NCBI GenBank assembly: GCA_015956445.1
Contig: WIUZ02000007.1
Span: 1,860,001-1,924,000, forward strand
Source of the DNA: Thelephora terrestris
Taxonomy: Eukaryota; Basidiomycota; Agaricomycetes; Thelephorales; Thelephoraceae
Direction of reading: 5' to 3'
DNA length: 64,000 bases
Shown here: positions 1 through 64,000 of the stretch, piece after piece
Layout of the letters: each line of letters opens with the position of its first letter
Numbering within the stretch: position 1 is the stretch's first letter
The notes under the pieces: generated by a model
The model's input: the letters and a program-made list of their open reading frames with translations, nothing else
Told to the model about the DNA's origin: nothing
Database searches by the model: none
Translations under genes and position numbers: made by a program

Positions 1-742
1 ATGTAATCAAGATGTAATCACTGATTCCAGGTGCCCCTGCCCCCAGTGAAACGCTCTCGACGCCGTCCTGCTCATCGCATGGCTCCATCGGCTAATCCCT
101 ATCCTCGTCCAGTCGAGTCGGATGGTGACCAGTCTGGTCGAGGTGGGGGACGAGAGTTCCGCTATCGGGTCAACCGTTCCTACCGACAAGTCGAGTCGGA
201 GATCCAGCTTCGCCACCAGCTTCGACTCGCAAGACAGGATTCCGCCCAGGGGTCCAATGAGGGAGACGGAGGATCGCTTGCCGACTATGTCGACAGTACT
301 GTCGAGCAGTCACCCGGTGATGGAGATGTGGGACCAGGTGTTCAGCAGTTCGGTGACATCTGGGAGGCTGATCGGTCCGCTCGAAGGCATCTCTTCCTAT
401 CGGCTTGAACTAGTCGTTCAGCTGAGTGCCGAAGATGGTGACGCCATGTTCGGGGAGGTCCTAGCGAGGAGGGGCCAGCACTTCGATCTCCGGGATGGAA
501 GGGTGATGACCATGAGGCCTGCCGTAGATAGAGTCGACTTTTGATAGACTTGGGTAGCACTTGTATAGCTCGTTGTGGATTCGCTGGGAATAGTACGCGC
601 GTGTGTGTGTTTCGAATGATTGGTGTGAAGGATAAAGAATGTGAAGCATTCAACACATAAGAATTGGTAAGAAGAGTTCGAAGAAAGAGCGTGTTATAAA
701 AAGTTTAAAAATACCATGTTCCTGACAAACACTATCTGATTC
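1..742. other. Stretch without a recognisable gene
   Basis: Short open frames occur on both strands but overlap each other and show no protein family I recognise. No tRNA or splice-consistent gene model was found. The segment lies just upstream of a minisatellite and may be a remnant of an older repeat or the edge of a gene outside the window. Confidence 0.4.
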
Positions 743-985
743 CCATGCCCCATGGGTTGTACAACACTATCCATTCTCCATGGTGCATGGGTTGTACAAC
801 ACTATCTATTTTCCATGCCCCATGGGTTGTACAATGCTATCCAATTCCCATGCCCCATGGGTTGTACATCACTATCCAATTCCCATGCACCATGGGTTGT
901 ACAACAGCATCTTGTGCCCATGGGGCATCAGTTGCAGAATGGTGTCCTTTCTCCATGTCCCATGGATTATATCACTATTCCAGGA
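743..985. repeat. 35-bp minisatellite, about seven units
   Basis: The phrase ATGGGTTGTACA recurs at 752, 787, 822, 857 and 892, a constant 35-bp step. Two more decayed units follow near 927 and 962. Each good unit contains two small palindromes: CCATG-NNN-CATGG, with variable centres CCC, GTG and CAC, and GTTGTACAAC, which is perfect in the best units. There are no unique spacers, so this is a plain tandem array. Confidence 0.85.
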
Positions 986-1083
986 AAGGAGATACTTTAT
1001 AAATCAACCATTAGCTGTGTGAATTTGAAAAAATTAGACCCTGTTTGTATGCATGATAGACCATATATCAGTTTGTGGCTCTA

Positions 1084-1280
1084 ACCTAATGGAAACTAAA
1101 CTTAACCTGATAATAGCCACAACCTAATCCTCAATCTAACCTGAGCCAATGTAAACTTGACCCATGAACCTAAGCCTAACCTAATCCTAAACCTGGTCTA
1201 ATCCCAAATCTAACCCTAACCTGACCTGACCTAACCTAACCTAACCTAACCTAACCTAACCTATACCTAACCTAACCTGG
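1084..1280. repeat. CCTAA-type pentanucleotide array
   Basis: A degenerate (CCTAA)n tract has a near-perfect core at about 1211–1279 and frayed copies upstream (CCTAATC, CCTGA, CCTAAG). It resembles telomeric DNA but the unit is five bases, not the six of TTAGGG, and gene space continues on at least one side. It is best read as an internal microsatellite. Confidence 0.8.
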
Positions 1281-1556
1281 TATGGGCAAACCTAACCTAC
1301 CTATCATGACCTGTTTCAGCCTAATGTCATGTATGTGTCAGGCCGACGCGACCTCTACAGTTCAATAGCACTCTTGCTATCCAAACCTATCACACTCAGG
1401 GGTCAAACACACAGTTATAACCCTGTTGCAAACCCAGGGATATCGGAAGTCTCTTCACAGACTAGATAGGAGAAGAGGAGAAAGAAGGAGACAAGGGTCT
1501 TCAGGCACTCTTGCTCTAAGCACACAGCAGTAGAGGTCACGGAGAGTCTGATGATA

Positions 1557-1613
1557 ACAAATCTAAGGAGTACAGGCTAAACTACTCTGAGTATATATAC
1601 TACTTAGATTTGT
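1557..1613. repeat. Short inverted repeat with AT-rich loop
   Basis: ACAAATCTAAG at 1557–1567 is perfectly complementary to CTTAGATTTGT at 1603–1613. The 35-nt loop contains TATATA. The function is unknown. It lies in an otherwise featureless stretch (1281–1959). Confidence 0.6.
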
Positions 1614-1959
1614 GACGTGACAGTGACATGTAACTACCCTAAAGATACAAACACAGACAAACATGGTCCGTGCGCAGCACTGCATGGTCTGTGCGTTACG
1701 TGGTGACTAATGCTACAGATTATCAGCTGATAAACGAAAGTGTGGCGGCCAATAGCAATTTGAGAGCATTACAAAGCAGTTACAAAGCATGACGTAGCCT
1801 GGGAATGTTCGGAAGGAATGTGGGTATGACTGACTAACAGCCAATGGCAAAAGGGGAGCATATGACTAAGAAATAGGGGCATATGATGTCATGTGGGTCA
1901 TGCGCAGTAAACAATAGAAATGATGACTCAACTCCTGAGTCGTGGAAGGGGCGTGGCAT

Positions 1960-2176
1960 TTGGTATATAACCAAAGGGGGTTGGATGACTGGTCTTCCAA
2001 CAAACCCACCTTTGTTACACACAGCCAACATGCCTCGTGCTCAAACTCGCAATCCCACTCGTCGTTCCTCCTCCTACTCTCCTGTTCAGGAGAACTACAA
2101 CATCGACCGTTTCTCCCATGCCCGTCGGGATCCATCCCGCCCTTATCCCACTTTGGGAGCCGTTATGGACCGGTGA
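1960..2176 (+). pseudogene. 5' end of a gene cut off by the Gypsy LTR
   Basis: A TATA-like box (GGTATATAACC, about 1962–1972) lies roughly 60 bp ahead of an ATG at 2030. That ATG opens a 48-codon Ser/Arg/Pro-rich frame (start MPRAQTRNPTRRSSSY). The frame runs right up to the LTR edge at 2173 and stops within the first bases of the LTR. The layout fits a promoter and N-terminus truncated by the element. The rest of the gene is not seen elsewhere in the window. The peptide is not recognised and could equally be the start of an older repeat's own gene. Confidence 0.35.
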
Positions 2177-3478
2177 CCTGACTCCGTTTTCCTGGCCCTC
2201 CGACTCAGATCCATCACCCATCCTCCCTCCAGCGATTCGGGTCCCTTCCCCACCTGCCTGCCCTGTGTCGCGACGTATCGCGAGCCTCCCTCCTCGACCT
2301 GACGCTCCATCGACTCTCGCCAGTCTCCCGCCAGTCTCGCGACCTCCCGCCCGTCTGGACTTCACCAAAACTCTCTAAGTCCACATTCCGAGTCCGGCTT
2401 CCCCGATCCCGCGTGCCCTCCGATCACTTCCGCCTCTCGACAATGACTCGACCCCTTGTTCGTCGTTGTTCGGATCCCCCGCATCGGTCCGTCGTCCCGA
2501 CTCTGGAACACGTGCCTCCCGCTCCTTTGTTGCACGTCGACGCCGCCCCGATCCTCTCGCCGCGTTGCCCGACTCCCGCCTGTTCCACTTCAGCCATCTT
2601 TTGACGTCTTGGTTCGATCATCCATTCTGTAGCTTCGTAGTTTCCCACGATGCCTTCATTCCTCCCTCACCCCTTCCCGCCGCCTTGTTCGTTCCTCCCG
2701 CGTTCTTGTTCTCTCTATCCGATCCGCTCTTCGCTTTGTATGACCTCCCTACGCCCTTCACGACCTTCACGACTCCCGTTCTCTCGCGACGTTCGCTTTG
2801 TTCACTTCTCTTTCTCCCTCTTTTCCTGTTCTACTTTCGACCTCTCTCTCTACCCACTATATAAGTGTCAGTAGATAGGCCTGGTTCGAATAACGAAGTG
2901 CAGTTCCCCCTTTCCCTCTAAAGTTCAACTCAGCCTTGCGCTGTCTAAAGCCTCCAACACTCTTCGTTCCTCGCGACCAAGTTCTCTTTGAGCGCAGTGC
3001 TCGAAGAACCCTCTAGCTTTTCTCTTTCCTCGTCTCGACTTCTCTCGACGTGAAGCGCAGTGCTTCTCGACCTTCTCTACTCGTCTCGCGAGCGCAGTGC
3101 TCTACTCCAGTCTTGAGCGCAGTGCTCAGCTCTTAGCTCTTCGTGGCGAACGCAGTGTTCACCACCTCTACTAGTTTCTTCTCGTCTCAGGTATTCGCTC
3201 GTTCTCTCGTCTCGCGCTGATAGCTTCCTTCTTAGCCACCTATCCCGCCGCGACCCTCTTCGTCGCGACGCTTGTCTATTGAGACTCTATTCTATCGCCA
3301 CCACCTCCTATTCCCTCCCTACTTCTCCCTACTCCTCCCTACTCCTCCCTACTCCTCCCTACTCCTCTCTACCTCTACCTGCTTTACCCTACCGACGTCT
3401 GCACAACCGGTCACCCACACCCTTCAGCTCCCTCTTCTTGCTACTTGTTCCCACGACTTAGCGAGACTGGGTAGTTCA
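2174..3478 (+). repeat. Gypsy 5' LTR
   Basis: The LTR starts TGACCTG and ends GTAGTTCA, the usual TG...CA ends. It matches 12979–14273 almost base for base. A TATATAAG box near 2860 probably sets the transcript start, which places the hairpin array and the TCCCTACTCC repeats in the RNA leader. Short open frames inside the LTR recur identically in the other copy and are not treated as genes. Confidence 0.95.
2990..3160 (+). other. Five covarying GCAGT-loop hairpins in the LTR leader
   Basis: Five short hairpins share a GCAGT core: GAGC-GCAGT-GCTC (2990–3002), GAAGC-GCAGT-GCTTC (3052–3066), GAGC-GCAGT-GCTC (3090–3102), TGAGC-GCAGT-GCTCA (3114–3128) and GAAC-GCAGT-GTTC (3148–3160). The core is constant, while stem bases change in matched pairs (G–C to A–T). 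This points to selection on structure. The same set is present in the 3' LTR (about 13795–13965). A role in packaging, dimerisation or translation is inference only. Confidence 0.75.
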
Positions 3479-3481
3479 TTT

Positions 3482-3499
3482 TGGAACCCACGCCGGGAC
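3482..3499 (+). other. Gypsy primer binding site (candidate)
   Basis: TGGAACCCACGCCGGGAC begins three bases after the 5' LTR. It starts with TGG, as expected for pairing with a tRNA 3' CCA end. The tRNA was not identified. Confidence 0.65.
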
Positions 3500-3730
3500 C
3501 GGTTCAGAACGTCACCTCCTTGTTAGAAGACATCAGTCATTCCCCGAGGACGTGCCACGAGCGCGCGTCATCAGCCTACTCGTCCTACCCCAGTTCTTAC
3601 TCGCGCTCGAGCTCACGAACTCGCGACTCTCTCCCGAGCCAGGGAAGATCTTCTCGTTGCCCAGATAGCTGCTGTTGAAACTCAGGATATCCTCACCGCC
3701 ATCGATAACATCATCTCTGCCCGACAAAAT

Positions 3731-6385
3731 TTGCCTGCCGCCACTTCTACTCCCCTCCCGCCTTCCGACTCTGAGGATTCACCTTTCAGCACCCCCCCTT
3801 CGTCTCCGACAGCAGCACACGACTATCTTCCCCCCTCTCCAGTTCTCGAGCCTATCTCGCATCCCACCTCTCCTCTATCGTCTGTAGCCCCGGATTCTCC
3901 TCTCATCTTGACACCAGCCCAGTTATCTCCCACCCTCCCACCCGTGTCACGACCAGAATCCCCCATCCCTCCCCTCGCGCCAATCGTCCCGCCACCAGTT
4001 CCAGCTATGACTACAGTAAACATGCCTATGCCGGGCAACCGCGAGGCCCCCAAATTTTCAGACGATGCAGACTTCTTCGACGAGTTCTTTATCGATGTCG
4101 CAGAGCTCGCTGCTCGCGCTGGCCTCGCCGATAAGGATGCTATTCGATGGGCTATACGCTACGCAGGCCCAGAGAGTGCCTCTTGGCGCTACCTCCCTTC
4201 CGTTGTCGATGAGGGTAACCCCACGCTCAAGCAATTCCAGGCAGAAGTTGCTAAGTGTTACCCACATCTCGGTAGCGACCGCCGGTACTCTAGAGGCGAT
4301 ATGCAGCGTCTCTTAGAGAGGACCCAGCGTCTCAACGACATGTCTCGCGACGATCTCGGACGATACTTCCGTCGCTTCGTTACCTACTCCACCTATCTCC
4401 TCCGAAGGAATCGTCTCTCCGAGCACGAGCGCAACGGGCTCTATCTCCAGGGCTTCCCTCTCGACGTTCGCCAGTCTATCAGGCGACGTCTCGCGATTAA
4501 GGTCCCCGACACCGTCCCGAGTGAGGGATACGAGTTCGACGACATTCACGAGGCTGCCTTGTTCGTCCTCGCAGACGAGGCTCAGCCAGCTACTACTACG
4601 ATCGTAAAGCAAGAGCAGGACACCGTCGGCCAGCTCCTCCAGGCTGTCTCCGACCTCACCCGTGTTTTCACCTCCAATGCTCATACTCAGCGTCCTCGTA
4701 CCCCTCCCGCGAATCCTCCCGCTCCTCGCTATCGCCCAGATACTCCTCGTCCCGCTCCGGGAGGAGCTTATCAGAGTACCCCCCGGTGGAACCCCCAGTC
4801 CGCACAACGCCCGGAGCCCTACCAGGCTCCACAGCGTTCAGATCACTACCAGCAGCAGTATCAGCAGAACTGCATGTTTTGTAGCGAGCCTGACCATTTC
4901 GTGCGCGACTGTCCACTAGCTCTCGAGTATATGCGCGACGGCAGAGTCATTCGCAACGACTTCGGGAAGATTGCGCTCCCAGACGGCCGATTCCCCCCTC
5001 GTCATATCCCCGGTAAGAACATGCGCGAGCGTGTTGACAACTGGTGGAACTCAGAAGGCATTCAACGAGAGGCTCCCGCCCCAGAAGTCGTTTCTACCCA
5101 CTACCTGGAAACTCTCGACGAATGTATCTTCGAGTTTGACGTCTCTCCTCACGAGTCTTCGTGCAACTTCGCGAACTGTCCCGATAGCACCGACAACACC
5201 GATGAGCAGCTCTCGATGATACAGGCTCAGATCGACTCACTCCGCGAGGCCCAGGTTCTTGCAGTCGAGAAGGGTTCCAAGAAGGTGCAGTTCGACGGTG
5301 TTGAGATCGCCAGGAGAGTCGGCCCTCCTAGGAGAGACGGTCGTCTCCCCACTCCTCCTCCCCCCAAGAGTCCCTCTGTGAACGTTCCCTCCTCTTCCTC
5401 CTCCCAGTTTCCCCCTCTCGCCCAGTCTCAGCCAGCTCCCGCTCCACTCCCGATCAGGTCTGCTCTTAAGCCATCTCAGCCCTCGACGTCCCAGCTCTCG
5501 ACTTCTGAGCCCACTCCTCCTACCCCTAACGTCTTCGGAAGACCTGGAGTTCGCGCTGGAGCTCTCCCTATCCCACGTTCACAAGGACCCATGCGTCCCG
5601 TCTCGATTCCCGCCAAGCCCACTGCCGAGGAACCTAAGTCCCGTTACCAAGCCGCCATCGAGACAGACGTTAACACCTCCGATATCGCCAATCGGGTGCT
5701 CGATGCGAAGGTAACCCTCAGCAGTCGCGAGCTTCTCGCTGTATCTTCCGACGTCCGTCGACATATGAAGGACCTCGTTACTTCAAAGAAGGTATCAGCC
5801 AACTTAGTGGAAATCGACGACGACGACCTCCCGAACGGTGCTACGACTAGCGGTTCTCTCCCGTCTTCCGTCTACTTCGATCTCGTGAAGTACGACCCGG
5901 CTTCGTCTGCCGCCGCGGCCTCCCTACCTCTTCGCGTCATTCGTCCCACCTTCGCGCCCGGCGTTGAGCCCGAATGCATCCTCGACGGTGGAGCACAGAT
6001 AGTAGTCATGCGAAAAGACATCTGGGAACGCATCAAAGCACCTATCGCAGCAAACAAGGCTATGTCCATGGAGTCTGCTAACTCCTCTAGGACCACGACT
6101 CTAGGACTCATCGAGAATCACCCGGTCAAGCTTGGACCTATCACGATTCACCTCCAGATCCAGGTCGTAGACGACGCTCCCTTTGAAGTCCTGCTAGGAA
6201 GACCCTTCTTTGACGTCGTGAACTGCTCGGAAGTCAGCCGTTCCGGCGGGAACCACGAGATCCACGTCAAAGACCCTAGCACCGGTACTCCCTACGTCTT
6301 CGCGACGGAGCCTCGTCCTAATAGAGCCTCTTGCTGCCCTCCCGAGAAACACGGAAACGCACAGTCCGCAAATTTTCAACACTAG
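3731..6385 (+). CDS. gag: Gypsy Gag–protease polyprotein
   Basis: This 884-codon frame has a Pro/Ser-rich start, a retrotransposon Gag-type helical domain (about residues 95–290), one CCHC zinc knuckle (CMFCSEPDHFVRDC, near residue 380) and a retropepsin-like aspartic protease region near the C-terminus (about residues 740–860). The next frame, pol, overlaps its end by 55 bases in the −1 frame. This is the usual arrangement for read-through by ribosomal frameshifting in this family. The true start codon is uncertain because the region between the primer site and this ATG is also largely open. Confidence 0.88.
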   Translation: MPAATSTPLPPSDSEDSPFSTPPSSPTAAHDYLPPSPVLEPISHPTSPLSSVAPDSPLILTPAQLSPTLPPVSRPESPIPPLAPIVPPPVPAMTTVNMPMPGNREAPKFSDDADFFDEFFIDVAELAARAGLADKDAIRWAIRYAGPESASWRYLPSVVDEGNPTLKQFQAEVAKCYPHLGSDRRYSRGDMQRLLERTQRLNDMSRDDLGRYFRRFVTYSTYLLRRNRLSEHERNGLYLQGFPLDVRQSIRRRLAIKVPDTVPSEGYEFDDIHEAALFVLADEAQPATTTIVKQEQDTVGQLLQAVSDLTRVFTSNAHTQRPRTPPANPPAPRYRPDTPRPAPGGAYQSTPRWNPQSAQRPEPYQAPQRSDHYQQQYQQNCMFCSEPDHFVRDCPLALEYMRDGRVIRNDFGKIALPDGRFPPRHIPGKNMRERVDNWWNSEGIQREAPAPEVVSTHYLETLDECIFEFDVSPHESSCNFANCPDSTDNTDEQLSMIQAQIDSLREAQVLAVEKGSKKVQFDGVEIARRVGPPRRDGRLPTPPPPKSPSVNVPSSSSSQFPPLAQSQPAPAPLPIRSALKPSQPSTSQLSTSEPTPPTPNVFGRPGVRAGALPIPRSQGPMRPVSIPAKPTAEEPKSRYQAAIETDVNTSDIANRVLDAKVTLSSRELLAVSSDVRRHMKDLVTSKKVSANLVEIDDDDLPNGATTSGSLPSSVYFDLVKYDPASSAAAASLPLRVIRPTFAPGVEPECILDGGAQIVVMRKDIWERIKAPIAANKAMSMESANSSRTTTLGLIENHPVKLGPITIHLQIQVVDDAPFEVLLGRPFFDVVNCSEVSRSGGNHEIHVKDPSTGTPYVFATEPRPNRASCCPPEKHGNAQSANFQH

Positions 6386-9300
6386 ACGATTCTGTACCGG
6401 CGAAGCATCCCGATACCCATCTTCCCCTTCGCTATCCTCCTCATCCCAGCCCCGCAGAATCGTCTTCCGTCCGTGTTTCCTCCCGTGGTCTTCCAGGCCA
6501 TATACCCTCTTTCTCCTCCTTTCCATCTCACCAGTTTCCCTCTCGTTCCTCGGTAGTTTTCTCTCCTTTTGACTCTTGTTCCTCTTCCAGTTCTTCCTTG
6601 TCTGTAGATTCTTCGCGATCGTCCCACTCTCCTCCAGTTCCTTCCCACTCTGTTTTCACTTTCTCTCGACTGTTTTCTCCTCCCGGTTCCGTTTCTCCCG
6701 CTTCGTTTTCTGTTTCCCCTGAGCATTCCCCTTTTACTTCCGCTTCCGTAGACATAGATTCCGTTTCTCTCCATCCCGTTTCTGTTGATCATTACGTTTA
6801 TCCTCCAGATACCCCCTCTCGCTCTCCTCCCGTACCATTCTCGCGCGAGTGTCTCCCCACGAGCACGCAGTCCCCCGAGAGCCCACTTGTATCCTTTGTC
6901 TCCCTTCTCTCCACTTCCCCCTCTCGACGTACTCTCTCCTCTGCTCTCGCTACGCTCCAGGAAACACTCCCGAGCCCGTCTCCCGGTCCCCTCAACCAGT
7001 TCTCGGCTCTAAGCCAATGGTATACCGACCGTCACGCCCAGAGTCTATCCCCTCCCGACGACCCCTACCTTGCCTCAGCCTTCGCCTATAAGAAGGTAGC
7101 CAATAAGACTCGACCCGTCGCGACCACCCTCCCCGAGAACTTCCGGATCACTCGTCGAGACCATCCCGATCCCCTAGCAGGCATGCCCCCGCTTCCAACT
7201 CGTCCTCCCGACTTCGTCCCTACTGGTCGCCTCACCCAAGAACGACGAGACCAGATGGACTTAGGAAGAGATCTCCTTCTCCCTGAAGAAGTCAAGCTTG
7301 CTGAGTGGATCGTCTGCACCCACAATACCGCCTTCGCCTGGACCGACGAAGAGAGAGGTAGCTTTGACCCACAGTATTTCGCGCCAATTCAGATCCCCCG
7401 TATCTCGCACACTCCCTGGGTTCATCGACAAGGCCCTATCCCTCGCGGTATTCTGAACGACGTCACGAAGATCATCGAAGACAAGTGGAGATCCGGTGTC
7501 TACGAGCCGTCCTCCTCCTCCTACAATAGTCGCTGGTTCTGCGTCTATAAGAAGGACGGCAAGTCTCTTCGTCTCGTTCACTCTCTGGAGCCCCTGAACG
7601 CTGTTACCATTCGCAACGCCGCTATGCCTCCCTACACTGACGTAGTGGCCGAGGACTTCGCTGCTAGGTCGATCTACACCACGCTAGATCTCTACGTCTC
7701 ATTCGACCAGCGGCAACTCCATCCCTCCTCTCGCGACATGACAACGTTCAATACTCCTTTAGGTCCCTTTCGTCTTACAGTCCTCCCGATGGGCTGGACG
7801 AATTCTCCTGCTGTTCTCCAAGGCGACATCACGCATATCCTCCGACCCGAGATCCCCCACTGCACTCAGCCCTTCGCTGACGACGTCCCGATCAAAGGTC
7901 CCCGCACACGATACGAGCTTCCCGACGGTACCTTCGAGACTATCCCCGACAACCCAGGCATTCGACACTTTGTCTGGGAGCATTTTGAGTCCGTCCACCG
8001 TATCATCCAGCGTGTCAAAGCCTACGGAGCCACGTTTAGCGGCAAGAAAGCTTTCATTGGAGTCCCTCGCGCTGACATTCTCGGACACATCTGCACCTAT
8101 GACGGCCGTATCGCGGATTCCTCCCGCATTCGCGCCATCGAAAACTGGCCCGTCCCGACGAATGTCTCCGAAGTACGAGCTTTCTTAGGCACTTGTGGCG
8201 TCCTTCGTATCTTCATCAAGGATTACACCCTCATTGCCCGCCCGCTTATTCAGCTTACTCGCAAGGACGAACCCTTCGCCATCGGCCCCGAGCACCTCCA
8301 AGCCATCGCTACGCTTAAGTCAGCTATCGCGAACTCTCCCGCTCTCAGACCCATCGACTACGACTCCGAGAACCCCGTCATTCTCGCCGTCGACTCTTGC
8401 ATGAATGGCGCCGGCTACATTATCTTCCAGATTGGGGACGATAAGAAGCGCTATCCTAGTCGATTTGGGTCTATCACCTTCAACGAGCGAGAGTCCCGCT
8501 ATTCTCAGGCTAAACTGGAGCTCTATGGCCTCTTCCGCGCTCTGAAGCAGACGCAGCTCTACACCATCGGAGTCAAACGCCTTATCGTCGAGATGGATGC
8601 CAAATTCATCAAGGGGATGCTCAATAACCCTACTCTCCATCCTAACGACGCTATCAACCGGTGGATTGCTGCTATTCTCCTCTTCGACTTCGAGCTCGTA
8701 CACGTCCCTGCCGAGAAGCATACCGGAGCGGACGGACTCTCCCGACGTCCTCGCGCTTCCGATGACCCCCTTCCCGACGAAGGTGACGACTTAGAAGACT
8801 GGATCGACAGTCAATCTGGTTTCTTTATCGAGGCTACTTCCCCACCTTCTCTCTTCGACTCCGCACCACCTCTCTCCCTCGTCTCCTCCCACATAGCCAC
8901 CGAAGATCCAGACCTCGATCCCGAGTCGTCCCTCTCCTCCTCCTTCCCTCCCGCTGAGAAAGCCGGCGAGATTCCCCGTTCCGAGAAGGCTCTGCGCCGC
9001 GAGGCCAAGCTCTCGAAGATCCGCCACTTTCTCACCACCCTCGAACGTCCGCCAGACCTCTCTGATCAGGAGTATCGACAGTTCATCCGACAGGCCTACG
9101 ATTACTTCATCTTGGACTCCCGCCTGTTCCGGAAACATCGAGACGGTTACTCCCAGCTGGTTCCCCCTCCCGACGCCCGCTACCCCCTCATCGAGTATGC
9201 TCACGACAATCTCGGTCACAAGGGTGTCTTCGCTACGACTAGGAACTTGCTGATTCGCTTCTGGTGGCCCTTCCTCAACGAAGACGTTCGATGGTTCGTC

Positions 9301-10389
9301 AAGACCTGCCGAGAGTGCCAGTTTCGTCAAACTGAGTACTTCTTCATTCCCCCTATGGTCCCCGACGTCCCTTCCCTCTTCCGCAAAGCCCACATCGACA
9401 CGTTCCTTATGCCCAAGGTCGGGAACTACCGTTATGTCATCCATGCTCGCTGCGCGATGACTTCATATCCCGAAGGACGCGCTACCACCTCCGACTCCCA
9501 CTCCGTTATCGCCGACTTTATCTTCCAGGACATCCTTTGTCGCTGGGGCGCTCTCGACGAGTTAGTCACTGACAACGGTACCGCTTACATCGCTGCCCTC
9601 GACCTTATCGCTGCTCGCTATGGCATTCGACACATCCGCATCTCTGGCTACAACTCCCGCGCGAATGGCATCATCGAGTCCAAGCATTTCGACGTTCGCG
9701 AAGCCGTGATGAAGACCTGCAAAGGTAACGAGTCTAAGTGGCGTCAAGTTCTCCCTCTCGTGTTCTGGGCCGAGCGTGTTACCGTCCGCAAGGCTACTGG
9801 TTACTCCCCCTACTATATGGTTCACGGTGTTCACCCCCTTCTCCCCTTCGACATTCTCGAGGCTACCTATCTTGCTCCCACTCAAGACTTCGGCGTTTCT
9901 ACCGAGGAACTCATCGCCATCCGGGCTCAACAGCTCGCGAAGCGTCCCGAAGATCTCGCGACGATGCGCCAACTCGTCACTCAGTCTAGGATCAAGAACC
10001 TTGAACGGTTCGAAAAAGAGCACGCCTCCCGCATCATTGACTTCGACTTCAAGCCTGGAGCTCTCGTCTTAGTCCGCAACAACCGTATCGAGGAAGCCCT
10101 CAACCGGAAGACCAAGCCTCGCTACACTGGTCCTATGGTTGTGGTCCGCAAGACTATCGGCACCTCCTATGTCATCGCCGAGCTCGACGGTTCCCAGGCT
10201 CAGCTTCGCGTCGCTGGTTTTCGACTTATCCCCTACTTTCCCCGCACTCGCGCCACGGTTCCTATTGTTCCCGACGTTCTCGACGACGAGTTTGACTCTA
10301 CCGAAGACGACCCCGAGGACACCCTGTACTTTGGCTCGTTGGACTCCGATTCCTCTACTTACATTCACTTGGACGCTCCCTCTTTATGA
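6331..10389 (+). CDS. pol: Gypsy Pol: reverse transcriptase, RNase H, integrase
   Basis: This 1352-codon frame runs in the −1 frame relative to gag and starts inside it. In order it shows a long Ser/Pro-rich linker; reverse transcriptase (about residues 390–570, with the conserved double-Asp motif near 516); RNase H (about 680–800); an HHCC integrase zinc domain (about 955–1000); an integrase core with the DDE-type residues (TDNG near 1079, Glu near 1115); and a GPY/F-like C-terminal module (about 1245–1300). It looks intact. The first ATG need not be used if pol is made as a Gag–Pol fusion. Confidence 0.93.
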   Translation: MLPSRETRKRTVRKFSTLDDSVPAKHPDTHLPLRYPPHPSPAESSSVRVSSRGLPGHIPSFSSFPSHQFPSRSSVVFSPFDSCSSSSSSLSVDSSRSSHSPPVPSHSVFTFSRLFSPPGSVSPASFSVSPEHSPFTSASVDIDSVSLHPVSVDHYVYPPDTPSRSPPVPFSRECLPTSTQSPESPLVSFVSLLSTSPSRRTLSSALATLQETLPSPSPGPLNQFSALSQWYTDRHAQSLSPPDDPYLASAFAYKKVANKTRPVATTLPENFRITRRDHPDPLAGMPPLPTRPPDFVPTGRLTQERRDQMDLGRDLLLPEEVKLAEWIVCTHNTAFAWTDEERGSFDPQYFAPIQIPRISHTPWVHRQGPIPRGILNDVTKIIEDKWRSGVYEPSSSSYNSRWFCVYKKDGKSLRLVHSLEPLNAVTIRNAAMPPYTDVVAEDFAARSIYTTLDLYVSFDQRQLHPSSRDMTTFNTPLGPFRLTVLPMGWTNSPAVLQGDITHILRPEIPHCTQPFADDVPIKGPRTRYELPDGTFETIPDNPGIRHFVWEHFESVHRIIQRVKAYGATFSGKKAFIGVPRADILGHICTYDGRIADSSRIRAIENWPVPTNVSEVRAFLGTCGVLRIFIKDYTLIARPLIQLTRKDEPFAIGPEHLQAIATLKSAIANSPALRPIDYDSENPVILAVDSCMNGAGYIIFQIGDDKKRYPSRFGSITFNERESRYSQAKLELYGLFRALKQTQLYTIGVKRLIVEMDAKFIKGMLNNPTLHPNDAINRWIAAILLFDFELVHVPAEKHTGADGLSRRPRASDDPLPDEGDDLEDWIDSQSGFFIEATSPPSLFDSAPPLSLVSSHIATEDPDLDPESSLSSSFPPAEKAGEIPRSEKALRREAKLSKIRHFLTTLERPPDLSDQEYRQFIRQAYDYFILDSRLFRKHRDGYSQLVPPPDARYPLIEYAHDNLGHKGVFATTRNLLIRFWWPFLNEDVRWFVKTCRECQFRQTEYFFIPPMVPDVPSLFRKAHIDTFLMPKVGNYRYVIHARCAMTSYPEGRATTSDSHSVIADFIFQDILCRWGALDELVTDNGTAYIAALDLIAARYGIRHIRISGYNSRANGIIESKHFDVREAVMKTCKGNESKWRQVLPLVFWAERVTVRKATGYSPYYMVHGVHPLLPFDILEATYLAPTQDFGVSTEELIAIRAQQLAKRPEDLATMRQLVTQSRIKNLERFEKEHASRIIDFDFKPGALVLVRNNRIEEALNRKTKPRYTGPMVVVRKTIGTSYVIAELDGSQAQLRVAGFRLIPYFPRTRATVPIVPDVLDDEFDSTEDDPEDTLYFGSLDSDSSTYIHLDAPSL

Positions 10390-10629
10390 ATCTCTTGTTA
10401 TTTAATTTCTCGAGTTTTCTTTTTTGGACCACCTTCACCTTATGTTTCCCCTTCCTATCCCTATATCTATCGTCTGACCCCATCCACTCGTTTGAAATTT
10501 TTTTTTTTCTCTATGTTTCCCTCTCTTCGTCTTATGCCTCCCGATTTCTTTCCTATGCTTTTTCCGTCTTATCCCGGACTCATTTCTCTTTACTTATTCT
10601 TGCAGATTGCGCTCGGACTGATCTTGTGA

Positions 10630-10662
10630 CCGGGGACGGTCATGATTTCAAGTCCCGAGGAG
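10630..10662 (+). repeat. 33-bp direct repeat, left copy (polypurine-tract-like)
   Basis: This stretch ends CAAGTCCCGAGGAG and aligns over 33 bases with 12945–12977, sharing roughly four in five positions. The right copy sits directly before the 3' LTR and holds the working polypurine tract. The left copy, about 240 bp after pol, is where that tract would be expected if the antisense cassette were absent. Confidence 0.75.
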
Positions 10663-11046
10663 CCCCATACCCTCGCGAACGCTCGCGCTCGCTGATAGTG
10701 AGGTAACTCTTCGTGAGACCCACTAGAGACACTACCTCGAGTAGTGGTCCTCACCCAATTTTTCCCTCGCTTTGCGACTGATCTTCGGATCTGGTCACAC
10801 CGCATACTACTAACCTTGCGTTGTGATTCGTCGCAATGTCCCCCACTCCTTTAGCTCTCCTATTTTCATTCACCAACCGCCAACGACTCCCGACTCCCTC
10901 CCGATTTACTTCCCTCCCTCCCGGCTCGCTTTCCCCTCACGACGTTACAAAACCAAGAAAACCGACATCTATTCACGACACAAAAACGAAGACACAGTAT
11001 TGTTGATAGTCCAAGATATGCGCAGATCGAATTTACCTCCCCATCC

Positions 11047-11760
11047 TCACTCGCTCACTACCCCCTCGTCCCCTCCACCCTCCTCTTCACCACCTTCTCC
11101 TCCCGCACTATCCCCAGCCCCCGATCCCTCTCCCGCATCCGACAACTCGAAGTCGCTATCTCCCGGCGGAACGTCCGTCACGTACTCGAGGTCCGAGTCC
11201 TCGTAGACGCCCTCACCACCGTCAGCGATGATGGCCTCGTTCAACGCCGCGAGGATCTCCTTCCCGACCAGGCGACGATCCTCGACCCTCGCCACGATCT
11301 CGTTGGCGTCCGCGCGTTCTCGACGCAGGATGGAGCGAAGTTCGGTTCGTCTGAGTTGCAGATCGAACCTCGACTGTCCAGACCCTCCCGCCGCATCACC
11401 CAACGGAGCCAGGTCAGCGAAGAAGACCGTGGCAACGTCTGGAGGTCTCACACCCCCCGAGACTTGAACCGGAGCCTGAAAAGAAGCCCCAGCAGCTCCC
11501 GACCTCGATCTCGTCGACATCGAGGGCGCGACATCCCTCAGCCTCATCCTGCCCACCTCCACCGTTCCGAGTTCCGTCGCCATCGCGCTCTTCGAGCGAT
11601 GTTTCTCGGCGTCCTTCCTACGCAGTGCCTTCCCGGCTTCAGAAGGCTCGATGTTCGGCCACTTCCCGATCCCAAAGCTCTTCAGCCCGAAGGAGCAGGC
11701 CTTCCTCCCGACGCCACAGGGCGCGCACTTCACCTTCTGGTCTTGGCCAGGATACCACAA
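11047..11760 (-). CDS. Antisense ORF with Cys motif and acidic tail
   Basis: This 237-codon frame has an N-terminal Cys cluster (CAPCGVGRKAC, with another Cys region nearby) that resembles a small zinc-binding or DNA-binding motif. A basic, Arg-rich middle follows that may form a coiled coil, then a strongly acidic Gly/Glu/Asp tail. It is probably the last coding segment of the antisense gene. No firm family was recognised; a transcription-factor-like role is only suggested by the Cys cluster and acidic end. Confidence 0.5.
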   Translation of the reverse strand: MWYPGQDQKVKCAPCGVGRKACSFGLKSFGIGKWPNIEPSEAGKALRRKDAEKHRSKSAMATELGTVEVGRMRLRDVAPSMSTRSRSGAAGASFQAPVQVSGGVRPPDVATVFFADLAPLGDAAGGSGQSRFDLQLRRTELRSILRRERADANEIVARVEDRRLVGKEILAALNEAIIADGGEGVYEDSDLEYVTDVPPGDSDFELSDAGEGSGAGDSAGGEGGEEEGGGDEGVVSE

Positions 11761-11821
11761 AGGAGCGCACCTCCTCTGGCTCTTCTTCTTGCGAGAACAG
11801 AGACCGCAAGTCTACAGAACG

Positions 11822-12364
11822 TCAGCACCCTCGCTCCGGACTCTCGACTGACGGACTCACCGCCCCTCTGGCAAGAGGAATACGCTCGACGTCCAACGGA
11901 TCACCCTCGACGACCGTCTCTCCACTCAGATCCAGCAACGCCGGCTCCTCCTTCTCCGACTCGTCTGACTCCACCCGCTGGTTCCGGCGCGACTTCCTCG
12001 ACTTTTTCGACGTCGACGGCCCCTCCTCCTTGCTAGGCGAGCTCGAGAGCACCCGCTTCGTCCCAACGGATGGCTCCACAGCCTGAGCTCTCGTCTTCGG
12101 TGTTGGCTTCGCCCTTGGCGGCACCACAACCTCGAACCTCTCTCTAACCCTCCCCTTTCCCTTATCGACTCGCGCTGGAGCTGGTGCGATCTCCTCGCCC
12201 ACCATCTCGACGTCTTCTGCAGGTTCCGTAGCCATTGGAGCCGGTTCAGTAGAAATCCTCGCGCTTGGCGCTGGCGTTGGCGCCCTATGACTCGTCGTTC
12301 CCGTCGTCGTTCCCGCCGTCGTCCCAGCCGCTGTCCCAGTCGAGTTCCCGAAGTCCGGAACCAT
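11822..12364 (-). CDS. Antisense ORF, Thr/Ala repeats and basic stretch
   Basis: This 180-codon frame starts with a Gly/Thr/Ala repeat, then has a Lys/Arg-rich segment (KKSRKSRRNQR) that could be a nuclear localisation signal. It is probably the middle segment of the same antisense gene. The low-complexity composition gives no homology. Confidence 0.4.
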   Translation of the reverse strand: MVPDFGNSTGTAAGTTAGTTTGTTSHRAPTPAPSARISTEPAPMATEPAEDVEMVGEEIAPAPARVDKGKGRVRERFEVVVPPRAKPTPKTRAQAVEPSVGTKRVLSSSPSKEEGPSTSKKSRKSRRNQRVESDESEKEEPALLDLSGETVVEGDPLDVERIPLARGAVSPSVESPERGC

Positions 12365-12503
12365 CTCTGCTTCGATATGCCCGACCTTGTGGGCGGCCTC
12401 CGCGAAGTCTGTAACGAGCCTCAGTGGCTCAATATGGAAGGCCCTACAAACGTCCCGATGCCTCGACTACCCTCGCGCAGTTAGCTTCCGCCTCTCCTAG
12501 CCC

Positions 12504-12797
12504 CTAAGTAACGTCACTCACCAACCACGCCGACAAGTGATCCGCCCACGGCCCTCGTAGCTCCTTCTCTTCCTCGAGGCGCCCCTCCAGAGTCTTGAGC
12601 CGCCACACCGCCAGTACCGACTGCCAGACGAGGTTCACGCAGTCGGGAGACCCCGCGATGAGCTGCCTGATCTCCGGCTTCGACCACTCGTCTTTCTCCG
12701 GAGGAAAGAGACAGTCCTCCCCTAGTTGATCGAGCTCCGCGAACGGCGCGATCCCGTTGGGTCCCTTCGACGGAGTCCAGTCGCCAGCATAGTCCAT
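12504..12797 (-). CDS. Antisense ORF, likely N-terminal segment
   Basis: An ATG at 12797 opens a well-composed frame (MDYAGDWTPSKGPNG...) of about 97 codons with a Leu/Glu-rich C-terminal helix. A GT donor-like site lies at its end, and an AG acceptor lies before the next open segment. This is likely the start of the antisense gene. An ATG further upstream in the same frame extends it but adds a less convincing N-terminus. Confidence 0.4.
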   Translation of the reverse strand: MDYAGDWTPSKGPNGIAPFAELDQLGEDCLFPPEKDEWSKPEIRQLIAGSPDCVNLVWQSVLAVWRLKTLEGRLEEEKELRGPWADHLSAWLVSDVT

Positions 12798-12944
12798 TGA
12801 AGAGTAGAGAGGTTGTCGAGAGAGTCTGCGAAGAAGAGAGGTGATGATGTGGCAGCGAGAAGTTTTTCCTTTTGTCTCGCGCACTTACCCGATTCGAACG
12901 CCTCGTGTCAGCCTCGTGTTCGCCTCGCGCCTCCCTCGTGGCAA

Positions 12945-12977
12945 CCAGGGATGGTTGATATCTCAAGTCCCGAGGAG
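12945..12977 (+). repeat. 33-bp direct repeat, right copy with polypurine tract
   Basis: This is the partner of 10630–10662. Its end plus the following A gives CGAGGAGA directly before the TG of the 3' LTR, the expected place of the plus-strand primer tract. Confidence 0.75.
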
Positions 12978-12978
12978 A

Positions 12979-14273
12979 TGACCTGACTCCGTTTTCCTGG
13001 CCCTCCGACTCAGATCCATCACCCATCCTCCCTCCAGCGATTCGGGTCCCTTCCCCACCTGCCTGCCCTGTGTCGCGACGTATCGCGAGCCTCCCTCCTC
13101 GACCTGACGCTCCATCGACTCTCGCCAGTCTCCCGCCAGTCTCGCGACCTCCCGCCCGTCTGGACTTCACCAAAACTCTCTAAGTCCACATTCCGAGTCC
13201 GGCTTCCCCGATCCCGCGTGCCCTCCGATCACTTCCGCCTCTCGACAATGACTCGACCCCTTGTTCGTCGTTGTTCGGATCCCCCGCATCGGTCCGTCGT
13301 CCCGACTCTGGAACACGTGCCTCCCGCTCCTTTGTTGCACGTCGACGCCGCCCCGATCCTCTCGCCGCGTTGCCCGACTCCCGCCTGTTCCACTTCAGCC
13401 ATCTTTTGACGTCTTGGTTCGATCATCCATTCTGTAGCTTCGTAGTTTCCCACGATGCCTTCATTCCTCCCTCACCCCTTCCCGCCGCCTTGTTCGTTCC
13501 TCCCGCGTTCTTGTTCTCTCTATCCGATCCGCTCTTCGCTTTGTATGACCTCCCTACGCCCTTCACGACCTTCACGACTCCCGTTCTCTCGCGACGTTCG
13601 CTTTGTTCACTTCTCTTTCTCCCTCTTTTCATGTTCTACTTTCGACCTCTCTCTCTACCCACTATATAAGTGTCAGTAGATAGGCCTGGTTCGAATAACG
13701 AAGTGCAGTTCCCCCTTTCCCTCTAAAGTTCAACTCAGCCTTGCGCTGTCTAAAGCCCTCAACACTCTTCGTTCCTCGCGACCAAGTTCTCTTTGAGCGC
13801 AGTGCTCGAAGAACCCTCTAGCTTTTCTCTTTCCTCGTCTCGACTTCTCTCGACGTGAAGCGCAGTGCTTCTCGACCTTCTCTACTCGTCTCGCGAGCGC
13901 AGTGCTCTACTCCAGTCTTGAGCGCAGTGCTCAGCTCTTAGCTCTTCGTGGCGAACGCAGTGTTCACCACCTCTACTAGTTTCTTCTCGTCTCAGGTATT
14001 CGCTCGTTCTCTCGTCTCGCGCTGATAGCTTCCTTCTTAGCCACCTATCCCGCCGCGACCCTCTTCGTCGCGACGCTTGTCTATTGAGACTCTATTCTAT
14101 CGCCACCACCTCCTATTCCCTCCCTACTTCTCCCTACTCCTCCCTACTCCTCCCTACTCCTCTCTACCTCTACCTGCTTTACCCTACCGACGTCTGCACA
14201 ACCGGTCACCCACACCCTTCAGCTCCCTCTTCTTGCTACGTGTTCCCACGACTTAGCGAGACTGGGTAGTTCA
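12979..14273 (+). repeat. Gypsy 3' LTR
   Basis: This is nearly identical to the 5' LTR (TG...CA ends, same TATA box, same five hairpins). It has three instead of four copies of a 10-bp CTACTCCTCC-type unit and only a handful of substitutions. Its right edge abuts the truncated Copia 3' LTR. Confidence 0.95.
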
Positions 14274-14351
14274 GCGGTCGTGGGAAGTAACTACTAAAAG
14301 CGTAACCGTATAAGGGAAGGTTCGAAGCACGGAAAGTCTACTGTTTCAACA
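14274..14351 (-). repeat. Copia 3' LTR remnant
   Basis: This is the first 78 bases of the LTR in the element's own direction, starting TGTTGAAAC. It matches the outer end of the right LTR. The remainder is absent and is not found on the far side of the Gypsy element either. Confidence 0.9.
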
Positions 14352-14360
14352 CTCCCTCTG
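14352..14360 (-). other. Copia polypurine tract
   Basis: On the minus strand this reads CAGAGGGAG and lies directly before the LTR start, the expected plus-strand primer tract. Confidence 0.7.
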
Positions 14361-14400
14361 ACTTGAACGTGCGGAGAGGCAAAAGAGAAAGAAAAACAAA

Positions 14401-17400
14401 TTAAGAGTCCCTTCGTTTGAGAACAAGATCTAAGTTAGTTGAATACGCATCCCTCGAACTAACAAAGGAATCTACGGGAAGTGACTTGGTAAGGAAATCA
14501 GCCAAGTTATCGCAAGAGGGAACATAAGGAATGGAAATCTCGTTGCGATCGACGCGATCGCGCGTTGCGTGGAATTTTACGCCGAAATGCTTTGAGCCCT
14601 TGTGTGTGACTTCACCACGGGTAGCCAAGGCAATGGCGGACTGCGAATCGCAGTTGATTTTGAGGGGACCACGGAGGGGGCGACCGATAGCGTCGGCCAT
14701 GCTCCTGATCCAGGAGGCTTGACGACCGGCAGACCAAAGAGAAATATATTCGGCCTCCATAGTCGATTCGGCAGTGAGCTCCTGTTTTCTACTTGACCAA
14801 GAAATCGGGCCTTTCGATAGGAAGAAGATGCTGCCTGAGACAGATCGCCGTTTATCTTCCGGAGCGGGGTCGTTGCCAAAATCCGCATCGCAAAAACCTA
14901 CTGGGATTGAACTGAATTCGTTCGCAGGCTGCCTATAGTAGACGAGGCATTTCTCCTTTTCATGAGAGAGATAGCCTAGAACGCGGGCGACGGCCTGCAT
15001 GTGTTTTGCGGATGGGTTGGCGGAGAACTGGGAGAGTCTCCCAACCACGTAGCCTAAGTCCGGGCGAGTGCCGAGCATGATATACATCAGAGACCCGATA
15101 GCACTCTGATACTCCCGTACGATGGCGGGGTCATTATCCTCAACGGGATCGGGGTTCGGTTCCAAGTAACCGGCGGTAGTCATCGGGGTCTTGAAAGCTT
15201 TCAAGGTCACGTTAACGCGAGCCAAGACAGACTCGATAAAGGCGACCTGATCCAACGCAATAAAGGCGTGTGAGATGCCTCGTGTAATACCGGGTTTACG
15301 GGACCGACTGATCCGCATGCCGAGGAAGAAGTGGGCGTCAACTGGTGGCGTAATGTCGAAGTATTTGGGAATCCATTTTTCGAACTCGTTGGTAAGTATC
15401 TTGTCGCCGATAGGAAACAAGTCGTCCACGTAGACAGGGAGTACTAGCGTATAACGCGTTCCTCGCACGACTTTGTGGGCCACAAACGTGTGGGGCTCCG
15501 ACTTCACCTGAGTGAGACCAAACTTGGCCATCGTTTCCTTCAGCTTGAGGTACCATTGACGACCAGCCTGCTTTAGCCCATAAAGCGCCTTCTTGAGAAG
15601 AAGACAATGCCCGGCAGGAATATCGTAACCTTCCGGGGCTTCCATGAAAATTTCCTCGTCCAAGTCTCCATAGAGGTAAGCGGTTTTGACGTCGATCTGA
15701 CGCACTTCCCAGTCCTCCTGTACGGCGTACGCAAGAAGGAGCCGTAAGGTTTCCAGCCTGGTGACCGGAGCGAACGTCTCCTGGTAATCCTGACCGTAGA
15801 CCTGGGTAAAACCGCGAGCGACCAAGCGGGCCTTATAGCGAGTGACTTCGCCGTTAGCACCATACTTTGCTCGGTAAACCCACTTGCAACTAACAACGTT
15901 AGTGTTCTTGGGACGAGGGACCACTTCCCATGTTCCTCTGCCTTCGAGTGAGGCGATCTCTTCCGCTTCGGCAGCCTTCCACTGATCTGATTGTTTGGAC
16001 TTCATCGCCTCGGTATGACTCCTTGGCTCCATCACAGAAGACGCCTGGGTGTAAAGTTCGACCATGCTGAGATAAGCAATATCGGCCGCAGTCAAGTCTC
16101 CCTCTGAAGCGACGTGCTCTAATTCCGTCGGGATTGGAGGAGACGCGTTGCGAGTTGTGCGAACGCGCCCAGATCGCCTTGGCCCTTCATTGGAAGTGAT
16201 TACTTCCTCAGTTGGGACTGGAACTTCCAGTGCGACCTCCGGTTGCGAGGGATCGGGAGAAGACTGATCCGGTGGTGTCAGGAATCTGACCGCGTCGGTA
16301 GCGGAGTTGTCCTCGTTGTCATCGTCATCGTCCTCGGATGAGGAACCTGACGCTTCACTGTCCCGTGGATCGAGATCTTCGGGATCGAAGTCGTCCGAAC
16401 TGGACTTGGACTGAGAAGGAGGAGGGGGAGTAGGTTGAGCGGTCGCCGACGAGGCTTCCGCGGGAGGAGAGGGTTGACGTGGGGGAGTCCCGTTGTCGGG
16501 CGGCGTACGTGCCAGAGGTGCCGGTGATTCGGCGGGTGGAGTCGATTGATCTCTACCTTGACGATCGTCATCAACCGAAGATTCGTAGTCGGAATCCTCT
16601 TCTTCCCCATCAGAACTTTGAGGGTCGAAGAAACTCCAAGGGACGGTGGCGGTGGAAGGAGGTAATTTTGTCTTAGACGACGATGCAACGGGTTTGGTGG
16701 CAGGAGGAGAACGAGAGGGTTTGGAGGGAGCTGGAGCTGGGACAGGAGGAGTGGGAGCAGGAGGCTGGATCGCAGGCCGATTCGGAAGTTCCGATTCGTC
16801 GAACTTGACGTTAGCCGAGACAACGATTCTCCGGGATGCCGGATTCCATAAACGGAAGGCCTTAGATCCTGCTTCGTAACCGAGGAATACCATAGGCAGA
16901 GCCTTTGGATCCCACTTCTTCGCTGCTTCGTTGTAAGCCCAGGCGCGACAACCGAACGTGCGGAAATGAGAAACATTCGGAGTCCTTCCGAACATAAGTT
17001 CGTAAGGCGTCCGCCAGTCTAGACCTCTTCGAGGGACGCGGTTGAGGATATGTGCCGCAGAACCCATCGCTTCGGCCCAAAAACCTTTGGACATACCAGA
17101 ATGTTCCCGCATAGCGCGGGCAGACCCGAGAAGAGTCTGGTTCATCCGCTCGGCAACGCCGTTTTGTTGCGGTGTGTAGGGCGCCGAGGTTTCCCGAATA
17201 ATCCCGTGCTCCAAGAGATACTCCGAAAATTCCTCAGACAGGAATTCTCCACCACGATCAGAGTGAAAGAACTTGATCTTTCTTCCGGTTAAGTTCTCAG
17301 CCATCGCTTTGAACTCTTTGAACTTCTCAAAAGTTTGATCCTTGGACTTGAGGAAGTAGACCCACGTAAAAGAGGTCTTGTCATCGGTGAAGACGCAGCA

Positions 17401-19038
17401 GTAATTGGCACCGCCAATTGACTGCACTTCCATCGGTCCCATAAGATCCGAATGGATCCGTTCGATCGGGTAAGCAGATCGTGTTTCCTGAGAGGCGGCC
17501 GATTTGAACATACAGCGCTTGGCCTTCCCGACAATACAGCCGGTACATGACACCTTCGGGGCCTCGGTTTCGTCCAATACGATACCGTTGACGGGAGGGT
17601 TAGAAACCCTTGCCTTCTGAATCGCCTTCCAATTCGCGTGGCCCAAGCGCTGATGCCAAGTGGTGATAGGTAGGGCGGCGAGAGAATTGAGAGAGCGAAT
17701 ACGATGTGGGTAGTCAGCCCACATGTACACGAGGTAGAGGGATGAATGGCGACGTCCATCGAAAGAAACGCTTCCGTTCGAGATAGAAACTTTTCCCGAG
17801 TGGATGGAGATGGTAAAACCTTTTGCGTCGAATTTACTGACGCTGAGGAAGCGACGTTTGATGCCAGAAACGTGAAGGACGTCGGTGAGGATGATTGTCG
17901 CAAATCTGCGGGGTGCGATCTCGACGTGTCGCGTGACTTTGCCTTTGCCAAGAATCCTGAGTCGAGTGGTGCCATCGCCAAGAGTAACTGATCGTTCCTC
18001 CGAGAACAGACAGTAATCTTGAAAATCCGTGCCGTAAGGGGACATATGGTCGGTAGCACCGGAGTCGAGCAGCCAATTTTCAGTTCCAGACCCAAAATAG
18101 CAGGAAACGAAGATCTCGGATTGCTCGGCGGAGGAGGACGCAGTAGTTACATTGGCATCTACTACGTTGAGCGATCCGGACCCGGAACTGGAGGAGGAGG
18201 CCTTGGAAGGACAATCCTGCCTAAAATGCCCCGGCTGCCCGCAAGTGTAACACTTGTAGCCATCGGGTGGGGACTTTTTCTCTTTCTGCTTCTTCGACTT
18301 CTCCTTCTTTGGGCCCTGTTTCTTCTTCGGCTGCTTGACCGTGATTACGTTAGCTGCCGAGTCGGCCGCCTCGCCCTTCTTCCGGTTCTCGTACTCGAGA
18401 ATTCGAGCGCGAACGGTGTCGATCGAGAGGTCTTCGGCAGAAGGGGTGGAGGTGAGGAAATAGTCCTTGATGTGGGCGTAGGAGTCGGGGAGAGCGAGAA
18501 CAATGAGAGCGGCGAATTGCCAACTTTCAAACGTGAACTTGTGGAGGTGACATTTGGACCGTAGCTCCGCCATGTCGTTGAGCTGCTGCTCAACGTTACC
18601 GTCGTCGATGAACTTCGTCTTGACCAGGCGACCCCAGTCGAGCATAGCCGAGATACCGTCCTTCTTTTGGTACTTGACCTTAAGAAACTCCCATCTCTCG
18701 TGGGGAGTCGGCTCGCGATCGAAAATCTCGACGACGGCGGGAACGGTCTCGGTGGCCTCGGTTTTGACGTTGGTAACTTTGACTTTCGGGAGATCCTTCA
18801 ACTCCTGCTGAATTGGAGTGATGACGGTGGATCCAATGAGTCCTTTGGCCTTGTTGTAGCGACTGCGAAACTTGGCCTTCTCAGCGACGGAATCGTCGTA
18901 AGGTACGTCCTCTCCAGTGATCTGGTCCCAGCAGTCACCTAACAACGCTAGGTTCTCTACTGCAGTGGACCACTCGGCGTAATTTGCCTGGCCGGCGAGG
19001 ACAGGGACGCTTGAAATTTGCTTAGCGAGATCGGACAT
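14401..19038 (-). CDS. Copia Gag–protease–integrase–RT–RNase H polyprotein
   Basis: A single 1545-codon frame in Copia order. It has a UBN2-type Gag, a CCHC knuckle (CYTCGQPGHFRQDC, near residue 262), an aspartic protease (WLLDSGATDHMS, near 323), a GAG-pre-integrase zinc region (near 460), an integrase core (HSDRGGEF, near 592), a long Pro/Ser-rich linker, reverse transcriptase with YVDD (near 1200), and RNase H to the C-terminus. Integrase before RT separates Copia from Gypsy. The frame looks intact. Confidence 0.95.
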   Translation of the reverse strand: MSDLAKQISSVPVLAGQANYAEWSTAVENLALLGDCWDQITGEDVPYDDSVAEKAKFRSRYNKAKGLIGSTVITPIQQELKDLPKVKVTNVKTEATETVPAVVEIFDREPTPHERWEFLKVKYQKKDGISAMLDWGRLVKTKFIDDGNVEQQLNDMAELRSKCHLHKFTFESWQFAALIVLALPDSYAHIKDYFLTSTPSAEDLSIDTVRARILEYENRKKGEAADSAANVITVKQPKKKQGPKKEKSKKQKEKKSPPDGYKCYTCGQPGHFRQDCPSKASSSSSGSGSLNVVDANVTTASSSAEQSEIFVSCYFGSGTENWLLDSGATDHMSPYGTDFQDYCLFSEERSVTLGDGTTRLRILGKGKVTRHVEIAPRRFATIILTDVLHVSGIKRRFLSVSKFDAKGFTISIHSGKVSISNGSVSFDGRRHSSLYLVYMWADYPHRIRSLNSLAALPITTWHQRLGHANWKAIQKARVSNPPVNGIVLDETEAPKVSCTGCIVGKAKRCMFKSAASQETRSAYPIERIHSDLMGPMEVQSIGGANYCCVFTDDKTSFTWVYFLKSKDQTFEKFKEFKAMAENLTGRKIKFFHSDRGGEFLSEEFSEYLLEHGIIRETSAPYTPQQNGVAERMNQTLLGSARAMREHSGMSKGFWAEAMGSAAHILNRVPRRGLDWRTPYELMFGRTPNVSHFRTFGCRAWAYNEAAKKWDPKALPMVFLGYEAGSKAFRLWNPASRRIVVSANVKFDESELPNRPAIQPPAPTPPVPAPAPSKPSRSPPATKPVASSSKTKLPPSTATVPWSFFDPQSSDGEEEDSDYESSVDDDRQGRDQSTPPAESPAPLARTPPDNGTPPRQPSPPAEASSATAQPTPPPPSQSKSSSDDFDPEDLDPRDSEASGSSSEDDDDDNEDNSATDAVRFLTPPDQSSPDPSQPEVALEVPVPTEEVITSNEGPRRSGRVRTTRNASPPIPTELEHVASEGDLTAADIAYLSMVELYTQASSVMEPRSHTEAMKSKQSDQWKAAEAEEIASLEGRGTWEVVPRPKNTNVVSCKWVYRAKYGANGEVTRYKARLVARGFTQVYGQDYQETFAPVTRLETLRLLLAYAVQEDWEVRQIDVKTAYLYGDLDEEIFMEAPEGYDIPAGHCLLLKKALYGLKQAGRQWYLKLKETMAKFGLTQVKSEPHTFVAHKVVRGTRYTLVLPVYVDDLFPIGDKILTNEFEKWIPKYFDITPPVDAHFFLGMRISRSRKPGITRGISHAFIALDQVAFIESVLARVNVTLKAFKTPMTTAGYLEPNPDPVEDNDPAIVREYQSAIGSLMYIMLGTRPDLGYVVGRLSQFSANPSAKHMQAVARVLGYLSHEKEKCLVYYRQPANEFSSIPVGFCDADFGNDPAPEDKRRSVSGSIFFLSKGPISWSSRKQELTAESTMEAEYISLWSAGRQASWIRSMADAIGRPLRGPLKINCDSQSAIALATRGEVTHKGSKHFGVKFHATRDRVDRNEISIPYVPSCDNLADFLTKSLPVDSFVSSRDAYSTNLDLVLKRRDS

Positions 19039-19147
19039 CGCGTAAGACTTTTTGTGATGAAGAGGGTAGGATGCAAAGGAGGTAGGAGGGGAGATGGTTC
19101 TTGATAAAACGAGGTGGGTAGCGTAGTCTGAGGTTTAGAGCGTTCGA

Positions 19148-19162
19148 GCCGGGCTCATAACC
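19148..19162 (-). other. Copia primer site matching a tRNAiMet anticodon stem-loop
   Basis: Directly inside the 5' LTR end the minus strand reads GGTTATGAGCCCGGC. Its complement, GCCGGGCTCATAACC, has the form of the initiator-Met tRNA anticodon arm (CAT anticodon) rather than a tRNA 3' end. Drosophila copia is known to prime from a 5' half of tRNAiMet, so the same mode is inferred here. Confidence 0.8.
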
Positions 19163-20831
19163 TGTCGGAGTGCGGCGAAAACCTAGACGGATCGCTGTAA
19201 GCGAGAGTCCTCAATCAAGAACAAACACTGGGGGCAAGGGTTGGTTTACTGAGTCAGTAAACTGTGAGTAAATTACAAGTAAATGGAAAAAGAACCTAGT
19301 GAAATACTTGTCTGGCAAGCACAAAGAAAATTCACAATTTACTGAGCCAATTTACCTGCAATTTACTGGGTTCAGTATGCGCTCAGTATGTTTGCAGTTT
19401 ACTGGGTCATGTGACCACAGTTTCCCCATTAGGTAAACCTCGGAAAAATTCACAATTTACTGAACAAATTTACCAGCAGTTTACTGAGCCACTTGCCCAA
19501 TCAGTATGTTTTTAATTTGCTGAGTGGTTTGATCACAGTTTACTGGACTCAGTAAACTGGAAAAAAACCAAACTGGTTTACTGACGACGTCCCTGATTGG
19601 TCAATTCTAAAAATAACCGAAAATTTACCTGGACGTGTCATTGTCAGTAAACTGCAAGTTTTCTTTCAGTAAATTGGAAATACACGTCTGGTAAACTGGG
19701 AAAACACGTGACAATTTGATCGTGGTTTACTGGACTCAGTAAATCAAAAAAAAACCTAACCGGTTTACTGACAATGTACCTGATTGGCTAATTTGAAAAA
19801 TACTCGAAATTTTACCAGGACGTGTCTTTATCAGTAAACTGCAAGTTTTCTTTCAGTAAATCACAAGTACACGTAAAGTAAACCAGAAAACACGTAAACT
19901 TTGAATTTACTTACAGTTTACACGTGTTTTCTGGTTTACTTTACGTGTACTTGTGATTTACTGAAAGAAAACTTGCAGTTTACTGATAAAGACACGTCCT
20001 GGTAAAATTTCGAGTATTTTTCAAATTAGCCAATCAGGTACATTGTCAGTAAACCGGTTAGGTTTTTTTTTGATTTACTGAGTCCAGTAAACCACGATCA
20101 AATTGTCACGTGTTTTCCCAGTTTACCAGACGTGTATTTCCAATTTACTGAAAGAAAACTTGCAGTTTACTGACAATGACACGTCCAGGTAAATTTTCGG
20201 TTATTTTTAGAATTGACCAATCAGGGACGTCGTCAGTAAACCAGTTTGGTTTTTTTCCAGTTTACTGAGTCCAGTAAACTGTGATCAAACCACTCAGCAA
20301 ATTAAAAACATACTGATTGGGCAAGTGGCTCAGTAAACTGCTGGTAAATTTGTTCAGTAAATTGTGAATTTTTCCGAGGTTTACCTAATGGGGAAACTGT
20401 GGTCACATGACCCAGTAAACTGCAAACATACTGAGCGCATACTGAACCCAGTAAATTGCAGGTAAATTGGCTCAGTAAATTGTGAATTTTCTTTGTGCTT
20501 GCCAGACAAGTATTTCACTAGGTTCTTTTTCCATTTACTTGTAATTTACTCACAGTTTACTGACTCAGTAAACCAACCCTTGCCCCCAGTGAAAGTGATT
20601 TATATTTGTACCTAGACGGATCGCTGTAAGCGAGAGCTATCGACTAGGTAAGTGAAGGTTCTAAGAAGAGAGAATAAAAATGTACGCACTCCTCAATCAA
20701 GAACAAAGTGATTGAGGAGTCGGAACGAAAATTGTCTACTCTCGTACGCGGTAGCGGTCGTGGGAAGTAACTACTAAAAGCGTAACCGTATAAGGGAAGG
20801 TTCGAAGCACGGAAAGTCTACTGTTTCAACA
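19163..20831 (-). repeat. Copia 5' LTR, split by a palindromic transposon
   Basis: On the plus strand it runs TGTCGG...TTCAACA, so on its own strand it is TG...CA. The LTR parts are 19163–19225 and 20592–20831, with the palindrome between them. It carries an internal duplication: the phrases TAGACGGATCGCTGTAAGCG and TCAATCAAGAACAAAGTGATT each occur twice (the second counted across the insertion site). Confidence 0.9.
19226..20591. mobile_element. Palindromic CACTG-ended element (CACTA-like, non-autonomous)
   Basis: This 1366-bp element is an almost perfect inverted repeat from end to end, with arms of about 670 bp and a loop of roughly 20 nt near 19900–19915. The ends are CACTGGGGGCAAGGG and its complement. 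AAA flanks it on both sides (19223–19225, 20592–20594). Removing the element and one AAA gives TCAATCAAGAACAAAGTGATT, which is also present intact at about 20691–20714 in the same LTR. CACT(A/G) ends plus a 3-bp duplication fit the CACTA/EnSpm superfamily. The arms are crowded with CAGTAAAC/GTTTACTG motifs. There is no coding capacity, so it must be moved in trans. Confidence 0.85.
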
Positions 20832-22654
20832 CCTGTAAGCTATCAGTATCCTCAGAGAAGAGAGAAGAAACAGGGGAAAACTGAGGGAGTGTGCATGCAA
20901 ATCACAGCACCAGCATTACCACTATCTGTGCTGGAAATTTCCTGTGATTTAGGCACTGTCCGAGATACCTCTTGCTGACGATACACAGCAAGAAAACATT
21001 AGTCATTGCACATGCAATTTGTCTGCTAAAGTTCACGCTGACCGGCAGATGATGGGCAGTATCATGGCCTTCACAAAGGGAGCAGAAGATTGGGGATACT
21101 TACTGTTGTTGGAAGAAATGGCTAAAACCATCCTGAAATTGCAAAACATGGTTGCATGACCGTATGTGGAAAACTCTTGGGCATAGTACAAATGGATGTG
21201 GCGAGATCACAATGTTACTTGGCTGTAAGATGGGTGCATTAGCTTGGTAGTCTCTGGTTGATGTGTGGGATTCACAAAACTTACTAACAATCCGGAAATT
21301 GAGGAAGAATGGGATGAACTTGGTGGTGTGATTACCTCAAGCGCGAGACCATCATCGTCTAGCGGCCCGTGTGTCGGTGGCCGGAATCAGGGTCAGTCAA
21401 TGATTGACAAGGATGAGGCCTCTTGATGTTCAATCCATAAATCACGAGCGGCAGAGGAGTCCATGAAGGATCACCTTATTTATGCCTAGAAGACCAGCCT
21501 TCCAACCCCCATCCTGCGCAACAATTTCCACAAGACCATCACTGCGCTCCACCCGAGAGCACCGCATACGAAGTATCTTCCCTAATTCCTCTGGGTAGCC
21601 ATACGAGCGGACGAAGGTAGGAGAGTTGAGCGAGAGTGTGCCTGTAGAATGGATCAAATTAAGCTAGTCGCCGGCTCAAATCTCCGGGGCGGCGGAATTA
21701 GATGTAGAAGGAGAGGGGGAAGGCGCAGGCACGACTTTATGCTCGGACTTCCTATTGTTTAGTCTGTAAACCAGCGTCACCGTACTTTCATTATCATGGA
21801 GATGTACGGAACCAACTCTGGACGGACCCTCAGAGGCAGGAAATTCTTTCACGATGCCTAGTACCCAGATGACTCCATGAGTTGTGATCAACAATGCGGG
21901 CGACGGTGTACTTTGCTAACTGGGAGGAAAGCTTTTAGCTTGGCTAAACGGGCTGTTTGTACAAAGCACGCAGAGTCCAAGAGGCCGTATGTGAAGGTTA
22001 CGCGCAACGTTCGACCATTTAGGTTTGCGCTTTCGATGTTGGGGGAAAAGGACGGGCTTGCCGAAGCTTAGATAATGGTTTAGACGCACAACCGAGGGAT
22101 CCACAAAGCGCGAACATTTTCTCCTGTCGTCATGTACCATCCGGCGACCCTTCGACCCCTTTGTCAAGGTAAATGTGCGTCCGTGGCATGTCGAGACGGC
22201 CGGACGAACTCCATTTCCGAAGCTGAGCTCGTGGATCTGGATATTCGGGAGCTCGGTCTGTGGTTTGATGGGGTGGGTTTGACCCTTCGCGTGGGGCTTC
22301 TGGCGGTTTGTTCTGGGCGAATATTTGGGACTTGTCGAGGACGCCGTGGCCTTTGTTCTGCGTGTGTGCAGGAGGGTAGAGCGAACCCACGGAGTCGGTC
22401 CTTGCCGACGAATGGGTCCAAACTCGAAGCCGTGGCTGCAGGCTGCCTGTCTGCAAAACATGGGTTCTTGGCCTCGGCCATTACCAGTCCTAGGCCATGG
22501 GGTGCGCTCTTTTAAGGAGCACAATCGTCGCTCACGCGTCATAACAACTCTACGTTTCTTTCGCAATTCCCTCACCCCCCAACGCGCAACCCAGATCAAG
22601 GACCCTGCATCACTAGCTCCCCCCTTCCACAACACCATATCCCCGACCCATACT
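20832..22654. other. Intergenic stretch, no confident gene
   Basis: This lies between the Copia element and the first F-box gene. Two adjacent minus-strand frames (21442–21657 and 21676–21894) have fair composition and could be exons of a small unknown or decayed gene, but no family or clean splice pair was found. The last 500 bp include the F-box gene's promoter region. Confidence 0.4.
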
Positions 22655-24216
22655 ATGACAAGACACAGGACTTCTGCCATGCGTACTGCACTTCGTAAGG
22701 ACGAAATCCTCAAGAGCATCTGTCAGCATCTAACCCGAATCGACCGGGGGTTTTCCACTTTAATTGCCTTGGCTCGGACCTCCAAGTCTCTGAAAGAGAC
22801 CCCCCTCGACGTACTATGGGGAACAGGAGCAGTCTCCCTCACCGATGCTCTGAAAACCCTTCCGCCGGATTCGTGGTCTGCCACTAAGGACTCTTTTGTA
22901 CGCTGTCGTTCTTCTATGCGCTCCGAACAAACACTGACATGAATCGATCCTTATAGACTCTCGAGCGAAAGATAACCCCCAACGAGCTCTTCCAGCTCAG
23001 ACAGTATACGAAGAGAATCACAAATTTGCAGGTCGGCGGGGGTAAAGGCTTCGAAACTTTCTCCACCCTGATAATCCAATACGGATCGCCTCACTTGCAC
23101 AAGCTGTGGCCCAAGGTAGAGATACTATGGTGGACAGCGCCTTCGGAACACCTGCATTTCCTGCAGTTCTTTCTGACCCCCAGCGTCCGCAACCTGATGG
23201 TCAACTTGGAAAAGTCTGAGGATGAGGTGTTCCGGGAGACCCTGTGCCTCATAGAATCACGCTGCGTGCACCTAAAGCAGCTCCGCCTCTTCGACTCGGA
23301 AACAAGAGAAAACAAAGACCTCCAACGTATTATACGACAAATCCTATCCAAGAATGCCCGTACCCTCAGGGTCTTCATGCCTCCCCAAGACCCTTCTGCT
23401 CCACTCGTCAGCGATATCCTACAGCTTCCATCTCTGCAAGAGTTGGTGATGCACGTTCCCCAAATCCCCCAACGACTACCATCCCGTATCCTACCCTGCC
23501 TCCGGTCTCTACTTTTCTCCCTCGATCACCCCCTCGATATTCTTGACCTGCTGCATACACTCAGGAAATCCCGGCTTATAAATTTCACCCTCAACTGCCC
23601 TTATCCAACGTCGCAGGCAGATCAGATCGCGTTGGCCCATTTCTTCCGCACCTCTGGGCTTTACGACAGCCTGAAATTCCTCGTCTGGGAACCTCCATCC
23701 AATGGAAGTGCTTTCACCTGGCAATTCGTCACAATTCTCCGGCCTTTTGCCAACCTGCAAGCCCTCCAGCTGGAATTGAATTGCCATACAGCTTGCCAAT
23801 TCGAATTCGGTCACGATGACGTCGTTCAGATATCCAAGTGGATGCCTCGGCTGAGGGAGCTGATCTTTGGAGGTTCGCCGTGTCCAACCGGTGGTACCTT
23901 CACCGACATCGGGTATCACACCCTCGCCGTAGTCGCCAAGAATTGTCCATACCTATATTCGCTCGCCGTCCATTTCGACATCAGGACTATCGGACCTGTC
24001 AGGTGGCGCGTGCAACCAAACCCGAACGTTACCTTCTGGGATGTAGGCACTACCGTGCTTCCGTCAAATCCGGAACTCCGCACCTTTATCGCGTTGGCGG
24101 TGGTCAAACTCTTCCCGAAAGTCACCATCACCGGGAAAGCGTCAGACCAATGGTCGGATATTAGCGAGGAAATAGAATATATGAGACTGCCCCCTGTTCA
24201 CTGGCCGTCGGGTTGA
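22655..24216 (+). CDS. F-box/LRR-like protein
   Basis: Exons 22655–22897 and 22957–24216, joined in phase 0 by a 59-nt GTACGC...TATAG intron, give 500 aa. The N-terminus (about residues 13–55, LKSICQHL...LIALARTSKSLKETPLDVLW) is a degenerate F-box of the mushroom type. It is followed by weak leucine-rich segments such as LKQLRLFDSE and LQALQLELNC. F-box proteins join Skp1–cullin ubiquitin ligases and choose the target through the C-terminal part; the target here is unknown. A second ATG at 22679 is an alternative start. Such genes form large, fast-changing families in Agaricomycetes, and this window has four. Confidence 0.85.
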
Positions 24217-24889
24217 TGCTGGGGAGGGCAGGGCTCCGCGATTTCTCCGAACGGTCAATTTCTATTGTATCCTTTTTCCTGTTCTTTCCCGCTTTTTTGT
24301 CCTATGTCACTCTCTTGTGTATCGTAATTGTGTAAGCTATGGTGAACCCGAACCTCTTCAGGATGCGTATCTAGCACCGTCAATTTCGGGGCTAGTTAAG
24401 AAGTGTAGCTATAGCAGTTGATAGACAACGTCTATCCCCCGCAGACGAAAGAGATAATGAGCACCAAAAAGGATGCAGAACACGGGATGGATCGCTAGAG
24501 TGAATGCCCGCGAGAGGCATCGATGTCCCCCTAGGTATCATCCCCTTCTAAACCGCGTCGCCTCGCCTCTGAATTCGAGGCTGGATTCCAGCCTACGCCC
24601 GCGCGCATAAAATCACGAGGGTGCAACACGGGCCCGAGAACGAGGAGATCTAGAGTTGTATTGGACGCTGAGCAAAGCCAGGGCAGCAAATAACAGCGAC
24701 AACCGCACAGCCAACGGCGTGCATATACGAGAGTCCGGCCGTATAAACTCGAGGGCGGGTGACGTCACTACATAAATGAGTCCAATAAGCACGATAGAGG
24801 ATTGGCATGTCATAATACCGCAAGAAGAAAGAGAGAAAGGTGCTTGTACTGGTACAGATCGACCCGACCGAAATATTAAAGAAATCCAA
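24217..24889. other. Intergenic, convergent 3' ends
   Basis: This is the 3' flank shared by the F-box gene and the minus-strand sterol transporter. A 96-codon minus frame overlaps the transporter's end but has no coding support. Nothing else was seen. Confidence 0.5.
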
Positions 24890-27800
24890 CTAGTCAAGAT
24901 CATCTAGCGAACCCTGAAGGTGGATGTGCGGATGCGCCTCCTTCAAGGTAGCCCTCAGACCATCCAGCCTCATCTGCAGCTCGTCCAACACCCTCGAAAT
25001 ATCTTCTACCTCATCTCCCCATGATCCGGGCCTTCCGTCGATTTCCTCCGGGCGTGAAGGTTCCAGAGGTGGCGGAGCGACGTGTGCAGGGTGTGGACTC
25101 AACCCCCCGTTCCTCGCGAGCTCATGCCAAAGGGTGGTGACAGCCTCCTTTACCCACCTCTCCCTTTCCTCATTTGTCAACATTTCCTTCTTCCGCTTCG
25201 CCTCACTCCTTCCGTTGTTCTTCCAAAGGGTCCAGACGTTGGTGATAAGCAAGACAAAGATGAGGACATGTGACCAAGACACCGAAGAATACGAATCGAG
25301 AGCATCTCCGATAAGTTCGAAGGCGGTCTCGACAGACTTCTTGGCCACATCAAACGCCCCTTCGAAGGTATCGTAGGCCCACTGCAAACCGCGTCGGTTG
25401 TGAGTCAAGTTCTTCTCCCCCAAAGGCCCCGAGGAGATCATCGGTGAAGAAGGTTGTTCCGAAATGACGGCGGCAACTGCTTGGGTCACGGCGGCTTCGG
25501 CTTCCGTGACGCCTTCGGGGACAAACTCGGAGAGGTGGTTTTGTATGTAGCCTCGAATAGCTTTGTCGAGGTCGATGTGGTATTGTTTCTGGCCGTCGAT
25601 GCAGTTCTTTTCAATGATCCCTATTCAAGGAAGTTTTAGCCGCCGAACCGCAGCCTGGTAGCCAACGGAGAACCTACCCTTGATGAAACTCCGACCAGTC
25701 CATTCAACTTGGGTCGTAACGATCACTCTACTTGATACGTTACTCGCCCACATGATGCACGTCTTCGTCTTGACCGAGAACACGTTCCCACTCGGCACAT
25801 CCGGCGTCCGCGTCGTGGTCAGAGTCGAAACGAAATCATCAAAGTCGCAATGCACGACCTCGTCGCTGAGCTCGCATTTGGTCTGCCGAGGTCCGATGGA
25901 ACCGTTGAGAGGCTTGATGTAAGACATGTTGCGGGTGAGCAGGTTGGGATTTCCTCGACAGTTGGCCGAGGGCGCCCAATCTGAGATTTGCAAATCTGTA
26001 ACATAAGAAGCGCAGAGATCAGCATCTGTTCGTTATCGCTGTCGGATGCGCCCATTCCGCAGAACAAGATACAGTACGGACTCGAGGCAGGAGAATTGAA
26101 AGTTACACACCTATAAGCTTCTGATCTTCTCTCATGAAGTCTTTTATGAATCCGCTTGCGAATATCAGATTGTGAATGTTCTCCGGGGTGCCGGGAAACA
26201 CAGCCTCCATCGCGACTTCACTGTAATGACTTCCATCCTTCCCACACTGACACGTCGTCACCTTTGGTGGCTTGCTAGGTACTCGTTTCCCGCTTTCAGT
26301 CTTGTTAACATCCACACCATTTTCCCTGATCGCCTCCATGCCGGTCCTGCCGGATTCTGCAGAATCAAAGGAAGTTCGCATACTCCCGCCTCCGTTACCA
26401 GAGATATCCGCACCAGACATCCGCCAGCTGTTGTGAATGACCTCGTAGGTGTTGTCTCTTGACAAGAAGGAAGCGAATGTGTATTTGCTTGTCCTTGTCG
26501 TGATCAAAATGGCGTTTGGGATCACGAATGCTGTCATCTTCTTTTCCAAGGTGATAATATCGTGCATAGGAACAGTCAACTATAGATCATGGGCGCACAT
26601 CAGAATATGAGCGAGTGACAATCATGATTGCGAAAGTGTTCTCGATCAGGGTGACATCACTACAGAGACGAAATAAACTCACATCCGTGACCCAACCGAA
26701 TATGTTAGCGTGGAAGCACACATGGTTCTCCGAGATGTAAAGTCTTCCTTGGATGAGAATATCCCTCTGCAACGCGCAACCATAATCTGCAGAGCGAGTG
26801 GTACGACTTTAATAACATCGTCCCACGCTGATGAAACGTTGATCCGGCGCACCTTCGATGAGGTAGTCCCCCTCAGGAATAGCTGGGAACAGTTCGTGGA
26901 AGTCTGCATTTCGTTTGCTGCTGGCCACGGCGAAGCCGGTGACAGGCATTAGGTCTGCTGTAACATGGTCCACGTCGTCGGACGACTCATCGTCGGTTTC
27001 GTCGCCCCCTGAAGAATATTCACTGGGTTGGACAAAGGACGGAGCTCGGGATCGATTTCCGGAAGCATTTCCAGGAAGTTCGAGGGTGGGAGCCAGCTTG
27101 TCGTGCCTGCCGACAGATGAGAGAGACCGGTTTCGAGCGTGACCTTTCTCGACGGCAACAGAATCTCTGAGGTGTTCAGCTAGTTCGTTTTGAGGAGACA
27201 TGGCTACGGTAAGTCCGGAGATCGCAATGGCTGAGGCCAAACCGGTTGGTTTCCTTTTTGGGGATTTGGAGCGGGATTTTGTGATGGAATCGAAAGTACT
27301 GCTACTAAAGAAAGACCTTGACCGAGAGCTGCTGACGGAACGGATGGAGGCTGCGTCGGAATCCTTCTGCTTCGGAGAGAGGAAGGTAGAGGGAGAAGCG
27401 GGGACGTTGTTTGTGGTGAAGCTCTTGGTGATGGTCGGAATGGGGTGTACTGGAGAGGTAGGTGATTCGACTAGGGGCTCGCTTTTTGACGAGGCAACGC
27501 GTTTCTCCTTTGATGCGTCTACGATTAATGAAGAATTGCTGGCACGTTTTGAAAGGGTGTTAGAAGGTTGTGGAGTAGCGAGTGTTGCATAACGGTTGTG
27601 GGCCGGCACGCTCTTGTTGTTGGTGGGGCCGTCAAGGCCACCAAGCTCAGGGTCTGCTTTGAGATTGCCAGCGGACTTGGCGTGTCGGAGGGGGTTGTCG
27701 CTCCGGTGAGGCATAGGGGTCAGTTCGCCGTCAGCTGCGGGTGAAAGTGGCTGTGCAGAGCGGGAAGCTGGTGAGAGGGAAATCGACCTCGGTCTTGAAT

Positions 27801-28086
27801 CTGACGAGCTTTCCTCGGTCCTTAGCACAGAAGTGGTGGAGATAGAAGGCGAAGGCGGTATCACATTGACGTTTAGGCTTGACCCGCCATCTGACGGGAC
27901 GTCGTCGGGTGCAGCGTCGGTAGTCGGTGACGGATCGGGGGCGGGTGTTATCTGAATCTGAGCCGGGATAGGTTTCTTCTGCACGGACGAGTTTCGCGAA
28001 TGGCTATGTCGAGGTGAGGTCTCGCCCGAAGATGCATTCTGATTGTTCCCAGCTCTTGTGAATTTTGCGAAAAAACTGGGCGCCAT
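24890..28086 (-). CDS. GRAM–VASt sterol transfer protein (Lam/Ysp2 type)
   Basis: Five exons on the minus strand (28086–26853, 26786–26683, 26579–26111, 25995–25678, 25620–24890) give 951 aa in frame. In order: a long Ser/Pro-rich disordered region (about 1–385); a GRAM/PH-like domain (about 393–505, with LIEDYGCALQRDILIQGRLY and FHANIFGWVTD); a VASt/StART-like sterol-binding domain (about 555–710); and a single membrane helix (about 820–840, HVLIFVLLITNVWTLW) with a short coiled-coil tail. The order matches yeast Lam/Ltc and animal GRAMD1 proteins, which are anchored in the ER and move sterol at membrane contact sites. All splice sites are GT–AG. Confidence in the family is high; the exact paralogue (Lam1–6) is not assigned. 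Confidence 0.93.
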
Positions 28087-28659
28087 CTTTCTCCTTCTCT
28101 ATTCTCCTTTTTATATCTCGTCCTTCCTTCCGAAATGAAACTTCGCCGGCTATCGCGTGAGGTAATGTTCTGAGTGGCTCGGTCGGGATTCTTGGTGTGA
28201 GAACGGTCTATCAGGATGCGGGGTGCTTGGGCTTGCGGGTTTCCACAGGTGGGGTCGTTTGGGGAGTTTCGTATAATATGACGAAAAAGATGGCTATCAG
28301 GCGGCCATTCGGCGTCCAACTCTCGTTCTTGGCCGGTATATGTCGTCGTTGCTGGTCGAGTGGGGTGGTGATCAGCGCATGCCTCAGTTTTGCGCCCGTC
28401 ACCCCGGGACGCCAAGCTGGGCGTCATTCCTGCCTCGGAAGCAAAGCGCTCCCGATCTTGGCAAATCACACACCCAGTGACCCACCCTCACTAGCCCTCA
28501 CCCCGATTATCCTGAATCCCTTTTCTTTTTCTTTCCTTTCTACCCATCTGCGGTGTACGAGGTTTCACTAGCTCGCACCTCCTGCAGAAAGCCCCCGGTA
28601 TACTCATACAAACGATCGCGCGTTTCTAAGACACGACCACAGCTCCTGCCTTATTCATC
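28087..28659. promoter_or_regulatory. Divergent intergenic region
   Basis: The 573 bp between the start codons of the sterol transporter and the small acidic gene must hold both promoters. No defined motif was recognised. Confidence 0.4.
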
Positions 28660-29051
28660 ATGTCTGCCATGGAACGCGTAAAATCCGAGTCCGAAGTCTC
28701 CATGATGGATCTAGGCGATGAGGATGACCATTTTGAAGAGGTAAAGTCACCCCGGTCCCGATAAAATTACGCGCCTTATCACGCGTATTTTTCTACAGGA
28801 GGACGAAGAGCCGGAAGCTGAGCACACGGAAGATGAGATGGAAGTCGACGATGGCGACGAAGAAGAAGAGGTTGGTTTGTGTCTTTTGTCTGGCCGTTGG
28901 ATCTGAACCAACTATAAACAGGAAGAGAGCCTCACCCACGAGCTTCTCCGTGAGCCGGTAAGTAGCAGCTTCGCCCAGCCTCATACCACCAGGTCTAATT
29001 GCTACCGATTAGACTGAAGATGACGATGACGACGGCGATTTCCATGGGTGA
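28660..29051 (+). CDS. Small acidic protein built from mini-exons
   Basis: Four small open blocks (28660–28740, 28799–28870, 28922–28957, 29013–29051) are each a multiple of three and are joined by phase-0 GT–AG introns of 51–58 nt. The product is about 75 aa, more than half Asp/Glu (start MSAMERVKSESEVSMMDLG, later EESLTHELLREP). A GGGTGAGT site at the last stop could be a fifth donor, extending the product by LVR* to 29149. No family was recognised; short acidic proteins of this sort may be chaperone or complex subunits. The regular exon phases support a real gene, but low complexity lowers certainty. Confidence 0.55.
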
Positions 29052-29149
29052 GTGGAAACGCGAAAGAACGTGTAGCGATGTTTGTGGTGAGTACCCGCAA
29101 GGCATGCATCTTGACGAGTCTAATCATCTTCCCCAGTCTTGTTAGATAA

Positions 29150-30798
29150 CCGTAAAGCGTTTCTTGCGAGCCCTCTCATTTGGGCACCGTGCATGGCTGT
29201 GCACATGTACTCTATACCAATGTTCCTACTACGGATACGGAGAATGGCCTACCTTGACGCCTTAGCCGGCACCCTCCAAACAATGTCTGAACTGGATGCT
29301 CTTACGCGACGATACATTCAACACCATCATTGGTGTTGTACATCACGGAGTTGATACTGTCTACCGGTCTCCGGATACAAGAGCTGCGCCACTCTGTGAG
29401 GCGTAGCGATCGTGTGAAAACTACGGCAAGCGCCGTCTAGCGATCCACGACGCGGCAACCTTCGTACCGTTGGAAATCTTAATTTCTTATGCCAGGATCG
29501 GATGCCGCTCAACCACGACAGCGTACCCGTGGAACGGCCCTATCGTTGAACTTCAGGATTTATTTTCGTGCTCACAAAGGCAATGGCCACGGACGGCGGG
29601 TGCACTGCGAAGTAAACGTTGCCATTCTGGCCGAAGTTCGAAATGTGACTGGCTGAAATACTGATCTTTCTCTATATAAAGTACAAGGCTCAAAAAGGCT
29701 GATCCCCGGTCATCGTTGTCAAGTCGCGTGGACCTTGGCCGCAACTCATTGAATAAGAAACCGAACGACGGTGGTAAATGGCATTTCTTCGGGGATGCTG
29801 GCCGAGGTCCTTGAGCTCCGCCACAGCGATGAGGACCCGGTAGCAATCAATGTGGGTACGTTGAATGAGTTAGAAAGTGAGTTGAATGGTTTTCGGAAAC
29901 ATGATGCTAGGTCGTATCCAGTGAGCACGGCGTACAGTGCACACGCGCACGGCGAGCTGCAGGTCCGAACGCCGTTTATGGATGCGGATAAGACCAGTCC
30001 GCTGTTTTGGAAATCAAGCTTTTCTATCCTCGAAGTCCCGCGGGTGTGGATGGCGTATGTACCTTTCGTACGCATTCGCAGATGATCCACATCGGATTAA
30101 CTGACTTCGATTCTTGTGCATTCCGGTTTACCATGTGAACGGGTGCTCATCCCGGTCGTTCCTAGATATCCGTGATCAGGGGTAGACCCTCAGAATGCCA
30201 CCGTATCCCGGGTTTGTGAGTGTGGTTTCCAATGATCAGTATGGGGCAGTGCCGCAGAGAGAAGGGAAGGGGCGAGCAAAAGTATGGGAACTGGGGAAGC
30301 CGCCACAAAGAAAACCGAAAAACATGGAGCGCGTGGCTGTTAGCCTGTTATCCGTGGCTCTGTGCAGTGGAAACGGACTTTGAATTATGCTATACTACTT
30401 TCCGGGAATTCTGTTTATAATAACTTGGGCCAAGTTTCACTTCCACATTTCCGCGCTTTTTGTTTCTCAATATTTTTGTTCTCTATTGAAATACATACGC
30501 CTTGTCCTCCGCTTTCTGTCCTTCCCAAGTACTTATTCCGAGGTGCGGGCTGGACTTCCCCATAAATATCAATGGTCATTTTTCCTCCCACACTCGTCTC
30601 GATCATTTCGCTGACTCCCATCCAGCCCAAGGACGTTCCCCGCACAAAGCAGACTTTCGGCCCGTACCACCATCGGTATGTACACCGTTCGCGGTAGCGA
30701 GAGCCTCCCGCTCAATTTTGATCAGATCTCCAGCCAGGCGCTACATCTGGAAACTGGATCGGAAAACCCCGCGCCTCGCTCGTCCAACTCCCTCCACG
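29150..30798. other. Intergenic stretch, no confident gene
   Basis: Open frames of 100–115 codons on opposite strands overlap at 29746–30090 and neither resembles a known protein. Possibly decayed coding sequence. The end of the stretch is the upstream region of the next F-box gene. Confidence 0.4.
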
Positions 30799-32466
30799 AT
30801 GGAAACACATCCAGAGCGCGACTTGAGCGTAGAGCAGCTGGTTTCCGGGCTTCAGAAGGTGTTGATCACGGAAAGTGGTCATATCGGAAGGTATGACCGC
30901 GCAATCTATCCAAGAGCGTCGGACTGATCAGTAAATCTAGTGAGATACTCGCTCTTTCACTGGAGAAGGTACAGATCAAACACAAACATCTCGGCTGCGG
31001 ACGTTATCTCACTTAGACTACAGTTGCGCGATGTCGAAAAACAGACGGTGCGGGTATTGTCTATGATCCGCTCGGCCATGAACGAACGGAGACCAGTCAA
31101 TCGCCTTCCACCCGAGGTCTTCATGAGAGTGCTCGAGTTCCGCGATAACGACAAAGTTCTCGACGTCGCCATAAAAGTCTGCGCGCGATGGCGTTCGATA
31201 CTCACATCCACACCGCATCTCTGGACCGAGGTCGATTTCGAATATCCCGCCCGCGCAAGCCTCTACCTCGAAAGGTCAAAATCAGCTCTTGTCAACGTCA
31301 CCGTTGGGAAATCGCGAGACGCCATCGTCGGTCCCGTAGGATCGTTCATAGGCGCTATCCCTTGGGTTGCCAGGATGAAGTCCTTGAGCCTCCAGACGGA
31401 TATGGATCAAATCAAGAAGATCGCCGAACGGTTGTGCCACAAAACTCCCCACCTCCAACACCTGACGTTCGAGGGAAAACCCCGTCGATATTCGTATTCG
31501 TATTATAGTAGCGCGGGCACTGGGGGCGCCATCTATGTCCCCCGCGAGTTCCTCGGACGTCATGCCCCCTTGTTGAAGAGCCTCACCTTTCACTCGGTCT
31601 CGCCGAGCGTCGTGTTCAATTTCCCCATGCCAAATTTAACCCACATCGACTGGGTCGCCGAAACCGCACACGTCGTCATCGAAGAATTATTGGAGCTTTT
31701 CGTGTCCTCTCCGTTGATCGAGGTCATGACGATGGACGTTTTGATACGAAGAACCCAAATGCACGAGCCGTTGAAGCAGGTTACTCTCAGCAGATTACGC
31801 AAACTCACCTGGGCCGACTTGGATGGGTCGCTCAGCTTGATCCCTTGTCTCATCGCTCCCCAGCTCAGCGAGTTGTCGATCAAGGTAACCCACAATCCCC
31901 GTAACGAGCGGTCCACCCTATCCTCCGTCTTATCCAACGACCCCAATCGCATCCCTCTACTCCTCGAGCCAACAGCGTTCGAAACCATTTACAAGAATGG
32001 CAGTCGATCCTGTCGTTTTAGTTACGCCGACGATAATGCATTTCTCCTGATCCGCGAAGTACTAAAGGACCGCGGCACCGATTCCGAAATCGGTCGCTGG
32101 TTCACACCCGATATACCCTTTTCCTTCGCGGGGACGAAAGAGTTGACAGTCGAAGCAGCTGGCGGCTGCCCACCCGTTGACGACATCCCGATAGAGCAGT
32201 TCGAGAGCCTGCAGAAGTTCGATTTCATGGGGGAAACCGACTCCTTGATCTCTTTGATCCGAAACACTCCTTCCCCCGAGCTGTCGGAGATACGGATATT
32301 CCCCAAAGAACACTATTTCCCGCTAGACGGATTGGTGGAAGTCCTAAGGCAACGAAGAGGGTCGATTTTCGATGGAGTTAAAAGCGTCAGAATCTTTGGG
32401 AAGGATAAGTGCTTGCGCACCCAGATCAAGGATTTGGGAAAGTTTGTGGATGTTGTCGCAACGTAA
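30799..32466 (+). CDS. F-box protein
   Basis: Exons 30799–30890, 30941–30968 (only 28 nt) and 31024–32466 join in frame to 520 aa. After an N-terminal helical region (LRDVEKQTVRVLSMIRSAMN), a clear F-box follows at about residues 60–105 (NRLPPEVFMRVLEFRD...VCARWRSILTSTPHLW). The long C-terminal part has LRR-like strands and probably binds the substrate. The ILALSLEK micro-exon is set by GT–AG borders and restores the frame. It belongs to the large Agaricomycete F-box family; no specific role can be read. Confidence 0.88.
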
Positions 32467-32801
32467 TTTGAACCTGAAGCTTGAACATAGCGCGTCGTTT
32501 GACGATGAAGAACGACGACAAAATTGTGCTTTGTATCTCTTTTGTAAATATGTAAATTCGATAGCTTGTGGTAGTGTAATGATAGTTATGCATGCGCGAA
32601 GATCAACAAGGTTGATGACGAACTTGGTACCATGAATGTCCAGTGTAGGTCTGAGGTGATTTCGAGAGTGGCGATTTCGTAGGAAAAGTAAGACACATGA
32701 GTTCCTTGCCAGGAGAACCATTGAAGCGTATAGTTAACTCCATCGGTGTGACGAGAAAAACTGTTCGAGATCTAAACATTACACTCTCTAAGCAGCGACA
32801 C
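32467..32801. other. Convergent 3' intergenic gap
   Basis: The 335 bp between the stops of the F-box gene and RVB2 contain nothing beyond likely 3' UTR sequence. Confidence 0.5.
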
Positions 32802-34620
<1,819 letters not shown>

Positions 34621-34714
34621 CTTGTGCTTTTTGGAAGGGTGTGCTGATCGCGGCTATGGCAGAAGTTGCTCGATCGCGTACCACGTCTCCTCCGCCTCTG
34701 AACGCCCTCTCTCA
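34621..34714. promoter_or_regulatory. 94-bp divergent interval between RVB2 and uL2m starts
   Basis: Only 94 bp separate the two start codons, so the two genes share a bidirectional promoter or their 5' leaders overlap. No TATA box was seen. Confidence 0.6.
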
Positions 34715-35937
34715 ATGTTCGCGACTCAATGCAGCCGGACTCTCCTCCGGTCATGCTTGAGGGTACAGAAAACGTCGGTATTATCGACGCTCGGGTTTAG
34801 AAATTACGCCACCGAGGTCCCGCTCGACACTTCTACATCCGTCTCTCAATCCCTCTCCCGGACTTCTACTCTTTTCAAAACCTACAAGCCCATCACCCCC
34901 GGTATACGACACCTTCGCCGACCTCTGAACGTTCATCTTTGGGAAGGCCGACCCATCCGAGAGCTCACTGTCGCGTTGCGCAAAAAGGGTGGGCGGAACA
35001 ACAGCGGGAAGATCACCATTCGTCACCGTGGAGGAGGCCATAGGCGCAGAATTCGTCTCGTAGACTTTGTTCGCAAAGAACCTGGCCCACATGACGTTGT
35101 CCGGATCGAGTACGACCCGAACAGGTCAGCGCACATTGCGCTCATTAAAAACCGCGATCCAAGCGTAGAAGGGATCAAGAAATGGAGTTACATATTGGCT
35201 CCGGAGGGTTTACGAGCGGGACATGTCGTGGAGAGTTTCAAGCAGGGGATTCCAGATGGTCTCGTCCCAGGCTATACAGACTCGAAGGAGGAACGCGTCA
35301 AGGCGGCCACCAAAACTGTCAACGCGGACGGTGTCGTTGAAACTTCGAGTGCATCCCTCGCAGTTGGTGTCCTTCGTTCCCTAACGATCAAACCGGGAAA
35401 CGTTGTCCCATTGCGTCTTATCCCTCCGGGTACCATAATCAATTCCGTTGCCCTCCAACCCGAAGGGCGTGGTATCCTCGTCCGTTCAGCAGGCTCGTTC
35501 GGACAGGTTGTTTCACACGAGGAAGGTGGAAAATACACCCACGTCAAGTTACAGAGCGGTGAAATTCGGAAGGTGCTACAGGAGTGTTGTGCTACGATTG
35601 GGAAGGTCAGCAACCCGCTGTGGAAGAGCCGTAGCCTGGGCAAGGCTGGGAGGAGTCGGTGGTTGGGCCGTAGGCCGAAAGTCCGTGGTATGGCCATGAA
35701 TAGGTTTGTCATCCCCCTACTTTGTGTTCGCAACATCTCATCGCCATCCCTTCCAGATGCGATCATCCTCATGGTGGTGGACGTGGTAAATCGAAGGGTA
35801 ACAAACACCCTCGTTCGATTTGGGGATGGAATACAAAGGGTAAACGAACGAGGAAACCTGGTCCTAAGGGTCCAAAGAACAGCAACAAGATGGTGGTTCA
35901 CGAGAGGCCTAGAGGTAAAGAAAAGAGAGCGAATTAA
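34715..35937 (+). CDS. Mitochondrial large-subunit ribosomal protein uL2m
   Basis: Exons 34715–35703 and 35757–35937 give 389 aa. An Arg-rich, acid-poor presequence ([14 protein letters not shown]...) fits mitochondrial import. The bacterial L2 hallmarks follow: [20 protein letters not shown] near residue 90, and the C-terminal [10 protein letters not shown] then [10 protein letters not shown] loop, which lies near the peptidyl-transferase centre. The intron falls exactly within this loop. The central part is longer than in bacterial L2, as in yeast Rml2. Start choice: the first ATG in frame that gives a presequence. Confidence 0.95.
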
Positions 35938-35948
35938 TATCCCCTACC

Positions 35949-36248
35949 TTACACTCGCCTCATAATGCATTGCTTACCTTCCTCTTCATCATCATCCTCG
36001 TCTGCTTCTGCTTGAGTCTTTGGGGGCTTCGCGTCCTTTCCCTTCTCCAAGTCACCAACCTGGTCCCGCCATTCGGTCAACTCTTTCCCAATCGTGTCTT
36101 TTGCTGTCGAAATAGTGGCCCTCAAGCCTACGTAGTAGCCTCCCTCGTCCTTCACGTCGAATGTCTGAGTTTTGGACGGGTTGAGACTGGACTGAGGTGT
36201 GTCTGCAGGTGGCTTGAGATTGTAGGTTACCGTTATCGTTCTCGACAT
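35949..36248 (-). CDS. GON7-like KEOPS/EKC subunit (probable)
   Basis: One 99-codon frame begins ITVTYNLKPPADTP, then has a Gly-Tyr-Tyr-x-x-Leu-Arg helix (YYVGLRATISTAKDTIGKEL) and a charged tail. This beta-strand/helix pattern and the size resemble fungal Gon7, the small subunit of the KEOPS complex that makes the t6A tRNA modification. The family diverges strongly, so the call is tentative. A GTAAGC near the end could be a splice donor, in which case the last few residues would differ. Its stop is 11 bp from the uL2m stop on the other strand. Confidence 0.55.
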   Translation of the reverse strand: MSRTITVTYNLKPPADTPQSSLNPSKTQTFDVKDEGGYYVGLRATISTAKDTIGKELTEWRDQVGDLEKGKDAKPPKTQAEADEDDDEEEGKQCIMRRV

Positions 36249-36607
36249 CTCGGAAGCAGGGACGAGTAATTTGTTTGGGTCTATTTGGCAGAACCGTCCT
36301 CCGTTTTATCGGACCGCCATAAATACCCGGTTGTGATTTTTTTTCTCACATTTCCTCGTCTTTATCCTCGTCATCCCCATCTCCTGCCAAGATGCCTGTC
36401 TTTATTTGCTGACGATTCGTATCGTCAGCCGGCTCCTTCTAGAATCGTTTCAACCCTAGAAAATATAGAAGATACCCTCCTAGATAACGCTACTTAGAAG
36501 GTTCTGGTGAGAGCTGCCTGTGATTTTTGGTCCTCCAGGCATTGATGTATGACATGGTTACCTTCAGAGTCTCAGTTTAGAAGGCTTTAGATTTTATTCC
36601 ACCAGCT
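36249..36607. promoter_or_regulatory. Divergent promoter region
   Basis: The 359 bp between the start codons of the GON7-like gene and the methyltransferase gene show no other feature. Confidence 0.4.
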
Positions 36608-37840
36608 ATGCAATCAACGATTCGACCCATTTCGTCTCTGCCTCCCCTTCGTCAACTCTCCTCCCACACGCTTGACTCAATACAGCAAGCCCTCGCTGGA
36701 CTTCGTTCGTTATACTTTCCTCCCGCACCGCCCAGACTTGTCTTGCATAGGCGTCACGCAATCCCAGCTCTAATCCACGACAAATCCGCACCGGATTCCG
36801 GGTACGCCTCTGCGGAAGGCGAGGAGGATGATGATGAGGTAGAAGAAGCAGAGGTATCCCAGAAACTGATCGGACATGAGGACATTGATGTTCTTCGGTC
36901 TGATCCGTTCGAACGGGAGTTTGCTGTAAAGTGGCTGACTGGCCTCATTGTCCGTTCCGGCACGTGGATCGCCGAGGCCCCGGAGGAAGAATGTCGCGGG
37001 GACACGTTCGAGGAGAGAAGTAGGGTTCTTGATGATGCAGCTTCTCTGCTCTCCTCGTTCGCGGGAGACGCCGAGCCAGAGCCCGCCCTTACAAGAGATT
37101 TTTCATTCCCCCGAGCCGGTAAAGGAGGTCCCGTTCGTGTTCAGTTGAATGACGGGGCTCTCCTGACCACGGACCACACATCCGTTGGGTTACAAAGCTG
37201 GGCAAGTTCAATCATCCTCGCCGAACGTATCTGCTGGGAGCCGGGTGCATTCAATTTCGATTCGTTTGACCGACCGGGGGTCAGGATCCTCGAATTGGGG
37301 GCGGGTACTGGTTTGTTGAGCATCGTCGCCTCAAAATTTCTCCCTTCTGCGGAAATCATTGCCACGGACTACCACCCCAACGTCCTCGCCAACCTTCGCT
37401 CGAATGTTTCTACGAATCTCACGGGGCGAGACCAGTCCCAGATATCTGTTCACACTCTCGATTGGTCTAACCCTCCCACCGAAGATCCCTTCTTCGAGGG
37501 GTCGTTCGACATGGTCCTCGCAGCGGATGTAGTATATCACCCAGACCATGCGCAGTGGATCAAGTCTTGTGTCCAACGTTACCTCCGTCGCGGTGCGGGC
37601 GGCGAGTCACCGAGGCCTGTGTTTTGGTTTATCATCCCGCTGAGGTCGACAGGTCGACACGAAGGGATGAGTGCTACCGTTGAGCAGGTGTTCTCGACGT
37701 TCGATTCGACCATCGATTCTTCCTCAAACACGCAGATGGAAGAACTAGTCATCCGACGTAAGGACGAGATCGCGAGAAGGAACGGGGTGGGACGGGCAGA
37801 CGAAGGGTCGTATGTGTTGTTTCAGATTGGCTGGCGGTAA
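36608..37840 (+). CDS. Seven-beta-strand methyltransferase (Methyltransf_16 type)
   Basis: This intronless gene codes for 410 aa. An N-terminal helical extension with an acidic patch precedes the catalytic fold. The S-adenosylmethionine motif I, ILELGAGTGLLSIVASKF, lies near residues 225–242, followed by ATDYHP and the post-motif MVLAADVVYHPD near 302. This set is typical of the METTL21/FAM86/Efm class of protein lysine methyltransferases. FAM86-like members methylate elongation factor 2, and the long N-terminal extension would suit that branch, but the substrate cannot be read from sequence. Confidence 0.85.
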   Translation: MQSTIRPISSLPPLRQLSSHTLDSIQQALAGLRSLYFPPAPPRLVLHRRHAIPALIHDKSAPDSGYASAEGEEDDDEVEEAEVSQKLIGHEDIDVLRSDPFEREFAVKWLTGLIVRSGTWIAEAPEEECRGDTFEERSRVLDDAASLLSSFAGDAEPEPALTRDFSFPRAGKGGPVRVQLNDGALLTTDHTSVGLQSWASSIILAERICWEPGAFNFDSFDRPGVRILELGAGTGLLSIVASKFLPSAEIIATDYHPNVLANLRSNVSTNLTGRDQSQISVHTLDWSNPPTEDPFFEGSFDMVLAADVVYHPDHAQWIKSCVQRYLRRGAGGESPRPVFWFIIPLRSTGRHEGMSATVEQVFSTFDSTIDSSSNTQMEELVIRRKDEIARRNGVGRADEGSYVLFQIGWR

Positions 37841-40579
37841 AATGGCTTTACTTTATGCTCCCGATTGATTTTTTTTTGCGCATTGACACGCCTATTTATG
37901 ACGAGGATGATGGAAGCGCTCATCCACGTACTCTGTCCGTTCTTGTGTGACTCGGAAAACGAGAGCGCCAAGTGATTTATCGTTCGAAGGCCATCGATTG
38001 TGGCGAGTCCCTTCCACCGCCACAGAACGGTTCTAACAGAGACACGATAGCTATCTTGGAATCCGTGCAGTTTGGGATCGAGTTCGACTGACATCCGAGC
38101 GAGGTAACGTTCCGAAGGAGTGGGATCCTTGGCACAAAGTTGGTCGATGGTCGCGGAGTGAGGTGAGCATATTGATGAATCCTTTATCTCGGCATGTGAG
38201 TGAAAGGGGTCAGAATGTGTCGAAGATAGCTCTGGGCGGTGGGGGTGGCGATTCTCCGAGAGGAATGCTATGCAAACATGGCAAGACTGGACACCGTGGT
38301 ATTCACGACCACCCGGACTGATCATGACCAGTGTTTTGTTGTCGATGCAGAGGAACTTATGCTTACCAGCAGCCCTGCTTGGGGGGATGTCATTAGTCGC
38401 CGAGGAAGGTTGACCGAGCGCACGTTCAATTGAAGACCTGAAGGATCATACTGAGACCCCGCCTGATCATATCTTCATCATTCCTCGCGACGACTATATC
38501 CGCAGTATTCCTGTGATTGAGGGCCCGAGAAATGAGTCTCTCGGCATGTCTATGCGAAATTCAACCCACACGGTCAATCGCTGGATTGCCTCGAGTACGA
38601 ACGGACTTAGTTTGTTTGTCCCAGCCCTCAGTCGATCGGACTTGACACACATCGGCGCAGAGGCATATCCTAATCATTGTCAGAAGGGCGCTGACAGTGG
38701 CAAGATTGCCTTTGCTGGTGCGATGCTGGAACCTCCCTCGCAAGAGGGTCAGCGTGAAGGGGGCACCGTCGCGCCCTTCTGGTCGCCGAGACCTCGTATA
38801 CATCATCGTCGAGATTTCGAGAAAGCGAAGTGGTGCACGAGTTGTGGAAATAACTCCCGATGACTGGGGCCTGATACAAATGAGCCGTAAATTTCTTGCT
38901 TAACGTCGAAGTTCGTGCATCGCCTACCAGTCAATAACTCCCAATTATGGATGAAGGTCACTGTAGCCAGCGGAGTCTGGTTACACCCCAAACAATGTGA
39001 GTTGGAGCGCGGCCACAGAAAACGCACGTGCGGACAGGGCTATCAGCTTCATTGTTCAGACCCATCGGAGGAAGAACTCGATGTCAGTAACTCGATCCTC
39101 AGCCTGGGGATGAATTTGAACGGCGAGCGTGGGAGATTCAGGCGCAGATCGGACTGGCGATCTGACGGCTCGTCGCTTCCAACATTCAACTTCACCCACC
39201 GGAGCTGGTTACCCCTCCAACCACTCACTGTCCCGTGTGTCTCACCGCCCCATTTTATCCTGGACCTCGCAACAAACCATGGGGGTGTTTCGGCGTGAGA
39301 CCTGGGCGCACGGTGAAGGAACCGAAAGCTCCGCCAATCTTACCAGTGCCGTTGGGTCCTCGCAGGAGGGTGACTGCTGCGGCCCGCAGCACTCTACTAG
39401 CTACACAAACTACGGCCGTGCATTCGAAGCGACCCGAGTGGCATAGACTAGGACTCACTCAACACCATCTTCACTCGTACTCGTGTCCCCTCCTCAACGT
39501 TAGACACACTTACAGACTTCTCCCCGGGCGCCTTCGTGACTTGGAGTGTATAACCGGTGACCAGTTGCGTCCAGGATCGTCTCGCCCACTTTCATGAAGA
39601 TGTAGCCTGAAGTTCCAGCTTCGTTCATTGGGATGTTCTCGCTGACGTTCGGCTTACGAAACTTGGGTCAACCTTCTATTCCTGAGGAATGGCAGAATTG
39701 GCGGGGAGAATCTATCTCTTTATGGCGGCTGCCTTCCTCCTCCACGAAGTGAGGGTGGCCCCAAACCCAAGCTGGCTGTTGCATTCAGGCGGTTTACCCC
39801 TGACCGCATCAACGTCCGTGCCAAGTTTCATACTGGGCTGCGTCACTAGGCGCCCCGATGTTGTCCGCTACGGTGTTCCATACGAGGTCTTGCTCGATTT
39901 ATCGAGCCTCACCGCTCGGATTTTGCATTAACATCAGAGAGGCATCTGAACAGGAGTGCTGGTCTCACGAGAATTGATACATGTTTTCAGAGATGGGCTG
40001 ACCACTACTGACCATCGCTTACTACATGTGGTACGTTGTACGAAGTCCGCCATCGATCGAATCGGTATTCGTAGCTGATTCGAAATAGAGCTTGCACCAC
40101 TCCGTAACCGCTCTAACATCGTTACTCGTTACCGCCCTCAACGCGAGGCTGCTGCAGCTGACCAATCATCACCGCTGTGTTTCTGCGCCAATGTTACAAT
40201 CGTTTGGGAGTGGGATTTGGCCTTGCACAACGCAGAAGATTGTAGCCGAACCGATAATCCACGCTTTTTACCGAAGCTTATCGGCGTGTTCTTGCTGAAA
40301 AAGTGCTGGTACTTATCCATGTTTGACGAACATACAAATGACAACTCCCGTATGTCACTGAGACGCTTTTACTGTGTCCGACGTGATTCCAATCATTTGC
40401 TCTGGCCGCACAACCAAGGAAGAGTAGCGATCGTGAGAAAAAGAAAAATCAAGGTGGGCCATGCACGATTCACGTGACCGTGTTTAAACGATCAAATTAG
40501 CCTGATTGGTCACACTTGCGTGCACCGCGTTTTCCACCTTCTCTCACGGCCACACTGCGGTCTCTCGCTGGGGTCAAAA
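37841..40579. other. 2.7-kb stretch without a confident gene
   Basis: Many short frames are present on both strands. The best is a plus-strand run open from about 38414 to 38863 with good composition (PDHIFIIPRDDYIRSIPVIE...) but no clean start or recognised family. It may be a decayed gene. A 167-codon minus frame at 37822–38325 overlaps the methyltransferase end. Nothing else is supported. Confidence 0.4.
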
Positions 40580-41628
40580 ATGAACCCTACCCTGTCTCGT
40601 ACAAGCTCAGTCGCGAGCGTGACTTCGGACGATGCGAATATTCCGCTCGTCCCAGGCAATGAAGTCAAACGAACCAGGAAACGCTTCACCCAAGCTCAAA
40701 TCGTGAAGCTCGAACAGCTATTCCACGAGACCAGCCATCCTACCAGGGAGCAACGCGAGAATCTCGCGAACGAATGCGATTTGTACGTTCCTTTTTGCCG
40801 TCCCAAACTTTGGGGTTCGTGTGTTGTGGATTCTGCTTTGCTAATTACGCGCTGCCGTTTGACTCGGGGACGTGACCCGAATATAGGGAACTGCGATCGG
40901 TTACAGTCTGGTTCCAGAACAAACGGCAAACGGAACGGAAATCCGCGTTGGCCTCCACAAGCACTACTTCCGGGCTACCATTGTCCAGTTCCCAACCTTC
41001 CTCATCCCTAATGCGCCCCAAAATCGGGTCTTCATCAACCTCATCCAACAGATTCAGCCACAGTCGACTACGTACCCAATCTCTGACCGGAAGACCTTCT
41101 CTGGATGACGTCGCGTCCAGGTCCGAGTATCGTGCTCAACCTTCCACCCCGCCACGGAAACCGGTCCCGTCTTCGAATCCAGGGTATGCGTTGTGGGAGA
41201 ACATGCCGTCATCTCCCGTCGAACCACCATCAAACTCTCCCGAAGCCACACGCGTATTCGTTGAGTTTGGGAGGAAGGGAAAGCTCAAGAGGACCAAGAC
41301 TTTGGAGTGGGCTTGTGCAGCTGCTAGATTGTCTGATCGGAAAGGCCATCACGGTCATCATAAGAGGGAGGAACAGGAGCGGGATGATCTCGATCACTTC
41401 AATCTTGGCCTTGTCAATGACGATGGAGGAGACACGGAACCAGATGAGGATCACGAAGCCATCACTCCATTCCATAGCTTCCGGAGAGAGAGGGTCAATA
41501 GCACGCCGAGTGATATGTCGGAGGACAGACAGGAGACCCCGAGAAAGGGTTCCGGGGAGGAGAGTAAGGGGAACCACGACGAGGAGACGATGAACGCTGC
41601 CTTGGTGCTGTGTGGTCTCCGTCAGTGA
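40580..41628 (+). CDS. Homeodomain transcription factor
   Basis: Exons 40580–40782 and 40887–41628 give 314 aa. A full homeodomain spans about residues 30–88: KRTRKRFTQAQIVKLEQLF, then after the splice LRSVTVWFQNKRQTERKS, with the invariant W-F-x-N-x-R of helix 3. The intron splits the homeodomain between helices 2 and 3. The tail is Ser/Pro-rich and ends acidic, with a conserved-looking basic block (RKGKLKRTKTLEWACAAARL). It is a typical 60-residue domain, not the longer TALE form. No peptidase or second homeodomain gene lies beside it, so a mating-type role is not supported. Confidence 0.9.
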
Positions 41629-42086
41629 TAGTCGCTGGTATGGCAATGCGCCAATGGCCACAGAACGGGTCAGATTGTAGGACGAGGCGATTCTGTCGAA
41701 TCGATGGACCGACAGTCCTTCCTAAACCCTTCTCTCCAGTCCCCTCAACACAACTTAGCTCGTAGATAGGTTATTCTCTTGTATCACGGATTTGTTTTGT
41801 CACAACATTGCTTATGTCGTTTCCCGGAATTACCTTGCTTGCAAGGTTTCCCTGCCCCCCCTAAATTATAAGCGCGTGTTGTCTGGCTATATGAACATTT
41901 TGACGGTTCACATGTTGAGATAGTAGAATCAGCACCGGCCCCGGCAAATCAATAAACCCAGCGGCCGCTACTCTGGCAACGAAGCCTTCAAAATACACAC
42001 TCCTATTGACAAGCAAGGTTTATGTCGACATCAAGTCGGCATTTTTCTAGTATATAATACAATTCGAAATCGTCCTGCTGCGTGTT
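41629..42086. other. Convergent 3' intergenic gap
   Basis: This is the 3' flank of the homeodomain gene and of the lipase gene. AT-rich runs are consistent with 3' UTRs; no gene was seen. Confidence 0.5.
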
Positions 42087-43998
42087 CTAGAAGACGAACA
42101 TATCGGCCCAGTGTCTCAAGGCACTATCCACGTATTCGAGGTCAAACTCCCTGTCCCCTCTACAAACGATAGAAGCGTGCGAGTTTCTAGTATCGTCGTA
42201 AAATGCCCTTTCCTTCTTCAAGTTCGTCAACTTGTTCAACCTTTCGATCATCTCCCTCTGCACGTCGAGGAGGACTGGGGTATCCATCTTGGGTGGTGAC
42301 TTCTTGGCAGAAGACCACTTACACTTCCGCGTCTCTTCTGTCTTTGAGTCCGTCTCTGTGATGGATGAAGTTTCGGAGCTCGGGTCAGGAGTAGGAGCAC
42401 GAGAGTTGCGCTTGAACAGCGACACGAAACCTCCCTTGGTCTTCTTTTCATCCGACGGCGATCCACTTGAAACGCTCCCGCTCTCGCTCGCAACGACTTC
42501 AGTAGCAAGGAGCTCCTTCTTCTTACAAGAGCAGAAGCAAGCGTGTTCTCCTTCTCGTTTCCTTGAACACGGCATCCACCACTTATTCTCTTCCTTCTCC
42601 TTAGAGGGCTTCTCTTGTGCAGTCTGGATATCAATAAAATCCGCGACTTTATCTTCCATTTGCTTTTCTAGTTCGGAGATGGCATGGATGAGCTTCGAGT
42701 CGTACGAGTCGGATTTCTCGATCTCCTCGACCCTTTTGCGGGATTCGCGGCCCGCTCTTGAGACCCTCACGTATACCATCCCGATGACGGCAGGTACCAA
42801 GATCGGTAGCGAGAGATAGATTATCTGTCGAGACACCGCTGGGTGTGAGATATCCGAACGCACCAATAGGCGAGCTCTTACCATATTATATGGGAACTTG
42901 ACCGGGAAGAACGGCGCAGCATCTCGGGGAGTGTAGTTCCTGGGGAGACTAGGGTCGGTAGGGAAATCCCAAGACTCGATCAGGTTGTGATAGTGAACCT
43001 GGAACTTCCTGCAATATTCGTCAGCTCACTGGGGACAGACGTTCGATCACAAAGAACACCGTACATGTCGATTCCGTTGATGGCGTGGTTTAGGAATGGG
43101 TCCTCAGCTTCAATGGCAGCAGAGACGTATGGTACGGTGAGGTCATTGATTCTGCGGCTCAATTAATTGTGCTGGAGAGAGAAGTGTACGGGCCACTTAC
43201 GCGTTCGCGTAGATGGTTTTGTGTGGGAATAACTCTAAAGCCTGATAAAAGATACGATCTAAGTGTAACGATGAGTGAGTTAAACCTGCAAAAAGGAAAC
43301 CATGAAAAGATTGTACCTGGATCAGCCATAACGGCTAAGAGCGGTCTTCCAGACGGTGACCACTTGTCAACCGCGAAGAACTGCTCTCCGGTCCGAGATA
43401 ACAGCTTAGGTCCTAATGAATGCGCAAGGGCGGAGAAGAAATTTGGGTATCGTGGAAGGCCAATGTGAGGGGTGGCAAAGGTATTGAAGTTGACCGGGGA
43501 GACTTTCTCGAAGAACTTGCGTTGGTGTAGGACGCCGATAGCGTACCGGCTGACAAGCCCACCGAGGCTGTACCCGGTGATCGAGAACTTCGTCACAACT
43601 TGCCGGTTTTCCTGGAGTTTTTTCACTTCCTTGAGGATCTAGGAAGAGGAGATTGGATTGAGCGGCCAAGCCTGGCGTACAGGGTTGACGATATCGAGGC
43701 TCAAAAGGACGGACCTCTTCGGCGACTCGCTCTCCGCCATGATCAACACCGTCGTACGTGTAGTTCTCTACGTTTGTAATGGCGGCTAGAACGTGTAACT
43801 CCTCTGGAGGGTTACCGCCTGAGGCTACTCGCTTCTTATTGATATACACTATCTTTCGCTCCATCTCGTAGAGATGCGCAGGGTTTCCCCACATCCCGTG
43901 AACAAGGACCTAGAGATTAGGCTTAGCCCACAGTCCAGACTGCAGGATTCGGGCGCTGAGGGTTGAACACTCACCAGCAAGTGAACGTTGTTAGCCAT
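42087..43998 (-). CDS. DUF676-type lipase with membrane segment
   Basis: Six exons on the minus strand (43998–43975, 43909–43715, 43638–43317, 43258–43201, 43151–43065, 43008–42087) give 535 aa. The alpha/beta-hydrolase start has LVHGMWGNPAHL (oxyanion region), the nucleophile elbow is GYSLGG with Ser97, and a later Asp/His-containing block (FLNHAINGIDM) fits the rest of the triad. A hydrophobic helix (LPILVPAVIGMVYV) follows near residue 310, then a long charged, Cys-containing tail. The family includes yeast Lpl1 and Rog1, lipases of lipid droplets or acylglycerol turnover. The substrate is not determined. The first exon holds eight codons. Confidence 0.9.
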
Positions 43999-45262
43999 GG
44001 TGGAAAAGGGCGATGTAGCGATGGAGAAGGACACATTGCGCGCTGGAGGGTCACCGTTGTTATAGGGGTAGGCTGTCAAAGGGACCCACCATACCTCCGG
44101 CTGATCAGATCGGCGGATTGGCCTGCGTCAGCCTCTCGGCAGCCATGATCAGCCAAAGACGCTGGACCGTGGCGAATTCAGCGCTCAACCTCAGGGCTCA
44201 AGCCCAAGCTCAAGTGCTGCTGCGCAGAAACCGGTGAGATTCGTTTCGCGCGTCTCAACGTGCTGCGATCATCTGGCTCTGCGCACTTACGTTGATTTCG
44301 ACTATGTGGTAGATTGTGATTCAATGTAGGAGGATCGTTGTCCCCTGCAAATTCTTTACTCTTTCTCACTTCCCATCTATAACGTATTTCCGTTGCAATG
44401 CCAGCGGGCTATGCACTGGTTGATCCTGAGGCCTGAGTACTCTGTCTTCGGCTACTCCGACTACCAAATCGCCGAGCACTCCCTCGACATGATTTCTGAG
44501 GGACAGGATTCGACCCTCGAGGACATACTTCCACCTGGAACTTATGCTTTGGCGACTGATGTCGTCTCGATGACATTTGTTGGTACGAAGATTGAAACGA
44601 AAATCATCTTCGGGGAAAATCACCAACGTCACTCTCATCATATGCCCAACCAATGCAGCTACTCCTGGTGGCCCCTTGCTAAGCACATCATCTTTCTTGT
44701 TCTCCCAGGTCACAAGATTGGGTTTGTCGGGGACGTTGTACCCCTGTAGCGAGGATCGCCGAATTCGAGAACCTGTATGCGTCAGGACGGGTTTATGACT
44801 CAAGGAGGATGTGGTCTTCGAGGCCCTTAACCCTTTGCCGTCGCTGTCCGAGGCTACTCCTTTGGTTGCCCGCCCACTCCTTGGGATGATGGAAGTTTCC
44901 TCACGTACTGCAACCCACAGTAATCTCATGGATGGGGAAGGAAGCCGGATGTAAGCTACGTTAGATGCACATCACGCCGTTGCTCATAACTAGCGTCAAG
45001 GGCGCTCCGAGACTTAGGTCGAGTGACTACGAAAGCGTACTCGCAAAAGGCCCACACGGTTTACAGCGTGGGTGTGCATATCGGCGGCATGCAACAGGAT
45101 TATCTAGAAAATTAGACTGCTATACAACTACAACAAAAATCAGAGAAATGCCCTATTGGTACAAATGCTGAGAATATTCCGTGGCGCGGGTCGTTACTGC
45201 GATCAAACAAAATGACGGGAACTGGCGGTGGGTCAGATATATACACCTCCCCACCTATATCC
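43999..45262. other. Intergenic stretch, no confident gene
   Basis: Long overlapping frames on opposite strands (44366–44929 minus, 44393–44749 plus) cannot both be coding and neither matches a known family. A short plus-strand frame at about 44143 ends at a GTGAGA donor-like site but has no clear next exon. Confidence 0.4.
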
Positions 45263-46652
45263 CTATGAATCTGAATCAAACTCCAAGTCAGACCAAGTCA
45301 AGGTGCGGTCTGAGCTGCGCTTTCTCCGCCTCGAAGCTTCTTCTCCAGCCCTCAGGGATACGGATACGTATTTCCCCTCGAGAGGTTCCGTGTGAATTGA
45401 GGCGATCGACCGGTCTGCTGTAGACTTCCTCGATGCCCGAGGCAGAGACGAATGAGCGTCACAATGCTGGATACCACACCAGTCATCCGTGAGCCAGCTG
45501 CCCCTCCGTTCGTATTGCGAGATCGTGATCGAGACGTGATCGGAAGCCTTCTCGTAGGTGACTTGATTCCTTGCCTCAAGCCAACGTTGGAGGCTGTTCG
45601 TTAAAGCAGATGATATCGACGTCCGTAGGCTCCGGCTTTGCACGAAAGAAGCGATTGAAGATCTCGACACGCGCGCGGACGTCCGCCGCGGCAGAGAAGT
45701 TGCGGGTGTCGGGGCGATCACGGGCCTGCGGCAGTGTACTTTTCGTAACATGGCCTTGAGTGCATACATTCGCTGCGTAAAAAGCCGAACGTTGCGCGTG
45801 AACCGACGAATCCTGCGAACACCTGGGATATTGCATCCGGTGGTGTAAAGACTCGTGCGACGGCTGGGAGGGTCGGGCGCCCTAGCGCCGCTCCTTGATT
45901 CCGGTCGCGAATACCGACTAATCCGCGAGAAAGAGCCGTCTGATCGTGACATGAAACGTCGTCGAATTGGACTTGGCCAGGGCGAATACGGGTCGGTACT
46001 AACGTAGATGATCCTCGAGCTTGAGCTTGAGGATTCGGGGACCTCCGTAACGCCGGCGCCAATGTCTACATGGTTACCATCCGTGGCGTCGATCGATGAA
46101 TTGGAAGATTTTTGAGTGGGAATTGGAGGTGATACGTCGGCGACAAAAGTCGAATTGGCATGGAGGTCCCAGATGACCGAGAAGTGGAACGAAGAAACTT
46201 TTGGGACAGGTGGAAGAGGTTTGAAGATGTTACTGCTGTAGGAGGACGATGTTGAGGGAAGATCCTGGGAGAGGGAGTGAGATAGCGATAAATGGTCTGA
46301 CGTGGACGTTGATGCGTACCTCTGTGGTGGCAGGCGACGATTGCTGATACTTTTGGCTTCCCCTGAAATCCTTCATGTATGTCGGGGTCGCGCCAGAAGA
46401 ATGACAATGAGCGGTAAGGGAGGATGAAGCAGAAGTGGAAAGTGAATCTTCAAACTGGAGAAAGTCAAGCGCGTCGAGGCCAGCAAGACCGAGGGAGTTG
46501 TCATCAAGAACATCCATCCTTGAGATGGGTGCATTGGGAAGAAAGGGCTGTGAGCGAGTCATCAAGTAATCACCAGCAAAAAGCTCGAGCGAATGAGTGA
46601 AAGGGATGTCACGCATCACCCTTTGATTAAAACTGGGGAGGGGGTGGGACAA
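45263..46652 (-). CDS. Hypothetical protein, Ser/Arg-rich, 444 aa
   Basis: Exons 46652–46320 and 46264–45263 are joined in phase 0 by a 55-nt GTACGC...CCCAG intron. The second exon is open for 334 codons, longer than chance in a region without strong GC bias, which supports a real gene. The N-terminus is Leu/Asp-rich (LDALDFLQFEDSLS), the middle Ser/Pro-rich, and the C-terminal half very Arg/Ser-rich with a possible helical segment (LTNSLQRWLEARNQV) and an acidic end. No family was recognised. Basic and low-complexity composition suggests a nuclear or RNA-associated protein, but that is only a guess. Confidence 0.6.
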
Positions 46653-47023
46653 AGAAAGTGCGGGTGTGCGGTTCTTCCAGGTCCATTCATACTGAACCAG
46701 AACAAAGGGAAGCGCTTGTGCATTCTGTCACATAGCGGTCAATGCAGAGGCCTCGTGTCCTAGCTTTGATTGCAGCGCGGTCTGTTCGCAACCGGTCCGA
46801 GCAACCAAGTCACGCAAACATCAGAGGCGTGCCCTACATAAATTCAAAATTTATCAGGATTTAGCTCCCATGTACTGAATGTTGCCGACCAGTGGAGGGT
46901 AAGCGTAGTAAAGCCACATAACATGACGGGGATGACGGAGGAAAAGCCTAAAGAGACCGTGAAAATCATCCGCCTCATGTCGATCACCTCTTCTCACCCA
47001 GTGTCCCACCGTTGCAGACAAAA
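46653..47023. promoter_or_regulatory. Divergent promoter region
   Basis: The 371 bp between the start codons of the hypothetical gene and the NUFIP1-like gene hold no other feature. Confidence 0.4.
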
Positions 47024-48274
47024 ATGAATCCGTGGCAATATCCTCAATCTGCGGGGATGTTCTACTCCCCGGTTTCTTCCCACTACGCCCAAGCGTACCT
47101 ACAGAACTCCTCAGGTGGGTTCCAACAACGAACACTCCCGTCGCAATCGGCCTCTTCTGTCCCTGCCCACCCTTTCACGTCCCAGCCAAGACACCGTCCC
47201 CAGGGTACACACAAATGCACGCGCGACCAATGCACGTTCTCGGGTTCTCAAAAGGCAGTGGAGATCCATATGATGGACAGACATCTGATCTATCCGCCGA
47301 CCTCCAATAACAAGCAACGCGACTGGGATGCTGATCCGTCGCTGAAAGGGCACGTACCTCCAGTGTTACACGCAACTCTTAATCCTCCCTTTTCTTCGTA
47401 CCAACGAGGTCTGACCTATTTCTAGAAAGCCGATCGTCATTCAGGGAACCAACCTATCTTTGAACACCCCAGAAGATATCGAGGCCTGGATAGCCGAGCG
47501 GAAGAAGAGGTTTCCGACTGCGAAGCGAGTAGCTGATAAGAAGACTAAACTTGAAGAAGCTATTGCCCGCGGGCAGCTGCCGTTCGATGATAATTCACGG
47601 TTTCCGAAGCGACCGCGACTCGAGAGGCCTAATCACAGCGCAAATAGAGGTCGTGGAAGCGGTCGAGGAAGGAGGGGGAGGAGCGGCCCTCCAGCTGTTC
47701 GCGATGAGGTTGTAACCCCGAAGGTGTCGGCGACGCCCACTCAAGTTACGCAGGATTCTTCGTCCCTGCAGCTGCCGCCCGCCCAACCCTCTCCTGTACC
47801 CCCAGATGATTGTGACTCTTCGGATCCTGATGACGCGCCACCGGAAGCGCTTCCAACGAAAAGCACGAAAAATACCGTTCCCGAGGTCCCATGCCCTGCG
47901 GAAAATTCCCGAGAGTCGGGGGGCGTGGAGGTCAAACCCTCCATGCGTGAGAAGCGGACAGGGCCCAGAAGGCAACCCGTACGGCAGCCTCGTGGTCCGC
48001 CACCGGTACCGTTTGGGCAGAACACCTCGCTTCTGAGAAACGTACGTTCGTCTGTGGATAGAGTACGTGATGTTTACGATTTACCGGTTCACTCAAACAG
48101 CTACTCTTGCCCGAGATAAAGAACACGGTCTCAAACTTGTCCCAGGCGATCCGATTCCTTGTGGATAACGATTTTCTTGAAAATGTGGAGCTCAAACCTG
48201 GCGATGCAGAACGTCAGAAGAATATGATCCAGGTCGTTTCCTCCACTGAAAACCTTCCTGATAAGCCCGAGTAA
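47024..48274 (+). CDS. NUFIP1/Rsa1-like snoRNP assembly factor
   Basis: Exons 47024–47349, 47426–48041 and 48101–48274 give about 371 aa. The Tyr/Gln-rich N-terminus precedes a C2H2 zinc finger (C-x4-C-x12-H-x4-H, about residues 64–87). The NUFIP1 signature follows (IQGTNLSLNTPEDIEAWIAE, then RKKRFPT). After an Arg/Gly-rich and Pro-rich linker, the C-terminal SLLRN/LLLPEIKNTV...FLVDNDF helix pair matches the family end. NUFIP/Rsa1 joins R2TP, and so RVB1/RVB2, in box C/D snoRNP assembly. The first intron starts with GC rather than GT in the model that keeps more coding sequence; a weaker GT donor at 47338 also keeps the frame. Confidence 0.88.
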
Positions 48275-48390
48275 TCTGTTCTATCGCCATTTGGCATACT
48301 ACGTGGTACATTTCTACTGTTACATTGCGATTAATAGCCAGTGGAGGGAGCCCGAAACCTTCTACTATCTCACCGAGTTCGCTTGATAGG

Positions 48391-49819
48391 CTAATCCTCC
48401 AGGTACGGATGTGGTCCCTTGAGCACCACCCTCCCGTTCTCCCACATCAACGGAAAACATTTTTCGACCGAGCCTGCGAACTGGTTATCTACAGGTTCTA
48501 TCAGTCTCACCACCAAAGTCACGTCCTCGCACAGACTCAGCCGATCCAAGACGTCATCCACCGAGTTCCACCTACGAAATTGATCCTCGCTTGAATTTTC
48601 TGATAAGCCCGACAAACTGTGGGCGATGGAGATGATCAATTCTGTGAACTCGTTTGAGGTTATGGTCGAAAGCGTCCCGCGTAACCATGTCGCGGCGAAT
48701 TCCCTGTTTGAGTGGCGGGCAAGTTTGAGTTCTAGCTTTCGTAACTTGGTGTGGGTTTGGAAATTGAAAGGAGTACATTTCTCCTGCCCTTTTTTGCGAT
48801 AAGGTGAACAAGTAAATCCCCCATCCTTGAGGATATGACCCACCCATATAGTGCCATTCGAGGACCACACACTCGAGGTTCGGAGAGCAAGCGTCAACCA
48901 GGAGCCGCGAGTTATCGAGGGTGCACGCAGAGAGCTTGAGAGTCCGAAATTTGAGAGGGGCCGTTGAGAGGTGGTTGAGGATGAGCGTAGCGCCCATATC
49001 CATCGCCCCCGGAAACATTTCCAGATCGAGGACACCATCGAGAGGTGGGAACTTGGTGATGTCGAAGTGGGGGCCACCATTACGCATGGAGTGGACGTGG
49101 GGTTGGACGCCTTGTATCCTCAGATTCTTCAGATTCGCAAACTGGCAAATGAAGTAAAGGATCTGCTTGTGGTCTCCCCTCGACTCCTTCAATTCCAGGG
49201 ATTGTAACGACCCAAAGAAGGTCCCGAAATACTCTTCCATCCTTGGAAGAAAGGAGGAGATATCCAACCAGCTAGTCTTGAAGCTCCTGACGTTCGTGAA
49301 GGTGCGAAGGTGTTGAATATGGACTTGCAGATCGTGCGGAAAGATGGGATTTCGGTCAAGGAAGATCGAGAGGTGACGAGTGTGTTGGAGAAGGCCGCGT
49401 TCTCCAAGGACCGGCAACCCATTAAACGCGTAGTTCCAATCACGAGGAACGTTGAATAGTCCTCCAGTGGATGAGGGCCGGACACTACCCCGATGCCGAG
49501 GAGTGATGTACAGTGTTCGGTGGATGAAGGGTTTTGCTGAGCGCGAAACCGCTTTACCGGTTAGGGAGCAAGATTTCAGGGACTCCATGTCTAGGAGGAT
49601 GAAGATCTCATGGATGATGTCGTCTGGGAGGCTGGGGAGTCCCTCGTCGTACGTTACCATCGGGAGGGCTGGCAGCGGCTTCGAAGGTGCGATCGCGGAT
49701 TCGGATTCCTTCCATAGTCCCAGCCGGCGAAACAGACCGGTCACATCGACTGATTGAACTATCAGCCTGGACGAAATGTGTGGCACATTCAACTTCATAC
49801 ACTCACGTGCGCTCTCCAT
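48391..49819 (-). CDS. F-box protein
   Basis: Exons 49819–48844 and 48788–48391, with a 55-nt intron, give 457 aa in frame. The F-box is at about residues 62–105 (GLPSLPDDIIHEIFILLDME...LTGKAVSRSAKPFIHRTLY). The rest has LRR-like strands (LQSLELKES, LKNLRIQGV, FRTLKLSACTL). It lies tail-to-tail with the NUFIP1-like gene, 116 bp apart. A likely Skp1-binding substrate receptor; its target is unknown. Confidence 0.87.
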
Positions 49820-50559
49820 GGTTCAACGTCGATGGTCGGGATGGATCAGTGGTTGACACTGAGGCTTTCGGCCAACTTTAGCTAGCTTTTAAATCGTGTA
49901 GAGCGTCAGAACGCACAGGCAGGTCACGTCGGACCACGTAGGCGAGGATGTGTTCGTCCTACGTGGAAGACAGCGCGCCATTACTAGGAAGCTGTGCACG
50001 TCGCGGTGCGGTGGCTTTGGGAAATCGCCACGACAGTGTCGATCATTGAACGGTCCGGTTGCCCTTCACCGCCCTCCATTTCAAAAGCCCAGTTTCCCCC
50101 CCACACGGGCGTCGGGCGATTGAGTTCATGTCACCTTGGTGGAATTTGGGAAAGGAAAATGTTGCACGGGCTTCTTACTCAGTTCCCGCGGTTTCCCCTT
50201 CCCATAAGGGTGCACTGGTGAATCCCGTCTTCAAACTGCCCCGCGAGAGTTTGAATCGAGATGTCAGAACGCAGATAATAGCTGTGCAAGGTATGTGTAT
50301 TGAGAACCCGATTCCGCAGCGAGTGTCGTTAGCTTGCTGTGTAGATCCCGGTTGCCACCTTTCGTTCTGGTTCGCCAGCGATAAACCCGGCTCACTCCCG
50401 CGGGGTGTCACTGGGGCTCATTGTGTATCACATCGCAACAGAAGAGTCACAGACCATCTTTACCAGGGTTCTGACTCTTTTCCTCCCCTCGCAACTACTA
50501 CGAGTTTTACGACGGTGCAGCCTGTCACAACAGCTGAGCTAGCTGTCCAACACTGCCCA
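49820..50559. other. Intergenic stretch
   Basis: This is the upstream region of the minus-strand F-box gene and of the decayed NLR-like gene. A plus-strand open run from 50059 leads into the NLR N-terminus and may include its 5' exon, but the start is not clear. Confidence 0.4.
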
Positions 50560-53168
50560 AAACCTCAGCGAAAGAAAGGGCGCGAAGGTGCCATCTCGGT
50601 GCTGAAAGTGGCAATCGACGCCCTGAATCTCGCGAAGGAGGTATCAAGCGCCACGCCAGCCAAAGCCGTTTTTGGAACTGCCGCTCAGGCTGTCCAGTTC
50701 TGTCCATGATTAGGGTGAATTCCCCCTCGACCTGGTTTGGTAGTAGGCTGATTTTTGGCTAACACGCGCAGGATTCGATGGCGAACAGATTATGTCGCCT
50801 TGGGGCTTGCCTGTGTTGATGTCTGTAGGGCTCCCGAGCGTGGATTGGACGGCAGGCGAGCCGATCAATTCAACCGGTCAGTATTAGAAGCGATTGAGCT
50901 GTTGAAGAAGTGGGTCAATGCCATCGGAGATCTTCAATGTTCCCGAGTTTCTCACCGGCCACCCGATCGCAGGGCTATGGCGCAGATCCAGAGGAATGTC
51001 ATCAATCTGGTACGAGCGAAATATTTTCTCTCGTGTACTCCATGCGACGAGCGATAAAGGTGCGGTCGCTGGGTGGAAGTCGGAACTCGATAGAATCCTT
51101 CAAATCTTCAAAGTGCGTGCTATCTTACCCTCCCTCTATTCATTATTTTAAAAGCCTTACAGTCGCTCAAACTCGGGCCAGTTTTGCTCATCGTGACAGA
51201 TCCGGGATCTTATGTTTGAACACAGCATACTTGGAGAATCAGCTACGCCTCCACTGAGGGCCTCTTTCGGGCGGGGTGATCTAATTGAAAATATCGTATG
51301 GTCTTGTCGAAAACCTGACCCCAATCGCTCTCATCGGTACTGGTGGGATCGGGAAAACGCCTGTCGCCCTGAACGGCCCCTCCATGACGATCGCATCAGG
51401 AAACGATTAGGCGAGAAACCGGCGGTTTATCCGCTGCCGACCAATTCCAACCTGCGCTGGCCAATTTCCTCCAACTGGCTCTTCGAAGGCCATCGGTGCT
51501 GGCATCGAAAATCCAGAAGACTTAACCCCCCCACCCCCCTTCGACCGTTCTCATCTCTCCAGGGAAAGTTTTTCACCGTGCTCGACAACACCGAATCGAG
51601 TATCGACACCACAGGGAGCCGATGCGCAGAAGATCTACGCTGTGGTGGAGGAACTGAGCCAAATCGGCAGTATTGGTCTCTGCATCACGACCAGGATCAA
51701 GACGATACCTGGCAGCGTCGAGCGGCCGGACGTGATCGACAGCATCCTCAAACAGCTCTACTTCCATCCACTCGCAGTCATTTTATTGGCCGCCGTTGCG
51801 CGTCAGAACGATCGGCATAGCTGCCAGCTGGTCAGAGAGTGGGGATTGCGAACAAAAGAGCGTGCTGAATACGGAACACAAGAACAGCCTCGCGGCCACG
51901 ATAGAGCTCTCGCTCGCCTCCCCGATGTTCAGGGAACTTGGCTCTAATGCGCGTGAGCTCCTCGGAGTTTTCGCATTTTTTTCGCAAGGCATCAACGAGA
52001 ACAACCCCGACTGGTTGTTACACGCCATCGCCGACAGGAGGAACATCATCGACAGATTCTGCATCTTCTCCTTGACGCCTCGAAGCAACGGCTTCATCAC
52101 CAGGGTTGGCGCCACTACGAGGCCATCTCGGTCCTCGAGATCCAGGGACATCCCCACTGCTCCGCATGACCAGGGATCGCTACTCGAGCAGGCTCCGGTT
52201 ATTGGGTGATCTCGAACGAGACCAGGCGGGGTTCGGAATATCGCGGCGGATTATATCTGAGGACGTGGATGTTGAACACCCGATCAACACCTTTACATCC
52301 TTGGATATGGACTCTGGCGACATATGGGTCACCTGCGCCGATTTTCTTGTGCACATCCGTCGACACAAACCTCGGTCGACTGTTTTGGGGCCAAAAATCG
52401 AAGGACCCCCGGATGGCCATAGTTCCAAGCGTCAATGCTTATTCTGGCTCTCACTGTTGTTCAATTCACTTGGGAATTATGTGGAAGCAAAGCGACTCTT
52501 TAGTCGCGCCTTGGAGCTAGAGGAAGGTAGGGGGATGAGGGTCGGGTCGCTCGCATGTTATGGCGCTTAGGTGACACAAACCGGACACTAGACCTCTACG
52601 AGGAGGGAATACGACAGTCAAAGGAAGCACTGGAAATTTACGAACGGCTTGGCGATGAAGAGGGTCAAGCAAATTTGCTCGGATGGTTATCGCTTGGTGA
52701 CGACCAATTTGACGTCTTTCTGAAGCAACGCAGACAATTTTGGGTCTGCGATTCTCACCATCTTCTCGATAGCATATATTGCAACAAGGGCAAGAGGGAG
52801 AAGAGAATCCGACGTTTCGAGGCAACCATCAGCATCGCATCCCCCTTCGACTGGCACAATCTACTTTTTTTTGGATCCATTACTCCCTCGCGCGACTGTT
52901 TTACAACGAAGTCGAGTTTGGCGATGCCCGCAAATCTCACATCGACCGGAGCCAAGTCGCGCACGGGTCGATGACGATCATTATTGCCTGGTTGCTGCAA
53001 GCCTGGATTTGGGACCGACAAGGCCGGCTTGGAGAGGCAAAAGCGGAATTTTCTTTGGCGCGCTCGAGATCTTTGAGAAGCTGGGGGCTGCAGGGGACCT
53101 AGGGAGGTGCAGGGGTATCCTACGGAGGATTGAACTGGCGGCAGAGAGGTCATCCGTTGCGGGTTGAA
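50560..53168 (+). pseudogene. Broken STAND NTPase–TPR (NLR-like) gene
   Basis: Similarity to the mushroom NB-ARC/NACHT–TPR family runs in the right order but switches frame many times. An N-terminal helical domain comes first (GREGAISVLKVAIDALNLAKE, then DYVALGLACVDVCRAPERGL, about 50568–50950). Next is the P-loop LIGTGGIGKT near 51330–51357, then a Walker B-like block (FFTVLDNTESSI, near 51575). A winged-helix-like stretch follows (LSLASPMFRELGSNARELLG, about 51910–51970), then TPR-type helices to the end (GNYVEAKRLFSRALELEEG, YEEGIRQSKEALEIYERLG). At least six frame changes or stops break it beyond what introns explain. In fungi such proteins act in non-self recognition or programmed cell death. 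Confidence 0.8.
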
Positions 53169-53169
53169 C

Positions 53170-56100
53170 AAAACACCAGCGGTGAGTTTTTTCTGAGGTG
53201 AGTGTCGATTCCTACGCTCGTTGAACCCTCCTCCCCCCTTAGCACGCGGTGCACCATCCGGCACCTCGACCTCAGCAAGCACCGATCGCAATTCTGGATG
53301 AGTTTCTCGTCTTTGAATGCAAGAAACTTTAGCTTCATTACCACCACTCCTTACCTTCGCTCTCCAGGCTCCCAGACATTACATACCGATTGGATCCACC
53401 ACGACCGTGCACCGATTTGTGTTTATTGTTGTTCTCGTCGCCAATTGATACCCCTCGTCGTCGGACTTTCCGTCTCCGTGACACATGCCTCGTGTGAGCA
53501 CAGTCAGCCTTATTATGGAGAAAATCACATACGATCGACAATCACCCGGATTCCTCAAAGAAGGAGCGGTATGGCAGCTGAATCGTTCTCGACCTTCGGG
53601 AGAAACACAGCGGATTGGAATCCGGCCACATCGGTGTCTGCTATGAGGTGGTTTTCTCGGCCTATCGACCGAGCTCACTTCGTGTACCCTCTTTCCTCCC
53701 TCCATTCCCTCTCCGGCTCCTGTTTTTCTTTTCATCTTTTGGCATTGATCGTCGGTGACGCTGCACGGTCCGCCTGGGGTGGTCGGACTGGTCCCCAAAC
53801 GGAGAGGTGACCAGTCGTTCAGCGCGCGGAATCGAATACGAGCGATAATACACTCTTCAAAGCGGAAAACTCGATACCCAGAATTCCATGCGAGCCAGGT
53901 CTCTGCGGCCCTTATGGAATGGGACCTGCACGGAATGCGAGAAGATCGACTTGGGTCTCATCGTCTCCTCGCGGTTTTGGGGATAGCCGCGTCCAGAAAA
54001 GTGAATCGAAGGTCCCGGGATTTTCTTCCATAGAGTCGAGCGGCTGCAGCAACTCGTCTGCGTGATTTTTTGTGAGTGTCGGATGATGCCGCCTTCTTCC
54101 TTTCAGTATAACATGCCTACAGTGCGCACGTCGAATCCTTCGAGTTCAAAAGGTCGGAAGACCCGATAACCTGTTTCGGGAGCACCCATGATCATCTCTA
54201 CGTGTTCAGGAGGTGAGAGTTTTCATCGCCATCAGCCAAGTATCGCACATTTGGGAACTCATTCACCCACACAAAGAGTTTTCTAATCAGAGACGCGGGA
54301 ACCCCTGCTTCGAGTTTTCCCAAGTCCAGAAGAATTGGGAAGACAACACATCGGTTCATTCCCTGCTCGTGCCGCTCGTGCGCAATGGAAAAAAACCGAC
54401 AACCTCGGACAATACAGAAACCTTCGAGAGGTCACGCAGATATCATCCTCAAAAGGGCGAATGGGCCAAACAACCGTTGATACCATGATCACGGGTCAAC
54501 TTCCGATAGAAGCATCGGAAGTATATAGCAAGTGCGACCTGGAAATTTGAAAACTCGAGGGTATCGAAAAGAACGAGCCGATAATCAGGCTTTCGGGTCA
54601 AGTGATTCAGAACACAAGGACTCTTCGGGAACGCCGGTGCTCCAGACCCTCCTCCCAATCCAATAGCAACTGAAAGAATTGAGCTTCCCACCGGGCTCTG
54701 CGTTGTACGCCGCGTGAGGTTAGGACCCCCCAATAGAGGCCCAACAAAGGGGATAACGATTAACTCCAGGGTGCCATGCAAAAAACTGTACACCACGTTG
54801 TCAGGCACGGGGCGGGAACCCGTTCGCAGATTCAAGCGGACGAGATGCGGAAGACCCAAGCAGCGGACCCCGTGTGCGTTCGCTTGATCGTGCGAAACTC
54901 TCGGAGTCGTACTACGGTACGCATTTTAGTTTCAGTGATATGTGGACGATTGTCAATTTCCCAATAGTTCGCTGTAAGCTCAATTATCCCAGCCAACACA
55001 GGGGGCGGGCGAGTTTGATCGTCTCGTGGTCGATACAGTACTTGGGACATTCTTCGGTACATATCGCAACCTATAGACGGCACTCGTTCCGGGAAAAGTG
55101 AGTTCTGCAGGGTCACCTAACGGTGATCATCAGGTGGATCATCACGATATAGGGAGTGAGTGGGCCTTCAAAGGCCCACTCGTGCCAAACGAGTTTAAAG
55201 CGGCCTCGAACCGACTCCATCCTCTCTCGGAAAAGCCGATACGAGACCCTCTTCTGGTCAGGAAGAGTATTTAACAACTCAATGAAGGCCCTCCCCCCAT
55301 CGACGTCTGATGTATCAAACCATCGATGCCGCAGAGGTGGTCGTGTATATGCGGGAAGAGCCCTGAATCGTCATTTATTCGTAAAAGCTGGGCATAGACA
55401 TCCGGGGAAGGAAAATGGAATACATATAAAAGGGGATTTGCAGAATGGGATAGGGCCGTGTGGAATAGAAGGGTGAGAAAAAAAGTAAAAACGCGTTGCG
55501 TTGGCTGTTACAAAGCTGAAAAGTAACGGGATAGCGAACAGGACGACGAGCGTGAAGGACAACGACAAACGCGACAGCTGTGTAACGAAATGCACGGTGG
55601 ACAAACGGAGAAGACAGCAGTAAGTACAGAACGATTAGGAGGAGCGAAGATAAAGAAACAGGGTTCAGGTGGACGTATCATCGTTCGAAAGAACCCACAA
55701 GGAAAACCTCGAACGGGACAGATACAATCCTCCAGCCCTTCACCCTCCCACCCGTTCTTCTCCGTTTAAAACCTCAAGGAGTGCGAGGCCAAACCGTGTC
55801 ATCCCGAGTCGTTGTCGCCGTACACGCGTTTATCGCGGAGTCATCCATTCCCACTGCTTTTCATCAGCCGCCGGAACGGAGAGCCAACGCGGAAAAGTTA
55901 TGTATTGACAAAAAGACGACAGGCACAACGAGAAGTCCGTCCATTTCCCAAAATCCGTGGGGGGTAGTCTGTGAGAGCACCTGCGGAAGAGAAAGCGAGG
56001 CGGGGAATGTTGAGGGTAACGCGGGACCGAGTTGAGAAGTAATGTGGTGAGACGAGAAAGAGGGGACCAAGGAAACGAGTGTCGTGTTTAGACAGCCAAT

Positions 56101-56385
56101 ATTTGGCACCAGCTTGGCACCAACCGACGATGAACATCAATAGACGGATGCTAGTACGAATCTGACGCGGAACACACAAACAAAAACCAATTCTTCACTG
56201 CTTTCTGTTTGTGTGCACCCCATCATTCGTATTAGCGCATTAGTTTTTTTTTGTTCTTTTTTTTTTTTCTTGAGGTAACGGTCAGCCTAGTAACAACGAT
56301 CAGTGAAGAAGGGGCGCCGGTAAGATCTATCGTGTCCACCCATTCGTCAGAAGGTTTCAAAGAGTTTATAATGGAGCCAACCAAC
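53170..56385. other. 3.2-kb gene-poor stretch
   Basis: Only short, mutually overlapping frames are present. No splice-consistent gene, tRNA or repeat was found. A poly-T tract (about 56245–56270) lies near the end, in the 3' flank of the RNase III-like gene. The first few hundred bases may still be decayed NLR sequence. Confidence 0.45.
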
Positions 56386-57877
56386 CTAGTTTGACCATCC
56401 CATGGCGTAGAAGGCCTGTTTGGCCGCTTCCTCCTTCGCAAGCTGCTTGCTTGGTCCGGCACCTTCGCCCTTCTCAATGTTATTAACTGCGAGATCGACC
56501 GAATCGTCAGCGATCACCGCCCCATTCCAGATAGACGCCAGTATGGAGGCACCTACCCATACATTTCACGTGCCATTTGCCAGCATGTGGTGGTCCAAAA
56601 AACTGTGCGGTATATTCGACGGCAACCCGCCGCTGGCTAGCGGTCTGATTGAACAAGGGCAAGTAAGAGATCTGTTGTCCGCCGGGGGTGGGTGGAAGCG
56701 GCGGCGGCTTGGTTGCCGGGGGCGGCGGTTGGGAAGTTCCAGGCCGCATGAAAGGGCTCATGCCAACGTTCGGGGACCCAACGTTCCCAGGGATGTAAGG
56801 AGGGGGCTGGACGGGACGAGGGCTGGGTTGCGAGAAGGTCGGTGTGTTACCGAACTGGCCGAACAACCGATGCCGGCTAGACTCTGCGATGTTCGGCGGA
56901 GCACCGATCTGTTGGGGAAGAGGAGAAGGAATGCTAACTGGAGGCGGCTCATTCTTCACTCGCTTCTCGCTTGGCTCGAGCAACTGGTTGATCCAGTCCT
57001 GCACGACGCTATATTCACTTTGAATGGACAGCGCCCCAATGTAGGCCCAAAACAGCTTACGCCCTTCCTGTTGTGGTTGCGGGGTCAGCGCCTTGACAAA
57101 GCGAGATGTCGTTCATGGCTCACATCAGCAGACCTTATCTTCCCGACCAAGCCAGGGGCACAACGGAGTTTGGATTTTAAATTGTACGCGGTGGTCCATC
57201 GGTCGACATTGTGCGGGGAGACAAGGTCGTCCAGTATTTCCTACCCGCCACACATCTTAGAGGCTTAAGACCTCAGTAACTGCGGAGCGATGACTCACCT
57301 TGAGCTGCTTCGAGCCGTACATCGGCCGTCTTCGGAAAAGATTGGTCATCACAGCCGCCTCCAGCAGTTTCTCCCCCAGGGTGGCCAGCCGAACATTTCC
57401 ACCGTGTTCATCAGAAGTGAGAGCGTCTGGCCTGGAGTTGAGGCTCTCGTGGGTGAAGACCTCGAGCATAAGCTCGCCTTCGATGGGCGGAAGGGGCGGT
57501 ATATTATCCATGCTAGTGCGAGAGATTGTGCGCTTCCGGGGAATAGAGTTGGGTGTCGACGAGGGCGGCGGGAACGACTGAGGGGGAGGGGGAGGGGAAT
57601 CGCCTGTGGGATGGCGACAATGTTCGAGAGAGAGAGAGGTTATAAACAATTCGTGAGCGTCAAGCAAGGTCAAGGAGCGAAGGAAGGGAGAATGAGGCGA
57701 CCAGCCACACTTCGCGGCACCGGAACTCGGACAAAAAAGAAAGAAAGAAAAGAATCTGCCACACTTACCACTCATGCTGGCATCTTCTACACCGCTCGGT
57801 GTGCCCGGTCTGCTCCCAGTGACCTTGCGATCAGAGAAGGGGGAGTACATCGAAAAGACGTGCTGATTGGTTTGCAT
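56386..57877 (-). CDS. RNase III-like fold plus dsRNA-binding domain protein
   Basis: Five exons on the minus strand (57877–57769, 57603–57299, 57240–57124, 57067–56557, 56486–56386) give 380 aa. An RNase III-type helical domain spans about residues 75–215 (MLEVFTHESLN, LATLGEKLLEAAV, GRKLFWAYIGALSI). A Pro-rich linker follows, then a C-terminal double-stranded RNA-binding motif (about 305–378, KGEGAGPSKQLAKEEAAKQA). The catalytic signature normally reading ERLEFLGDS is LATLGEKLLEA here, without the acidic metal ligands, so RNA cleavage is unlikely. Some family members of this shape are mitoribosomal (mL44/mL57-like), but no presequence is obvious. An RNA-binding role is the safest reading. 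Confidence 0.85.
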
Positions 57878-58036
57878 ATCGATGGAGATGGGAGCGCAAA
57901 CAAAGAGGCGGAAGGAAATGCTGGAAACAAATAATGTGGGACGGACTTTGCCTTATATATATATATCGGGAAAGGTGCTAAAAAGTGGAAAACACACGCC
58001 ACGGGCACAGTGACACACTGAAAAATAGGTAATTGA

Positions 58037-59949
58037 TCACAAGAGGTTAATCCAATTATCTGAAAGTCCCTCCGCCACCCTCCACAGTTTTCCTTCGAGC
58101 CAGTTCCGCACTCTCGTCTCGTCGCCATCTTCCCCACGGTCGTCCAGGACCGAGACGTCGCCTCGTTTCCACAGACACAGCACGGTCCATCCAACTACGA
58201 TCATTCCCGGTGGTCTCTGTTCTCCAACGCTCTCCATCGCAGCACTGACGTCCTTTAACGTGGAGAACACGGTCCTCTGGTCCGGCATCGTCGCACGTTC
58301 AATGATGGCGATCGGCACGTGCCCAGGATATCCCTCCCCGTCTCGCTTCTCGGGCGGCAAGTCCGCGTTCTGGAGTGTGTCCAGCACAGCTCCCAGCCTC
58401 GCAACCCCCATGAGTATTACCAAGGTCCGGGACCTCTCATACCCGGGCAACTTGACTCCCTTTCCGCCCTTGCCAACCCCAGTACACACGATGAATGACT
58501 CTGCGACTCCCCGTTGAGTCACTGGTACACCCGCAAAGATTGGGCCAGCCAAGGCGGACGAGACCCCCGGGACAACAATGGGCTCGAACCCCTGAGAACG
58601 AAAGTAAATGATCTCTTCTCCCGCACGTCCGTACACTGTAGGGTCGCCTTGCTTGAGCTGCAACACGCCTTAAAGTCAATTGTTCCATAGATGAATTAGT
58701 AGGCACTTACGCGAACTACAGTCAGACCCCGCCTCGCAGCTTCTACGGCTGTCTCTTGGAGCTCGCTTTGGGCGCTATCAGCGTTTCCTGGAAATTTCCT
58801 TGCTATTTGGACCTGGACATGTGATGGAATGATAGCTAGGACGGCTGCAGGGACTAGTTTATCGGAAAGCACGAGGTCCGCATGCTTGGTAAGTGCATCT
58901 CGAGTAGCGACAGTCAACAGCGAAGGATGTCCAGGGCCGGATCCGACCAGTAGTATACGACCCACGCGTGGCGGAGTTTCCAGATTCAGTGGGTGATGGG
59001 ACGCCTGTGAAAGGTCTGTCGTGGACGAGGGGACCAAACCAAGGTCTCCGCTGAGCATCTTATCGATATCTTCCCCCTTCATCTCGGCAAGTCGCGATAA
59101 AGACCAGTACTCGCTTATTTGAGACACCCATCGCATTCTGCGCTTTGACGCCTCAACGTCACTGTCCGCCACAGTTCTCTGGGCGACTGGGAGATTGGGC
59201 GTGGCCTCCTCCACAGCCTCTTCTCTCCCGCCACCCTCGTTTCCTTCTCCGCAGCCCAACCCCTCTTCCTTTGCCCTCCTCCGCAGCCTCCCAATCACCG
59301 AGACTGCCACTCCTACCTCCTTTGGTAACGCGGCCACGATATCTCGCCGGATTCGCCCCGATATCCGACACCCTTGACCATTGGCGGTGACTCCAATCTG
59401 CAACGATGAGGGGGCATTCGTGGCGGTGTCGATGAAACGATGTGAAGATGTGAATGAAAAGTCGCAGAGCTGCGGCAGGTCCGAGAAATTAACCGGCACT
59501 CGTTGTCTTCGACAACTACCGTGGAGGCGTTTTGCTGATTCCAGAGATCGTTTTCCGTTCGACATCGTCGAGAGTGTGTCGGTGACGCAGACGAACGAGA
59601 CGTCTCCCGTCGAAGATTCGAGATACGATTCCAGAAGTTCCTCATCCTCCCCTTCGGTGGGTCCCATGGGAATCAGAGTAAGCTGACCATGGTCGGCTCT
59701 CCAGCGTAGTTCGTCGCAAAGGGTGTCGTCGCCTTTGGAGAAAACGACGACGGAAGAATCGGCTTCCAGAGCCGCGAACGCTCGTTTCGCCGCGAGGGCG
59801 CTGGACCCGACGATCACCGTCTTTTTCTTCTCCAATCGAAAGGATAGCAGCATCGACGCTCCGCCCACAGGCTGGGGGAACGGCTCGGCCGTCGTCGTCG
59901 TCGTCGTCGTGGGGGTCATCATTTCCGTAGTGACTTTGGATGTAGACAT
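58037..59949 (-). CDS. Siroheme synthase: Met8-like plus uroporphyrinogen-III C-methyltransferase (Met1)
   Basis: Exons 59949–58711 and 58657–58037 (53-nt intron) give 619 aa. The N-terminal part (about 30–230) resembles Met8/CysG precorrin-2 dehydrogenase (SMLLSFRLEKKKTVIVGSSA). The C-terminal part is an SAM-dependent uroporphyrinogen-III methyltransferase: ILLVGSGPGHPSLLT near 355, then LKQGDPTVYGRAGEE just after the splice and ERATMPDQRTVF. Siroheme is the cofactor of sulfite and nitrite reductases. The nucleotide-binding loop reads VGSSALAAK rather than a classical GxGxxG, so dehydrogenase activity is uncertain. The gene starts 164 bp from the Vam7-like gene on the opposite strand. Confidence 0.92.
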
Positions 59950-60113
59950 TGTTGCCGTATGAAGTAGACAGCGGTCCTAGTCATCCCTGTCAGAGAATTT
60001 TTTTTTCGTACGAGAGCACACGCGCAATGATGAGCAAGCGATACACAATTTCGTGATTGCGGGAATACACGAGGACAACTGATCGGCACGCTTTTTCAGC
60101 CGAGGGGAAAACC
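59950..60113. promoter_or_regulatory. 164-bp divergent promoter
   Basis: This is the start-to-start interval between the siroheme synthase and the PX–SNARE gene. It includes a T-rich run near 60000. No other motif was recognised. Confidence 0.5.
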
Positions 60114-61208
60114 ATGACTTCCGCCATCCAAGCCATCCACATCCCAGCCTACGAGGACCGCACGGACCCCTCCCCACACACCGTCTATCGCATCCAAATA
60201 ACAGCCAGCGTACGAGAATGGCCGATGTGGAGGAGATACTCTGAATTCGTGGACTTGCACGCGGAACTCACCAAATCCACCGGTTCACCTCCACCCGCCG
60301 CGTTACCACCCAAACACTCCTTCTCGATGTTCCGATCCCGTTCCAACCCCACCATTTTAGAAGAACGTAGGGTGGCCCTGGAGACGTATTTGCGGGTGAT
60401 CTTGAGCGCGAAGGAGGACAAGTGGAGGGAGTCCTATGCGTTCAAGCAGTTCCTTGGGATACCCATCGGGAAGAACACAGCCATCGAGGGTCGGTCAAAC
60501 GCAGCTTCCTCATCCAAGACCTTCACCCTCGTTTCGTGGTTGGACGAACACATGGAACTCCAGTCGAGCGTTCGCGACGTCCGCGCGGATATCAACAAAC
60601 GCGACGCCCTCTCCGACAGAGGCGACATCTCCGGCTCTCACCAAATCAACGTACAAGCGAAGAAGAAGCTGCTGGCAGTCCAGACTCGTGTTGACGCTCT
60701 AGAAGATGGTCTCAAGACCCTCGCGATGGCCGGGATTAGCGAGGGTGAGCTGCAACGGAGGACGGAGATGGCTGCTCGTTTGCGGGACGACTGCGATAAG
60801 CTTACGAAGATGGTCACCCTCGCCCGACACACGTCTCGAGGGCTGGGGAGGACGCTTGAGCGGAACCCCGCTCCGGACTCGGATAGGAACGACCTCCTCG
60901 GAAACGGTTTCACCACGTTTTCGAAACCTGGCAGGGTCCTCGGCGCACCTCCGCCACCCCGAGAGACGGAAGAAACACGACCGCTGGATTCCAACGGACT
61001 TTTACAACTTCAACAGGCCAAGATCGACGACCAGGATGCGAATCTCGCCCAGCTTTCTGCGATCCTGCAACGCCAGAAACACCTCGGGCTCGCCATCGAT
61101 TCCGAGGTCAAACAGCAGATCGAAATACTCGACCAGTTGGATCACGACGTGGACAGGTTCGGAGGCAAGCTCAGCACGGCGAAGAAGCAGATGAACAGGC
61201 TTGGATAG
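60114..61208 (+). CDS. PX-domain SNARE, Vam7-like
   Basis: This intronless gene codes for 364 aa. An N-terminal PX domain (about 5–120) has the phosphoinositide-binding RRYSEF motif, a Pro-rich loop and the later LETYLRVIL helix. A coiled-coil middle follows. The C-terminal Qc-SNARE helix (about 305–362) reads DQDANLAQLSAILQRQKHLG and then IDSEVKQQIEILDQLDHDVD with the zero-layer Gln. There is no transmembrane anchor, as in yeast Vam7. Vam7 works with Vam3, Vti1 and Nyv1 plus HOPS in vacuole fusion and is recruited by PI3P through PX. The order and lack of an anchor make the family call firm. Confidence 0.92.
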   Translation: MTSAIQAIHIPAYEDRTDPSPHTVYRIQITASVREWPMWRRYSEFVDLHAELTKSTGSPPPAALPPKHSFSMFRSRSNPTILEERRVALETYLRVILSAKEDKWRESYAFKQFLGIPIGKNTAIEGRSNAASSSKTFTLVSWLDEHMELQSSVRDVRADINKRDALSDRGDISGSHQINVQAKKKLLAVQTRVDALEDGLKTLAMAGISEGELQRRTEMAARLRDDCDKLTKMVTLARHTSRGLGRTLERNPAPDSDRNDLLGNGFTTFSKPGRVLGAPPPPRETEETRPLDSNGLLQLQQAKIDDQDANLAQLSAILQRQKHLGLAIDSEVKQQIEILDQLDHDVDRFGGKLSTAKKQMNRLG

Positions 61209-61421
61209 ACTCCATTCCATACTTTAACGCATTTCTCACTCTTTTAATGCTCTCTATTCTTAATCATGCATCTCCCACCATGGTACCAGTTTCACAAGTT
61301 TAGCGTTACGGAATAGGGAGCAGGATGAATTGCATTCGTCTATGGGTTCCAATGTATGTACGACAATTAACGGCAAATATAATATATAGGGCCAAAATGA
61401 TAGGTGTCTGCAAGCAACTTG
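61209..61421. other. Convergent 3' intergenic gap
   Basis: An AT-rich region lies between the SNARE stop and the carrier stop. Only UTR-like sequence was seen. Confidence 0.5.
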
Positions 61422-62658
61422 TCATAGTGGTTTCGCCAAATACTTTCCAACACCCTGAGTGATACCGAGCAAGGTGTCAGTCAAAGGAAGTCCGATGGAA
61501 AGTGATGAGCGCAAACCTCGTAACAAGCAATCATTATTCCGCACGCAGGAGCAATCTTCGCCATCCTCGGCCCGAACCCCGCATACAGCGCTGAGTAGCC
61601 TTCTGTCTGAACCATGTGTCTCAGCAGGGGCATCGTGGACGTTGTATGCGAGGGCGTCGACATAATCAAGGCCTGCCGCCGAGTTTTCAGAACGTCGAAA
61701 GGGGAGGTGACCAGAGCAGCAAGAATCCCGCTCATCGCTCCGCTGGCAAATGCGACCGACGTGCCTTCACGGCCATTCCGATTGAACCACGACTTGAGGC
61801 CCTCATAGTTTACCCAATAGAGGCCGCTGAAAGGAACATCTCGATACAGAGTCGGACCCAGACCTTTCCACAGGACCATCGGACCCTGTTTCTGGACTAA
61901 AGTAGCAACGGATGAGATAACTGATCGGAGGGTGTTTGGATTGGAAGAGGATGAAGGAGTAGATTGGAGGTTGGTTCGAATGAGCTCCAGTGGCGAAACC
62001 ACCGTCGAGATGAGCGTTCTTGCCGTGATACCGGCGAAAAGGGGGGTGATTGCAGATGGAGTGACAAGGAGGGGGGAAACGGAATGCAGGAGGTGGTCGT
62101 AGGTCACCATATAGGCCGTCGATGCTGGGACACCTATCAGACTACGAGTTAAACTTGATTAGTCCCAGTCTTCAGCAGGGGCGAAAAGTGGTGAAGGCGA
62201 ACATTGTTGTCCCAGCACCCTTCCACAACCCCCTCAGCCCCTCGACTCTCACTACATGCTTGATAGCATCATAGAACCCGTGAACGCGTTCCTGTCGTAG
62301 TACACCATGGTCCCACACGCATACAACTTCGGACCTGCTGAAAGTGGGGATAGCCAGAGAAGACATCCCGCGAACACAGGGGACGTTATTCGGCTGACAA
62401 CAGGCATTTGGCGGAGGACGTGCGAACAGTTGATGGGATTTTGGTTTCGGAGGTTGTGTCTGTAACCTCGTCTTGACGACGTCGAATGGGGTCACTATCA
62501 GCAACAATCCGAAGCGCAGTTAAGTGGATACAACACAACGGGGGTAAAATTTAGCACTGCGGGTCAGACCTGCTGAGGAACGATTCGTGCTCACTTGTGA
62601 TTGCAGTCAAGAGCGAACCCGTGCCAGCAGCAAACAGCTTGGCATGTAAAGGTTCCAT
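61422..62658 (-). CDS. Mitochondrial carrier, Mtm1/SLC25A39 type
   Basis: Four exons on the minus strand (62658–62595, 62494–62203, 62141–61517, 61454–61422) give 337 aa. Three carrier repeats each show the PX[DE]xx[KR] signature: TPFDVVKTRLQ (near residue 23), SPLELIRTNLQ (near 180) and SPFDVLKTRRQ (near 270). They stand for six membrane helices in the inner membrane. A long Cys-containing loop follows the first signature (residues about 40–65, NACCQPNNVPC), as in Mtm1/SLC25A39/40, carriers linked to manganese-SOD activation, iron–sulfur balance and glutathione import. The last exon is only 33 nt (GVGKYLAKPL). The specific substrate is inferred from family only. Confidence 0.9.
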
Positions 62659-62867
62659 GACGGCTCAACCGTCGGAGGTTGTGGTCGTCGTACGGGATCA
62701 AGTACGCACACTCCGCGGCGGGAAATATGTTCCGTCGTTCCCGCCGAAAGTCGCCGAAAGCCTATGACGCAACCCGCAAATTGCCAGCCAGCGCGTGATG
62801 ACGGAGCAATCGAGCGCCTCCGTTCCAGGTTCACTTCAGGATCTGGTTGAGGGCGGCATCTTGCTCA
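62659..62867. promoter_or_regulatory. 209-bp divergent promoter
   Basis: This start-to-start interval between the carrier and the last F-box gene contains no other feature. Confidence 0.45.
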
Positions 62868-64000
62868 ATGGCTGCCCATAGGCTGCCAAACGAAATCTGG
62901 CTCTGTATCTTTGAGCTCTCTACGGTGGAATACCTCCCAAACCGGGAACTACCGAATTCCATGGACAAGTCGGCATGGTTTAAGAACGTCTTCGGTAGCT
63001 GGTCTTTGCAATCGCCCGATGAACTCGCCGTGAATGCCCAGAAGAAACGGCACAAAACTGTCAAGGTACGTGAATCGAGTCCCCGCAAACCTGTCCGACC
63101 CTAACGTGGGGTGTTCAGGCCATCCTCTCAACTTGCAAACGTTGGCGCCTTATCGCAGGCGAATTCCTTTTCAGTCACATTGCGGTCTTCACATTATCTC
63201 CTATGCATTCTTTATCCGACGTTCTGGATAAGGAACCTCATCTCGGCACATACGCCAGGAGTATCTACCTCGGCGTCCCCGAAAAACCCAAGCCAGAATC
63301 CCTTCCGATATTGGTCTCTATCATCCGGCGTTGTCCAAACGTCGATACCATGGTCATCACCTGGCCGCTCACCTCTACGTATTCAGCGACCATCGCCGAC
63401 GCGCTCATCTCCTTCACGTCGAAGAAGATCCAAACGCTCCGTTGGAACATGTCATCGAGCGCACAATCGAAAGTTATTTGGGCCCTGAATGCGTTACGGA
63501 AGACTTTGACATCCCTGGAGCTCCGATTCCAGGCTCCGACTGGCGAAGGCAATCCATTGGGTTCTGCAGGGAACCTCAACCTCGCCCTCCCCCACCTCCA
63601 AACACTGTCCCTTCACGGGTCCTTCCAAGATTTTCTGGAACAGTGCGCAGACTGGTCCTTACCAGCACTCCAGCATGCCACGCTCGAATATGCCCTCAAT
63701 CCACACGAATTCCCACCTATCGATGAATTTTGTGCACAGCATGGAACCAACCTCACCTACCTCGACCTCGATTGCCTCCAGGCCATCGACGTCGCCGCGA
63801 TCCTTGACCTCTGTCCCAATCTCATCACCTTCTTATTTAATGGAGATTGGCGCCTTCCGCCCTCAGACGACCACCCTACGGAATCGAAACTCACAAACAG
63901 CCCACATCCCAATATCGGCACCATCGGGGTCCATCAGCTCTTGTTCGCCTTTGGCGTGGGACGCGCGGCGAAGTCCGAACCGTTCAAAATCGAGTATATG
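62868..64000 (+). CDS. F-box protein, 3' end outside the window
   Basis: Exon 1 (62868–63065) and exon 2 (63119 onward) join in phase 0 across a GTACGT...TTCAG intron. The frame is open to the last base, giving about 360 residues so far. The F-box starts at RLPNEIWLCIFEL (residues 5–17) and resumes after an insertion at ILSTCKRWRLIAGEFLFSHI (near 68–87). LRR-like strands follow (IQTLRWNM, LTSLELRF, LQTLSLHG, LTYLDLDCLQAI). The split, widened F-box is common in this mushroom family. The end of the gene lies beyond 64000. Confidence 0.85.

Follow-up and report, generated by a model that had tools for sequence, protein, structure and literature searches.

A perfectly palindromic foldback element with CACTA-type ends in Thelephora terrestris and the possible trace of a snap-back origin

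Palindromic MITEs, which have no coding capacity, take a hairpin form and are mobilised in trans, are usually shorter than ~600 bp and have diverged arms. In our view of the field, the origins of foldback elements and palindromic MITEs have mostly been argued from old, diverged copies. Elements of rust fungi with 5'-CAC..GTG-3' ends and 3-bp target site duplications (TSDs) have been placed in EnSpm (CACTA); those described encode a transposase, and the three described P. striiformis families also carry a TET/JBP gene (PMC12730594). CACTA elements are described as having arrays of direct and inverted subterminal repeats and making a 3-bp duplication (PMC8978399). Most foldback elements seem to belong to Mutator, and the foldback element Tetris of Drosophila virilis, with tandem repeats inside its TIRs and a middle domain, is apparently non-autonomous (PMC4079207). 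Galileo of Drosophila willistoni, which is assigned to the P superfamily and has a 7-bp TSD, includes copies with two long TIRs and with TIR extension; its defective copies were ascribed to gap repair and template switching, and the TIRs of the copy with the second longest ones measure 1575 and 1608 bp and are 97.5% identical (PMC4168063).

Here, we describe an element in a 64,000-nucleotide stretch of the Thelephora terrestris genome (contig WIUZ02000007.1, positions 1,860,001 to 1,924,000), referred to below as the window. The element has the ends and the TSD length of the fungal EnSpm transposons and differs from them in lacking a long open frame and in being palindromic throughout. It resembles Tetris in the tandem repeats inside its TIRs, its middle domain and its apparent lack of autonomy, and Galileo in its two long, extended TIRs, whereas its arms are 100% identical; unlike Tetris and most foldbacks, it combines ends of the CACTA type and a 3-bp TSD with perfect arms and with a loop similar to the end of the element itself. 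It is probably a recently transposed, non-autonomous cut-and-paste foldback element, made of two 670-bp left ends placed head to head, with CACTA/EnSpm-type ends and a snap-back origin. The new point is the relation of the loop to the element's own right end, which suggests, as far as can be read from the sequence, one specific mechanism of birth.

The element is an inverted repeat of 1,366 bp whose coordinates are exact (Table 1). The first-pass annotation had followed two arms of about 670 bp almost base for base around a short loop, and the match turned out to be perfect: when the left arm was aligned with the reverse complement of the right arm, 670 of 670 positions agreed, with 0 mismatches, around a loop of 26 nt. 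Compared with its own reverse complement, the whole element shows 8 differing position pairs, all of them within the loop, and the arms make up 1,340 of the 1,366 bp. The border of the palindrome is sharp at the terminal CACTG/CAGTG, where the first 3 outside bases are unpaired. Because the palindrome ends at CACTG, the copy looks as if it had transposed as a unit; a local inverted duplication was rejected, as the flanks beyond the element ends are not palindromic. These flanks are identical for k = 1, 2 and 3 and different for k = 4 to 10, which gives a TSD of 3 bp (AAA) from one insertion and a low-complexity triplet. Joined with a single AAA, they read TCCTCAATCAAGAACAAAGTGATT, and this sequence is present unbroken (24/24, with matches required to span the joint) at a second place; this paralogue serves as an empty site and, at the level of sequence, independently supports the boundaries of the palindrome. 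The CACTG...CAGTG ends and the AAA duplication proposed initially are thus borne out by the flank comparison and the 24-bp empty-site match, and the identification as a transposon is supported by the TIR, the TSD, the paralogous empty site and the sharp palindrome border.

The element has a GC content of 37%, compared with values of 44.5-58.7% when the window was divided into 32 two-kb bins, including the two bins into which the element falls. The predicted RNA fold of the element is a single hairpin of -1243.4 kcal/mol, a value that stands without a shuffle control at such a length. A hidden gene was also considered and rejected, since the longest stop-to-stop frame in the element has only 70 codons.

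The palindrome lies within the leader of a Copia-like retrotransposon, upstream of its minus-strand ORF and between the gag start and an 80-bp repeat (Table 1), and probably disables this retrotransposon despite the uninterrupted ORF. The second copy of the 80-bp repeat would be the left Copia LTR copy, cut by a Gypsy-like LTR retrotransposon at 2174-14273. Aligned over 1,305 columns, the 1.3-kb LTRs of the latter show 4 substitutions and 10 gap columns; its outer flanks (..GGACCGG / GCGGTCG..) have no 5-bp duplication, its right end adjoins the Copia LTR copy and its left flank is unlike the Copia LTR, an arrangement that a deletion or the recombination of two elements could leave. An exact direct repeat of 27 bp, which holds TCGCT-GTA-AGCGA, occurs at 19181-19207 and 20610-20636, each copy 18 nt from the palindrome end, and is taken as part of the Copia leader, not as a TSD. 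The Copia leader/LTR region also contains a perfect 11-bp inverted repeat, CTCCTCAATCA..TGATTGAGGAG, at 20689-20719; a second, partial copy of this inverted repeat has the insertion point of the palindrome in its loop. A search of viral contigs for proteins related to the Copia product, aimed at an empty leader, gave 27 pattern stretches, 0 of which were confirmed.

Table 1. Features of the palindromic element and its insertion site (positions in the window)
Feature	Coordinates	Strand	Basis or remark
Entire palindromic transposon of foldback type, non-autonomous (1366 bp)	19226..20591	.	inverted-repeat and self-reverse-complement comparison
Left arm, 670 nt, starts CACTGGGGGCAAGGGTTGGTTTACTG	19226..19895	+	
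Central loop, 26 nt	19896..19921	+	
Right arm, exact reverse complement of left arm, CAGTG at end	19922..20591	-	
TSD, left copy, AAA	19223..19225	.	flank comparison
TSD, right copy, AAA	20592..20594	.	flank comparison
GTAAACT, proposed fold-back primer annealing site	19894..19900	+	putative role
AGTTTAC, reverse complement of 19894-19900, 14-nt spacer, adjoins junction	19915..19921	+	putative role
Two tandem units, period 187, 82% alike	19528..19890 (19528-19703, 19715-19890)	+	mirrored in right arm
Two tandem units, period 118, 79% alike	19327..19541 (19327-19423, 19445-19541)	+	mirrored in right arm
Paralogous empty target site, TCCTCAATCAAGAACAAAGTGATT	20690..20713	+	same sequence as the flanks joined after removal of one AAA
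Copia-type gag-pol ORF, 1545 aa, uninterrupted	14401..19038	-	RVT_2, rve, Pol_BBD, Retrotran_gag_2, zf-CCHC
80 bp with exact copy at 14273-14352	20753..20832	+	putative Copia right LTR end

The arms are repetitive at two scales. Besides the two sets of tandem units, a 42-nt core within the period-118 units of the left arm was also detected as a repeat. At the shorter scale, TTTACTG and CAGTAAA occur 17 times each, which gives 34 exact sites in 1,366 bp compared with 5 sites in the other 62.6 kb of the window; the left 683 bases hold 17 of these sites, whereas in 1000 dinucleotide shuffles the count averaged 0.29 and never exceeded 2. The composition of the arm (TpA/ApT 1.26, (CpA+TpG)/(ApC+GpT) 0.93, CpG o/e 0.60) differs from that of the rest of the window (0.68, 1.02 and 1.03, respectively), but the indices of the arm are biased by the dense TTTACTG/CAGTAAA motif, and repeat-induced mutation is not concluded from them as the source of AT-richness. 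Elsewhere in the window, a tandem array of period 35 lies at 697-976 and consists of six overlapping 105-nt copies that are 65-83% alike to the reference copy.

The loop was compared with the rest of the element, and its bases 19898-19921 match the right subterminal segment 20537-20560 (the reverse complement of 19257-19280) at 21 of 24 positions without a gap. The matched segment occupies positions 32-55 from the terminus, and the runner-up place for the same 24-mer in the left arm reaches 17/24. As controls, 582 interior 24-mers were scored on both strands against the terminal 65 bp, and 1,294 best 24-mer matches were collected within the arm, leaving aside pairs that overlap and those on the same strand with an offset close to 187 or 118; no match in either set exceeded 19. 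The resemblance stops at the loop/arm junction, beyond which the first 8 bases show 0 matches, and the right end, in the register of the match, runs for 31 further bases to CAGTG.

Based on these relations, a foldback birth in one step is put forward tentatively, as a possible course of events to which we would not yet commit ourselves: after breakage, the right TIR would have folded back through a 7-bp inverted repeat and served to copy the remaining 670 bp, giving a fully mobile element with two left ends. The progenitor would have been an ordinary element of ~727 bp (670 + 26 + ~31), with TIRs of at least ~55 bp that differed at 3 of the 24 visible positions, and with TGACTCAG...CAGTG after the loop sequence. 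Following breakage or loss of its right end as far as 19921, AGTTTAC at the 3' end could fold onto GTAAACT of the same strand and prime synthesis along the left arm as far as the terminus, and the joint would have gained two additional bases (AC). The product with two identical left ends may then have been carried whole into the Copia leader by a CACTA/EnSpm-type transposase, encoded elsewhere and, as we infer, used in trans, which would recognise CACTG together with the dense subterminal TTTACTG/CAGTAAA motifs and produce a 3-bp duplication on insertion. The perfect arms, the likeness of the loop to the right end, the stop of this likeness at the junction and the non-palindromic flanks would all be explained by a snap-back origin.

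Stems of 7 bp with a spacer of 3-30 nt end at 13 of the 636 positions of left arm and loop (2%), the junction base 19921 among them, and comparable stems elsewhere in the window at 138 of 62,325 positions, so that the rate in the element is about nine times higher; because the element is rich in GTAAAC/GTTTAC, the fold-back stem gives mild support only. After 19921, a plain snap-back predicts GTGTTTTC, and the actual sequence is ACGTGTTTTC; since the AC is absent from the product of simple extension, slippage, untemplated addition or a short insertion would be needed. The loop could also be read as the beginning of a partial third 187-bp unit, which would explain part of its resemblance to the right end: TTTGA and ACAGTTTAC occur both in the loop and where the first 187-bp unit begins (TTTGATCACAGTTTAC), but ~6 nt would have to be inserted. 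Instead of a single snap-back, the TIRs might have been elongated stepwise through gap repair or ectopic exchange involving different copies, a route considered for Galileo and foldback elements, and the tandem units in the arms are indeed reminiscent of the internal repeats of Tetris. Such elongation is unlikely, though it deserves to be kept in mind, given that the arms show no gradation, with 100% identity from terminus to loop, and that the similarity of the loop to the right end stops at the junction.

The class of the element was assessed from its ends, duplication and repeats. Its termini are of the CAC..GTG (CACTA/CACTG) type of CACTA/EnSpm (CMC), the AAA/AAA duplication of this single insertion, with its paralogous empty site, has the corresponding length of 3 bp, and the two short motifs form subterminal arrays of direct and inverted repeats that are enriched over shuffles. 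Very long TIRs form nearly the whole element and contain direct repeats (the period-187 and period-118 units, two copies each), as in foldback (FB) elements, and the element is non-coding with TIRs and a TSD, as in MITEs. The CACTA superfamily named by the first-pass annotation therefore agrees with ends, TSD and subterminal repeats; judged from these sequence features, membership in CACTA/EnSpm is consistent but not proven.

Members of CACTA/EnSpm (CMC) are mobilised by a DDE transposase with C(2)C and H(3-4)H motifs. A transposase of a DNA transposon was absent from the Pfam matches of the 17 distinct ORFs scanned, which gave LTR-retrotransposon or housekeeping domains or no match; these 17 were drawn from the 104 stop-to-stop ORFs that reach 130 aa or more in the window. 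Another superfamily with 3-bp duplications, such as PIF/Harbinger, or an undescribed one might accordingly drive the element, which we consider improbable. The target preference of Harbinger is TWA, with which the AAA duplication is at odds. Duplications of 3 bp are reported for canonical Harbinger and, as 2 or 3 bp, for the EnSpm-related PlavakaB, which has CATCA..TGATG ends, while PlavakaA has TGT..ACA ends and 2-bp TSDs (PMC12730594); by contrast, the combination of CAC..GTG ends, subterminal motifs and a 3-bp TSD seen here agrees with the descriptions of EnSpm/CACTA (PMC12730594; PMC8978399). hAT was rejected, as the flanks differ at k = 4 to 10 and the 8-bp TSD (5-7 bp in subgroups) given for it (PMC12730594) is absent. 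The scanned ORFs also include F-box, sirohaem-synthase, lysine methyltransferase and PX domains, and a uL2-like ORF lies at 34622-35965, whose best three PDB matches are mitochondrial uL2 chains. Together with the LTR retrotransposons, the four domains point to a eukaryotic host; DUF4100 and the gene content may speak for a fungus, and for a basidiomycete in particular.

Relatives of the element were sought in several collections. MITEs are marked by a high number of near-uniform copies. There is no second copy in the window, where the first 25 bases find a counterpart with up to 6 mismatches at the two element ends and nowhere else. Exact matches numbered 0 each for the terminal 19-mer in IMG/VR viral contigs, for the terminal 22-mer in GTDB contigs and for an internal 29-mer searched in the two collections, and these zeros say little on a fungal family because the collections are viral and prokaryotic. 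The Rfam search at the gathering threshold and the tRNA search gave 0 matches each. Among the open-access literature matches listed, titles and abstract openings pointed to no fungal CACTA foldback, which is no proof of absence, and to nothing apparently relevant for CACTGGGGGC; the accessible part of PMC9674265 contains nothing on fungal CACTA ends.

With 0 differences in 670 positions, the divergence of the arms is below 0.45% (95% upper bound). The palindrome should be younger than the repeats inside its arms, because the tandem units are ~18-21% diverged and the arms identical, unless conversion acts between the arms only. The identity of the repeated Copia end (80/80, which bounds divergence weakly, at 3.7%) and the similarity of the nearby Gypsy LTRs fit recent activity in the region. 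Alternatively, the element could belong to an old palindromic family in which the arms of each copy are kept identical by gene conversion or hairpin-templated correction, which would account for the perfect arms and could draw on the ability of closely spaced long inverted repeats to anneal within a strand (PMC4057610). This is quite improbable: the 187-bp and 118-bp units are only 82% and 79% alike, so that neighbouring repeats are not homogenised by conversion, the host Copia element keeps its uninterrupted 1545-aa ORF, and youth alone easily satisfies the divergence bound. The initial choice between great youth and gene conversion is thereby shifted toward youth, by the contrast of units ~79-82% alike with arms 100% alike and by the apparent birth scar in the loop, and conversion keeps a small share. 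An assembly or library artefact in the form of a foldback chimera is hardly credible, even though palindromes trouble cloning and most sequencing approaches (PMC4057610), since the palindrome halts exactly at transposon ends that have both a TSD and a paralogous empty site, the flanking DNA should be mirrored as well in a chimera, and the loop sequence is distinct.

Palindromes of this kind have been tied to genome instability (PMC4057610), and the perfect 670-bp hairpin might be a source of double-stranded RNA. If the snap-back origin is true, it would offer a general route from ordinary MITEs to foldback elements consisting of TIRs only, with the scar of birth still readable in the loop, and the specific mechanism of a broken TIR, snap-back, copying and re-transposition would be made testable through the ~727-bp progenitor.
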